From Luzula sylvatica (taxonomy: Eukaryota > Streptophyta > Magnoliopsida > Poales > Juncaceae): 64,000 nucleotides of DNA. The notes under the pieces are model-generated. The model was not told the origin of the DNA and made no database searches. It worked only from the letters and a program-made list of their open reading frames with translations. Every line of letters starts with the position of its first letter. Position 1 is the first letter of the stretch. Positions 1 through 64,000 of the stretch are shown here, piece after piece. The position numbers and the translations under genes were made by a program. Location of the stretch: NCBI GenBank assembly GCA_946800325.1, contig OX326961.1, positions 5,744,655 to 5,808,654 on the forward strand. The letters run 5' to 3'.

Positions 1-476
1 ATTTTCGTTTTTATTCTCAATTGCTGAGAAATTTGAATATTTTTAATGGACGGTTTAATTATTTGGTAATTTCGAGATATTTATACATATTTCCAATTGG
101 TATTTATTTATCTAAGGAGTATTTCACATGTGGTCATTGCTAAAAAGAAAAGTTAAGATTACTTTTTTAATTTATGTAAACTTGTTCGTTTCAATTTTGG
201 TTAGAATCATAATTTTAATTTTAGATGTGTTGGTTGTTTGGGCGTGTTCTCATGCCAAATCAAATTAAAATCATTCAATACACCGAACAAAAATAATAAT
301 CCCATACATGTATACTAAATTGTATCAATTACATCATTATGGAAAATTCTCTTATTCTCCGTAACAAAGAACCTAACGTAGAAACACTAGTATTTAACAC
401 ATTTAAGCACTAAATATTATATGTTTTTTCTCGCGTGATGAACAGTACAACTGATCTTAAAAAAAATTACTTTACT
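1..476. other. AT-rich intergenic DNA
   Basis: No gene, RNA or element boundary could be recognised in this stretch. It is low-complexity AT-rich sequence leading into the repeat cluster that begins near 477. Confidence 0.5.
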
Positions 477-1162
477 CCAAAATGTACCCGCCGTATTCTC
501 CATATTTGTGCTATTTCATTTAATTAACGTAATAATTAGAACATATCATTAAAAATTCATTAATATTGATTTAAATTTATGAATTCGAACTAATGTTAAT
601 TACGTATTAAATTAATAGCTAACATGTGCCAGTTATCACGTTATTTAAATATATTAACTTAGAACATAGAGCATGTTATGGTAAAATTTGGGCAAAAATA
701 TAAATTTTTCAATTGAAAATTAAAAAAAAAAGAACACGTGTCACAATTTCTACCATGATAACTGGCACATGTTAGCTATTAATTTAATACGTAATTAACA
801 TTAGTTCGAATTCATAAATTTGAATCATTATTAATGAATTTTTTAATGATATGTTATAAGTATCACGTTAATTAAATGCAATAATACTCATAAAATATAC
901 CCGCCGTATTCTTCATATTTGTACTATTGCATTTAATTAACGTGATAATTAGAACATATCTTTAAAAATTCATTAATATTGATTTAAATTTATGAATTTG
1001 AACTAATGTTAATTCCGGATTAAATTAATAACTAATATGTGCCAATTATCATGTTAATTAAATAAATTAACTTAGAACATATAACATGGAACATGTTATG
1101 GTAAAATTTGGGAAAAATATAAAATTTTCAATTAAAAATTTAAAAAAAAGGACACGTGTCAC
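477..1162. repeat. Direct plus inverted repeat cluster
   Basis: A unit of about 265 bp starting at TACCCGCCGTATTC occurs at about 483-745 and again at about 894-1162 in the same direction. Both copies end in A-rich sequence followed by CACGTGTCAC. Between them, about 746-885 is an inverted copy of the middle of the unit (compare 530-640), so the block can fold into a long hairpin. A diverged relative lies at about 39480-39680. This looks like a nested non-autonomous MITE-like element; no coding potential and no clear target duplication was found. Confidence 0.6.
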
Positions 1163-2242
1163 TATGTATAATGTCTAGAGACCAAAAAAATTCTATATTC
1201 TAATCTCAAACATTAACTCTTCGATTTTAAACAAGATAAACTCGGTCCACGGTTGAATGAACGCATAAAGTATGGCATTCTCATATGGTGCATGCATTAG
1301 CATTAATAGTGTTTAATATGTATTAATATGTACATTCTCATATGGTGCATGTATTAATATGTACACCGAATTTAGGGAGTAAGTAAAATATCTAAGCACA
1401 GCCTCTCTTCCCCGTGATGTTCATTCGTTCTGAGTTCCAAATAAACTTGCCTTTCCTCTCTCTCCCACAAAAGAAACCGAGAACTCTAGAGACAAGAAAT
1501 CCTGAGAAACTCAATATATCAAATGTACCCTCCCAAAACTGTGAATCTTGCTTGATAATATTATGAACACCATCATCTTATTTATGTTTCTATTTTAGAT
1601 CCTACTAAAAATAGGACTTTTTGGTTCCTGAGATTGTTGAATGTTTAATGAACAAAAAATATTATTTAAATTCAACGACTTGTACGGGTGATTCTATTGT
1701 AGAACCTTTTGAAAAGGATATTTTGAAAAATTTATAATTAATTAGATGTTCTCAATCAAATTAGTTTCATGTTCCAGCATTGCATTAATTATTATTTAAA
1801 TTAGAGGATTGAAAAATGTCCAAAATATACTTGTTAATTTGTATAAAAATTGATAAAAAAAGGTTTTACCGTAGAATCACCCAACTTGTACAGCTACAAA
1901 TTAATATTATTTATGCAATTAATTGAACTTCAAATTAAACCAAGTTTGAATATATATAATAAATAATAAATATTGGAGGTTTAAAATTAGTCTGATGAAG
2001 GTTATATGTATGGCAACAAACAGATCCGGCACCCTTGCCAATACCCTTTGATTTTTATAAGTGTTTTTTTGTATGTTATTATATGTATGTTATTATATGT
2101 TTCAAGTGCATGATATGTGCGTGTGTAATCTAGTATGTATGTGTGTGTGATTTTATAAGTACGTGATATATATGTGTAACGTAATCTAGTGCGATTTTAT
2201 AAAATAGCACCACACTTCATAATCTATGCACAGCACATTTAC
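1163..2242. other. AT-rich intergenic DNA with one short duplication
   Basis: No gene seen. The motif CTCATATGGTGCATG occurs twice, near 1279 and 1334, within a short local duplication. The rest is AT-rich with GT/TA-rich microsatellite-like runs near 2085-2165. Confidence 0.4.
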
Positions 2243-2282
2243 TTTTTTTGAAAAGAGGTCGGCGAATTGCCGAGCTCATTGT
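2243..2282 (-). repeat. Possible LINE 3' tail hairpin
   Basis: On the minus strand a small hairpin (GAGCTCGGCAATTCGCCGAC) is followed by CTC and an A-rich run. The same arrangement, hairpin then CCTC/CCTT then poly-A, recurs at 61781-61812 and 63085-63117 on the plus strand. It fits the 3' end of a non-LTR retrotransposon, but the body upstream is not recognisable. Confidence 0.35.
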
Positions 2283-3743
2283 ATAGAATATTTTAAGGAT
2301 GAGAGTCCGAATAGGTTCCGTTACAGATCGTTGCGATGAACGTAAATAGCGCGAAGTAGATTAATAAAGGGAGAGAAAGAAAAAGAAAAAAGTGATAGTT
2401 TCCTCGCCATCAGGGTGTAATGTAGGTCAGTGGCCAGTGTTTGTTGCGAATAGTATACTCTGCATCAACACATTTACATTTCATACATTCGTGCACAGCA
2501 CATTTGTGTTTGTTGCGAATGAATTCGTGCACAGCACATTTACATTTCATACATTGTAATGATTCATGAACTCGAGCATAGCACACATCATAATCAGAAA
2601 AATAAAGACCACCCAATGCACTCTATGAAAATATTCAAGTAAACTCCTGCTAAATCTGGTAATCTATAAAATAAAGCCATCTTCGTACACTCTACAACAG
2701 TATATTTCACAAGTGAATAGTATATTTCACAAGTGTTCATGGCTGATTTTCAAAGGAAAAATATATGTAGTCTTCCAAACTCAATAAAACATTCTTGATG
2801 TGTCAAATTACCTCTGCATCAACAAACAACAAAACTAACAAGTTAGGAGGTTTTTCATAATTCTTGGAAAAGTTAAGAGGGGTTCTGAAATATTTCCTAA
2901 AAGTAAACTAAAATTTCAAGTTTTGGATGGTAAAATGAAATATGGAACCATTTCTCGTACATCTTTTTTTAATGTCAAATTCTTTTTTAATATAATTACT
3001 TGAGATAGGTCGACCCACCCACAATCAAGTTGTTTGTTATATTTGATGAAAAATAATAAGTCTCAAGATTACAAGAAATATATATATAGGAAATTAATTA
3101 ACAAAACATAGTAAACAAGTTGACTACCAAAATTATTGCTCTCAAATCATTTACTGAAGAATTAATCCAGAATACAAGTTAATTCATCAATCATTTACTG
3201 AAGAATTAACAATGCAAGAATTCACAAGATTGCACAATTCATCACAACAACAAAAATTACATTTTCGAACTAACAATTAAATTTCTTTTCACATGAATTT
3301 ATAACTAAAACCCATCAACCATTAACTGAAGAATTAACAAGCAATGAGTATTATTTTCCATACCTGGAAAAAGGAATTCAAGAAGAATCAAATTAATAAC
3401 TCTGGAATTAACAGTGAGAATAAACAATGCCAATAAAGAAAAAAAAAATTTGACGAGAAGAAATCTAGAAAAGGTTAATGAAGATATTAAATGAATTAAC
3501 AATATATCAATCCATGCAACAATTAACAATATATAATTGCTAAATTATAACAATTGAATTTTGTACAATTCAATTAACAGTTTGATTGAAAATATCTTAC
3601 GACAGCTTGTCTGATTCAAAAACTTCAAATATCATCCAACAATTCTCAATTGACCTGATAAACAATGAATAAAAACACGAAAATAACATCACAAACTTCA
3701 AAAAACACAAACTAATTCAAGATAGAATACAATTTGTTTCTTA
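2283..3743. other. AT-rich non-coding DNA
   Basis: No convincing gene. Near 3150-3345 the phrase ACTGAAGAATTAA appears three times as a diverged short repeat. A minus-strand stretch at about 3600-3652 is open and flanked by AG and GTAAG, so it could be a second exon of the candidate at 3744-3858. Confidence 0.3.
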
Positions 3744-3858
3744 CCTAATCTGGGCCATTTTTAGGGCTGCAGCAACGTTTCTTTAAAGATTTTGGATCAA
3801 AGTTCAAACCATTTCTTTTAGAGCGGGTTAATCCGCCTACGGGTCTGAAATCCTCCAT
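3744..3858 (-). CDS. Possible first exon or small ORF, unknown product
   Basis: A minus-strand ATG at 3858 opens a 37-codon frame rich in Lys and Arg (begins MEDFRPVGGLTRSKRNGLNF) that stops at a TAG. That TAG lies directly before GTAAG, a good splice donor. Upstream on the same strand lies a CT-rich leader preceded by AACCCTAAC, the telo-box motif common in plant promoters of growth genes. It could be the first exon of a gene whose frame is now broken, or a non-coding transcript start. I do not recognise the protein. Confidence 0.3.
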
Positions 3859-3929
3859 TTTCGATCGCCCATGACTCTTAGAAGCGAGGAGAGAGAGCCC
3901 GTCGATTTGTGTGTGGGTGGGAGAGAGAT

Positions 3930-4649
3930 TATTTAGTTAGGCCGTTAGGGTTAGGTTAGGTTATTATATAGTCCCTATAAAATTCAATTTTTTTAAAAAT
4001 CCTGATCCACGGGCCTATTGACATTAATGGACAAGCTATATCTTTGAGTACAATTAATAAACACAGCCCACAACTAGATTAATTCACTATCCTGTTAATT
4101 GAACAAGAAACCGAATCATCTATATAGTATATACACATGCTAAACCCCAAAAGTTCAGCCCATATATGATGAGTCAGCGAGGTTGTTTTGTTCAAATTTT
4201 GTGACACCATTATATTATGTATTTTTGTAAATTTTCTATGTACTTTATGATTTGTGTGTGTGCGTGCGCGTGTGTTTTTGGCACCATAGAAAATACACCC
4301 GTCCAAACTCGGAAATTTCAAACATCCCCTTCTAAGATCTGAAAATATGAAATATGCCCTTACAAAAAATCACAAATAACCTTGTAAGAAATGAAAATAA
4401 GGGGCATGTGTTTGTGACTTGACTGGGATTCAGTTCTCTAACCCCTAAAAAATTCAAATTCAAAAAGGTAAAAAAAGATGAACTTCTTTGAACTCAAGTT
4501 GTTAACGTAAAATTGTATGATATTATTTGGTCAATATGTATAATTAAAAAAAATATTATAGTAAAAAAAAAAAAGTTGCTTAGGGATCCGTACCATAAAG
4601 TCGAAGCCATGTAGGCATTATCTCATGAGGGAGAATCGATCTTGTTAAA
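3930..4649. other. Intergenic DNA
   Basis: No gene seen. Contains a short GT/GC-rich run near 4255-4276 and A-rich tracts. The final ten bases before 4660 form the target duplication of the element that follows. Confidence 0.4.
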
Positions 4650-4659
4650 TATATATATG

Positions 4660-6200
4660 CAGTAATGATACTAACCCCACTTATTTCCTCACTTTTTTTC
4701 CCGAATACTTATGTGGCATGTTTGGGAGTACCATGTCATTAAACCAACTTCGTTCAAAAAACAACAAGCTTTAGAACAAATCATTTTTATTTGATTCCCA
4801 TCCCATCGTAGAAAAGAGCTACAAAGAGAGAACAGAGAAGCAGAGCTACAGGGAAAGAGATAAAGAACAAAATCCTGATATTCTCGAGTGAGAGGCCGAT
4901 CTCACCAGAGAGATGTGAATGGATACATTTTGAAGAGGAAAACACATCTTACCTGGAGATAAGATGGATTGAGAGAGACAGATCTTGCCATGGTGGAGCT
5001 TGAGCGACAATTCTAGGCCAACGGAGATTCTGACTTGCAAATTTGATGTGATGAGTTGATAAATTGATAACTATACAAACTTGTTTAGTAGAAAATTGAG
5101 CACAATATGACTATATTCAAAAGTTATTATTACCGTGACTTGACGAAATTGTAACCTCACAAAAGTATTTAGCATCAGAATGACATTTTTTTCGAATCAT
5201 CAAGATTAAATGCTGAAAACATTAACTTTAACACTAAACCATCAATTTAAGCCCCAAATCATCGAAACAATCCTAAAGCAATTAAACGAAACAATAACCC
5301 ATCATATAAACCCTAAATCGTTAATTAATCCTTAAACTTCAAATTAAAATTTCAATTACTAAATTAAACTATAGATCTTCAAATTACAATTTTATTCAAC
5401 ATATATAATTGCAAACCAATAACAAACAATTCATTCCAATCACACCATAACCATACATGCAATAACTACGAACCAACTCCAAGAACTCTTCTTTTCTTTA
5501 CATATTTTTTTTTAACTCAAAAAAATAGTAACATCAAAAGATAATTAGTCTTTGTTGCTTAGATATACAAATATGAAGTGCTAAATCATAAGTTTATTCC
5601 TTTTGAATTTCTGAAATTTGCATATTTTGCTTCACAAACTGATGACTCTATTCCCTCAAAACCTCATGAATTTCTCAATTTAAATTACAAGTTTAAATCA
5701 CAGATTTGTAATTGTTCGAGAACAAAAAAGAGAAACATAAATCTCGAGTATGGCTTGTAAATAAATCAAACTCGAGCTGAAAATAATCCTAATTGTTCAA
5801 GAACTCAATTTCGCTTTAGCTAAGAAATAAGAAATAAGAAGAATGAAGATACTGTTGTAAGCACCTCCCATTCTCGCTTAAGAACCGTTAAAAAATGAAC
5901 AGAAACTGACGTGACAAAAAGCCCTGATGTAGAGGAGATGCTTGACCGCGTGACTGCATGGGTGCGAGAAGCACTGGCTCAAGAGAGATGCCTAACGAAG
6001 ACGAGATGAAGAGAGCTTTGGCAGTCATTTGAGAGTACAAAACAGAGAACAAAGAGAAAGAGGGAGAAAGAGTATTGTAAAAAGAAACAACTAGTTTTTT
6101 GTGAAGAGAGAAATGAGAGAGGAACTGATGTGGCAGACCATGCCACATCATCAATTCGGGAAAAAAGTTAGGTAAATAGGTGGGGTTTGTATCATTACTG
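4660..6200. mobile_element. Non-autonomous Mutator-like element, 1541 bp
   Basis: The two ends are inverted copies of each other over about 60 bp at roughly 80% identity. Both start CAGTAATGATAC, continue with a CCCCAC..TATTT block, and reach TTTTTTCCCGAAT and then TGTGGCATG. The element is flanked by an exact 10-bp direct repeat, TATATATATG, at 4650-4659 and 6201-6210; that length fits a Mutator-type insertion, although the site is itself AT-repetitive. No transposase is present. On the minus strand it carries exon-like pieces: 4991-4953 reads as 13 codons (MARSVSLNPSYLQ) ending at a perfect CAG/GTAAG donor, and 6154-5888 is open for 88 codons. It may therefore be a Pack-MULE. Confidence 0.7.
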
Positions 6201-6210
6201 TATATATATG

Positions 6211-7080
6211 TATGAATTCACTATTAAAACCTAATCTTGTGGATATAATTAGTGAAAAATATTAATGAATACATTTTAATTACCTAGGTAAATCGTATAG
6301 TATAACAATAACTATGACCTAAAATATTTCCAGGCCCAAATCTTGGCCTGTCCAAATTATATAAGCAAAATAATTACAATTTTTTTTCGAGGATCCAAAA
6401 GTGAACTTGTATGAAGAATTTAAAGTTTGTTTACCGCCAGATGGAATCGGTTTCGTCCTTGCAAAATAATTTTCTGCTTCCACTACAAACGCCACATGGC
6501 ACGAAACGAGCCCGCCACAGACAAAAGCGGGGTCCTGACCCCACGCCTTCTAGAACCTTCTGGAGATCTCCAGTCTCGTGGAGATGCTTCACTTCCTCGG
6601 CCCCTTCTATTAGCTGAGGAAGAGAGAATGAGCTGCAATTTAAGAAAGAAAAAGTACAATTAAATGTTTAAAAAGTAGTAAATTAATATAGAACATGAAA
6701 AAGATGTAAAATTCAAGCCAAGACTCCAAGCAATTTCGAGTCGAGGACAATTTATACCTGAATTGAAGCTAAGATTCAAATCAATATTTGATACCTAAAT
6801 TTACCATAGAAAATGGAGAAGTTATAAATAATCGTGGCTGAATGCGAGAACAGGAAATTGATTGCTTAAGATTATAATATAAGTATGAAGTATAATAATA
6901 AAGTAATGTAAAAACTTAATAAGTGGTCTTAGTTAGTAGTTATATGATCAAATTCATATTTTTTCACCCATTGAGGGGGAATCAAAAAGTACCTTATAAA
7001 ATCCCAAGGACATGTCCATTTAACTGTTCCAACAGACATTTTCATGCAGTCACACAACTCGTCCACTTGTATGTTTCTCT
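6211..7080. other. Intergenic DNA around a promoter-like scrap
   Basis: No coding region was recognised. The only notable island is the GC-richer block 6480-6620, which contains the heat-shock element listed separately. Confidence 0.4.
6548..6565. promoter_or_regulatory. Heat-shock element
   Basis: The run TTCTAGAACCTTCTGGAG contains alternating TTC and GAA units at exact 5-bp pitch, in order TTC, GAA, TTC and GAg. This is the arrangement bound by trimeric heat-shock factors. It lies in a GC-richer island with more GA/TC blocks just downstream. No heat-shock protein gene is visible next to it, so it may be a captured or orphaned promoter fragment. Confidence 0.5.
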
Positions 7081-7082
7081 GC

Positions 7083-7107
7083 ACACACACACACACACAC
7101 ACACACA
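7083..7107. repeat. (CA)n microsatellite
   Basis: About 12 uninterrupted CA dinucleotides in otherwise AT-rich DNA. Confidence 0.9.
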
Positions 7108-7880
7108 TTCGAAAATATTATAACGAGATTAGTAATTTTCATTAACAAATTAGTAAAATAAATACATGAATATAAAACAATAGAGAAAAGATTTACCTCG
7201 AAAAGTTGCCGAAAAGAGAAATGTGTCTCTCGAGAACAGGACAACAATTTATGCAAAAACAATTAACATTGGAAAATTCAGGGACCAAATTGTAAAAGGG
7301 CGGTGCTACAGTGCCTCCCAAATCCACTCCCAAATTCACTCCCTATATTCATTGACATGTGGAACCCACACCTACTTTTACAAAATTTAATTCGTGTGGG
7401 ACCCACAAAATGCACTGTTCATGTGAGAAGGAGGGAAAGAGGGAGGGAGGGAGGGAGTGGGCATATCATTACTCATTGTAAAAATAGAAATATTCCCATT
7501 TTTTAAATCTAACCTTATATTTTTCAAAGTTGCGTTATCATCCAAATCGGAACTGCCATCAACGTCTTCAATCGCATACGCTAATGAACTTGGAAACCCG
7601 GTTACGCGAAGAGGGACATGCGGTTACACGAAGAGTTATTTTGGGGGTTGCCCAAAATGGTTCATTTGAGCGAGGATGAAATTGCTTATTTCACCGTGTT
7701 GCCATCACTTCATTAATGATTTCACGAGGAATCGAGCAAGACATCCTCCTTTGCTCTACTCTTGCTTCGACGATGCCGATACTGTCATCTCCAACCTATC
7801 AAACATTTTACAGAAGATACAATTATATTTTAAATTTTAAATAATAATGATTTTGTTTGTATTTGCACCAAGGCACGGTT
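7108..7880. other. Intergenic DNA
   Basis: Nothing coding was recognised. A GGGA-rich run occurs at about 7432-7460. Confidence 0.4.
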
Positions 7881-7923
<43 letters not shown>

Positions 7924-7968
7924 TAATACTAATAATAATAATAATAATAATAATGATAATAATAATAT
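7881..7968. repeat. (AAT)n microsatellite
   Basis: About 88 bp of AAT triplets with a few TGAT interruptions. The isoleucine-rich ORFs seen on both strands here are artefacts of the repeat. Confidence 0.9.
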
Positions 7969-9190
7969 ATAATTGTTCCGTCCAAGAAAGACGGATTGGG
8001 TCACAGTTTAATTTTTTATTTAATTTTTTTTTCTTTGTTATAGGTTTTTTTGAACTATAATATATCCGTTGACTAAAAATGTTGTTTGAGTTTATATTTT
8101 TCAAACTCTTTTTTGGTGTGTGAAATATATGCTTAGACGTGTCATGTATATTAGATATTTTTTAAATGTGTAATATATTTTATAAAAGTGCAATTTATCT
8201 TTTTGACTAAGATATGATTTGACAATTGATTATGGATAAATACGAAAGCTTTTTAATTTAGAAAGATAAATTTGACATTAATATTTTTAGAATAACTATG
8301 ATATTTTGAGATTTCGGATAAATTTATGTGTAATCAGTAATTATGCCTTTCCTTATACTTAGATGGACATATGTTTTTTGTGTATATTAATGCTTGTGTT
8401 GTGTCAAATTAGTCATCTATTAAAACTTTTTAGGGGGTGTTTGGATGCATGGAATTAGGGATGGAATTGAATCTTAAGATTCCAATAATGCAAATTCTTT
8501 GTTCGGCACATAGAATTAGGAAAATAATTAGATGGTGGAGCATATTATTATTTCATTTTTCTTGCAAATTGTAATTCCAATAAAAATTGGAGTGTCAAAG
8601 TGGAGCATCTTCATCTAATTATTAAATTAATTAAATTAATATTATGATAATATTATAAGTATTAATCAATATAATTAATATTATATTATAGAAAAAAACT
8701 CACTTTTGCCCCTTGAACTCTTCAAAAAAGTACAAGTTGCCTCCCAAACTTCAATTTGCTCATTTTTACCCCATGAATTCTTGATTTTGCTCACTTTCTC
8801 CCCTTCCATCAATTAACTGCCTAGTCATCAGTTAAGTGATGACGTGGAATTTTTTAGATAATTTCAGTGATGACGTGGCAAAATTTTGAATATAAAATTA
8901 CACATAAATTAAACCCAAACCCATTTAACAAATAATTAACCCAAACCCAAACCCATTACATTAACCCAATCTCTCTCAACCCGATCCCCCTCTCTCTCCC
9001 TCTCTCTCTCTGGGATGACGTGGATTAAGGAAGGCTTCGGTTAATTGGAGGCGACGATTTGCTGGGGTTAATTGGACGCAATTAACTGGTAATATAATTT
9101 TGTCGAGATTTTTTATATAATTACATGTATGCCCCTGGAATTAACTAATATATTTAATTGCTTTTTTCGTGCAGTTTTGATGGTTTGATT
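7969..9190. other. AT-rich intergenic DNA with possible MITE ends
   Basis: TAGGGGGTGTTTGGATGC near 8450 and a CTCACTTTTGCCCCTTGAAC block near 8700 resemble common plant MITE termini. No partner terminus or target duplication was found for either. Confidence 0.3.
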
Positions 9191-9207
9191 TGTCTCGTTG
9201 CCTCTTT

Positions 9208-9340
9208 GTCGTGTCGAAGAAGGTGGGTAGACTCCTCTTTCGTTGTCTCTTGTAGCATCTCTGTCGTGTCGAAGAAGGTGGGGAGGCTCCTCTCTCGCTT
9301 CCTCTCTCGTCGCGTTCCTGTCGTGTCGAAGAAGTTGGGA
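9208..9340. repeat. Tandem repeat of about 55 bp, three copies
   Basis: The phrase GTCGTGTCGAAGAAG recurs at 9208, 9263 and 9319, each followed by GTGGG or TTGGG and a CT-rich spacer. No known gene matches. Confidence 0.7.
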
Positions 9341-9599
9341 AGAGTTTGTATTAACCGTTAATTATGTTTTTGGATGGTTTGTATTACTATTTTGGTGTGG
9401 TTTGTAATAAAATTTGTTTGCTAATTAACTGTTAATTACGCTTTGTTGTGTTTTTTATTATTATTTTGTGTTGTTTGTACACTTGGACAGCGAATTAATC
9501 TTTAATTACATTTTTGGTGCTTCGCGTTAACTGTCAATTGGTATTTGGTTTTTCAGATTTTTGGTGCTAATTAACCGCTAACTAATTATTGTGTAAATA

Positions 9600-9790
9600 T
9601 GAACTTTGTTAATTATGTTAATTATGTTGTTAATTTTGTTAATCCAAAAATATTGCACAATAATTAATTTTGTTAATTATGTTAATCCAAAAATATTGCA
9701 GAATATTTAATTTTGTTAATTATGTTGTTAATTAATTATGTTAATCCAAAAAAATTTCAGAATAATTAATTCTGTTATTTATGTTGTTAA
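9600..9790. repeat. AT-rich degenerate tandem repeat
   Basis: TTAATTATGTTAATCC-type units with a shared AATCCAAAAA occur at 9641, 9684 and 9743. It reads as a decayed short-period repeat with no coding signal. Confidence 0.6.
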
Positions 9791-10547
9791 TTATGACATA
9801 TATAATTGTTAATTACGTTGCTAAGTGATATTATTATTAATTGTTATTATTAACTGTTAATTGGATTGTTTTGATTGGACTGTTAATTACATTATAATAT
9901 ACTATTAATTCGATTCTTCATTAATTCGATGGGGAACTTGGGTGTAAAATTGGACACATCAATCAATACGATGCCCCTGATGATGTATGCTGACTCAATC
10001 ATCAATGTTGGGGGAATCTCAGGGGCATGGTATAATCTTCCTTAAATATTTATGTACAAAAGTAAAATGATGACGTGTCATTTAATATTAAATTAGTTTG
10101 TTTCATACTAAGAAGCCGTTTCATCATAATATAATTATTAATTTTCACATGTGATTCAAAAAAATGTAGTAGGAAGTTCGTCTACTATGACATTAGAGGC
10201 ACACAAATTTTAGCGGATTAACGTTAGAATTCCATATCAAATGAGGTGAGGTTCCACCTTCTCTTATAATCATAGTGGTCCTTGATTATTGAAATTAGGG
10301 TTGAAATTAACCCTTGCAAAATGGAAATGCAGCTGTGATTTAATTTCTTGGTATACCAATTTTCGATTATTGGCTGCACTGATTGTCAATTATGTTGATT
10401 TTCAGTTTATCATTTAACATTAAACACTTTCTGTTTCATTTTCCTGATTTCATTCTTTTTGCAGGCATTGCCTAAGAGATTATCAGCATTATGGTAACAT
10501 ACTCATATTGACTTCCAAAACAAATTACATGCTAAGAGGCCAGCAAT

Positions 10548-10604
10548 TAGGGGTGTAAACGGTTCGGGTCGGTTCGGATAATATCCGAACCGTTTACACC
10601 CCTA
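10548..10604. mobile_element. Minimal hAT element, 57 bp
   Basis: The element starts TAGGGGTGTAAACGGTTCGG and ends with its exact reverse complement, giving perfect 20-bp terminal inverted repeats around a 17-bp middle. The flanks are CCAGCAAT (10540-10547) and CCCGCAAT (10605-10612), an 8-bp target duplication with one mismatch, as expected for hAT transposons. It is little more than two termini fused together and should form a stable hairpin. Confidence 0.8.
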
Positions 10605-10612
10605 CCCGCAAT

Positions 10613-11298
10613 AGACAATGGCTCATGGAACAGTGGGCCTACATGGAGAGTTGCAGTAAATTTGAATTTGTAACGATGAATAAATTTGTAATGGATTTAC
10701 AATGGTTATATTTGGATCTTGTGTTTTGTTTTGTTTTGTAAGACTTGAGAAGTTCTGAAAAGAAAATTATTATAATCATTGTCATTGTTATTTCATCATT
10801 ATAAATTTAGTATGAGAGAGAAGTAAATAAGATTGAGGCATTGCCGATACAAGAGTGATTACGCATGAGAGAAGTGAATGAGATCGGGGCCTTGATCAAA
10901 CAATCATCTTTCAAGAGTCTGTAACCATTCAGCAGCAGCCTTAGAACAGATTACATTGAATATAATTAAAACAATCATATTATAAAGGAATCATCATAAT
11001 ACATTCATACATGCAATTAAATACACATATTTCATCCCTATTGATTTCGTTATAATATATTCGAATGTGCTAGAGAGATGGCAACATCCGGATTAGCTTT
11101 GTTTTTTTTTAATAAAAACTCTTCTACCTGATGAATCGACTGTGCTAGATCTTAAAAACCTTCTTAGGAATCACTATCCGCTGCAAATTCAAACACGAAA
11201 TAGTTCGATAAAAACACACAAAAAAATGTAAAAGCACTATGCAAAATATCCACAAGGAAATCACTATGCAAAACAATATCGAACTCGAAATTATCCTA
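10613..11298. other. Intergenic DNA
   Basis: AT-rich, with no gene or element boundary recognised. Confidence 0.4.
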
Positions 11299-11398
11299 GA
11301 GAGAGAGAGAGAGAGAGAGAGAGCACTGAAAAAAATAGAGCTGCAATATTACAAATTTCTCAGTTTCAAGAAAGAAACACTGAAATTTCTATATAAAA

Positions 11399-11452
<54 letters not shown>
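11299..11452. repeat. Two (GA)n microsatellites
   Basis: GA runs at about 11299-11323 and 11402-11452, separated by AT-rich sequence. The Arg-Glu and Leu-Ser ORFs on the two strands come from these repeats. Confidence 0.9.
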
Positions 11453-11453
<1 letters not shown>

Positions 11454-11970
11454 ACCGAAGCAAGGGAAATGAGAGAACTTGAAGAGGGAGCACCGAAAAA
11501 AATATACGGGATTGATTGATACTTTCAGACAAGGGAGTGGAGCCCATAAAACCAAGAGAGAGAAAAACCTAACAAATGGGAGCGGTGGGAAAGACGAAAG
11601 AGAGCTGGTGGGTGGGAAAGACGGAAAAGATGCCCTCTTTTTATTAGATTTCGGTTAGATATTAGTATTACTTAAGATTATCGCTAATTTTTGTTTTTTT
11701 AAATTTTAAATATGGAATAATATTTATGTTGGAAAAATTGAAAAAACAACAATTAGTGGTAGTATTAATAAATAGTTAATCGAAATTTAACAAATGGGGC
11801 ATAAGTGAAATTTTATTTTGTAAGGGTATTCATGATAATTCACGTTTTAAAGAGGCATACGTGAAATTGTGGGGATTTTGTGGGGGTAAATATGAAATTT
11901 GGTCTTTTATTTAAAAGTAACAAAATATAGTTTTCTTATAAATGCATTTTTTGACGTATCATCCCGAACA
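11453..11970. other. Intergenic DNA left of the large inverted repeat
   Basis: No gene seen. Similarity to the far arm starts only at about 11971. Confidence 0.4.
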
Positions 11971-13640
11971 TATTATTTAGGTATTAAAATTTATGGGACC
12001 CACTTGAAATCATTTCATATATTTGCATATATTTGCATTCGGGAGCATTTCTGTAATGTAATATACTTTTGGCACTGAATACTTTTTGATATTTGCAGGC
12101 TTTGTGAAAGATACGAGGAAATGACTTTTCATATATTGGCCTCATGCTCTTATACGATCGCGATTTGGAGAAAGATCAAATGCAAAACCCTAATACCGTT
12201 AAAATACGCCCCACAAACCTGCCTCTATGATTCGTGGCAAGTAAATAAAAATAAGCTAAATACCAACTCCGGAGAAGACTGAGATCTCGTATGGTTTGCG
12301 ATATTTTGGAACGTGTGGAAACAACGAAACGAAAGAATTTTCACAAACAACAACAAAAAAAGCCCCAACAGATATCGGACAATGTCTTAATTCAGCCGCT
12401 AATTAGCAATTACCCCTTCTCAAAATTTTAAGGGTTTTAATAATACAGAGAATATTTGTTGATGTTCCAACGATCTGGATGTCTGAGGGCAAAATTGTAA
12501 TTATATAGTTTCATGGGTATGTAGCTAATTATATAATGCTGATTTTGCATTTTAAAATTTTAAAATGAGTCAAATTCAATCTTGCGATCATTTATACATA
12601 ATCGACTTTAACCAGGTTCAGGTCCGATATAAAACCAGAGAAAAACTAGGGACTAAAATATAAATTTATGACTTTGAGAGGAGTTCATGAAAATTTATCT
12701 TTTGGAGATACATTACAAGTTATATCTTAAAATGAACATGGTCTTCGTAAAAAAACACATAAAACAGAAACATCGTACATGGACCGTGCATACTATGTTC
12801 ATTCGTAAAATCGTGCGCTTTGCTCTCCTCCTCATTTCTCATTCTAGGTCTATCCGCCGCCCCCATCAGATGCGTGTCTCTTTCCTCTGTCAGTCGGATG
12901 TAGCCACAGGTGAAAGCGAAATCGAAATCGAAAGCGAAAACAAAGCAACGCTCCCAGAGACTACGCCCCACTTCTCGGAGTCTGGTACTCAGTTGGATCT
13001 ATCGTTTCTCTGTCGTGGCGAGAGGCAAGGAAGCCACTTCAGCTCCTTTCTCGATGCAAGTAGAGAAAGCTCCATTATTGCGGATCCGATATCTTTGTCC
13101 GATAGTCTCGATCTTTTTGCTTGGAATGGAAACTCGGAGAGAGAAGCTCCATTATTGCGGATCTGATGTCTTTGTCCATACCTTCTGGGGCGGCATTATG
13201 TTTAAGATGCATCATCCGAGGTATGCAGCTTCTGCTTCGGGTTCTTTTGATATATTTTCTTCCAAATTGAGTTTATTTCTCTCCTCTTGCAATTATTAAA
13301 CTACGATACACTTGAAACACCAGTTTTCTTGAACGATTGACAAACAAAAGCTCACACATTCTTCAAATCCAGGACATTGCGTGATGCGGGCGGTGCTAAG
13401 AGAAAAGAAGATAGATTCGGTCCCAAATCCACAACTTGCAAAATTCACTGACCAAATAGTTCAAAAGGAGCGTTGAGCGGCTCCACAACAAAATCCTATT
13501 TTGGATCTAAATGCGGTGTGTAGAGTGATGATAGCGAGTCTAACGACGAAAGAGAGAGACAAAACTCCAAATCCCGTCTCGAATGGAAAATGGGGTAAAT
13601 ATTTACAAACAAATATTCCTTCCTTTCATATTTTTTTTAT
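11971..13640. repeat. Left arm of a 1.67-kb inverted repeat
   Basis: This arm pairs in inverted orientation with about 17100-18754. The match starts at TATTATTTAGGTATTAAAAT, runs through LINE-like coding sequence (12097-12400), a spacer with TCAATCTTGCGATCATTT, and ends near AATATTCCTTCCTTTCAT. Similarity is high, with small indels: one arm has a local duplication around the LINE piece and the ORF near 12687-13166 is altered. The outer flanks do not match each other and no target duplication was found. It may be very long terminal repeats of a transposon or an inverted segmental duplication. Confidence 0.75.
12097..12400 (+). mobile_element. LINE RT C-terminal (zf-RVT) fragment
   Basis: The plus strand reads LCERYEEMTFHILASCSYTI after a Cys-to-Leu change region. 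This matches the C..H..C zinc-binding stretch that follows L1-type reverse transcriptases in plants. Further on, WFAIFWNVWKQRNERIF is the usual following block. Stops and frameshifts break it. A second, inverted copy lies at 18300-18636. Confidence 0.6.
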
Positions 13641-13825
13641 TATGTTATTTTATTGATTTACATCTGCAAAGAGAAATGGTCCCGGATTCGTTGCGAAGAT
13701 TTTGGGTTGTTACATGTGACACGTGGACCTAATTTTTGGATTTAATCTTAGTGTTAGCATGTACCTGTAAGCTCACAGTGGCCACTAAGCACTACCAGAG
13801 AGAGCAAAATAGACAATCCAAATAT

Positions 13826-14156
13826 ATGGCGAAATTCGTCTCAAAATCCCTATTTACCATACTTTTTCTCTATTTCTGCAATTCAATTTCGATAGTTACT
13901 TCAAGCAATGAGAAAGACGATTAAGGAACTCGCAGGTTTTCCAACCGATACAGATTTCTCTATTCTCTCCTTCTCTGTTGAATCATAGAAATTACAAAAC
14001 AAAGTAACTAAACATTTATCTATCAATTGAAAATTTGAGAAAGTTTCAATCTTTTTTTATTATAATTCAGATAGATGAGCTGTCGATGCTTTCTGACTCG
14101 CCAGCTCGTTCTGTAACACGAATTTTATACAGTGACATAGACGTCCTTGCTAGAAG
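13826..14156 (+). pseudogene. UAH: Ureidoglycolate amidohydrolase, 5' exon fragment
   Basis: UAH releases ammonia from (S)-ureidoglycolate, the last step of plant purine-ring breakdown, in the endoplasmic reticulum. Here an ATG at 13826 starts a hydrophobic, signal-peptide-like N-terminus (MAKFVSKSLFTILFLYFC) that hits a stop; a one-base shift restores a plausible continuation. After an intron ending TTCAG, the exon 14071-14156 encodes IDELSMLSDSPARSVTRILY and SDIDVLARR, then an AG/GTATCC donor. These match the conserved N-terminal IDEL..SD.P..SVTR.LY..KDV.ARR region of UAH. The next exon (the REDAVGN region) is absent. The rest of the gene lies on the other strand at 16090-17008, so the copy is broken and rearranged. 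Confidence 0.7.
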
Positions 14157-14642
14157 GTATCCTAAAGCTGAATATTTATCATATTATTTAAGAAGAAACA
14201 TAAAATATTTTTTAAAGAAATAAATTCCTTGAAAAAACCCAATTTTGAAATTTTGATAGTGTGATTTTATTTTCATCAGATATTTATCATATTATTTTAT
14301 TAACTAAACATGAAATATTATATTTTCATCAGTCCTTAGTTTTTTTGCTAAACAAATATTTATTGAGAGAATCAAGTTCAATTTTCTGCTAAAAAATAAA
14401 TAATTACTCTTAAAGATGAAGATATAAATTTGAATATTTTTCAATCAAGTTCAATTTTTTAATACAAAAACCATCAAATATTCAAATTTAAGAGTAATTA
14501 TTATGTTTAATTACGAGACCCTTGACTTTCAAAAATACTGAAGTTCTCTTCTCTTGTCTGATTTAATAATTCTTGTAGATATGTAAGTTCTTGATTATTT
14601 TTAACATAATATTATCGAATTTGAATGCGTCCTCGATTGCAG

Positions 14643-14910
14643 CTGTGATGCGGTATGAAGATGTACATTTTTGTGATGTTATTCGAAGAGGAGCTCGGCA
14701 AAATCAATTCACTTTCAGAGTTAATTTGATAGAAACTAAGTAAGCTCTTGATTATTTTCATTATTATAAAATTAATTTAAGTTTGTACAATGTTTGAATT
14801 TAAATTTGAATTTGTAGTGATTTGAAGATGTTCAGAGAACAAGTCTGCGGCAACAGCATGTGCGTTTTCGACTGTCAGAGCGCATCTCAAGATGTTATAG
14901 TCGTTAATAT
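14643..14910 (+). pseudogene. Two adjacent exons of an unrecognised gene
   Basis: Exon 14643-14739 lies between ATTGCAG and GTAAGC. Exon 14818-14910 lies between TTTGTAG and GTTTGT. Spliced, they keep one open frame of about 62 codons across the junction (begins VMRYEDVHFCDVIRRGARQN, later FREQVCGNSMCVFDCQS). Clean splice sites and a continuous frame suggest real exons captured from a gene. I do not recognise the family, and no flanking exons were found. Confidence 0.5.
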
Positions 14911-15039
14911 GTTTGTCTCTCTTTGTGTGTGCTTGTGTGAATTGTGTTAAGTGTGTGTGGGTCATTGTGGGTCTGTGTATTGTGGGGTCTGAGTATGTGA
15001 CTGGGTGTAATTTGGTATGTAAGTACGCGTTACACGGCC

Positions 15040-15690
15040 TGCTAAGCGGCCCCTGCCGTTAACGCGGCTTGCGCAGAACGAGGCCCACGCCGTACGCCTC
15101 GCGGCACGCACCCCAAGCAACATGGACCACTTAATACTCGGTACGGCCCATGCAATTCGCAGCAAGGCCCAGGTGGTAACCCGGCCCACCCGATAACTCA
15201 TCCGGCCCAGGCGGCAATGCGGCCCACCAATACGGCCCTCCATATACGCGGTACGGCCCACGCAGTGCACGGCCCACGGCTTACGCGGTACGCGGCCAAC
15301 CCGGCTCACGCGGCCAGCGGCCCACGCGGTACGCTGAGTACGCGGCACGCAGCCCACGCGGTTCTCGGCCCACGCAGCACAAGCAATACGGCCCACCGAA
15401 TACTCCGTATGGCCTTAGCGGCAATGCGTTACGGCCCACCCAATACGCGGTACGGCCCATGCAGCAACGCGGCCAACCCTATACGCGGTAAAGCCCATGA
15501 TGCAAAGCGGCAGCCAATGGGGCCCACCAAATACGCAGTACGGCCCATGCAGTACGGCGGCCTACCAATACGCGGTACATTGCTTAAGCGGTACGCGGCT
15601 TACGGCCCACCAAATTCGGCCCACACAGTAACCCGGCCACCCAAAACGCGGTACGGCCCACCCGATACGCGGTCGACAAATGGTAGGTCC
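15040..15690. repeat. GC-rich minisatellite with GGCCCA motif
   Basis: The block is built of irregular units such as TACGGCCCACGCAGTACGCGG. By my count GGCCCA occurs 18 times, and CGGTACGGCCCA recurs throughout. Unit length varies between about 20 and 45 bp. GC content is far above the flanks, with sharp edges inside the inverted-repeat structure. TGGGCC, its complement, is the site II element bound by TCP transcription factors. Open frames on both strands here are repeat artefacts. Confidence 0.8.
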
Positions 15691-16089
15691 ACACATGGTC
15701 CACCGAATTTTATTTTTTATTTTTTATTTTGGAATTCAATAATTATTTTAGCAAACATAAAAAAAAATTACAAAAAATATGCTTTACGTCCTGTTGCTTT
15801 GCAATAATATGCTTTTCGATTTAAATTCAGATAATATTACTTTTCGATTGTTGGATATATTATTTGCAGATTCGTATACTTTTTTCCAATCACTTCGCTT
15901 CTGCTTCACACTCAAAATTCAAATAAATAATTTTTCTACAAAATTTAATGATTTAATATAATCTTTATACAAAAATGAATTTTACCAATTTCTACATGTG
16001 ATTTCTATTGATCGCATCAGGATGTAGCTCAAGAATTCCTATAAAAAATAAATATATATTAGCAAAAAATCAAAATTAACGTATTAGCA

Positions 16090-16669
16090 ACGGTACTACC
16101 AACTGTATCAATAATCTGTATATTAGCAACAGTACTACCAACTGTATCAATTGAGCCAGTCTCCAAAACGTGTTTTTCAACCGCTAATGCTAATTCCGCA
16201 GCGGAAAATCCCGCATCATTTCTGCAAAAAAAATTAAAAAAATTAGGAAGGGGCAGTTTTGAAATTTTATTTTTATGAAAATTAATTAATTAATTTTAAT
16301 AACCTTTTTGGCCTCAGAACGGCAGTATGGCCTCCATTTCCTAAGAAATCACAAAATAAATCAAATTTGCAAATTAGTCCCTGCATTCATACATAATCGC
16401 AAAAAGAGCGGTATGTACCTTCCGTCTTCTACCAAGGGTCCTTGTTCGATGTGCAATTCGATAAAAGCGAAATAACTCCCTAACTAATTTCGGTAATTCT
16501 TCAGGAGAGAGATTATATCCCGCAGAATTTGCGGCATTAAAAAATGAAAATATTTTGCGAATCAAATGTTTCTTTTAACGAATTCGCTAATTCTTCGCTC
16601 CCCGCAAATAATCGACTGCAAATATTTCGAATTTTTATTTAAAAAAATAAACAAATTTTGAAAATATAT

Positions 16670-16715
<46 letters not shown>

Positions 16716-17008
16716 CTTCCTAAACAGCTGATACCGAATCGAGTTGGTTCTTCAGATGTAAACATTATAACCTCTAATGGTCTTTTGGGTTAAAAAACCA
16801 GACCTATATTTTGTAAGGGCATATTTGATATTTTGGCAATTTGGTTAAGAATTAGAAATTTAATATAACTTTATAAACCTTTTTAATAAATTAATTGCTT
16901 CAGTAGCCACCTAAAACACCAACTACACCATCATATTTTCCTGAATATGGAATTGCATCGATGTGCGATCCAGTTGCAACCGTTTCGAGATCTTTTTCAG
17001 TACTGTCC
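16090..17008 (-). pseudogene. UAH: Ureidoglycolate amidohydrolase, central exons
   Basis: Read on the minus strand: exon 17008-16911 encodes VATGSHIDAIPYSGKYDGVV, holding the metal-site His and Asp of M20-type amidohydrolases. 16765-16713 gives FTSEEPTRFGISCLG, containing the catalytic Glu pair, and then dissolves into a (CT)n run. 16625-16390 gives SRLFAGSEELANSLKETF and, in a shifted frame, FAFIELHIEQGPLVED. 16345-16303 gives GNGGHTAVLRP. 16215-16110 gives AAELALAVEKHVLETGSID. Introns are retained, so capture was at DNA level. Stops, frameshifts and the microsatellite show it is dead. The 5' exons are on the plus strand at 13826-14156. Confidence 0.85.
16671..16712. repeat. (GA)n microsatellite inside the UAH pseudogene
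   Basis: About 21 GA units directly abut the UAH exon that ends GISCLG, replacing the exon's 3' part. Confidence 0.9.
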
Positions 17009-17099
17009 CTGAAAAATTGCAAAATTACAAATAAGTCCAATATTGGCCAATTTAATTTTTCAAAAAAATTGTAATGAATTAATTACAAATAATTGATTT

Positions 17100-18754
17100 A
17101 AAATAATAAAAAAAAATGAAAGGAAGGAAGGAATATTTATTTGTAAATATTTACCGCTTTTGCCATTGGAGACGGGATTTGGAGTTTCGTCTCTCTCTTT
17201 CGTCGTTAGACTCGCTATCATCACTCTACGTACACACCGCATTTAGATCCAAAATAGGGTTTTGTTGTGGATCCTCTCAACGCTCCTTTTGAACTATTTG
17301 GTCAGTGAATTTTGCAAGTTGTGGATATGGGACCGAATTTATCTTCTTTTCTCTTAGCACCGCCCGCATCACGCAATGTCCTGGATTTGAAGAATGTGTG
17401 AGCTTTTGTTTGTCAATCGTTCAAGAAAACTGGTGTTTCAAGTGTATCGTAGTTTAATAATTGTAAGAGGAGAGAAATAAACTCAATTTGGAAGAAAATA
17501 TGTCAAAAGAACCCGAAGCAGAAGCTGCATACCTCGGATGATGAATCTTAAACATAATGCCGCCCCAGAAGGTATGGACAAAGATATCGGATCCGCAATA
17601 ATGGAGCTTTCTCTACTTGCATCGAGAAAGGAGCTGAAGTGGCTTCCTTGCCTCTCGCCACGACAGAGAAACGATAGATCCAACTGAGTACCAGACTCCG
17701 AGAAGTGGGACGTAGTCTCTGGTAGCGTTGCTTCGTTTTCGTTTTCGATTTCGATTTCGATTTCGCATTCACCTGTGGCTACATCCGACGGACAGAGGAA
17801 AGAGAAAGCAACACACGCATCTGATGGGGGCGGCGGATAGACCTAGAATGAGAAATGAGGAGGAGAGCAAAGCGGATGATTTTATGAATGAACATGGTAT
17901 GCATAGTCCATGTACGATATTTTTGTTTTATGTGTTTTTTTACGAAGACCGTGTTCACTTTAAGATATAACTTGTAATGTATCTCCAAAAGATAAATTTT
18001 CATGAACTCCTCTCAAAGTCATAAATTTACATTTTAGTCCCTGGTTTTTCTCTGATTTTAGATCGGACCTGAACCTGGTTAAAGTCGAATATGTAAAAAT
18101 GATCGCAAGATTGAATTTGACTCAATTTAAAATTTTAAAATGCAAAATCAGCATTATATAATTACCTACATACCCATGAAATTGTATAATTACAATTTTG
18201 CCCTCATCCAGATCGTTGGAACATCAACTAATATTCTCTGTATTATTAATCCCTTAAAATTTTGAGATGGGGTAATTGCTAATTAGCGGCTGAATTTAGA
18301 CATTGTTCAATATATGTTGGGGTTTTTTTGTTGTTGTTTGTGAAAAAAATTTCGTTTCGTTGTTTCCACACTTTCCAAAATATCGCAAACCATATGAGAT
18401 TGCAGTCTTCTCCGGAGTTGGTATTTAGCTTATTTTAATTTACTTGCCATGAATCATTTCCAAAATTCTTTCGTTGTTTTCACACGTTCCAAAATTCTTT
18501 TGTTGTTGTTTGTGTTGCGTATCTTAACGGTATTAGGGTTTTGCGTTCGATCTTTCTCCAAACCGCGATTGTATAAGAGCATGAGGCCAATATATGAAAG
18601 GTCATTTCCTCGTATCTTTCACAAAGCCTGCAAATAGCAAAAAATATACAGTGCCAGAAGTAAATTACATTATAGAAATGCTCCCGATTCAAATATATAC
18701 AAATATATGTAATGATTTGAAATGGGTACCACAAATTTTAATACCTAAATAATA
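17100..18754. repeat. Right arm of the 1.67-kb inverted repeat
   Basis: Inverted partner of 11971-13640. The inner edge lies near AGGAAGGAATATTTATTTG and the outer edge at CTAAATAATA. Just inside this arm the UAH central exons begin, while the UAH 5' exons begin just inside the other arm. Confidence 0.75.
18300..18636 (-). mobile_element. LINE zf-RVT fragment in right arm
   Basis: Inverted copy of 12097-12400. It reads LCERYEEMTFHILASCSYTI then AVWRKIERKTLIPLRYATQ on the minus strand. It carries an extra local duplication of the ACGTT..AAAGAATTTTGG segment compared with the left arm. Confidence 0.6.
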
Positions 18755-19859
18755 TGATGTTGGTACAATTGTACAACAAGCTTTTGCATTGTTGTTGATA
18801 CAATAGTACTCAAATTCAATTAATATTAACATTGTTTTTATTTTAGATTTTTTTTTAAAAAAAATCACTGTTCTATATATAATTTTAACATATCCCAAAA
18901 CTTTTGAACTACTCCAAAAGCCCATAACTTCGTAAATATTCAAAAGAACCCTACTTTTATTTCTATTTAAATTTTTTTCTTTATGTTGTTTTATTTAAGG
19001 CAAGATAGAGGGTTATATTTTTCTTTATGGACTATTGAAAAGGCCCATAACAGTCAAATTTATAGGATTTTATAGGATTTTTGCATGTAGACTAATTTGT
19101 ACAAATTAATATGTGAATGAATTTTAATTAGCACATTTATCCATAAATTTCCTAGTTGGAATTCGTACGACTTTATTGGATTTAATTCGCCGAACAGGTA
19201 CTTAATGTGTATTGAATGGTTTATTGCCTTATTGGATTTAGGAGGACTATTAATTGAATGGTTATTAGTTTTTCTGTATTTTTTTGTTGTTAATTTTGTA
19301 TATATATAAATGGTGTTAATTAAATCCAAAATTTCATTATCGTGAGGGTTAATTGGTGGTGGTGATAATTAACGTACATTTATGTAGTAACTAAACATAA
19401 ATAGCAATCACAATAATCTACAAAAATAACTAACAATATTTTATAATATTTTCTCATTTTTTATAATATTTATACGTATGAATTTTATAATATATAAAAT
19501 GCAATTCATATATATCATCCATTAGATCTTCATTAAAAATAACTAACAATATTTGAAATGAATTATATTACAAAATATTTTCTAATATTAGAAAATGTGT
19601 GACTTCATTAAATATCAACCATTAGATCTTGACAAAACATTATCCAATTACTGGTACAATGGGAAACGTGGCCAAAGTATTTTTGTCTTGCAATATTAGA
19701 ACACAAACATACAATTTCATTTTCCTATATCAATTTGATTTTCATGTTTAGGTAGCCATGGCTTGTTGCAACAAGCCATCCACTGGAGATCTCCCTACTA
19801 TTCCAATTGAGGAGAAAACTAAGCTAATGGAGCCGAGGGGGAGTGGTACGCAACGTTTA
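18755..19859. other. AT-rich DNA with a short ORF start
   Basis: No gene recognised. A plus-strand ATG at 19758 opens MACCNKPSTGDLPTIPIEEK, which runs into the hAT terminus at 19868. Across the inferred empty site the frame continues for about 17 codons, so this might be an exon split by the element; evidence is weak. Confidence 0.3.
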
Positions 19860-19867
19860 GTTCAAAT

Positions 19868-21540
19868 CAGTGTTTTTAAAATCGGACCGGGATCAACCCG
19901 GCCGAGTCTCGGGTCATGGTCGGACCGGTGGGTCAACCAGTTCAATTGCCGATTTAAAAATAAAAACCTAAAAGATTTTACCTAAAAAAAATGTAAAATT
20001 CTTTTGGATATCATAATTTATTCCGCAATCAATGTGAAATATTTTCTTCAGGTTGAATGCTTAGGTTGAAGCATTTAGAAATGTTGTCATATTAAATCTT
20101 ACTCCTCCTATTGATCTTTGAAGTGAGCCTGAGTTGAACATTAATGTTTCACATAGTTTGCTTTAAAGTATGTTATCTCAATCAAAAATAGCCAAATAGG
20201 TTATGTAGCATTTTGTTGAACGCCATGGTTACAATCCGAAACTCTCTTTTTCTACCCGAAAACTCAGATATTATAAAGTTTTTTGTTTTTTGTTTTGAAA
20301 AATAGAATACTGGAAGAAAACAAATCATGATTAATATAACAATAGTTCTATAATTCCTAATTCTTTATGTCTCGTACGAATATCAAATAACGATTACTCA
20401 TAAACTTACAAATATATTAGAAATTGAGTTCGAGGTTCTAAATAGAAAAACATAAAATCTAAAAAAACAAGCTTCATTTCAAGAATGTGAAAACCCTAAC
20501 TCAGTGCGGTGCCAATGTCAACTCTTAACATGTCAGCGATTCTGTCTCATCTTCTTCACCAGTTTTTTCTTCATCCTAAAACAAAACCCCACGACAGTAA
20601 ATTCTCATCTCATCTCATGTAAATCCTGAAAATATTAAAAAATGTAGAAACTTAAACTTAAACTTCAACCACATCTCATGTCTCACAAAATTTGCAATTT
20701 AGAGTCCCTGCGAAAAAAACGATATGAACCATCTCAAGTACGATACCAGTTCAATAAATAATATAATTAGCCATTAAATCTCTCTGCAGCATTTCAACAA
20801 ATACATCACATGCATTATCAGCCACACAAAAAAAATGCATGCAATAACCTAAAGAAAACCATGTACTGAAAAATAGATTATGAAAACTATGCTCACTGAA
20901 ACTCGAAAGAACAAACATGTACCTAGATTCAAAAGAAGAAATGGGTCTATACGATATAACCATAACCTTGTTTGCTTTGTTTCATTGCTTGTTTTATTCT
21001 TAATTGCACAAATTGAGAAGTTAATGAAACGAATTAATTGTCTTGAATCTTGATAGATAAAAATCAAGCATATAGTAAGCTTCTTGGAGGAGAAGAGCTT
21101 CAAACCCCTTGGTAAATTAGCATCTATTGAGTCTCCGTCTAATTTTTGATAGGCAAGATTTCGCCTGTCAATTGAGATCGCCACTAAGTGAATCTGGCCA
21201 AAATTTGTTCTTGTAACTAAACCCATACAATTCTTTGAAATCGAAAAAATTGATCCAAGTAACAACGAGAGGGGCAAGAAACAGCAAGGGATAAGCTTGG
21301 ATTAGTTCTTCAGATCTCTATTTGCAAGGAGGAAAGAATAACGAGAGAGGATTAGATCGAAGAACAATTTAGATAATAAACTGGGTTGGGTTCCGGTTTA
21401 TTATTAAACCGGGCGGTTCACACTTTTACACCCGGTTTCAAAGCATTTTTTCGGTCTTCGTAGCTACCCGAACCGTATTTACTTCCGGATCCGGTTTATT
21501 TGGTTCAACCGGACGGTCCGATCCGGTTTTAAAAATACTG
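19868..21540. mobile_element. Non-autonomous hAT-like element, 1673 bp
   Basis: The left end is CAGTGTTTTTAAAATCGGAC. The right end, read inward, is CAGTATTTTTAAAACCGGAT. Flanks are GTTCAAAT (19860-19867) and CTTCAAAT (21541-21548), an 8-bp duplication with one mismatch. Subterminal regions are rich in CCGG/ACCGG. The interior has no transposase; a 142-codon minus-strand ORF (21277-20849) is not recognised and may be chance or a captured piece. Confidence 0.7.
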
Positions 21541-22145
21541 CTTCAAATCATTCATAAACCACTAACTCTTGATTCAAGTATTAAAACAACGAGATGAAAA
21601 TTAGGGCAAATAACTATATATTAATTAAATTCTCCAATTACTATTTAAATCATGAAAACAATTATGTTAATAACAAAAAATTTATTTAATCATAAAACAA
21701 GATTTCTAGAATCAACAACTAAAATTAAAACATCAAATTCCCCCAATTAAATTACTCTCGATCCATGTGCTCGGATATTAGAAATCCATATGAGTTCATT
21801 TTCCTTGAAAAAAAAGAGAATAACTTGAAAGACTAGATTTCAAAGAAGAGGATTATAAACCAATTCTATTTAAAACTCATAAATCCAGCAAAACAAAATC
21901 CCACATAATTCAATTGTTCAAGTACAGAAAAGAAAAATCTAATTCCAAGATCCAATGTCCAACATGAAGTACAGATCTCAGAGAATATAGGAAAACAAAA
22001 AAAAAACTCAAATTAAATAAGAAAAAGAGATTCACAGTGATGCGAAATCTCAATCTAATTCTCCCTTCAAGTTCCTTCAGCTGGAACTCGAGAAGCGTGA
22101 CCTCAAACCAGGGTCGAGTTTTCTCCTTGATCTAGTGGCGACGAG

Positions 22146-23120
22146 TGTTGGGTATCGGCGTCACTACCGAGCCCCGCGCAGCGGATTGTGAGGCCCGGTC
22201 CGACCCGATCCCGAGGACCACATCAACGACCCGAAAGTACGAATCATGAAATGCATCTAACCTATGAAATTAACGCTTAATTCATAGAGAATCATACCGC
22301 GTGAAATTGATCACGGAGACAGGTTGACTCTATTAGCTGCTGCTTGCTTCGCTCTTTGCTTCGATCCCGGCGACACACACGTCCCACGCCCGCGTGATTC
22401 GACACCTTGTTCGAAGCTCCTATTTGTCGTATACAACCGGAATTTATCCGATTCGTCTTCGACCTTGCTCGACTTAGCTCTCGTTAGATCACAGTCCAGA
22501 ATCTCAGTTGAGATTCCTCTACTCGTATCCACCTCGAGCTCGCGTCTTTCGGTTGCGGCGAATTCCCCTAAAATTCCCGCAAGCTTGCTTAAATCTAATC
22601 TCTATTCTCCACTAACTTGTCTCACAAGTTCTCTCTATTCTCTACTAGAATTAGGTCTGGCAGCCAGAGAGAGAGAGGAAGAAGAATCCACAGATCTTAT
22701 ATTAATCTGAGAGTTAATGGTGTATTAATGAGTATCAGAAACTGCTAATCCAGAATTCGGATCACTGTGCGTCATGACGCACGATATGGTGCGTCATGAC
22801 GCACAAGTCACATTTACTTGGATATAGCCGTTACACAGTGTACCGTCATGACGCACGATAACGTCCGTCATGACGCACCACTCATGTGTACCGTCATGAC
22901 GCAAGATAACTTGCGTCATGACGCACTACTCACAGATTGGCTTTCTCAGAATTACTCTATTGTGCGTCATGACGCACAATTTGGTGCGTCATGACGCACC
23001 ATGTAATTTCTGCCAGATTTGCATAATCTTATTATGCATCCAATCGTTCCGACGAACACGTATGTTTGTCTACACTCATTTGTACATTCAACTAGTTGAT
23101 CTGTAACTGTATTTCCTTCA
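22146..23120 (-). mobile_element. Solo Ty1/copia LTR, 975 bp
   Basis: In minus orientation it starts TGAAGGAAATACAGT, the first 14 bases being identical to the start of the full-length copia LTR at 46233. It ends CCGATACCCAACA. Near its 3' end it shares the pattern ...CCGCTGCGCGGG... with that LTR. It is flanked by a perfect 5-bp target duplication ACGAG (22141-22145 and 23121-23125). No internal region is present, so it arose by LTR-LTR recombination. The palindrome array at 22767-22999 lies in its 5' (U3) part. It belongs to the same superfamily as the full-length element but a different subfamily. Confidence 0.85.
22767..22999. repeat. Eight-copy CGTCATGACG palindrome array
   Basis: The core CGTCATGACG starts at 22770, 22792, 22844, 22866, 22892, 22914, 22965 and 22987. 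Steps are 22, 52, 22, 26, 22, 51 and 22 bp. The best copies extend to the 16-bp perfect palindrome GTGCGTCATGACGCAC. Each core carries two divergent TGACG half-sites, the core bound by plant TGA-type bZIP factors (as-1 element), so there are 16 half-sites in about 230 bp. Spacers do not repeat the palindrome. Confidence 0.9.
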
Positions 23121-23231
23121 ACGAGAAGCAGTGGGTGGGTTGAATCTGTATCGAAATGTGAAAGTGGATGCTCAAATGAGCTTGAGAGATGGTGATCGGG
23201 TGATGGAGAGGAGACAGAGCTCAACCGAACT

Positions 23232-24349
23232 CTGAAAATGGGGATAAAAAATGGACGCTCATCATGGTCAGATGCAATTCAGTGAAATTCGCAACATTGC
23301 AGAGCAATTGGAGGTCGAGGTAGATCCCACAGTTTGTTACGAGGTGGATCCCACAGTTTGTTGCACAGTTTCTGACAAGCCATTTCCTAAATATTGGTTC
23401 ATCTGAGGTTGCTTTGGAGAAGAAAGGTTCCTCTCCAGTAATTGCTTGATAATGAATTGCAGAGGAGTTTTGTGTGCTAACTATTTCATTAGCTCATTAC
23501 TGGAGAATCAGTAGAAGGAATAACTGGAGGGTTAGTATAGCTCGTTTGGCTATTCATTGATTGGCTGCAAGGTCTAAATTTGGATTGGTTGATGTCGGAT
23601 GGGAGCTTAGAATCATCTGTATCGTTGCAGTGTAGTCGGTCGTGTATTTTTTCTGTTTTGTGAGAGGGATGAGAGTAAATAGAGTGTGTTATATAATCTA
23701 TAAGCCACATATAATCCCTTAAACTATAACGGGTTTGGATCAGTAACGGGTCTAGAAGATCTTCTGTGAGTGATACCATGTGGTCTTCGTGTACCTTGAC
23801 AATTAGAGAGGGGAAAGGAAGTTAACAACGTGAGATATAGAGGGCTGTCGCCACAGAGGATTTGATATGGAATTTTCGCTTTTAACTTTATTTTTCGGTG
23901 TAATGGGCCAGTTTATGACCCTTTATGGCCCTTGGTGTGGTATTGGTGTAGTGTGTCATATTTGAATTGTTTTCTGACCCGTTTCACAAAATCTTTTGTA
24001 ACTTCTTCCTCCTTCCTCCAAATTGCATGATATTTGTATCAAAATTTCTCGTCTCGATGAGACTAACGCAGCCATGAGCTTGGATTTGGCAAATTTTATC
24101 TTTATATCCTGAAATCAACACAAAAAGCTAAAAGCTTTTTAAAGTATTTTAATCTATAAATATTTAATATGAAGTTTAGATAGTGATTTTGTGTTGATAT
24201 ATCACTTAATTTTCTTGATTTAATACCAAATAATAAATATATGTCAGAATGTGCTCACATCATTGTTATATTTGTTATATGCATATTAATGGATTAGTTG
24301 CTGTTAAAGAATACTATAAAAATGAAACTAAACCCAAAAGCATGAACTG
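23232..24349. other. Possible upstream exons, otherwise unassigned
   Basis: On the minus strand 23780-23490 is open for 96 codons with a Ser/Thr/Asn/Pro-rich composition (ending NPPVIPSTDSPVMS). A second open piece (ERNLSSPKQPQMNQYLGNG) lies near 23410. Both are consistent with the exon-like ORF at 23231. No domain is recognised. Confidence 0.3.
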
Positions 24350-24430
24350 CTAATATTGGTATATGCATATTAATATATCCAGAACTAATGTACTAATATT
24401 GGTATATGCATATTAATATATCCAGCACTT
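24350..24430. repeat. 41-bp tandem duplication
   Basis: CTAATATTGGTATATGCATATTAATATATCCAG occurs twice in a row, at about 24350 and 24391, each followed by a similar short tail. Confidence 0.8.
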
Positions 24431-24525
24431 CATTACTTCATTGTCTCCAACTAGTTTCATACTTCCAAATTTCATATGATTCAACTCGAAGATATAATAA
24501 TAATTTTTTTATAATCATATTACAG

Positions 24526-25158
24526 CTTGGCCCGTCTTTGTGGCTCAGCCGGTCGTCGAGGCAGAGTCGTTTGTTCCGGTCGCGATGAAACCTGAACAAT
24601 TGATCAAACATCATAATACAAAGAATAAAAAGTCACTTGGATCGAGACTTCACGGTCCAGATTGAATGTGAAAGTGTGGTTTTACCGTACTGTATTGCTA
24701 TTCTTTTCAAGGTAAAGTTTCGGTTATTTGTGCGATTTTTTATTCATTAAATAACAACTCTCCCGCTCTTTCTTCACCGTACTATATTGATGAGGTCTAT
24801 TTTATAATTTTTTATTTTTTATTTTAAATGTCTATTGATTGGCAAATAATGATTAAGGTTTTTTATTTTATTTTAAACACATACCAGTGAAGCAAGGAAT
24901 GGTGATCCAAATGACCATAATAGGCTAGTTTCACCGGAACCGCAACATGAATTCACTTCCATTTTCCCGCAGGACCCGAATCCCAGCCACAAAGCACAGA
25001 CTCGCAGAAAAAAAGGACTTGTTTTCACTGCCTCGAAGAGTTCCGCCTTTAGGCTCGGTGTCCACTACGCTTGCGGAAACAAGGCCTGGTTAACGCTCTC
25101 CAACCAAGCGGAGCTTCATTGTCAGATCGCTGAGATGGATCAAATTGAGGACTTCTGA
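24526..25158 (+). pseudogene. Two exon-like segments, unknown protein
   Basis: 24526 follows TTACAG and opens WPVFVAQPVVEAESFVPVAM and 25 further codons. 24888 follows ATACCAG and opens 90 codons ending at a TGA at 25158; it includes GLVFTASKSSAFRLGVHYAC and ends QIAEMDQIEDF. The codon content is much less AT-biased than the flanks, which argues for true exons. The phases of the two pieces do not join cleanly with the donors I can see, so an exon is missing or the copy is broken. I do not recognise the family. Confidence 0.4.
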
Positions 25159-25404
25159 GAATTTGTTTTGTTTTGAATTTTTGCTATTTTTTGTTTCTTT
25201 GTATGGAACTAAATTTTCAATATCGTACATCTTTCAAATTTTTATTATCAATTCATTCTATTCTATATTTATATTACAAATATATTTTGCTATCTATACT
25301 AACTATCACAGCCCATTTTTCGATAAGAAAAGAGAGTTTAAACTGAGCCCACTTTTTTCATAGTCTCGGTTAAGGGACAAATGTCTCAAGTAATAACTAT
25401 ATTA

Positions 25405-26740
25405 CTAGGAGAATACTCGCGCTACGCAGCGATAATATTAATTATATTTTTCATGATAATACAAAGTACATATAAATATAATAATAATGATAATATCATT
25501 TCATAATATAATTATTTTAACTAATTTATCTATGATTATGTATATGATTTACAATTATCTTACATTCTGATGAAAAAAGTTTCATTTTCTTAATCAAATA
25601 ATAACACTTATATTAATGTCATTATATAATAATAATAATATATAAGGTATTACACGATTTTACAAAAAAAAAACATAACAACAAATATTATATCATTGTT
25701 GTTCACAATATTTCATAAACTATCAAATATACAATTAATGAATCATACAACATACGTAGTAACATGTCATTAATTATATAGTACTAACAATTTGTTATTG
25801 ATTAAAAATGCAAAGAAGATTATAAATAATATATCAAACTCAATAGTGAATTTAATTTAGTAAACGATATAAAAAATAATTTAGCATAAACATAAATAAT
25901 TTTATATCATGTGCTCTTTTAAAATTTTATATTTTAAAAAATAACATTATTATATTATTTGATAAGTGTTTATAAATTTAAGAAATTATTTCGATGGATA
26001 AACTTTTTTTATTTCCATTATTTTTCAAAAGGATTAATATTAAATTATTTTGGTTATATTTTTTAAAAATAAAAATTAATATTAAAATTCTATTATGTAG
26101 ATAAATAATAAAATTTATTTTGTAAAAAAAACACTATTTGCATTGCATTTTTTACATTCTATTTTTACAAATTAAAATAATGAAAAATGGTGTGTATGAA
26201 CTATGTAAATATGGATGTCAAAATAAAGAGAAAATTAAAACGAATATATTTGATGAATTTTTAAAATTAAAATTCTAAAAATAATACAACTATGTGTGTT
26301 ATGTTTATAATATCACATATTAAGTTATTAGTATTACATATATAAACTTTTCATTTTCCATTGCATTCGCATTTGATCATGTAATCTTATGTGAAATGCT
26401 AAACAATTGAATAAACTTAGTTTAACATGAACATAACCAATAATAATAGTCCACATCATTAATTTATGATGATGTGGCTTTCTAAGAATCCTTAAAATAT
26501 AATATAAAATAAGGGACACTTAAATGGCTACAAAGAAAATTTTTTATAAAAAATCAATGATTAATCAATGGTCTAAATTTTGCCACATATCATAATCTAA
26601 TGGCTAAGAAAAATTGATGATGTGGCACAAAAAAATTGCACAAAGTTGGGTACAAAATAAGGGTGTTGGTAAATTAAACCGTTTCTATTTTTATAAAATT
26701 AATATTCTCAATTTCAATTTTCATAAAAGAGAGAGAGGGG
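25405..26740 (-). mobile_element. Helitron-like element, boundaries approximate
   Basis: On the minus strand the sequence ends with a short GC hairpin (TCGCTGCGTAGCGCGA), about ten bases, then CTAG followed by T. This is the standard 3' end of a plant Helitron. Going upstream the DNA is AT-rich and passes a TGTGGCA..ATTAGATTATGATATGTGG region like many Helitron 5' parts. A TC 5' start preceded by A is plausible near 26735-26745 (CT-rich start) but is not certain. No Rep/helicase is present. Confidence 0.45.
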
Positions 26741-26797
26741 GATTGAGGTGACTTCCATATCAAATTCAAGACCCATCAAACCATCTGATTTTAGGGA

Positions 26798-26965
26798 TTT
26801 TGATGATTTTGTTTTAGATGTTTTTTATCTAATAAGAGTTGTTTTTCGATGATTTTGTTTTAGATGTTTTTATCTAATAAGATTTGTTTTTCGATGATTT
26901 TGTTTTAGATGTTTTTATCTAATAAGAATTGTTTTCGATGTTTTTATCTAATAAGAGTTGTTTTG
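26798..26965. repeat. Tandem repeat of about 50 bp
   Basis: GATGATTTTGTTTTAGATGT followed by TTTTATCTAATAAGA-TTG occurs about three and a half times in a row, starting near 26803, 26850 and 26894, with a truncated last copy near 26937. Confidence 0.8.
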
Positions 26966-29309
26966 GTTTATTTAGTTGGACTGTTCCAAAGAAGCTATTT
27001 GTTTTTGTTGTATCATCATCTAAACAAATGCATTTTTGTTTGTGAAATATACGGTACCAATCCAATTTTATGGTGGTTATCTCGACTCTCGAGATAAAGA
27101 AAGATTCATGTTTTTATAAGAACTTGAGGTACACATACACTATTCTTTTAAATGGACAATAATTCAAATAGATTCTCTTACAAAAACAATGATACAAAAT
27201 CCCCAAATCTTCTTCATCTGATTGGTACCAAGAAAATAAACATACAAATTGTACTTGGAGATCAAAATCTATCAACCAAACACATACGTATCATCCTAAA
27301 ATCAATAATCAATATCACCACAACCAAAATACAAACAAACATACATAGAGAATAATACCATAATAATTATATTTCTGGTTCATTGACAACAAAATTTTCA
27401 TACGGAATTACATTTTAAGTTACACCTCCAATTGAAACAAAATTAAAATTTGTCGCCAGCATTCCATTTTGATCTTATTTCCACACCTAAGATGGCACCA
27501 CATTTTGAAATCATTCAACTTAGGTTTCCTTTCAGAAGATTTGAGATAATGTTAGATCCGATAAAAAGTGCTAATAGATAAACCCTCCAAACTGGCAAAT
27601 TCAAAGAAAATGTAATAATGAAGTATAATTATTAAGTAATCTAATCAAATTCAAAAATAATTGTTTAGAGTCAGAATATAGTGTCTTATAAGTAAGTTTT
27701 ATGTAAATGTGAAATGGTATAATTGTTTTGATATTTTACGTGATGGTGATTTAATACAAATTTTAATGTTTATAATGAAACTTTATGAATTTTGTTGATT
27801 TTAATCATAATGTTTGTTTTTTCATTTACTTAGTACCAGTTTAATATATAGGTACTTTTTTTGACTAACATAAAAGAGAGATTGTATGTTGTATTTTGTT
27901 AAAATTTTATGAAATTACTTTTAAATATTGGACATGGAACTAAGTTACATATTCAATATTTATAATATTTGGAGATGAGACTAATACAGAAACTCAATAC
28001 ATATTCATTTCGACACAGTGATTATCAATAAACATCCAATACACCCTTTGTACCAATACACATTTGGTACCAGTTCACAATGAAATGGACAATCAAATTC
28101 CAATATGCATTTACATTCAGAAGAGTTCGTAACACCAAATGATATCCTTCTTAAATCAAAAATCAAAATAAAAAAGTAATTACACGTGGTACAACAAGAA
28201 AGAGCGACCTGACACGGATAATCATCAAATTATCAGTAATATATTACTGATAATATGGTAATAAAAAATCTTTAGCTAATTATGGTCGGGTTATTACTAA
28301 CAATAAACATATTATCAATTATCAATACTAACACTATCCTTATTCGTGTGACCCATTTGCATCAATTAAAACTCACTTTAACCTATTTTTTTTTATCAAC
28401 TTAACCTCACATTTATGTCTCACGTTGTGCAATTCAAGCAATTAAGTTTCAGGTTAATTCAATTAAGCCTCATGTCATGTAATTAAGTCTCACTTTAAAC
28501 CAACTTGCTTCAATTAACACTATGCAGTGATGCCTCAACTCAAAATCAAATTTAGAATAAGCAATTTTGTATAGAAATTGATGCAAAATAAAAATTGACA
28601 TTTTCGTCAGGTTTTTTTTTTTAGAAATGATAATTGTATTCTCCATTCTTCTTAATTAACAGTGTCTTCACACTTTTCTATGCTTCTCCTTAGTTAATTA
28701 ATAATGTAGTCACACATTGTAAGTTTAGTGAGGGTAAATATGATATTTTGGATTTTTGAAGCATAAATATGATATTTTTATTTGTTGAGGACACGTATGG
28801 GTATTATGGAATTTTAGGAAGATAAATATAGAAGTAGTGTGATATATGCTGATATATAATGGAAGCATAATAGTATTACACTATAGTTGTAATGAAAATA
28901 ATTATTTAGACAACAAACGAATAAATGGAAATGTGTAACAAAAAAAAAAGTATATAAATATTAGAACGTCAACTCTAATTAAAATTGTATACGTGTAACC
29001 CAATATATATTTGTATAATCTATTGGAGGTAGGTTCTATTTTTTGTATATAATCTTTATAATGCACTTCTAATTGTTTTTTGTCAATGTTAATTTGAATT
29101 TGAAAAATTTTCTTTATAATAAAAAAAAATTAGTTTATTCGAAGATTATTGAGTACGTTAGATTTTTATATGTGGATGATATTTTTCGTTATTTTTATTT
29201 TTAATATATGGAATTGATTTTCGTATTTCTAGCATGTGATATTTATTAATTTCCATAAGATTGCATGTAAAATGTTAAAAGAATATTACATACGAAAGGA
29301 ATTGAGAAA
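26966..29309. other. AT-rich intergenic DNA
   Basis: No gene, RNA or clear element end was recognised on either strand. A near-palindromic segment with alternating ATTATC/GATAAT lies near 28220-28330. Confidence 0.4.
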
Positions 29310-29551
29310 GAAAAATTTGGACCCGGCACCCCTCCTCCCGAGGCGGGCCGGGTCTTCGACCCGGCACCCCCTCCCCCACTCTCGGGACGGGCCCGGATCC
29401 TCGACCCGGCACCTTTCATTTCGGTTTCATTTCGGATTCGGATCATTCGGTTTCGGTTCGATCTCGGGTCGTTGATTTTTCAATATTTTTCGGTCGGGTT
29501 CGGATTTAGACGGATCGATTCATTTTTCCAAGTCACATTTTGGCAGCTCTA
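29310..29551. mobile_element. Possible hAT relic, GC-rich end
   Basis: Repeated GACCCGGCACC and GGTTTCGGTTCG-type phrases end in CATTTTGGCAGCTCTA. Read inward this is TAGAGCTGCCAAAATG, a common hAT-type terminus in plants. The opposite end and a target duplication were not found. Confidence 0.35.
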
Positions 29552-31415
29552 CATATCACATCATGTTATAGTTGATTAATTGACTCACAATTTTAATTTG
29601 CATATTGGATGCTAATATGCACTTGTATGGATACTGGATTCTATTTGTTTTGTTTCCAATTATTTACAAGTGAAACAAGAAAAGATAGATCAAGTATTTG
29701 AAAAAACAAAAAATAAATATTCAGTACAAATATATGAGAATGACAACATGTTATTTAGGAAATAAAAAAAATCTTGGCCTCAATGACTTGACAAAACTGA
29801 AAGTAAAAAATCTTGGCCCAGTGGGCAATGATACTTGGCCCCAAACCGAAACCCCCTAAGGCCCTGTTCGAAGGCTTGGGTTTTGGTAATGGATTGACTA
29901 GGAAACTCAAGTTTCCAGGGAATGCAAAAACAGGCGTTCGGTCATCTATTTGTAAACCAACAAAAACCAAAAAAGTGTGCCAAAACAGAGGAAACGCGAC
30001 CAATCTGTCAAGTTTTGAAAAAGGAGGTCTGAGTGGGTTTTCACGTAGGAAAGGCCGGAAAGGTGAAGCAAATGCATAAAATTCTCCCCTCCCATTAATT
30101 TTTGAATACAAAGCATATGGTGAGGCCACATCACCGTTTACTGTTCACCAAACACTGTTCATACTGTTTTGATAAATATACACTAAAATTTTACAAAAAA
30201 TATCATTATTTCACAAATATTCGATTTTTTTTTTATTTAAAAAATGGATCCATGATAAAAAAAAATGGGTCTATCATAACACTCCCCTTATATTATACAT
30301 AAGTACTAGCTATGAAGATACCATGGATTGTTTTATATATACATGTATTTAGATTTGTTACTTGTAAGAGATTATCAAAAGGGACACAATGTTGTCCCAA
30401 ATTTGTTATGTATTTTAACTGCGTGAAATATGGTTTTTTATCTAATATTTCTGGCTGTCAAGGATTGTAAAAATTAGACAAAGAAAGAAATACCTCATAG
30501 AGGCGAGAACTGTGGAGAAGTAAAGAGAGCGTTGAACTAAAAATGAGAAATAAACGTTCACAGCCAGTTGCGCGAGAGAAGAAATGTTGCACTATGGTGT
30601 AATTGACCAAAAAATATTCTTATTTTGATTTGACCAAAAATAGTTGTATGAAGAAATGTTTCACGTAATTGACCAAAAAAAATCAAATGTGAGAAATTTT
30701 AATAATGATACGAAAATTATTACTATGTGTTTTTTCAAATGAATCATGAATTGAATTGAATAATGAAGATAAATCGATAACGATAACTTTTTAGAAGTCT
30801 AGAATCTACTAATTTGGTGTTTACATTTCATAAAAGTTGCCTATCTTTATAACTAGATACATATTTAAATGGGATGTCTAATAACAAAAAACAAAAATGA
30901 TCTTTAAATATCAAATTGGATGATATACTGTGTATTTAGGCGAAATAGATCTACTATAAAGTATTGTTAGTATTTTAATCACATTATTCTTTGATTATAA
31001 CTTTAATATATGTTATTTCAATTATATAAAAATAATATATTATTATTATTATTACAAATATTATAATTATATGGATATAATATAATTAGTAAAATCAACA
31101 AATGAAAATATATAATTGACTAAGTGTTGTAAGTTGTAACATGTTGATTGGCTAATAGCCTAATACAGAAGATTATCAAGTGGCAGCAATAATATATAAA
31201 TAATGACTAATGTGGTGAGTTTGTATTTTTTCAATTTTATATATCGCAATAAAAACATTATCAAAATTAGAATATTTCTAATAAAATAACAAAAATGAAA
31301 AATTAGAATATATCAAAATTTGATCTATTTTATATTCAAATTAGGTGCGTGAATAACAAACATTCTTTAAATTTGAATATTTATTGCGTTGGCCCTCCCC
31401 CTCCCCCGCTTGGCC

Positions 31416-31418
<3 letters not shown>
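29552..31418. other. Intergenic DNA
   Basis: Nothing coding was supported. GGCCCTGTTCG near 29861 resembles a Harbinger-type MITE end, without a partner. The overlapping ORFs at 29755-30134 on both strands are unsupported. Confidence 0.35.
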
Positions 31419-31449
<31 letters not shown>

Positions 31450-31580
31450 GCGCGTGGGGCCCGAACCCCCGGGCCAGGCCCCGCGTGGGCCCTCCCCCCC
31501 CCCCCCGCGGGCCAGGCCCCGCGTGGGCCCGACCCCTCCCCCCCCCCCCCGCGGGCCAGGCCCCGCGTGGGCCCGACCCC

Positions 31581-31626
<46 letters not shown>

Positions 31627-31858
31627 CAGGCCAGGCCCCGCGTGGGCCCGACCCCTCCCCCCCCGCGGGCCAGGCCCCGCGTGGGCCCTCCCCCTCCCCC
31701 CCGGGCCAGGCCCCGCGTGGGCCCGACCCCCCCCCCCCCGGGCCAGGCCCCGCGTGGGCCCGACCCCCCTCCTCCGGGCCGGGCCCCCCGTGGGCCAGAC
31801 CCCCTCCTCTGGGCCGGGCCCCACGTGGGCCCGACCCGGAACCCCCTCCTCCCGCCCT
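31419..31858. repeat. Poly-C minisatellite with GGCCAGGCCCCGCGTGGGCC core
   Basis: The core GGCCAGGCCCC or GGCCGGGCCCC begins at about 31472, 31510, 31555, 31629, 31668, 31704, 31740, 31777 and 31812: nine copies, mostly 35-45 bp apart with one 74-bp step. Cores are joined by C runs; the longest are about 29 C (31419-31447) and 44 C (31582-31625). The proline- and glycine-rich ORFs in all frames come from this repeat. Copy number and C-run length may be assembly-limited. Confidence 0.9.
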
Positions 31859-31892
31859 AACCTGCATGAATGAAAAAGACAAATACACAAAC

Positions 31893-31947
31893 ATTATACA
31901 CACACATACACAGATCAGACATACACACACACACATACACAGATCAG

Positions 31948-31993
<46 letters not shown>

Positions 31994-31995
31994 CA
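31893..31995. repeat. (CA)n microsatellite with ACAGATCAGACATA repeats
   Basis: CA runs are separated by two copies of CACAGATCAGACATACACAC, then a long uninterrupted CA tract. Confidence 0.9.
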
Positions 31996-33028
31996 CATAC
32001 ATACAAAAATAAACACGCTAGAAAAATTCACATGTAATGAAAAAAGTCTTGAGGTATTTTCAGCAGCAAAGGGATCCATGAAACTTCATACTATCCTGCT
32101 GCAGCGACTTATTTGGAATTGAGAAGTTTGGTGCTTCTGAAATTTATACAAAAAAAGAAACTTAGACTTGCAAACAGTGGAAGTGAAATAAATAAGGAAT
32201 TGAGATAATAATAAGTACTTTTGCACAGCAATGGGCAGTTCCCTTCAGATTCCGACTCGGCCCCCTTTGTCATTTGGCTGCAATGACTCGGTTCTCTTCG
32301 TCACTGTTTGACCCCCCTCATTAATCGCTGCACAAAATAGTACTTTTGCACAATTTGGATCCTTATCTATCCTAATAACTGAAATAGAAAAAAGAAACGA
32401 AATCAATAGCCCAAAGTCAACAAAGATATGAGTGATAATTGTTAATTGGTTAAATATTAAAAAGAGCAGTGGAAATTTTTCGAGCAGAAGAAGGCAAACT
32501 TTGAAATTGGTTAATTGTTAATTGCACAAAGTAATTCTCGCTCTCACATCAACAAAAAAAAGAAAGGAGAAGGCAAACTTCGAATTCTTGAAATAAATTC
32601 ACATAAGAGAAAAAATATACTTCCAACAAAATTGAACCAAATAATGATGCAAACATGATCTGACAAAAGACAGTTGAAAAATAATTCGAAAAAGACAGCA
32701 ACTTTAGTATTTTACCTCAACCCGTTTTGCATGAACAGAACATAAGGCCCAGCTGGAAATTTATGCACCGTGGTTACTTCTTCAAGAAAAAATCGAAGGG
32801 AGATCTCGCCATTTTTGCTTCTTCTAGAAACAGAAAGAAATCTCTCATTGTCGCTTGCTTCATCTTCAATTGGTCGAAGAGAGAGAGAGACAGAGGAAGG
32901 GGAGAGAGGAAGACTAGATATCTCGCTCTGTTTCTAACAAATCTTTGATTTGGAGAAGAAAAGTCGAGAGAGAAATAGCCATCTGTTGGCTCTGACTTGG
33001 CTTTGCACTTTCTTCATCTTCAATTGGT

Positions 33029-33032
<4 letters not shown>
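31996..33032. other. Intergenic DNA with a duplicated segment
   Basis: No gene assigned. TTCATCTTCAATTGGTCG followed by GA repeats occurs at about 32859 and 33015, indicating a local duplication of about 156 bp. Confidence 0.4.

Positions 33033-33091
<59 letters not shown>
33033..33091. repeat. (GA)n microsatellite
   Basis: About 29 GA units. Just after it, a segment with GGATATGACCGTTGGAG and GGATATAGCCGTTAGAG forms a short diverged duplication (about 33157 and 33196). Confidence 0.9.
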
Positions 33092-33093
<2 letters not shown>

Positions 33094-33775
33094 TGGTCGA
33101 AGAGGGATTGGACGAGTATATATATTGAGAACAGGGGGCTCCTCCAACGTCTCTCTGGATATGACCGTTGGAGGAGAAGATTCTAGGTCTTGCTGGATAT
33201 AGCCGTTAGAGAAGATTTGAAGATTTTGACGGAAGAAAAACAAAAGAGAAGAGTGTGTTTGCAAATAGGGATCAACAAGACAGAGTTTTCTTTATTTGGT
33301 GCAAATAATATACGGATAGAAATTTTTCCACACATTATTAATTCCCTAATTAAATAAACTAGCTATATTTATTATATTGTAAATATATTATCATTCCTAT
33401 TTTTGTATTGTAAAAGGAAACCAACTATATATATTACATTTTCCTGAGATAAAGTACTTTTGTACAAGAACAAAATGTATCCAGATTATTTTTACAAAAC
33501 CATTCAATCGCATTCGGCAAACATTCATTCGATTATATATCACAAAAGAGAGGATTATCAAAACAGTCAAAATAATTTTTGCTTGAGATATTTATGCCCG
33601 CAAAATTTGCATTCTTAAAAATCTTTTTAATCATCGGTAAGTTCGAAACTTCGAATCAATACTCTACTAAAAAGTGTGTTGCGGAGATACTCGACGTATC
33701 CAGTAGTTCCGTGAATGGACAAAGATTGAAGGCCGTTAGAAGATTTTATATACTAAAAAGCATGTTTTATTTGTA

Positions 33776-34045
33776 GAGAAAAGATATTTTGAGAGTTAAA
33801 TGGGTATTTATGCAAAAATGACGGAAAATTTCATGAACACATAAATTTTGGGTGTATTTGTAAATGTGTAAGACCTCTGAGGGTATATATATGAGAAATA
33901 TTGCAAAAAGTTTTTAAGAAAAAGTATTTTGAGAGTTACAAGGGTATTTGTGCAAAATGGCAGAAAACTGTAAAAACAAAGAAATTTTGGGTATATTTGT
34001 TAATGTGTGAAAATAGTGATTTCCGAGGATATATAATAGAAAGTG
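33776..34045. repeat. Tandem duplication of about 142 bp
   Basis: The pattern AAG-TATTTTGAGAGTTA..GGGTATTT-TGCAAAA....AAATTTTGGGT-TATTTGT occurs twice, from about 33780 and 33922. No gene is recognised; the short ORFs here are repeat products. Confidence 0.7.
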
Positions 34046-34783
34046 ATTGCAAAGAAATTATGGAAATTAAGAGGGTTTTTAGGTAAAACTGCAAATAGCA
34101 AAGATTTGCGGGTATGTATGTAAATTTCAAGAGGAAAACGGGTTACCGGATTTTGCTCAATTTGAAGAGTTCTGAGAATGTACCAGTTCACTAAGTTTTC
34201 TCCAGAGTGTATGGGTTGGAGATTGCTTAAAGAACAAGTTTTTGAGTGCTTCTTGATCTTCTCGAGAGACCAGTACCGGTACGAAATGGTACAGGGTTTA
34301 AGGGTTCTTGAGATACATGCATATGCAAATGGTACTTCTTATTATAGGGTACTGGTACCAAACTCGTCGTGAGTTGGTTGGATTCTTCTTAAATCCTGTA
34401 ATTTAACGATCAATATCGAAGGTACCTAAACTGTTTTAAGTGGTACCGCGACTTCTTGTACCGGTATGTATGGTTTCGATTCAGTCAAGGAGCCGGTTTG
34501 GGTTTATTATTGTACTATGAGCAATGATACATACATTGGTAAGAAAAACTAAATTTCTAAACTGATAGCAAATTTCACAATTGTTCAAAAATTACAATCA
34601 AGTCTGTACAATCATTGAAAAGAGTCCACACTTAATTATAAGTGTATTAGATTAGATTGCTTAAAATTACACAATGATCCATACTATTACTACACTCAAA
34701 AGATAACAATACCGATAAAGTCCACAAAATTACAAAAGAGTCCAACACGAAACCTTAAAAATATGAAAATAATCCATTGGAGA

Positions 34784-34883
34784 TTGAACTATAAATTAAT
34801 TAAATTACAGATATTATATCATGCTAACACTGATTGAACTATAAATTAATTAAATTACAGATATTATATCATGGCAACACTAA
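34784..34883. repeat. 51-bp tandem duplication
   Basis: ATTGAACTATAAATTAATTA and the following 30 bases occur twice in direct succession, differing at two positions near the end. Confidence 0.85.
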
Positions 34884-35357
34884 TCGAATTACAATTTTGC
34901 TTAAACCATAAACAAATCTCTGGTTGAACCTTCTCATGAACGCCTATAGCTTCAGACTCAGAAAATATTTTCTTCAAACCAATATAGATTATTTCTCTGC
35001 TTGAACTTTCTCATGAACCGTCCAGAATTCAATTTCATACCATTAATATGTGATGCTACCTCATTCTTCTTCAGTATTTAGAGCTCGCAACAAATCCTAT
35101 AAAAATATATATATGTCAATGAATGTCATAATTTTGCTAGGTTAGAGAGTTTCCATCAATTATTTAGTACAAAACACATAATTTTATAGTAAAACCCCCT
35201 CGTAAGAACATTAATTACAACCTAAAATTATAATCATAAATCACATAAAACAATAAATTCTATTAATAATTTTACAAAGAAAAAATTGTTTAAAATACAT
35301 GCTGCGAGTTCTCCTAATCTCAAATTGCAATGGAATTGGGACAATAATGTTTAGTAA

Positions 35358-35700
35358 ATGGAGTTTTATCAAACAAAAATACATGGAAATTTGGAAATTA
35401 AAAATACCTTTTAGAATGAGAATATGCCTATGGCTTGGAATGGCACAATCGCAAATTCTAAAGTTGGGCAATCTCATTAGAAGAGGATGGATGGATAATC
35501 CCAAATCGATGCATCCTATGTAAGAAAAGAAGACGAATCGTTTATTCATATATTTGAACAATGTAACTTTTCTAAAGAATTAAGGACGAAATTATTGGGA
35601 TTATAAGGGCTGCAGGACTTATATCCTACTAAACCAACAGAGCTATTTGATTGATGCGAAGACTTCATCAGAGGTAAAGCAATTGATTGCGGTAATGCTA
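35358..35700 (+). mobile_element. LINE RT C-terminal fragment
   Basis: The plus strand reads WSFIKQKYMEIWKLKIPFRM then RICLWLGMAQSQILKLGNLI and RRGWMDNPK. In a shifted frame it continues CILCKKEDESFIHIFEQCNF. This is the zinc-binding tail typical of plant L1 elements: IWKLKIP..., then the Cys-x2-Cys...His-x4-Cys block. One frameshift and later stops show it is dead. The more downstream ORFs at 35714-36179 are not recognised. Confidence 0.65.
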
Positions 35701-37204
35701 TACCAAATCTGGTGTGAGGCGAGCTTTTCAGGAGCTGAATCCATCAATCTGGAAGCTCGTGGATCGAATTTTGGAAGAGAAGAAGATGATTAAGCAGAAG
35801 TTCGTTGTTAAGTATCAAGATCGATCCATGGTTTCTCCATGGCCTTGTGAGAGAGGAGACAAGAAAGGAGGAATATTTGGGGTCTGGGGACCACATGACT
35901 ATGAACAGGAAGGTTGTTTTAGAGTCCCCAAATCCAGAATTTTGTTTCGTAATTCCAAAATTAGGATATCAATTCTTGATTTTATGTCGGATTTTTAATT
36001 CGGGATTAGTGATGTTTCCTTATCCAGCACTAATGGTTGGAGGGAGGCTAACGGTTGCGGATTCCTATCTAGACCCGCTATCCAGCATTTTGGAAGAACA
36101 CTTTTCCTTAACGGGCGGGGGTGGAAAAATGGATCCAGGTCCAAATCCGTATGTAAGTAATTGGTATTTAGAATTCTGAAGAATTTGGTATTTAGAATCC
36201 TGGGGCTGAAAACCCGGGAAAACGTTTTTATACTCTCCTTTCCTGGATTTCGTAGAAGTCAGAATTGTGAGTCAGGCCCATCAAATTCTGAAATTGCCCA
36301 ACAGTGGTGATTAAATTTATGGTGTTCATGTATACATTTATGTTTGAGATTATACATATCATTATTAATAGTATAAAATATCACTAAAAGGTTTATCATC
36401 ATTTGCCACAGTAACACAATTGTACATACCCAAGAATATATATTTACATACCACAAATTGACCATGAATAGAAATAAAAAAAAAAAACTTAGTATTAATG
36501 TAACCATTGATTTACCGTAAATACTAACATGTACAGACAACAAATTGAAAAACCTAAGTTATTATATCTAAAATAGATTTGCAAACAATCCCTGTACATT
36601 ACTTGAAATTGCAAAATGATTCTTGTAGAAACAAATTTATTAAACTAAACTTATTTTGGGACATACAAACCTATTAGGTGAATTTGCATAAAACCCCTAT
36701 GTTATTATTAAAAAATCAAAAAGAAACATTTTGAAAAGAACAAGCTGAAAAGCTTTTGTTCGGAAAGAAAAAAAAACATTAGACATCAAAGTAAACTACA
36801 AAACCCCATAATTTCATACATACTCTCCCAAAACTACAAAATATCAAAATTGCCCTTGGACCAGAAGGTACACAAAATTATCAAATTTGCCTTCGAACTC
36901 TTCTCTTCCTCCCTCTCAATCTATGGAACCAACTACAACAGAAAAGTATTGAAGATCATTATCGTAATTAGAAGTTTTTGAGGGGTAAATTTGTAAAAAT
37001 AGATATTCATGCCATCATGAACCAGGAGTTCAATAATTTATGAAAAAAAAAAGAAACTAATATTTATGTGGATAAATAAATACTTATGAGAGCCTTATCA
37101 GCCATCATTTTTCTCATAGAATAAGCCAGTCTAAAAAAAATAAAAATGAGGATTTTTATAAAATATTGCAAAAGGCAGGGGTTAGAATGAAATTGTGTCG
37201 TGAC
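35701..37204. other. Unassigned DNA
   Basis: Open stretches at 35714-35998 and 35805-36179 overlap in different frames and have no recognised domain. From about 36790 to 36900 there is a CAAAACCCCATAATTTC..CTCCCAAAACTACAAAATATC block, resembling the ends of plant Mutator-like elements. It could mark one edge of the element that carried the Ca2+-ATPase exons, but no partner was found. Confidence 0.35.
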
Positions 37205-38160
37205 ATACGTTAATGTGACGGAAAGAGGAAGACCTTCAGCAACCGCAACAATAAAACAGTGACCTGTTAATAAATTAATTATATCAAGACAAGTTAATCA
37301 AATAAAAATAATAATAATAATTTTATTTAATGAACAAATTAATTAGTATATACCGCGACCGTGAAAATCTTAAATTCTTAATGACTACTCCGTCAATAAT
37401 GGTCTTCACGCGTATTTGTCCTTTAATGTACTGTTGCGTTCCGTCAGAATTTGTCATCTTTCCAGTAAAATATCTAGAGAGACAGAGAGATTGTTACTTT
37501 TTTTAATTATTTTCGAATTTTAGAGAGGGAGAAATAGTACCTGGCTATAAGGACGATTAAAACAGCACCGGCGACAGCGCCATTTAATCGTACCTGAATT
37601 ATCACATGTAAATTCAATATTTACGAAAATGACATTGTATTAATTCATAATAATTTACAAAAATATTTGCACCTCGAGAGGAGTTTCTTCGCCATTGTCT
37701 TCGGATATTAAGTAATTCATAAATACATAAATAACATTAAAAAAAAATTAAGTAATTAATTAATTATCATCATCAAATTGTTGGCTTACCAGCATGGTAC
37801 CGTAACCGTCCGCCACTTTGCAAGCTGACATAAGAAACGATGATTTTTGGTCTTTGTGCACCTGAAAATTAACCATTATGATATTTTGATATTTTGCAAG
37901 TTTTGAAAGGGTAAATATGTAAATCCCCATTTTTATTTTGTAAGTTAATTATGTTTACAGTTTTGCTCTTGCAAGTCATGCTAGATTCATCAATGGCAAG
38001 AGACTGGTCGATAATCAACACCCCATCAGCTGGGACCTAATTGTAAAAAAAACAAATGTAACACAAATTTGCAAAAATATATATATTAATGTCGGGGATC
38101 TTTCTGTAATTAATTTTTTGTACCGTACCTGGTCACCAATCTTGATTATTTTACTTCCAT
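37205..38160 (-). pseudogene. Autoinhibited Ca2+-ATPase (ACA8/9/10-like), partial
   Basis: Seven exon remnants in the right order on the minus strand, with introns kept. 38160-38129: GSKIIKIGDQ. 38036-37959: VPADGVLIIDQSLAIDESSM then TCKSKT. 37861-37790: VHKDQKSSFLMSACKVADGY then GTML. About 37720-37673: LISEDNGEETPLE. 37593-37541: VRLNGAVAGAVLIVLIA. 37473-37354: YFTGKMTNSDGTQQYIKGQI then RVKTIIDG. About 37262-37205: VAVAEGLPLSVTLT. These match the actuator domain through membrane helix 4 of P-type IIB pumps, which export calcium. The helix-4 motif VPEGLP reads VAEGLP, one exon has a frameshift, and the phosphorylation domain (DKTGT) and everything after are missing. It is a captured, non-functional fragment. 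Confidence 0.85.
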
Positions 38161-38722
38161 ATGTTTCATTCAGCAGAAAATGTAAAAACAATGTTTCATT
38201 CTGAAGTATATAAATGAATTCATGAATCCTTGATGCCCACAATATGTTCGCTAAATTGCTCAACAGAAAAATTTCCACAGATCGATTAATTACAAAATCC
38301 CATCGTACATATATTGTTTCTAAATATATTGATGAATTATACGCCAAGAAAGAAGAGTTCATACCAGAAAAATCATGCCACGACAGTGAATGAAAACTAA
38401 ATCGAAGCAAGGAAAAATAAATCAGAATTTCTTACGTTACAAGGTCTGATCGAGAAGGGTCTTCACATCCATGCTGATTCACAAAAGCAAGCAATCGATC
38501 TCAAACTTCCATGAAAGGATCTTGGTGCTTGTGCTTGAAAATGAGTAAACGAAACAGCATGTGGATTAGACGGCAGAGTGGAGAAGGAAGACCGTGAGGC
38601 GTGTACAAACGCTACTCTGATCCGACGAGTGGAAAGAGGGGAAGAGATGTGAGATGTGAGAGCGGGTAAAGAGGGAACGAAGAGAGGGGAAAGAGAGGTG
38701 AGAAGGGAAAAGAGGGAAAGAG
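38161..38722. other. Unassigned DNA with a first-exon-like scrap
   Basis: On the minus strand ATG at 38472 opens MDVKTLLDQTL, then a stop just before a GTAAG donor (38435-38431). A GC-richer, promoter-like stretch lies upstream of it at 38500-38700. It may be the 5' end of another captured gene. Confidence 0.3.
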
Positions 38723-39211
38723 TACGGATGTCAATGGGTCGGGCAGAAATCTGAACACGCGGGTACCCGACCCGAACGGGACGGGTAATATCCGAAAAAA
38801 TACCCGCGGGTCGAGTAATACCCGAAAAAAATATCCGCTCCGGGTTCGGATTCGGACAAGGGGGAAATTTTTTATTCGGGTAAAGAATTTGGATGTTTTA
38901 CGATTAATTATTTTTAATATTTGGATTTTTAATGTATTTGTACAAATTGTTTGTTTTATGTATTTAAAATTGTTGATAATTTTACGTATTTGTATGATAA
39001 TTTTTTATTTTTTACTTTTTTTGAGATTTTTTATTAATAATTTTCGGGTCACGGATCCGGGTTCGGGTATACCCGTTACCCGCGGGTTCGGATTCGAATA
39101 TGATTTTTTATCTGCGGGTATTTTTAGTTTGGGTTCGGATAATATCCGAAAATTCGGGTTCGGGTATGGAGGAGGCTTACCTGAACCCGACCCGCGCCGT
39201 TGTCATCCCTA
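38723..39211. mobile_element. Non-autonomous hAT element, 489 bp
   Basis: It starts TACGGATGTCAATGGGTCGG. The right end, read inward, is TAGGGATGACAACGGCGCGG. Both ends carry many GGGTCGGG/CGGGTAC/TCCGAA phrases, while the middle is AT-rich. A perfect 8-bp target duplication GGAAAGAG lies at 38715-38722 and 39212-39219. There is no coding capacity; the 107-codon ORF inside is chance. Confidence 0.85.
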
Positions 39212-39479
39212 GGAAAGAGGCGTGATGACGGGACACTAATAATGCAATTAAAAATAATTAATTATGATTAAGTGTGTATTTAAAAGGAGCATTTTTTTTC
39301 ATGTGATTCATTTTGGAAATCAAATTAAAAAAATAACCTTACATATATAATCCGAACGGGTTTTAAAATCTCATATGTACCGGAATTTTAAATCTTCGGT
39401 GGTTAATTTTTTTTCTGGAAAAAAAATAACCGGATTATAAAATCAGTTAAGATTTTAATTCAAAATATGATATGTTTTC

Positions 39480-39680
39480 CTAAATTTTATCATAACATCA
39501 TTTATGTTTTAATTAATATATTTAATTAAAATGATAACTTATACATATTAGCTGTTAACATAATACATAATTAATATTTTTCCGAATTCATAAATTTAAA
39601 TAAATTTTAATGAATATTTAATTATATATTTTAATTATCACGTTAATTAAATATAATAATTCAATAATGAAGATTCAGCA
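39480..39680. repeat. Diverged copy of the 477-1162 repeat family
   Basis: The order AGCTGTTAACATAATACATAATTAA, CGAATTCATAAATTTAAAT, TTAATGAAT, ATTATCACGTTAATTAAAT matches the inverted middle unit of the cluster at 746-885, with loss of similarity at the edges. Confidence 0.55.
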
Positions 39681-39690
39681 GGTACTTGAA

Positions 39691-39822
39691 CAACAATGAT
39701 TTTTATATAGTCTCAATCAATTTGATAGTGAGGTATATCATGCTAATTTAAATTGAACGGCAATAATTTTTAAATAGTCTCAATCAATTTGATATTGAGG
39801 TATATCATGTTAATTTAAATTG
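39691..39822. repeat. 66-bp tandem duplication
   Basis: Two direct copies of a unit containing AGTCTCAATCAATTTGATA, GAGGTATATCATG and TTAATTTAAATTGAACGG. Confidence 0.85.
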
Positions 39823-41982
39823 AACGGAGGTATAAAGAAACTTATCCCACGTTTATCCAACTTCCAAACATGACCCAAAAGTATTATCTCATTGTTAATC
39901 AGCTTTTATAATGTATAAATGATGAGGTCAGAAAAAAAAAACTTGGATTCTCTACTTCAACTTTTGCATGTATAAAAAGTATTCAAATTATTCATACTAT
40001 ATATTTTAAGAGATCTTATATCATGCTTTCCATTTCTTCTGCATTTTCATAATGACATCATCATTCATAATTAATCTATTAATTCTCTCTTTCAATTAAC
40101 AATTAATCTACAATTATTGATTTTTGAATATTTTTAATCAACCTTCCATCTGTGGAGATTCTAATTATATATTATTTTTTATTAACCATAGACTAATTTT
40201 TAATTCATTTTGTTAATTATGAAATTAATTAGTATGAGAGAAATATGGAGAAAGAAAAAATAAAATATTCCATATTTTAATTGTCTCATCGTACATATTA
40301 TCATTCGTGGTCTCTTTTCATTACACACTCACTTCATTATAAAGTGGTTCTCTTTCTTTTCCACACATCACTTCATGCATTGAATAAGATAGTAGATCAA
40401 GTTTGTTTAATTGTAATATAGAGGTTATTTTTTTTGGTGACATGTTATTCTATAATTTCCATCAATATTTCATAATTTCATAATACAATTTATTTTGTTT
40501 TGGTACATATATTTCAATGTGTTACAATGCATTTTTGGTTATCTTCTTTTGTGTATTTTGATATAGATAGTGATGAGAGGATTTTTTATTTGTAAGATTT
40601 TGTATATTAATTTTTAGTTATTTAGGACATTTTTTTATGTCTAAGTGTTTCATGTAATATGTTCATGGCCATGTTAATCTTAGTTATATATTTTTCATGT
40701 ACTGTATGTTTGAACTCGTTTAATTTTTACTTGTATGTACTTATATATTTTTCATGATAATATTATACTTTACCATGTTTGTTTTTATTTTGATTATCCA
40801 GAAAGAATTTATAAATCAGAGAAAAAAATGAATGAAAATTTACAACAAGAGATATTTGATATATTACGTGATAAAATTCACAGCGAAACGCGGATAATTT
40901 TTGTAGTCATAATAACTTTCATTTGAATTATAATAATTTGAATTATTTGAAGCAATTACTAATGGATAATATTTACTTTGCAATTAACTTTAATTTGAAT
41001 TTGAATAATGGATAATATTTACTTTGTGATTAACTTTAATTTGAAAACTAGTGCAAAGTTCAATTTGTAAGTGAGTACATTCAATAAAAACAATCCATTA
41101 AATCTGCCAGGCTGTTAATTGGATCACAGAAATCCGTCATCATATATGACCGAAATTAACAAATTATTATCTTGTTAATTGGATCCAAAATGTGCAGTCC
41201 AATTAACCCATAATTTACTGGGTTGTTAAATTGGATCATTAAAATCGGACAAAAATGTCAGCCCGAATAACAAAAAGTGCACAAATTAGTGTTTTGGACC
41301 GAAAAGTAGTATATTGTGAATTGAATGAGTTATTAATTGGGCCTAAAATTTAATACATATATACAAGGCCCAAGTTCTTATGAATTTTTGTCTTGTTAAT
41401 TCAAGGGGATGATATATGTGTTTGAAATATCCGTAATTATTAAACATCTTGTGCATATTCAGAAATGATGCATTAATATTGATTAAATAGGCAATACAAC
41501 CAAGGTTTATTTTAAGTCCATGCATATATTCAGAGATGTTTATCAGAGTAATATTACATTTCATAATTGTGAAGTATTTTTACACTAATTTAGGACAAGA
41601 AAGTTTTACAAGATGGAACTAAAAATTGAAAAAAAAAATATTACATGAATTTATTAATGAAAAAACCAACTATAATTAATTCAAGAATTAATAATAAATT
41701 AATATTATGTTCCGTAATTGTTTTCCTAAACTTATGAAATAATTAAAATTCATATAACTAAAAATTTCGGATAAAAAAGTGATGAAAATAATGTAACAAA
41801 ATTCTTATTCATATTATTCATAAGGCCCAATGCACAAATACATGCTTACATGCCCACGTGAATTAGTTGAAAGTTACTGTAATCAGCCAATAGCAACGAT
41901 GGTGAAATAAGATTCTTTGGCGGCTGTGAAGAAGGAAAAAGAAGAAGAAGCAAAATGGGGTGTGTGTGTGTGTGTGTGTGTT
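39823..41982. other. AT-rich intergenic DNA
   Basis: No gene supported. A short duplication (GGATAATATTTACTTTG) occurs at about 40963 and 41008, and a (TG)n run lies just before 41983. Confidence 0.4.
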
Positions 41983-42005
41983 GGGGGGGGGGGGGGGGGG
42001 GGGGG
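41983..42005. repeat. (G)23 homopolymer
   Basis: An uninterrupted run of 23 G follows a (TG)n tract. Its length may be unreliable in assembly. Confidence 0.85.
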
Positions 42006-42489
42006 AGCTCTAGATGGTGAAAGCGTCCCCCCTAGGTTATTTTTCTTTCATGTCTTCTTCTCTCTCACGTCTCATTTTCGCGGTGGTCGGACTTGGTGGT
42101 GGTCGAAAAAATCACTTTTTTCATAGAGCTCGGTTATAAGTATGAATTTTAGTTATCGATTTCTCCTATCTTATTCCTCATATCCTCTCTTCTTTTCTTC
42201 TAATTCTTGACTTCTACCTCCACTTTTTTCTTGACCTTGCTCCTCTTTCTTTCCTATCATTCAATGTCCTCTTCTTTCTCTTTTCTCTTTCATGTTAGTT
42301 TTTGTCTATTTTATCCCAAATAGTACTAGGAAAATTATTCGCAATTCTTAAGAGAGTTGTTCTACTCTTTGGTGTCTCTAAGAAATCGAGGATTCGAGCA
42401 TTATTTTTAATGCCAAATTAAAATGGAGCAAATTGTGATTAAAATAAAACAAAAAAGTAGAAAAATAAATCTCGACAGTTGATTCATTT
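42006..42489. other. Intergenic DNA, CT-rich
   Basis: A CT-rich, AT-rich mix with no gene. It precedes the switch to mitochondria-like composition near 42490. Confidence 0.4.
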
Positions 42490-42994
42490 TATGCAAAGTC
42501 CATATAGCAGAGTAAGCCCCCATTAATGCTACGAAAGAAGAACATAAGGTTTTCTCTGACTGAGCCTAGGTCAATCCCCGCTGCGCGTCCCTCACCACTC
42601 GTTCACTTGGTGGGTTTTGCTTCCCCGCTGCACGCCCCTCTACTCTTGCCCCGCCGACTCATTCATTCCACGGTGGCTGGGTGCTGACTCGGGGACTACT
42701 TGACAAGATGAAATACGCCGCCATTAGAGACTCTTTTTCGCTGTCTGAATGTGCGAGTTGAGAAGCATGCACTTCAATGATGAAGGAAAAAGGCTTGCTA
42801 CAAGCTGGGCTCAGGGACTGCTGCCAGCCGCTTCCCCTGTAGTCGTCAACTCGTTCTTGACAGATCGTATTCCTTTGCTCTCCTGGTGCTCCCATAAGAA
42901 GCTTGTCCACAATTGACAACGGTCGCAAGCTTAGGTCCAAGCTTTGTGTGCACCGAGGAAGTAATAGATCGACTTGCTAGTAGAAGAGGGCTTG
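42490..42994. other. Mitochondrial DNA insertion (NUMT), part 1
   Basis: Composition and style change abruptly to plant mitochondrial intergenic DNA. It holds CCCCGCTGCGCGTCCC and CCCCGCTGCACGCCCC, inverted forms of the GGGGCGCGCAGCGGGG motif that appears twice near nad9 (about 55391 and 56479). No mitochondrial gene is in this piece. It ends at the target duplication GCTTG of the solo LTR and resumes at 45391. The left edge is approximate. Confidence 0.6.
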
Positions 42995-45390
42995 TGATAA
43001 GGGGATTTTTTATCACTTTTTACATACACAAAATATAGAATTTAAATACTTAAATACGATTAAAGTATACCAAATATTCATAATTCCAATTTATTGAGAT
43101 TAAATACTTTTAATTGTGTTTTTGTATTAATGACAGGAAAAAAAAGTGCAATATCTCGAAAAACCAGGACTGTGGATGGATCGGTCTCATCGTGCCGATC
43201 GATTTGATATATCATATGATGATATTTGATGCAAGCATAAGAGAGAAATCGAGCTTTTACTCCAAACGGGTCAAACTTGACTCATTCCACGAAGGAACAC
43301 AGACCTGACGAAATTTGATACCCAACAAGATCTGGTATGGCAGACAGAAGCATACATACCTAGTAACGAGTTACCAACCAACTCTTCTTTGACCCGCTGC
43401 TCGAAAGTACACACAGAAACCAAGTTTAGATACTCTGAACCAGTTAAAACCATGTGGTGACCTATCCACGCTTTCAACTCACTCGCCACACAAAGGATAC
43501 ACAGAAATAATCCGCACCAAATCCTGAGAGAAAGACCAGTCAACCATCCTGACTAGGACAGATCCGGTAGACATCTGCACGTGGTGTATCATGTACAGTG
43601 ATCCAACCCGAGCTCCTTACTGACCCACGACACAGAAGACCATTCCGATTCCCTTTTACCAAAGCCCGTGCCACCATAAGATTCTGTTACTCATACAGCG
43701 GGTCATACCAGTACTGCTCTCTATTCACTACACGACAGATACAGAAACTATGCCACAAAGGATCATGCAAAGACTGGTCAAAGGTTTAACAAACTAGGAT
43801 TTTTTGTGGTTATAAATCCGTGCAACCCGCGCTGTCACTTTCAATTCCCTCTATTTTCCATGTGTTGCACTCTGGGCCACACAAGTACTGTTGCAGAGAA
43901 TCTTTACAGGCAGTTCAAAATTCTTAACTTGGAGCCATCCGTGATTTTTTCTGTCCATTTTATACACTAACCACAGTCTCCATTACACAGCCCAAAGAAA
44001 GAAATGAACTAAAGCAGGCCCACTCTTCCTCTCCATTTCTGTCTGTAATGGACATGAATTAATTTTTGGGTTGATTTTCTGATGAATTTAATTGAATTAA
44101 TCTGGATCTGAGGGAAATATCTTGGAGGGTATTTTTGGGTTTTCTCCCTCATTATTTGGCCAAACCAGATGAAATTTCGACCCTTGGATTCAGTGAAACT
44201 TGCTGTACCTACCCATGCAAGTTGCAATCTGAGATCTGAAATTTTCGGACTCTTTTTCCCCCCTTTTTCTCCTATAAATAAGGTCCAAGTTCTCCCTCTC
44301 AAATCATCCATTCTTTACACTCTCTCAATTGATCAAGAAATTCATTGATTCTTGGATCTTCATCTCCCCCAAGCTCTCTAGCTTCTCAAGCTCATCTTTG
44401 AGCCATTTTCGCCGAGAAAGTCGTGTCTTAGCACGGTTTTCGAGGTCGCTCCGAGGATCGATCCTCTCTCTCTCTCTCAAGATCACGAAGTTGTTCTCCT
44501 CCTCCTCTCTCTCCTCTCAAGGTGTGAAGGCTCGAGGACCTCGCCAAGACCCGGTCTTGGACTTCATTCTCTCTCTTTTCGGTACTCTCTTTTACAATTG
44601 TTGCGATTTAATTAGGAAAATATTAGATTTGAATAAACTTTGTTTGTAGATCTGTTATATATGATAAGATACAATTTGTAGAATTTTTGTGGATTTAATT
44701 TCGTAATTTTCCTATTTTTTTTCATTGTGAAATACTTGATTGTTTTGTGCTGTTTTGTTAATTTCATTTAAAATAGAAAATTACTCAAAAATAAGTCTTT
44801 CTCAATATCACTGTTTAGATCTAGATCTGTAGTTTAATATAGTTTTTGAATAAATCAATTTCCTGCAATTTTCTATTTGTTGTTGATTTTACAAGTTCAA
44901 TTGATTAGGCAACTAGATCTTGTATTAGTCTCTGGCCAGTTTTGATCCTGATTGTTTGTACCTTTTTAAACCTGAAAAAAATTACAAATATTGAATCATT
45001 GATTATATTGTTAAGTCTAGTTTCATAATCTTTTTGTCTCATTCAAAATAATAAAATTTCCTATTTGATATGAATTTTTGAATGCAACACATGCAAATCT
45101 GGAAATTGTGCATCATTGAATCTCAGAAGAATAATTGTGTAGAGCTGAATACTGTGAATTAAAATTTGAAATTTTTATCATCTGTTTGTAAGATCTGGAT
45201 ATTCATTGTCCCAATTTTTCATAATTTTTGGATCAGTAGAAATAATTTTAGAAATTCGCATTCGATTATACGCAAAATTTCCTTGGAACGAACCTCTACT
45301 TAGCCTATTCTAGTAGTTGTTTATAAATTGTTTTGATTAACTCGTGAGATTGAATTTACACATTTTAACGACCTATTTTACGTGTTATCA
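42995..45390 (+). mobile_element. Solo LTR, 2396 bp
   Basis: It starts TGATAAGGGGATTTTTTATC and ends ACGTGTTATCA, giving TGATAA/TTATCA terminal inverted repeats. A perfect 5-bp target duplication GCTTG lies at 42990-42994 and 45391-45395. A TATA box (CTATAAATAAGG) lies near 44273, followed by CT-rich leader sequence. GGAACGAAC lies about 105 bp from the 3' end, as in the LTR at 57369. No internal region, primer-binding site or polymerase is attached. The size suggests a large Ty3/gypsy family, but this is not proven. It interrupts the mitochondrial insertion. Confidence 0.85.
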
Positions 45391-46232
45391 GCTTGTTTGA
45401 AGCATATCGAGATGGGCCTGTTTATTCATCCCATTGACAGATTCATTTCTTTTGATTCGGGAAGAAGAAATTCACTAGTACTGATCTTGCTTTCTGTCGC
45501 TTATGTCAACAAAATCAAGACTGGTTTCCTTTCTTCAAAGTCTTGCTAGTAATAATATCCCTTTTCAAATCGTTGAGCAGTGACCAGAAGGAATGGAGTC
45601 AGAGATTCTGAAAGTATACTTGTCATGTAGACAAGGCAGAGAACAAGAGAAGATGAGTTGGCCGTCAGACCAAATCCAACTAGTTTTCATCAAAGCGAAC
45701 GAACACCAAAATCATCGTCTTCAAAGGATGATTCTCAGTAGCCGGCAAAGGCCTCACCTCGGGGTTTTTTGTTCACACGTGATTGGCTGAAGACGAAGAA
45801 TTGCCTAATGAATAGGGAAAACCAACCTTTGAAGACCTTGTCAATCCATCTGGTTCGCTTGCATCTTCACATGCCACTGGTGGAGAATGATGACCCCCCA
45901 GAGCTTTCCCTCCTTCTCCATAATCACTTGATTGCCCAACCCTTTCGAGAGTTGGCTATGTCTGTGCCCGGTGAAAGAGAAGAAGAAGTGGCATTTTCTG
46001 GCTGTTTATTCCCTTGTTTCAGAAGCAGCAGCCTATTTCTCAGATCTGTCTGTACCAGAGGTCAACTTCCATTACCAAGGAAAGAAGCTTGAGCCATCGA
46101 CTCAATATAAGATATTACTTGCATCAAAAACATCAGCCCGAGTCAATAGCTTCGCTCACTAAGTATACACCAACCTCTCCTTTCCATGTCTGCTAATACC
46201 GATTTCGATCTCATCAATTTGGAAGAAGAAAA
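45391..46232. other. Mitochondrial DNA insertion (NUMT), part 2
   Basis: Non-AT-biased sequence of plant mitochondrial style continues from part 1 after the solo LTR. It has several overlapping short open frames on the plus strand (45593-46196) that match no gene I know. It ends at GAAAA, the target duplication of the copia element, and continues at 54804. Confidence 0.5.
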
Positions 46233-47332
46233 TGAAGGAAATACAGTTTTGGATCATCGCTAAAATGGTACGTAGGACAAACGAACGTACGCGTTCGTGG
46301 GCATACGAAACAGATTAGTAAAACTGGTATAACTTTCAGTAGGAAACTCCGATTGGAATAGTTCAAATTGGGTTAGTTAGATAATGAGATTATCTAGAAC
46401 TTTCATGTTGTAATATATTTCATTTGAGCGAAGTATCAGTATCGTTCTAATGAAATACCGAAAGGGTGCGACAGTTTGACATACAGTCAGTAAAACGGCC
46501 GTAACTTTCGGGTCCGAACTCCAATTGGGATGGGCCAAATTGGGTTGGAAAGATAATTAGATTATCTACAACTTTAGTAAATGTTCAAAGTCGGTTGGAA
46601 CGATTTAATATTTTCGTTCTGACAGATTACTGAAAGGGTGTATGCAGTTTTCTGTTTGAAAAGGTGTATAGAAGATATACATACCTTTTGGCCCATCCTT
46701 ATCCTATGGAGTATATATAGGATGTTTCTCTCTCTCTCTCTCTCATCAGTCCAACCAGTTGAATAATTAGATTAGTTCAACCAGAAAATTAATGGAGTTA
46801 ATTTAGAATTAATCCAGAAATTAAGAGACTCTAATCACTTGATGAAAGAGTGCGAAGAGATTGAGAGAGAAGGAGAAAAGAGTTTTCTCCGTCTAGAGAA
46901 TCGAAACGCAATCATGCAAGTTCGCCGGTGCATCGTCTAGGCAGATGCATCCGCGATCGAGGTGCTACAACTCACGGTGGATACGGGTAGAGGAGCGACA
47001 CATGTGGCTCTTCGTTGTGATCAAACCGGAGAAGTAATCGAGTAACAAGCAGTGGAATCATGCGGGCATGGAACGCACGAAGACAACCCGAGGCGTGTCG
47101 AAACGGTGGGAGACGTGCGGAATGGGACGTACGGGCTAGTCACCAACGTGACACCGAAGGAAATAGAAGGCGGCGATCAACCCTTCGTGTGCCATCAATT
47201 TGGCACTGGTATGAATCTGTCCTTCTATTCGCATCGTACCCTCGAAGTCGTGGCGTGATCTCGGGAATCGGGGAATCGAACCGGACCTACATATCCGCTG
47301 CGCGGGCCCGGGGTCGAGGATATTTCCCATCA
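46233..47332 (+). repeat. 5' LTR of the copia element
   Basis: Begins TGAAGGAAATACAG and ends TTTCCCATCA. A TATA box (GTATATATAGG) lies at about 46711-46721, followed by a CT run; this places the transcript start near 46745. The U3 part holds two 172-bp modules, starting AGTAAAAC at 46317 and 46489. It also holds a palindrome with arms ACGAACG/CGTTCGT near 46281. The 204- and 366-base ORFs near its 3' end are repeated in the 3' LTR and match nothing known. Confidence 0.9.
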
Positions 47333-47333
47333 G

Positions 47334-47345
47334 TGGTATCAGAGC
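47334..47345 (+). promoter_or_regulatory. Primer-binding site (initiator Met tRNA)
   Basis: TGGTATCAGAGC begins one base after the 5' LTR and is complementary to the 3' end of plant initiator methionine tRNA, the usual primer of Ty1/copia elements. Confidence 0.95.
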
Positions 47346-47569
47346 GATCGCCATCGATTCGAGGGTCGAATCATAGTCGTATATTAGATATACGCACGGG
47401 TTATCAAAGTTCGTACCCGTTTGCATGATGTTAAATATAGAGAAAGTCAAATTCCGTTAAAATCACAAGTGGAATTCGCTAGAGATCGATCAAAAGTTGA
47501 TTGAGAGTATCTAGGAATGATCGTGAAAAAGTTTCATGATTTATCGTTTTGGAAACGAGCGAAAACGGA

Positions 47570-48152
47570 CGAAACGGCAAAATCTGCAGAAAGTTAGAAT
47601 ACGAAACAGTGAGTAAAACTAAGATAATTTTCAGTGGAAAACTCCACATTGATTGGATCAAATTGGCGTAGTTAGATAATGAGATTATCTATGACTTTGA
47701 TACATAAAGTTTTTCCATTTGAACGAATTATCAGTGTCGTTTTTATGGAATACTGAAAGGGTGCGACTGTTTGACATACAGAGACTAAAACGTCCGTATA
47801 TGTCGCATCGAAACTCCAATTGAGTCCAATCCAATTGGGTTAATTAGATAATAAGATTATCTAGAACTTTCGTTCACGTTCAAAGTCGGTTGGAACAATT
47901 TAATATTTTTTTTTCAACAGAATACTGAAACGGTGTCTGTAGTTTTCTGGTTGAAAAGGTGTATATTGGATATACTTACTTTTTCGTTTGTTCGTATTTT
48001 ACTAAAACTGGTATAACTTTCAGTAGAAAATTCCGATTTGAATGGTTCAAATTGTTTTAGTTAGATAATTAGATTATCTAGAACTTTCATGTTGTAATAT
48101 ATTTTATTTGAGCGAAGTATTAGTGTCGTTCTAATGAAATAACGAAAGGGTG
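47570..48152 (+). repeat. LTR-derived modules in the leader
   Basis: Diverged copies of the U3 modules lie downstream of the primer-binding site, starting at 47612, 47784 (172 bp apart, as in the LTR) and 48001. Each runs through TAACTTTC-like, AGATTATCTA-AACTTT and CGTTCT..TGAAATA.CGAAAGGGTG phrases. They indicate that LTR sequence was copied into the leader before this insertion. Confidence 0.75.
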
Positions 48153-48170
48153 CAGAAAAATAGTTTTTCT

Positions 48171-48276
48171 GCCGCCCCGGGGGCAGTTTTTGGCGCCCCG
48201 GACGCGTCCCGGGCGAGGTTTTCTCGCGCCCCGTGGTCCCTGCGTTACAACGGATGGGGCAGTCCGTTATAACGGA
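48171..48276. repeat. Mixed palindrome cluster in the copia leader
   Basis: Palindrome centres of a CCCCGGGG type lie near 48178, 48199, 48210 and 48232. Two of a CCGTTATAACGG type lie near 48247 and 48269. Steps are 21, 11, 22, 15 and 22 bp. The second type is the same palindrome that fills the array at 58515-58857 in a different LTR family. Confidence 0.75.
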
Positions 48277-49770
48277 TCCTTCTCTGGATGCTGTTTTTGT
48301 TTTCGCGATAACTTTGGCTACGAAGCTCGGAATTTTGAGTTCTTTATATCGATTTGATCGGCATCAATCATTCTAGCATATTAGATATTTAATTATTTAG
48401 AATAATTAATCTCCCTAAATAAATCATATGCATTTACAAATCTTGTGATAGTGATATAATATGATTATGTCACGAATTTAGAAACATGCAATGGCATGAT
48501 CCCTCATAATATTTAAGTCATGGAAATGCCTTCCATATCCACAACCATCGAGATTGATATGACATAGTGCGTGGTTTCAGGCCATAGTCGGGCACGTACT
48601 ATTGTATATATTGGTGCGGGTGGTAAGCGTTAATTGGGGACTCACGTGGTTTCAGGCCATAGTCGGGCACGTGAGTAGTTCAATTGAACGATACGATGGA
48701 TATGGTTATGACTTAACCGTCCAAGCCAATCCGATTGGAGTTCGGGGCATAGATAGAATGCACACACGGAACATGGATTGTATTGGATACGATTCGTCAC
48801 CGAAATTCTATAAAGGAACAAGAGTCGTATTGGATACGATTGGATTTAATCCTACCTAAAATATCGAGATCTCATTTGTCGGCCATAGTCACTTATGGGA
48901 GGATCGTAAAATATGGGTCTTGAGTGTTATGGACTTGGAGTCCCGTATCGGTATGAGGGTTATCGATTCGATAAAATAACACTATCATAAATTCATCATA
49001 TAAGCATATAGATTAAGTACGCACGGTTAGGAGTTAATCTTCATCATCCGTTTAGAATTATGTTTTCAAGCAACACCAAATATATCGATGAGATCGATAT
49101 GATAGATGGTTTTTGGGCCGGAATTACCGTTATTAACCTTGATAGTCAAAGATAGTTCTTAGACTTAAAGTAACGTGTTGGACACGGAAATGGTAGATTC
49201 GGGGCTCAATGCTATGACTTTAGAGAAAGCCGGGTTCGATAAACTTTAAGAAGGAATCGAACGATATTACGTGCCTTGTGGTGGCATGTATAGACGCATA
49301 TTTCTCAAAATTGTTTTGAGAATTCGGGTGTATATGAAAGTAAAACACAACGCTCATGAAATAGTTTCAAGAGCTAGAGCGCGTTGAATGGTTCGATGCG
49401 GCTCAAAGAGTAGGTTAATTTTGAGACGCCTTATGGGTCTTTGATTAACACTCGTGTGTTGATGGTACGAGATTTTATCTTCGTGACCGAATATCATATG
49501 CATTCGATAGATAAGTCGATCCCGAAATTGCATATGATGCGATTTAAATTTGAATTGGAGATGCTCGGAGTATCCGAGGAATCCAATGCATATAGATGCG
49601 TGGATGTCCTTGTAATTCAAAGAAGGGATCGAAAGAAATGTATGTCTAAGGGTATTTTGGGAAAATGTTTTCCAAACAGAAAGTTCGGACAAGGAGTTGT
49701 CCAAACTAATGACTCAAAAATGGTGAAATCCGAGGAGGATTAAACCTAGTAGTTGATTGCTTCTTTTGGC

Positions 49771-52520
49771 ATTGCCGTCTTGGCCATATAAACAAGATTC
49801 ACGTATCTAGATTCCATATGATGGATTGCTAGAATCATTCGAATTAGATTCGATTGATTAATGCGATACTTATTTATTAGGCAAGACGACAAATGGCATC
49901 ATTCTCCAATGGTTGGAGAAAGATCCGACGAATTATTGGAACTTACATTCACATGTAGATGATCCGATAAGTTCCGAGGCAAGAGGAGGCTATCAGTATT
50001 TTGTTCTGTTTATGGACGGTTAAATTAGATATGGAAATATCTATTTAATGCGTGCCGAAACGGAGACTTTTGAAAGGTTCAAAGAGTTTCAAAAACGAAA
50101 TACAAAATCAACTAAGCAAGAAAATCAAAGCTTTTCGATAGGATCGAGAAGGCGAGTATTTGAGCTAAACCTTTCGATAGGATCGAAGAGGCGATATTTG
50201 AGTTATGAATATTGATGATCATTTATGATTGTGGAATCGTTTCACGATTGCCTTTATTCGGAACATTGAGATGTGTCCGAAAAGAGGAAATGAACGCATG
50301 TTGGACATGGTTTGATAAATGATAAGTCAATAAGATCTCCCAAAAATATTTTGGGGATACGCCCTTGAGACAGCGGCACTAATGAATGGTTGCATATAAG
50401 ATATGAACCATAAACCTTCTAATCGGTACAAAAGACGCCATATGAGATATGGATCGGAATGGTTCCGAAGTTGTCATTTGTACATATTTGAGGATGTGAG
50501 TATATTTCGAAATTTGTTTCGGTTAAACTCAATCCCAAATCTGAAAATTGTTCGTTTATCCTTAAGGAAACTACAGGGTATTAGTTCTAACGTCCCTATG
50601 AAAATTAGATTTTCGTGGCTCGAAGAGATGCCTTCTTGGAGGAGGACTAGATGCGCACAAGTTTGGAACTTGGTGTCATTTATCTCTACGCGGGCTAGTG
50701 GGAGTAGAATAAATCTCGAAAGAGTTCGTGATTTGAAAATGAACATTGTACCGATGAAAGTTGACATGGCTTCATCAAGAGTTGATGAACGCAAGTCGAA
50801 CACACAAAGGAATTTTTCGTAGATCAAGTAGGCTATATCATAAGCCGGTAAATACGGATTTATCGAGGCTAATGATGATAGATCGAAATCATATGATGAT
50901 TCGATATCCTACAAGGATGCTATGAAAAGTTGATTCCACATGACATGGTGTCATGAAATCTGAGATTCGATCCATGTTAATTATCAAGTTCAGAACTTGA
51001 TTTCATTACTTTCTGGGTTAGACCCGTGAAATGTGAGTGGGTTTTTCAAGATGACGAACCGACATGGATAGGAATACGCATATATGTAAAGCGAGGCTTT
51101 TTGTGAAGAGTTTCATGCAATTCATAGTCGGACTATGAAGAAACGTTTTCGCATGTTGCCATGCTTTCACATTCTCGAAATTCTGCTTGCCATGGTCGCA
51201 TATTACGACTATGTGATGTGGCAAAATGGATGTCAAAACCGAATTTCTTGACAGAAATTTTATGAAAGGATGTGTACTTGACACAACCTTACGGTTTTGT
51301 CGATTCATAAGAATCGGGGATAAGATATGCACGCTTTAACGATCCATATGATGGATTAGAGAAAGCTTCTCGGAATTGGAATATTCGTTTTGACAAAATT
51401 ATAAACTGTTATAAAATTGTCGAAACGAATGGAAATTTTGTGTACACATGAAGGTTAGTGGGAGCTGCGTTATATTTCTTGTAACGACAAAGGATTTAGA
51501 CGAGACCGCTTATGAATTAAGCGTGAAGATCTATAGGATAGATCTAAGAAGTTCCTCGTTCTATGTTATAGCACATATATCGACATATTGTTGAAAATGG
51601 TTTTCAACATGTAAACTCCTTGGAGGAGATAAATCGAAATGTCGAATGGCAGAAATTTTCAACGGCTCGATGTGAGACATCAAGCAGCGCGAAAAGTAAT
51701 AATATGATGCCTTACATTTGATGTTAGGATCTATTATATCTGTCATGATATGTATGTGGCTATCTGTCATACAATAGCGTCTAGTTCACCGTCAATAAAA
51801 TTCATGGGAATCACATGAGTTTGAATGTAATTCGATTACATGAGACTAACTCTTGTGATTGTATAATGGTTATACAAATATATACATAATGGTTATGTAT
51901 ATTTAAAACCCATCGGGATTTGTATTGATAGAGGTGAAGTTTATCCTTGAATACTTTGCGAAAGAATTCAGGATTTATTATCTATAATGGTGTGGAGGAC
52001 GTGTTGGTTATAAAGAGTTATAACAAACAACAGTTTCCAAAGATGAAGCACGTCCAAATATGGAGCACGACTTTCGATTACAAAGTGTGTACATGTTTTG
52101 CTTAAATGAAAACACGGTTATGTGGAAAGGTTCCACAAGACCAATAGTTTATGATTCTATTTACGGTGGTGAGTATATTGCGGTTATTAATCGCAAAAGG
52201 AAGTGGTATGGATCAAGGATACATGACCAAACTCTAGTAGTCACGAGTTATCGGATTTATGGTTGTTTATTGCGTGAGACGCAATAGTACAAGCCAAAAA
52301 TGCCGAGGTCACAACCACTTCTAGCCAATACTCAGAAAATTTCATTTGATCCATGAAATTTTATGAAATGATGTGATCGTAGGTATTGGAAATGTTCCAA
52401 TCCTGATGATGATTAACACTAGCGGGAACGTGCGGACCCGTTTACAAAACCGCTCTCTCTAGTCGCGCGTGACTGTCATGCGATGACTATGGGTATGGAG
52501 ATACCTAGAGGAGGAAGAAG
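49771..52520 (+). pseudogene. Decayed copia pol (integrase, RT, RNase H)
   Basis: Recognisable blocks across changing frames: CRLGHINKIHVSRF (gag-pre-integrase, about 49777); GYQYFVLF and RYGNIYLM (integrase core, about 49987-50060); GIVSRLP..GT (about 50240). For RT: VKCEWVF (51028), DYEETFSHVAML (51126), LTQPYGFVDS (51279) and KASRNWNIRFD (51364). For RNase H: WKGSTRPIVYDSIYGGEYIA (about 52120) and AMTMGM near 52480. Between CVY-like sequence at 51425 and KDLDETAYELSVKIYR at 51488 the roughly 30 residues containing YVDD are deleted. The open frame 52060-52287 is the RNase H remnant. Confidence 0.85.
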
Positions 52521-53695
52521 AGAGTAGAGTGTAGTTATCTAATACGATAGTCCTCGCATGTTATGGGTATGGAGATACCCATAGGTAAACGTTGTATCAC
52601 CCAAATACTTAGTCCATATGAATGCATTCCTTTTAAAAATTTTGTTTACTTAAATTAAATATGCATTCACCTTATATGAAAACAGTGTGCGGGTTGTGTA
52701 ATATGATTGTTACATGAACCTTGATTTGAACTTGTGTGGACGTCGACATGGTTGAGGACCATGTGCAGCGAAACCGTCACACTTAAAGTGTCATTTCTAA
52801 ACATCCCTAGTCGCGGATCAGCTTGCTTAAGAGAGAAGCATTTCTATTATTGGATAGACTGAACGCGTACACTAGTACGTTTGCCGAGGAGATGATTATG
52901 TTTTGCTAATCATGGGACAAGGTGCTTGTCGAATCGGGAACGTAGATATATGTTAGGTTACATGTATTGGATATGACCAAAGCCGCGAGTCCATGACATG
53001 GTTTAGTCATTATAGATGGACTTGTGACGGATGGGGTTTTAGATTCTTCATACTTGAGGGGATCATTGATTGCGTTACGTGCGTAACACAATGCTTTGAT
53101 ATGATCTTACGCTCACCGTAACAGGGAGTTAAAAGGGTCATCATTGGGTATTGTCCGAAACACGAAATTCAATGTGAGTCTCCAAGATAGGAATTGTTTA
53201 TTCCGAAAGGAAGAGATATCTCTTAGGCGCCGCTCGATGAGTCGATTAACGAAATCTCTGGCCAGAGTCAATGATATTAATGGTTAATATTGATTGAAAT
53301 TTGTTAAATCAACTCGGAATCGGGGAATAAGTATAGTTAATCAAATTATAAGGATGACTATTACCATGCCTTTTGATTAACGGATATCGCAAACAAGAGA
53401 ACTAGTAACCGCTATTCGAGATAGGCACAATGATCACAATCATTTTTCGTTTTAACATGGGTAGCCATGATGGAGTGACTAGATCCCGCTCATGGGCTTG
53501 TAGTGCCATGGAAACGGCCTACTGCCATCGTTAAACGAACCTACACGGTCACACAACGAGTCGTACTATGTCGGGCTTAATTGCAAGTTTTTGCACATTG
53601 GATGTGCATGGCTTTAGCGTATTTGATACGCGGGCCAGATTCTCTGATATAGTGTATATGTGATATACATGAGTACCTTTTAGGTAAATCTGAAA

Positions 53696-53708
53696 CTGAG
53701 TGGGAGAC
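53696..53708 (+). promoter_or_regulatory. Polypurine tract
   Basis: CTGAGTGGGAGAC abuts the 3' LTR. GTGGGAGA is the common plus-strand priming tract of plant copia elements. Confidence 0.85.
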
Positions 53709-54803
53709 TGAAGGAAATACAGTTTTGGATCATCGCTAAAATGGTACGTAGGACAAACGAACGTATGCGTTCGTGGGCATACGAAACAGATTAGTAAAAC
53801 TGGTATAACTTTCAGTAGGAAACTCCGATTGGAATGGTTCAAATTGGGTTAGTTAGATAATGAGATTATCTAGAACTTTCATGTTGTAATATATTTCATT
53901 TGAGCGACGTATCAGTATCGTTCTAATGAAATACCGAAAGGGTGCGACAGTTTGACATACAGTCAGTAAAACGGCCGTAACTTTCGGGGTCCGAACTCCA
54001 ATTGGGCTGGGCCAAATTGGGTTGGAAAGATAATTAGATTATCTACAACTTTAGTAAATGTTCAAAGTCGGTTGGAACGATTTAATATTTTCGTTCTGAC
54101 AGATTACTGAAAGGGTGTATGCAGTTTTCTGTTTGAAAAGGTGTATAGAAGATATACATACCTTTTGGCCCATCCTTATCCTATGGAGTATATATAGGAT
54201 GTTTCTCTCTCTCTCATCAGTCCAACCAGTTGAATAATTAGATTAGTTCAACCAGAAAATTAATGGAGTTAATTTAGAATTAATCCAGAAATTAAGAGAC
54301 TCTAATCACTTGATGAAAGAGTGCGAAGAGATTGAGAGAGAAGGAGAAAAGAGTTTTCTCCGTCTAGAGAATCGAAACGCAATCATGCAAGTTCGCCGGT
54401 GCATCGTCTAGGCAGATGCATCCGCGACCGAGGTGCTACAACTCACGGTGGATACGGGTAGAGGAGCGACACATGTGGCTCTTCGTTGTGATCAAACCGG
54501 AGAAGTAATCGAGTAACAAGCTGTGGAATCATGCGGGCATGGAACGCACGAAGACAACCCGAGGCGTGTCGAAACGGTGGGAGACGTGCGGTATGGGACG
54601 TACGGGCTAGTCACCAACGTGACACCGAAGGAAATAGAAGGCGGCGATCAACCCTTAGTGTGCCATCAATTTGGCACGGGTATGAATCTGTCCTTCTATT
54701 CGCATCGTACCCTCGAAGTCGTGGCGTGATCTCGGGAATCGGGGAATCGAACCGGACCTACATATCCGCTGCGCGGTCCCGGGGTCGAGGATATTTCCCA
54801 TCA
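53709..54803 (+). repeat. 3' LTR of the copia element
   Basis: It matches the 5' LTR over its full length. The CT run is 6 bp shorter and there is one extra G, which explains the 5-bp length difference. Confidence 0.9.
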
Positions 54804-55779
54804 GAAAATGCCTGTCCCACATTTTTCATTATACTCTTTTGAATTGGTACCATACGTTACCCATAAAGATTCACCAATGTCTGGAAATGACATAGATCAA
54901 CAATGAAGTTCTTGGTCTCACCCCTGCTGCTTGACTTGCTTACTGAAGTAGCTGAGTGACCACTTGAAGGGGCCTCTACGACTGGGCCTAGTGCTTGGCT
55001 GCCGCTACTGTTAGCCAAGGATTCCACCTCGGGAAGCAAAGTGCCAGCAAGGAGAGCCGGATCTGGCTTATCTGAAGTTCAAGGGCACCTAAAGGACGGT
55101 CTATCTACCCCACTCGAGTTTTGATGCAAGTAATATCGTATATAGCTCGAGAAATTGAATGAATTCTTTTGTCAGATCTTCGATAGAATGGATGGATTTC
55201 ATAATTATACGTAATTCTATGCGTCAATACTCTATTATATGCGTGACGCCTGTTTTTTGTTTTTTTCATTTTGGTGACTAACGACAAATCAATGGAATTA
55301 TGGTATGGTTCACATCATTTGGCAGTTTTTGATAGGGCAATGCCAGCAAATTGTTGGTATTTCATATGCATTATTGTTTCGATCATTTTGAGGGGCGCGC
55401 AGCGGGGAATGCGCCTAAGGGTCGAGACGAGAACGAACGGGTTTTGATACAATCAAAGACAATTGTCGAAGATCTAGGAATTGCATTGCTCCCGTTGGTC
55501 AGGCTCCCCGGGGCTTCACAATTACAGCAGTAGGAAAGCATCTCCATCAATATGGAGAATCGGTAGAGCAACGATTCTTTTCCGAAATGGAAAGGAACTT
55601 GTTCGAGTACTACTCCGAGTTTGATCATTTCTGTCCTTGAATAAGGCAAGGCTAGCGAGTCTTTGACTTCGGCCTCTCCACTCCCATGCCTTTCTTAGTT
55701 GGACCAACCCAAGCTAGATTTGTGTGTGCATTTGTCGAGCAAGAAGCGGACCAAAATCAAGCTTTCTTTATTGAGATTG

Positions 55780-56352
55780 ATGGATAACGAACTCATTTTC
55801 CAATATAGTTGGGAGATTTTACCCAAGAAATGGGTACATAAAATGAAAAGATCGGAACATGGGAATCTATTTGATACCAATACTGACTACCTATTTCCAT
55901 TGTTGTGCTTTCTCAAATGGCATACCTATACAAGAGTTCAAGTTTTGATCGATATTTGCGGAGTTGATTATCCCTCGAGAAAACGCAGATTTGAAGTTGT
56001 CTATAATTTACTGAGTACTCGGTATAACTCACGCATTCTTGTACAAACAAGTGCAGACGAAGTAACACGAATATCTTCGGTAGTCAGTCTATTTCCATCA
56101 GCCGGATGGTGGGAGCGAGAAGTATGGGATATGTTTGGTCTGTCTTTCATCAATCATCCGGATTTACGCCGTATATTAACAGATTATGGTTTCGAGGGTC
56201 ATCCATTACGAAAAGATTTTCCTCTGAGTGGATATGTGGAAATACGCTATGATGATCCAGAGAAACGTGTGGTTTATGAACCCATTGAGATGACCCAAGA
56301 ATTTTGCTATTTCGATTTTGCTAGTCCTTGGGAGCAGCGTAGCGACGGATAA
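55780..56352 (+). CDS. nad9: NADH dehydrogenase subunit 9 (mitochondrial copy)
   Basis: NAD9 is the 30-kDa-type subunit of respiratory complex I in the mitochondrial matrix arm. The frame from 55780 gives 190 residues, the usual plant length, starting MDNELIF and ending SPWEQRSDG. Conserved blocks are present: TYTRVQVLIDICGVDYPSRK, SADEVTRISSVVSLFPSAGW, EVWDMFG.SFINHPDLRRIL and YGFEGHPLRKDFPLSGYVE. An in-frame ATG 27 codons upstream (55699) is not conserved, so I chose 55780. There are no stops or frameshifts. Several residues (13, 20, 30, 40, 47, 87) differ from the protein I remember. Context is a nuclear insertion, so it probably lacks nuclear expression signals; no targeting peptide is visible. 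Confidence 0.85.
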   Translation: MDNELIFQYSWEILPKKWVHKMKRSEHGNLFDTNTDYLFPLLCFLKWHTYTRVQVLIDICGVDYPSRKRRFEVVYNLLSTRYNSRILVQTSADEVTRISSVVSLFPSAGWWEREVWDMFGLSFINHPDLRRILTDYGFEGHPLRKDFPLSGYVEIRYDDPEKRVVYEPIEMTQEFCYFDFASPWEQRSDG

Positions 56353-56983
56353 TTCTGAATCCACATATATATAGGTCTAGTCCCGGAGACAAAGAAATAG
56401 GAAATGCTCTTTTCTATATTCTTCGTTTATCTTCCTCTTTTTTGAAATGAGACGTCGGATATCATTGAATAGAATAAGGGGCGCGCAGCGGGGTTCTCTT
56501 TTTCCTTTCTTCGTCTTCCATTTCAGTTCTTTTCTTTCGGTTTCATTGCACCGCATGCAGAAGAGTACTCAGGTTAGATCCGCCTGAGCTTGCTTGCGCC
56601 CCACCTAACCCTACGTCAACTCTTATCTACGCTTGCTGCTCACTCAGTTGCTTTCAGTAGAAGGGCAGAAAGGCCGGCCTGATCGATCGGAAAATGACTC
56701 GTCTGGTCTTGCACTTCACTCTATGCTCGCTGGCACCTGTTCATTTACTTGCGCTTTGCCAGAATCGACGAAGGAGGGTAGCTGGGGCCGAGACAATTAG
56801 GGGGAAGCTTTCTGTCTACTAAGCTTTGTCCCTTGCTTGACCTTATGAACTGACTCCACTTCTTTCTTCTCCCGGAACACTAGCTAATCTAATAGTGAGT
56901 TCCATCTGCTCTTCTTCACTTTTGGTCGAAGGGCGCCATCCTTCTGATTCAGGAAGCCTTTTTTCGGGGCCCCGGGAAGGAAA

Positions 56984-57066
56984 GGGAGAGTGGCCGAGCG
57001 GTCAAAAGCGGCAGACTGTAAATCTGTTGAAGGTTTTCTACGTAGGTTCGAATCCTGCCTCTCCCA
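56984..57066 (+). tRNA. trnY-GUA: tRNA-Tyr (GUA), mitochondrial type
   Basis: An 83-base cloverleaf. The acceptor stem GGGAGAG (56984-56990) pairs with CTCTCCC (57059-57065), with discriminator A. The anticodon GTA is at 57018-57020 in loop CTGTAAA, closed by CAGA/TCTG. It has a long variable arm and the T-loop GGTTCGAATCC. It belongs to the mitochondrial insert about 630 bp downstream of nad9. It is intact by folding; whether it is transcribed in the nucleus is unknown. Confidence 0.9.
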
Positions 57067-57150
57067 CTTGTTGACGACTTCAGAGAATAGAAATAAGGCA
57101 TTCGTAAGCGGAGGAAGGCCAACCGAGCGAAGCTCTTTCTTTTTTGGTAT

Positions 57151-57363
57151 CACAGAAATATTAAATTTACGGATGCAACATCAAATTAAAAGGATGCATG
57201 CGATTCAGTCAGAGAGAGCGTCAATGTTGTGCGCACACATCTGACATTATCAAATCCTTTGAGCTAATTAGAGATGTTAATCAACCTAAAAATTTGAGTA
57301 TAATTCATTAAAATTTCAACAAGTGTACCTTGTTAGTTGATTATTGCTCCATTTTAAACATGG
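57151..57363. other. AT-rich nuclear flank
   Basis: Sequence between the mitochondrial insert and the next solo LTR; nothing recognised. Confidence 0.5.
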
Positions 57364-57368
57364 AGTAC

Positions 57369-59037
57369 TGATAAGAGGAAAATAAAGCACCTTTTTGATA
57401 TCTAATTTGGGGATTTTAGCCCTTTTGAATCACAACTTTATATATACAATTGTTCATATTTGAGATAACAAGAATATTTCTTCACTAAGTGTGTTTTATT
57501 GTTTAGTTACAGGTTTTAGAAGGAAATTCTGGGAATTTGGAAAGTGTAGTTGTCTCCAACACGTCAAGAGGAATGAAAACGATATATTATACCGATATAT
57601 TCGGTACATGAATGAGACGGGAGGCAAACAATAATCATGATAGAGACTTACACAAAAGTCCACACGAAAACCACTCAATCCTTAGCCCTTATCCTTCCCA
57701 CCTACCTTTGGTGGAAATTACTTCATTACCCCCAATCCTCTCCACCAACTCGTGACCAATAAGAAGACTCCGTGAGTGCTATTAATAAGACCAAAAGGGC
57801 CACGAGTTGGGTGTTCGTCCTTACGCTCCTTGGAGCACTTACATTCTCTCTCTCTTCTCTCTCCCTCTCAAGAACTTCCAAGAACCGTCAAGAACATCAA
57901 GAACCATTCAAGATCCTACTCGATTGTTCGGGAGATTCGACCTTGACTTGGATATCCTTCCTTTCAGCGAATCGACCCTTTCGAGACTAAACCGTGACTC
58001 GGGGATTTCCTCCTTTCGGGACTTGTGAAGTTGTGTTGAGACCGTGACTCGGAGGTTTTCTCTTTCGGAGCTTGAAGAAGGTGTCAACCATGACTCGGAG
58101 TCTTTCCTTTTGGTGACCCTTCATCGACTTAGCCCGTGACTCGAGATTTCTTCCCTTCGGTGACCAACGAAGCAAGCTTGCCGTGACTCGGAGAATTCCC
58201 CTTTCGGTGGTCAATCGAGCGACAACACTAGCGAGGAAAAGGAGGCTCTTCTTGATGCGTTTCTTTACTCAATCTAGGTGTATTCTTTTCTATCTTGAAT
58301 TTCTTGTATGTTGAATGATAGTTTAAGGTTGTCATTGAATCTCTTTCTTTGTTCTAAATCTTTGTTTCTTGCATTCGATCTTTTGCTCTCTTTTTGTCCT
58401 TTGGTTGCTCTCTTTTTAATTGCACTTTGGTCCTTAATTAAGACATTAAACAATCTCTGATCAAATCTTAATTCAAACCCCAAATAAAATACTCAAACTT
58501 AATTCCATAAACTATTCCGTTATAACGGACACAAATTGCGTTACAACGGACTAGACGGTTGGTCCTTTGATATTCAGTTGGTTATACTTCCGTTGTAATG
58601 CACATACATGTCCGTTGTAACGGACTAGTGAGGATTTTCACGCAAGAGGCTCAATACAAGTGCGTTATAACGGACATAAGGGTCCGTTGTAACGGATTAA
58701 CCAATCCGTTGCAACGCAACCACTGTTCGTTATAACGGACAAGTATAGTGCGTTATAACGGAGTTTCATCCGTTGTAACGGACGTTCATCTCACACTTAG
58801 CGACATAATTTTCACTCAAGTCCGTTGTAACGGACTCACTATTCCGTTATAACGGACTATCTTCTGTGAATTTTCTTTGCTATTTCTTGTCTAGTTTTGA
58901 TTCATTATTTGACGCATATACTCCTCGTGGAACGAACTTGCATATTTTCCACTATAACACATATAGTTCTATACTTGTTGATTGAATCAGGTTTTCGAAT
59001 ACAACGATAATTTTACACGTCAAAAACCCGCTCATCA
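57369..59037 (+). mobile_element. Solo LTR with palindrome array, 1669 bp
   Basis: It starts TGATAAGAGGAAAATAAAGC and ends AAACCCGCTCATCA. A perfect 5-bp target duplication AGTAC lies at 57364-57368 and 59038-59042. Its middle carries repeated GTGACTCGGAG/CTTTCGG phrases at about 58000-58210. GTGGAACGAAC lies about 110 bp before its end, as in the LTR at 42995. The 3' third holds the palindrome array. There is no internal region. The ends resemble the 42995 LTR, but the bodies do not align by eye. Superfamily is not assigned; Ty3/gypsy is likely. Confidence 0.85.
58515..58857. repeat. Twelve-copy CCGTTATAACGG palindrome array
   Basis: Cores of the type (C/G)CGTT-(AT/GT/AC/GC)-AACGG start at 58517, 58538, 58590, 58612, 58662, 58684, 58706, 58727, 58750, 58770, 58822 and 58844. 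Steps are 21, 52, 22, 50, 22, 22, 21, 23, 20, 52 and 22 bp. The best copies extend to GTCCGTTRTAACGGAC. Each carries inverted AACGG half-sites, the core of the plant M-phase (MSA) element bound by MYB3R factors. Confidence 0.9.
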
Positions 59038-59085
59038 AGTACCCACTCAAATTTGGAGATTAATTTGTTGAAATCCTCTTCAAGC

Positions 59086-59817
59086 CAATGTTGCAAAAGA
59101 CGGAAAACGGTACGGTACGGTCGGCCACCGTTTTAATGTTTTACTGTAAAACGGTCGTAAAACGGTAAAAAAACGGTTAAAAACGGTTACTTAAATCGGC
59201 AATATTTTATAACAATTATAATAGAAATTTAAAAATAAAACTAACAAAAATATAATAATTCAATTTTTATAATTCAGCTTAAACATACACGAAAGTCCAA
59301 AATTTTAAAAAAACATATGAAATATTAATAAAACATATCGAATAAATGTCCATCGACCTAAACATATCAGAATAAATATTCTTAGCTATCTAATTAGACA
59401 AAACGATCAACTAATTAGATGCGTCAATCGAAATTATACACAAAATAATTAACCATGATAAGCTGGATCAGAATTACCTTGTTCATGTAAGAATTAAATA
59501 CAAAATACCACTAATTACAATTGTTATTTGAAAGAGAACCTTTGATCTCTCTCCAAATTTACTACGAAACAGTTACCGGTTTGTAATGCCAAAAAAAAAA
59601 CACTAAAAAAAAAAAAAAAAAAAAAAAAATTAAAAAAAGAATCTGTTTTATGAAAAAAACGGTAAAAAAAAACGTTTAAAACGTTTTTTGACAAAAAAAC
59701 GGTCAAAGACGGTAAAAAAACGGTTGACCGTTTTTTGAATTTTTCTTGCAAAAAACGGGACGGTTTGGCACCGTTTTACCGTTTTTTTACCGTTTTACAC
59801 CGTTTTTTGCAACACTG
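59086..59817. mobile_element. Non-autonomous hAT element, 732 bp
   Basis: The left end is CAATGTTGCAAAAGACGGAA. The right end, read inward, is CAGTGTTGCAAAAAACGGTG. A perfect 8-bp target duplication CTTCAAGC lies at 59078-59085 and 59818-59825. The subterminal regions are crowded with AAACGGT/ACCGTTTT units in inverted orientation; the middle is AT-rich with long A runs. There is no coding capacity. Confidence 0.9.
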
Positions 59818-59825
59818 CTTCAAGC

Positions 59826-60465
59826 TACCCAACTCATTAAGCAGGGTACCGAGCATGCGGGTTTGGACCCATAATGATATCCTCTTTAGTCATTGAAGAG
59901 GCATCGCTGTAATGACTGATTTCTTTCATGCTTGTGATTCCTCCTCCAATTGTTTCTTCTTCATCCATCTGAACGTTTCAATTCGATGAATGTTAAATTT
60001 TGTATGAATTAGGAAACATCAACTTGATTAATTGATAAATGATTTTTGAAATAAGGTTACTAACCATACAAAGATGAGTGGAAGGAAGGGGGTCTCCTAT
60101 TCTTCTTCGATTTTTTAGCCCTCTCTGGATGGAGAAAATTAAGTGGATCGAGACAATTCTTTAAGAGAGTGTAAATGGGTGAAACTTTGAACATGCAACA
60201 ATAATTGCCTGGAGACGATTTGCCACGGCAGTACTCACCAATTCCGAAGCTCGTATGAACAAACAGAACTGTACATATGGTACCAGCGAATCGAAACAAA
60301 ATCTCCTATCAATAATAGTAGTCAACTGAGACTATTTGCCGCAGCCAAAACTAAAATTCCTTATGGCCACCAAACTGAACTGAAAGATAATTTAATGGAC
60401 ACAACGACAATTACACGAAATAACAATTAAAAGATAATTCAAACTGAAATGAAAGATAATCTACA
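59826..60465. other. Intergenic DNA
   Basis: No gene recognised. A minus-strand ORF at 60299-60060 has no known relatives that I can name. Confidence 0.35.
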
Positions 60466-60672
60466 ATGACGAAGAGAGGAAGAATCGTTTACATCCTTCG
60501 AGCATGGCGAAGCACGAGGGTCTACAGTGACGTCAGAGAGGGCGAATCACATGCGTCCTTCGAGCATGGCGAAGGACGGACGAAGGTAGATTCTACAGTG
60601 CGCCTCTCTGACGCGCTCTCTCTCTATCCCTCCCTGCAGCCATCGCCTAACGATTCACCATGGTTCCACCCA

Positions 60673-60727
<55 letters not shown>

Positions 60728-60748
60728 AAGAAGAAGAAGAAGAAGAAG

Positions 60749-60779
<31 letters not shown>

Positions 60780-61060
60780 GCCGCCCGAAGAAGTACCGCT
60801 CTCTCTGTAGGATTCAACGTGCGCCTCTCTCTCTCTCTCTCTCCCTCCATATCTGTCACTCTCTCTCTCTGCCGCAGAAGTGCCGCGCTCTCTCTGTAGG
60901 GTTCCACCTTCGCTGTCTCTCTCCCTCCCTATCCGTCACTCTCTCTCCGGCGAAGAAGTGCCGCTCTCCCTTTTGTAGGGTTCCAGCTGCGCCTCTCTCT
61001 TCCTCCCTAATGTTTCTCTCTCTCGCGAAAGAGTGCCGTTCTCTCTAGTTCCTCGTTTGT
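60466..61060. repeat. CT/GAA-rich tandem repeat block
   Basis: CATCCTTCGAGCATGGCGAA-like units occur at about 60492 and 60557. A (CT)n run lies at 60677-60726, followed by (GAA)n at 60727-60777. Units of 80-90 bp with GTAGGGTTCCA..., (CT)n, TATCCGTCACTCTCTCTC and GAAGAAGTGCCGCTCTC then begin at about 60806, 60896 and 60976. Arg-Glu, Leu and Ser-rich ORFs are artefacts. Confidence 0.75.
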
Positions 61061-63264
61061 AGGGAAGAAGAGGCATGTCGGTATGTTTTATGAGGGAAAG
61101 GAAAAGAATGGCTGAGATTGTTTTATTTTTATTTTTTATGGCTGAGATGAATGTATATATTTGAATGGTTACAAAAAAGAGCAACGTGGCCCATTCATTA
61201 AGCTCAAAGTGTTAGTCTTTTTAAAGAGAGAACAATATGGAAGATATAAATTTGTATTTGTATCTTTATTTAAAAGCATGTACTTAAATTTAAATCTCAC
61301 AGAAAACAAAAAGCCGAGAAGAAAAACTATATAGAACAGAATATAGAAATAAATAACTCATGTTGTCTTGGTTTCTTGACCAATATTTTATCCACTTGAT
61401 TTTTTAGAAATTGCTCTCAACTAATGTGACTTTAAGTCAGATTATTTATCAAAATGAATTTACGTATTCATGAAATAACTAAATTTACACATTCTAGATC
61501 GAATCTCTATTAAAACCATCGGTAGAAACCTCTTTTGTTTGATATATGTCTGAAAGGGCGAGATTTTATTTCCCAAAAGATATTCTGTTTTGAGTATCGA
61601 GATTTATTCATTTTTGTGAGAAGAACAAGTGAAGCATTAATACAAAAGCATATGGATTCTGGATGAAATGTATACATGGTCTTTTTTGCAATAGAGGGGT
61701 ATTAAAATTTCAATCCTTCTTCTTATTTGCGAGGATCTTATTTGTAAACAACTGGAACTTTGTTAAATGAAATTATACTAGCTCAGCTATCGCCGACCTC
61801 CTTAAAAAAAAATTCAATCCTTCTACAGGGAATTTTTGAATAAATTTCAACAAAGATTCACATTTTCAAAATAAATGCAACAATTCATTATAGGTTCAAC
61901 AAAGAGCAAAAAGTCTTGATGTCCCGAATCCTTTTATATGATTATTTTATTCTTTGCAGATTTATATGAAAATATTGAACAAATTTATGAATATATCTTT
62001 CAGAATAGTATAATTTATCGAAATATGTAATGATAGTTAGAGGTCGTTGGACAAAACCTCCGGACTCGTCACTTGGCCAGTCAACCGTATTGTAAATAAA
62101 TTATATGTTTTAGATTAGTATTAACAAAAGACTATTTACCAAGTTTCACCACAACATCCACACTACATTAATACAATAATTACTGCATATCACATTTATA
62201 TGCTGCACTTTATTCCGTATTTTTTTTTATTAATATGCACATTAATACTTTTTTTATTTCTATTTATACATATTTTTTTTTTACAATATGGTTCGTTTCT
62301 AGATATATTTTAATTGAAATAAAGGAATTCAGCATTAGTTTTTATAAATATAAATGTGTGGATGAAATAGACTACATATTTAAATAACTTTTTGGTCGTT
62401 ATAAAATATATTCTTGTTTTAAACAAAATCATTGAATAAAAACTAAAATGAAATAAAACTTGGGTATCACTTGATTAAAAAAAATGAGAAATATATGTTT
62501 TGCCCTTCAAATTATGGGTCTAACATCAATGGCAACGTATCTTAGTTAGTTGAGTATTTGACACAATAAAATTATATTTTACAAAGATTATGAGTTCAAG
62601 TCTTATCGACATCAATATAAAAAATAATCTCACATGGTTGAAAAAAAAAATCCTGAATGACAAAAGTTCAATGAAAAAATATTACTACAATCAAACATAC
62701 AATGCGAAGTTACGTTAAGTTACTAAATCAAACATACAAAGAATGTTAAGACAATTAAAAATCTATTTTGTATTCTTGAGATAATCTAACAAGAACATTA
62801 AATTTCCTAATACGAAGTACTTCATGTACAAGATTAGTTAATTATTTTACAATATTGAAATGATTTAGTTCCAACGGTAAGAAACGATTTCGAAAGTTAA
62901 CAAAATCAAACTTTTAACGTTCATAAAAAATCAATCATACATTTGTTTGATATAATAATCTAAGAAGTCCAAATATTTTTAAACAATTAACATTTTTATA
63001 AGCTTTTAAATACAATTACAAGTGTATAATTTAAGAAGTCCAAATATTCAATATCAAGCGTATAATAATAATTGTTTGAATATACCGAGTGGCAAATTGC
63101 CCTCCTTTAAAAAAAAATGTATAATATTATTAAGATGTTATTTAAACTGATTTAATATGAGAGTTTTTTTAATCGAAATATGTAATAATAAATAAATATT
63201 ATAAAAGTTAGAGTTGATCGATCAAGTTTTTCAAATGCGATCCTACGGTGAATCTTACATTTAA
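61061..63264. other. AT-rich DNA with two LINE-like tails
   Basis: No gene. CTCAGCTATCGCCGACCTCC followed by poly-A ends at about 61812. ACCGAGTGGCAAATTGCCCTCC followed by TTT and poly-A ends at about 63117. Both look like 3' tails of short or truncated LINE copies. Confidence 0.4.
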
Positions 63265-64000
63265 ATAAATATTATTTTGACATTGGTAAAAGCAACATTG
63301 AATGCGGTCCCAATATATCTAATGCAATCGGCTAAATTACCAAAATGGGTCACGAACCAAATCGAAAAACTCATGAGATCATTTCTATGGAGCGGTCAAG
63401 AACAATATAAGGCCGGCAAAAGTCTTATTAATTGGGACACGGTATGTCTTCCAAAAACAAATGGCGGATTAGGTATACTACACTTACGAACCATGAATAA
63501 TGCGCTATTACAAAAATTTCTTTGGAAATTAGATAACGAACCGCAAAATATTTGGACCAAATATATGAGATTATTATACGGAATAGAGGACTCGGAAGCG
63601 ATGCAAATGGTCCCGACAACAACACAATCCTCTCTCCAAAAAGATATACTAGCCAACATACAAGCCTATAAGATATCGACGAGGAAGAACCCCGCCACGC
63701 AAGAAACCACATGGAGATGGACAACAAATGAAAAATATAGTACCAAAACCGCATACATATTCCAAAGAAACCCCGGAGTAAAAATAAGTTGGCAAAAGGA
63801 ACTTTGGAATACAAAAGCACCATTGAAAGTAAGGATATTTTTATGGTTAGTATTTCACGGAAAAATAAACACGGCCGACGTTCTAGCAATTAAGGGATGG
63901 CCAAATACGCCAACTTGTGTATTATGCCAACAAAATCCGGAAACGACCGACCACCTACTCCTAACGTGCCCATTTACCCAAATGACATGGAGTTTAATTG
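63265..64000 (+). mobile_element. L1-type LINE ORF2 C-terminus, runs off window
   Basis: An open frame with no stop for about 245 codons to the window edge. It reads LTLVKATLNAVPIYLMQSAK, then INWDTVCLPKTNGGLGILHL, WKLDNEPQNIW, SWQKELWNTKAPLKVRIFLW and CVLCQQNPETTDHLLLTCPF. This is the thumb/connection region and the zinc-binding C-x2-C..H-x4-C tail of plant L1 reverse transcriptases. The catalytic part upstream is absent, so the copy is 5'-truncated near 63270. Minus-strand ORFs here are its antisense shadows. Confidence 0.85.

What the first reader, a model, noticed from the sequence alone, without database searches (positions are those of the whole stretch)
58515..58857. Palindrome arrays in unrelated LTRs share one spacing rule
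Twelve CCGTTATAACGG-type palindromes occupy about 340 bp of a solo LTR. Starts are 20-23 bp apart within groups, and groups are 50-52 bp apart. The copia solo LTR at 22767-22999 has a different palindrome, CGTCATGACG, with steps 22, 52, 22, 26, 22, 51 and 22. Unrelated sequence with the same geometry in two element families suggests selection on spacing. 21-22 bp is about two helical turns and 52 about five, so all sites would face one side of the DNA. Possible roles are homotypic binding sites for dimeric host factors, or sites for an element-encoded anti-silencing or regulatory protein. I know no named system with this layout.
Basis: partly seen in the sequence, partly recalled or inferred. 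Interest (0 to 1): 0.9.

Follow-up and report, generated by a model that had tools for sequence, protein, structure and literature searches.

The report
Helix-phased palindrome arrays in plant retrotransposons
Two unrelated kinds of plant jumping gene carry arrays of nearly the same short mirror-image DNA word, spaced mostly in whole turns of the double helix, which points to a two-part DNA-binding protein that grips one face of the DNA; what that protein is remains unknown.

Summary
The reading "unrelated sequence" does not: both arrays use nearly one half-site, GTSCGTYR, with one fixed difference (CGTT in A, CGTC in B), and hybrid sites exist. A lies in a Ty3/gypsy LTR, B in a Ty1/copia LTR. 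The window's own 445-Mb genome holds 6,050 CCGTTATAACGG (reversed control 9) and 4,328 GCGTCATGACGC (control 1).

The spacing rule is real and wider than 22/52. Steps cluster near 21, 31, 41, 52, 62, 73, 84 and 95 bp, about 2 to 9 helical turns. Of 25,902 genome-wide CGTTRYAACG pairs at steps 10-40, only 19 lie at 25-28. Over all 27 non-identical step lists, phase coherence peaks at 10.5 bp (0.63; 0.30 at 11.0). A third palindrome, CGTTCGAACG, follows the series. In copies of LTR B, site cores diverge 4%, spacers 19%.

Exception: LTR arrays of B's type (7 lists) are not on one face; a central half-turn step splits them.

Best explanation: selected sites for a dimeric protein, probably a host factor the elements use. 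Nearest known: Sirevirus palindromic boxes; these elements fail Sirevirus tests. The protein and its effect are untested.

The parts
57369..59037 (+). Solo LTR A, Ty3/gypsy family, 1,669 bp, TG..CA
   Evidence: TSD AGTAC, ends TGATAA/TCATCA; sense strand and superfamily from a full-length relative with arrays in the same order and gag, RT, RNase H, integrase on + (L039)
58515..58857 (.). Array A: 12 sites CCGTTRYAACGG, half-site GTSCGTTR, steps 20-23 and 50-52
57780..57788 (+). TATA-like TATTAATAA followed by a stretch of 25 pyrimidines; putative promoter about 737 bp before the array
   Evidence: LTR position 412; promoter function is inference
22146..23120 (-). Solo LTR B, Ty1/copia family, 975 bp
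   Evidence: TSD ACGAG; LTRs 93% identical in L029 and 99.7% in L030; L029 codes copia gag, integrase and RVT_2
22767..22999 (.). Array B: 8 sites GTGCGTCATGACGCAC type, steps 22, 52, 22, 26, 22, 51, 22, about 63 bp upstream of a TATA-like box on the minus strand
46233..54803 (+). Full-length copia-type element C (LTRs 46233-47332 and 53709-54803, 99.1% identical over 1,094 aligned columns plus 7 gap columns), TSD GAAAA, Met-tRNA-type PBS, no interior frame over 144 aa
   Evidence: copia by LTR likeness to B, no Pfam retrotransposon domain above cut-off
48242..48275 (.). Third occurrence: pair GCGTTACAACGG / CCGTTATAACGG, step 22, in the leader of element C

Best explanation
Each palindrome is a binding site for a two-fold symmetric (dimeric) DNA-binding protein that reads the half-site GTSCGTYR. 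Sites come in pairs about two helical turns apart, and in most arrays pairs are spaced by near-whole turns (3 to 9), so neighbouring dimers line up on one face of B-form DNA and can contact each other or a common partner. The arrays sit in LTRs and non-coding leaders of recently active copia and gypsy elements. Because copies keep the sites better than the DNA around them, the arrays most likely help the elements, as an enhancer or by keeping the LTR from being silenced. The protein is most likely a host factor, since two superfamilies use nearly the same half-site. Shown: the half-site, genome-wide enrichment, step series, excess conservation in the B family, presence in both superfamilies. 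Inferred: protein binding, dimer, host origin, activating effect.
For: Genome counts: CCGTTATAACGG 6,050 vs reversed control 9; GCGTCATGACGC 4,328 vs 1; CGTTRYAACG pairs at steps 10-40 25,902 vs 5, of which 19 at steps 25-28; pairs at 41-70 22,621 vs 1, and 3,109 vs 0 for CGTCATGACG. Listed places: 15 clusters, 153 successive steps up to 70, 4 off the series (classes set after seeing the steps); 34 long steps from clusters not marked related: best period 10.5, none of 5,000 simulations as good with the period free. Unselected: 36 arrays, 27 non-identical lists, mean coherence 0.633 at 10.5 bp, 0.298 at 11.0, 0.255 at 10.0; none of 3,000 controls as good, whether long steps were re-drawn or jittered. 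Distinct long steps of 6 hand-made groups: best period 10.4, none of 2,000 simulations. Third palindrome CGTTCGAACG: p = 0.008, period free. Shared half-site: p = 0.001, or 0.018 with the CpG taken as given. Eleven LTR copies against LTR B: core divergence 0.043, spacer 0.194, rest of LTR 0.144; core below both in 10 of 11, each copy's best site dropped, 80 of 88 sites alignable. CpGs in cores kept 167 of 179, in R-U5 474 of 548. LTR pairs 99.8-100% identical in L019, L023, L029.
Against: No binding, expression or methylation data. The 7 lists of B LTR type with a 15, 16 or 26 step are not phased as wholes (mean R 0.306, p = 0.83). In one search two of six groups are not significant alone (A1 p = 0.084 with two distinct long steps, B LTR p = 0.15). 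Single CGTT lists are poorly coherent (L038 0.31; cluster 1208575 0.25). A 44-46 step recurs off the series. Within families steps are inherited, so lists are not independent, and L025 shares site-masked sequence with L012, L033 and L035. Step-level tests do not separate 10.5 from 11; array-level tests do. Arrays lie downstream of the putative promoter in A and in C's leader but upstream in B. Centres in A2 and A3 are asymmetric more often than expected, so the dyad is not perfect. The start of the LTR is nearly as conserved as the cores (identity 0.912 vs 0.940). The LTR copies were found through a perfect site, so some bias remains.
Confidence: 0.66

Rival explanations
1. RNA hairpins: the palindromes matter because transcripts of the arrays fold and feed small-RNA silencing, or dimerise or package the RNA, as proposed for maize Sirevirus LTR palindromes.
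For: Both window arrays fold far better than dinucleotide shuffles (z -8.62 and -10.67). Small-RNA hotspots at LTR palindromes are described (PMC5311732 and PMC10760457, passages read).
Against: The folding follows from the sites alone: with spacers shuffled 27 of 40 (A) and 13 of 40 (B) controls fold at least as well, with sites re-placed 18 and 5 of 40. Coherence at the A-form period of 11.0 is 0.298 against 0.633 at 10.5. Self-complementarity at the centre is not kept: 6 of 12 vs 6.7 expected (A1), 14 of 47 vs 24.7 (A2), 15 of 40 vs 22.5 (A3); in the B groups it is near expectation.
Confidence: 0.12
2. An element-encoded protein binds the arrays and removes silencing, as VANC proteins do for VANDAL elements.
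For: VANC target motifs lie in dense arrays in non-coding regions and spread by tandem repetition (PMC5735166, passages read). Some plant gypsy (Retand) elements carry extra, possibly DNA-binding, reading frames (PMC11963269, abstract and passages).
Against: In the 9.5-kb locus L029 the only frames of 130 aa or more are one of 1,342 aa (gag-pol) and one of 135 aa at 243-650, outside the element but for its last bases. Two superfamilies share nearly the same half-site.
Confidence: 0.15
3. Tandem duplication alone: ancestral units were multiplied and the step classes are inherited unit lengths, with no selection on phase.
For: Duplication is visible: in B a 48-bp unit at 91% and four 47-bp modules at 72-100%. 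Within families step lists recur. One of three pairs of A's long spacers is similar (p = 0.008). L025 and the L012, L033, L035 arrays share a short site-masked stretch.
Against: Groups with no site-masked similarity (array A; the C-leader group; B LTR; B leader) share the step series, and long steps take many values (30, 41, 52, 62, 73, 84, 95) about a turn apart. Steps 25-28 are nearly empty genome-wide (19 of 25,902). Cores are conserved above their spacers.
Confidence: 0.15
4. The arrays are host silencing or nucleosome-phasing sites used against the elements.
For: Rotational setting on nucleosomes also has a period near 10 bp (established knowledge). The arrays are CpG-rich (O/E 1.69 and 1.43 vs 0.98 in the window), though other parts of both LTRs reach 1.1-1.5.
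Against: A young, successful family keeps the sites better than their surroundings, the opposite of what escape from a repressor predicts. Best period 10.5 rather than 10.2 (0.633 vs 0.421).
Confidence: 0.1

Closest known systems
Sirevirus repeated motif (RM) boxes (Bousios et al. 2010, PMC2829016; abstract, section 9 and passages read)
   Same: Clustered palindromes of 10-20 bp, nearly all with CpG in each arm, 8-32 per element, in LTRs and in a second non-coding region; CpG-island-like; near a TATA box.
   Different: Sirevirus boxes have a CGG-CCG core (one exception) and were reported as absent from other copia elements; no spacing rule turned up in what I read or in the terms. Here the core is CGTY..RACG, in copia elements that fail Sirevirus tests and in gypsy elements, with steps near whole helical turns.
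VANC target motif arrays of VANDAL elements (PMC5735166, passages read)
   Same: Short motif in dense arrays in non-coding regions of a mobile element, with turnover between related families.
   Different: VANDAL elements are not LTR retrotransposons; the motif YAGTATTAY is not palindromic and lies in one orientation; bound by an element-encoded protein.
MYB3R / MSA element (core AACGG; PMC8964727, passages read)
   Same: Array A's arms are YAACGG, containing the AACGG core.
   Different: Array B's arms (GACGC, GACGG) lack AACGG, so MYB3R cannot explain both.

Membership tests
Sirevirus (and its RM boxes) | PPT octamer AGGGGGAG, many copies upstream of the 3' LTR | tested here: not met
   Elements C and L029 have AGTGGGAG before the 3' LTR and no AGGGGGAG on the plus strand inside; not applicable to gypsy family A
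Sirevirus (and its RM boxes) | 5' LTR/PBS junction CA/ATTGG (or AGTGG)/TATCAGAGC | tested here: not met
   C and L029 have CA/GTGG/TATCAGAGC, one base shorter
Sirevirus (and its RM boxes) | CGG-CCG signature in the palindrome | tested here: not met
   Arms are CGTT or CGTC followed inward by R
Sirevirus (and its RM boxes) | At least 8 palindromic copies of the motif | tested here: met
   12 in LTR A, 8 in LTR B
Sirevirus (and its RM boxes) | Cluster shortly upstream of a TATA box | tested here: inconclusive
   B: about 63 bp upstream; A: about 737 bp downstream of the putative TATA
VANC-type anti-silencing target | Element encodes the binding protein | tested here: inconclusive
MYB3R (MSA) target | AACGG core in the sites | tested here: not met
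   Present in A arms, absent from B arms
Helically phased homotypic site array (works like) | Sites of an array on one face, distances near whole B-DNA turns | tested here: inconclusive
   Met as a class: 27 lists, R 0.633, and 20 lists without a 15/16/26 step, R 0.747; not met in 7 lists of B LTR type, R 0.306, p = 0.83

The most novel reading that the evidence does not exclude
Competing retrotransposon superfamilies of one plant use a common, helically phased cis-code: interchangeable half-sites (CGTT, CGTC, perhaps CGTTC), paired at two turns and repeated at whole turns, read by one family of dimeric host factors that builds a stereospecific complex on LTRs and leaders and decides which elements stay active.
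Probability: 0.35. Interest if true: 0.9.

Novelty: new variant of a known kind. Interest (0 to 1): 0.8.

Why it matters
Palindromic boxes in plant LTRs have been described since 2010; I found no spacing grammar and no binding protein for them in what I could read. A near-whole-turn spacing rule that recurs in copia and gypsy elements, tens of thousands of site pairs in one genome, turns the open question 'what are these palindromes for?' into a direct test: does adding 5 bp break function while adding 10 bp spares it, and which protein binds GTSCGTYR? If a host factor is found, it would be a shared handle by which unrelated elements recruit the host, and a large natural data set on how phasing of binding sites matters in plants.

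Tried and rejected
Viral contigs: scans for both paired motifs gave three contigs each, with two or three sites, not examined further. Literature: exact motif letters (16 and 17 papers) gave nothing relevant as far as titles and abstract starts show; LTR-palindrome searches led to the Sirevirus papers; the 2016 Genome Research paper on maize Sirevirus palindromes is not held and is known to me only through other papers. The first ten letters of LTR A's minus end (40 papers, 20 listed) and the paper on LTR attachment sites (passages) did not help. Pfam on 10 window frames and 10 frames of element C found no retrotransposon domain above cut-off. Rejected: array A read on the minus strand, to which I leaned from a remembered LTR start; gag-pol direction in L039 settled it. 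Rejected: MYB3R as binder of both arrays. A common ancestor of arrays A and B was sought by site-masked alignment and not found (p = 1.0 and 0.31; of 12 spacer comparisons one reached p = 0.037, uncorrected).

Hand choices. One search used 13 lists that I picked, without B LTR lists (mean R 0.75). One search used a hand list for CGTTCGAACG (p = 0.0075, or 0.029 with two more steps). I therefore repeated these without selection and rest on that. My confidence fell from 0.68 to 0.66 because B-type LTR arrays came out unphased (p = 0.83).

Not completed: genome counts for steps 35-38, 10-18 and for CCGTTCGAACGG, and any census over all families.

Full report
WHAT IS THERE. Array A (58517-58855) has 12 sites CCGTTRYAACGG with steps 21, 52, 22, 50, 22, 22, 21, 23, 20, 52, 22. 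Array B (22769-22997) has 8 sites with core CGTCATGACG and steps 22, 52, 22, 26, 22, 51, 22. In the whole window the core CGTYRYRACG occurs 21 times; 0.33 are expected. Two of the 21 form a third locus at 48242 and 48264, step 22, inside the leader of a full-length element that I call C.

THE TWO PALINDROMES ARE NEARLY ONE MOTIF. Read from the outside to the centre, the 24 half-sites of A are mostly GT[C/G]CGTT[A/G] and the 16 of B mostly GT[G/C]CGTCA. Position 2 from the centre is the only fixed difference. The likeness has p = 0.001 against permuted columns, or 0.018 if the CpG is taken as given. Among 241 perfect cores in the window and loci L007-L032, 6 are hybrids with one CGTT and one CGTC half.

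WHICH ELEMENTS. LTR B is 93% identical to the LTRs of L029, whose pieces match copia gag, integrase and RVT_2, and 99.7% identical to a copy in L030. LTR A's family has a full-length copy on contig 1, with LTR arrays at 89379 and 98291 in the same order as in the window and a further array at 95642. Its interior (L039) reads gag, protease, RT, RNase H, integrase on the plus strand, the gypsy order. L012, another CGTT array, lies in a locus with gypsy-type RT, RNase H and integrase. Element C has LTRs 99.1% identical over aligned columns (a blastn comparison gave 98.5%), a Met-tRNA-type primer site and LTR blocks similar to B. Arrays L037 and L038 adjoin sequence 95% identical to C's leader, so CGTT arrays occur in copia leaders too. 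In B and C three LTR blocks align, while the stretch between LTR start and TATA box gives no significant match. B-family loci L023, L027, L029 and L032 carry a second array of 20 sites near the LTR, in the leader.

GENOME-WIDE. The window lies in a 445.3-Mb assembly. CCGTTATAACGG: 6,050 places, reversed control 9. GCGTCATGACGC: 4,328, control 1. Pairs of CGTTRYAACG at steps 10-40: 25,902, control 5; at steps 41-70: 22,621, control 1 (includes non-neighbouring sites). Pairs of CGTCATGACG at 41-70: 3,109, control 0. The tool calls such counts lower bounds.

THE SPACING RULE. A script found 36 arrays of four or more sites in the window and loci, with 27 non-identical step lists and 252 steps: 15-16 (7), 19-23 (149), 26 (2), 28-32 (11), 37 (2), 40-41 (4), 44-45 (5), 50-53 (39), 61-65 (26), 72-75 (4), 95 (3). 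Mean phase coherence over all 27 lists is 0.633 at 10.5 bp, 0.583 at 10.4, 0.553 at 10.6, 0.421 at 10.2 and 0.298 at 11.0; none of 3,000 controls reached it, whether long steps were re-drawn or jittered by up to 5 bp. In the places listed (about the first hundred of each, all near one end of contig 1), 175 perfect sites form 15 clusters with 153 successive steps up to 70; 4 of 153 (two at 45, two at 69) fall outside the classes, which I set after seeing the steps. The 34 long steps from clusters not marked related give a best period of 10.5, reached by none of 5,000 simulations with the period free. Genome-wide, 19 of 25,902 pairs lie at steps 25-28; this count needs no choice of mine but the range. 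Six hand-made groups give a best period of 10.4 for their distinct long steps (none of 2,000 simulations); singly p is 0.084 (A1), 0.004 (A2), 0.0002 (A3), 0.15 (B LTR), 0.03 (B leader), 0.01 (B other). A third palindrome, CGTTCGAACG with up to one mismatch, has steps 19-23, 45-46, 52, 62-64, 84-85, 95-96, 99, 108 and 117; without selection its 17 long steps give p = 0.008 with the period free, best near 10.7. Step-level tests do not separate 10.5 from 11; array-level ones do.

EXCEPTIONS. B's LTR array is phased in each half (R 0.945), but the halves are offset by about 4.5 bp. The seven lists with a 15, 16 or 26 step, all B LTR type, are not phased as wholes (R 0.306, p = 0.83), against 0.747 for the other 20. 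The central step is 16 in some copies and 26 in others: about one turn apart, so the half-turn offset is kept. Steps of 44-46 recur; they may be two steps around a decayed site, not shown. Some CGTT lists are poorly coherent (L038 0.31; 1208575 0.25).

DESCENT. With sites masked, 15 array regions fall into groups: array A alone; L012, L033, L035; L034, L036, L037, L038 and C's pair; L031's two arrays; B LTR alone; B leader alone; the L030 fragment alone. But L025 (79% over 47-48 bp) and one L031 array (over 90% in 24-26 bp), both CGTC type, match the L012 group. So not all groups are independent, and some exchange between CGTT and CGTC arrays is likely.

CONSERVATION. Eleven copies of LTR B were compared with the window copy. 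Cores differ by 4.3% on average, spacers by 19.4%, the rest of the LTR by 14.4%; cores are lowest in 10 of 11 copies after dropping each copy's best site, and 80 of 88 sites could be aligned. Among 12 copies pairwise, identity is 0.940 in cores, 0.785 in spacers, 0.846 in R-U5, 0.756 beside the TATA box and 0.912 at the LTR start. CpGs inside cores are kept in 167 of 179 cases, in R-U5 474 of 548. The copies came from a search with a perfect site, so some bias remains. LTR pairs of L019, L023 and L029 are 99.8-100% identical, so the families were recently active.

MECHANISM. Near-whole turns of B-DNA, a two-half site, half-sites that vary independently, and excess conservation point to a dimeric protein on DNA. 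Selection among copying elements favours what helps copying, so an enhancer or anti-silencing role is likelier than a host repressor; this step is inference. Nearly one half-site in gypsy and copia elements favours a host protein; this too is inference. RNA folding is strong but follows from the sites alone, does not fit the period, and self-complementarity at the centre is not maintained in CGTT arrays.

KNOWN OR NEW. Sirevirus LTRs carry palindromic boxes with a CGG-CCG core, 8-32 copies per element, forming CpG islands (PMC2829016: abstract, section 9 and passages read). The copia elements here fail the Sirevirus PPT and primer-junction tests, and family A is gypsy. I found no report of a spacing rule for such boxes in searches, nor of these motifs in 26 and 27; most subscription papers are not in that library, and the 2016 Sirevirus paper was not available. 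I class this as a new variant of a known kind.

Noticed in passing
48242-48275, element C leader: Third pair of A-type palindromes with the 22-bp step, after internal copies of the element's own U3 (47599-48153).
   Followed up: yes
46379, 46551, 47674, 47846, 48063, 53855, 54028: Element C's LTRs and leader carry another dyad, AGATAATNAGATTATCT, in 7 copies, 172-173 bp apart within each LTR.
   Followed up: partly
L013, L018, L019, L020, L021, L022, L025: A third palindrome CGTTCGAACG (up to one mismatch) forms arrays with similar step classes; genome count not obtained.
   Followed up: partly
55699-56352 and 56984-57067: Reading frame of the NADH dehydrogenase 30-kDa family (PF00329, E 2e-42; nad9-like by recall) and a tRNA-Tyr between retrotransposons, probably mitochondrial DNA in the nucleus.
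   Followed up: no
11969-13647 and 17099-18756: Large inverted duplication at 89-95% identity.
   Followed up: no
59148-59807: Segment with inverted ends rich in ACGGT directly beside LTR A.
   Followed up: no
L012, L033, L035-L038 arrays: In CGTT arrays of other families the centre is self-complementary less often than expected (14 of 47 vs 24.7; 15 of 40 vs 22.5).
   Followed up: partly
L025 1400-2000 with L012, L033, L035: A CGTC-type array shares a short site-masked stretch with CGTT-type arrays (79% over 47-48 bp), a possible trace of exchange between families.
   Followed up: no
31386-31857: C-rich tandem repeats, with a 49-bp stretch of nearly only C.
   Followed up: no
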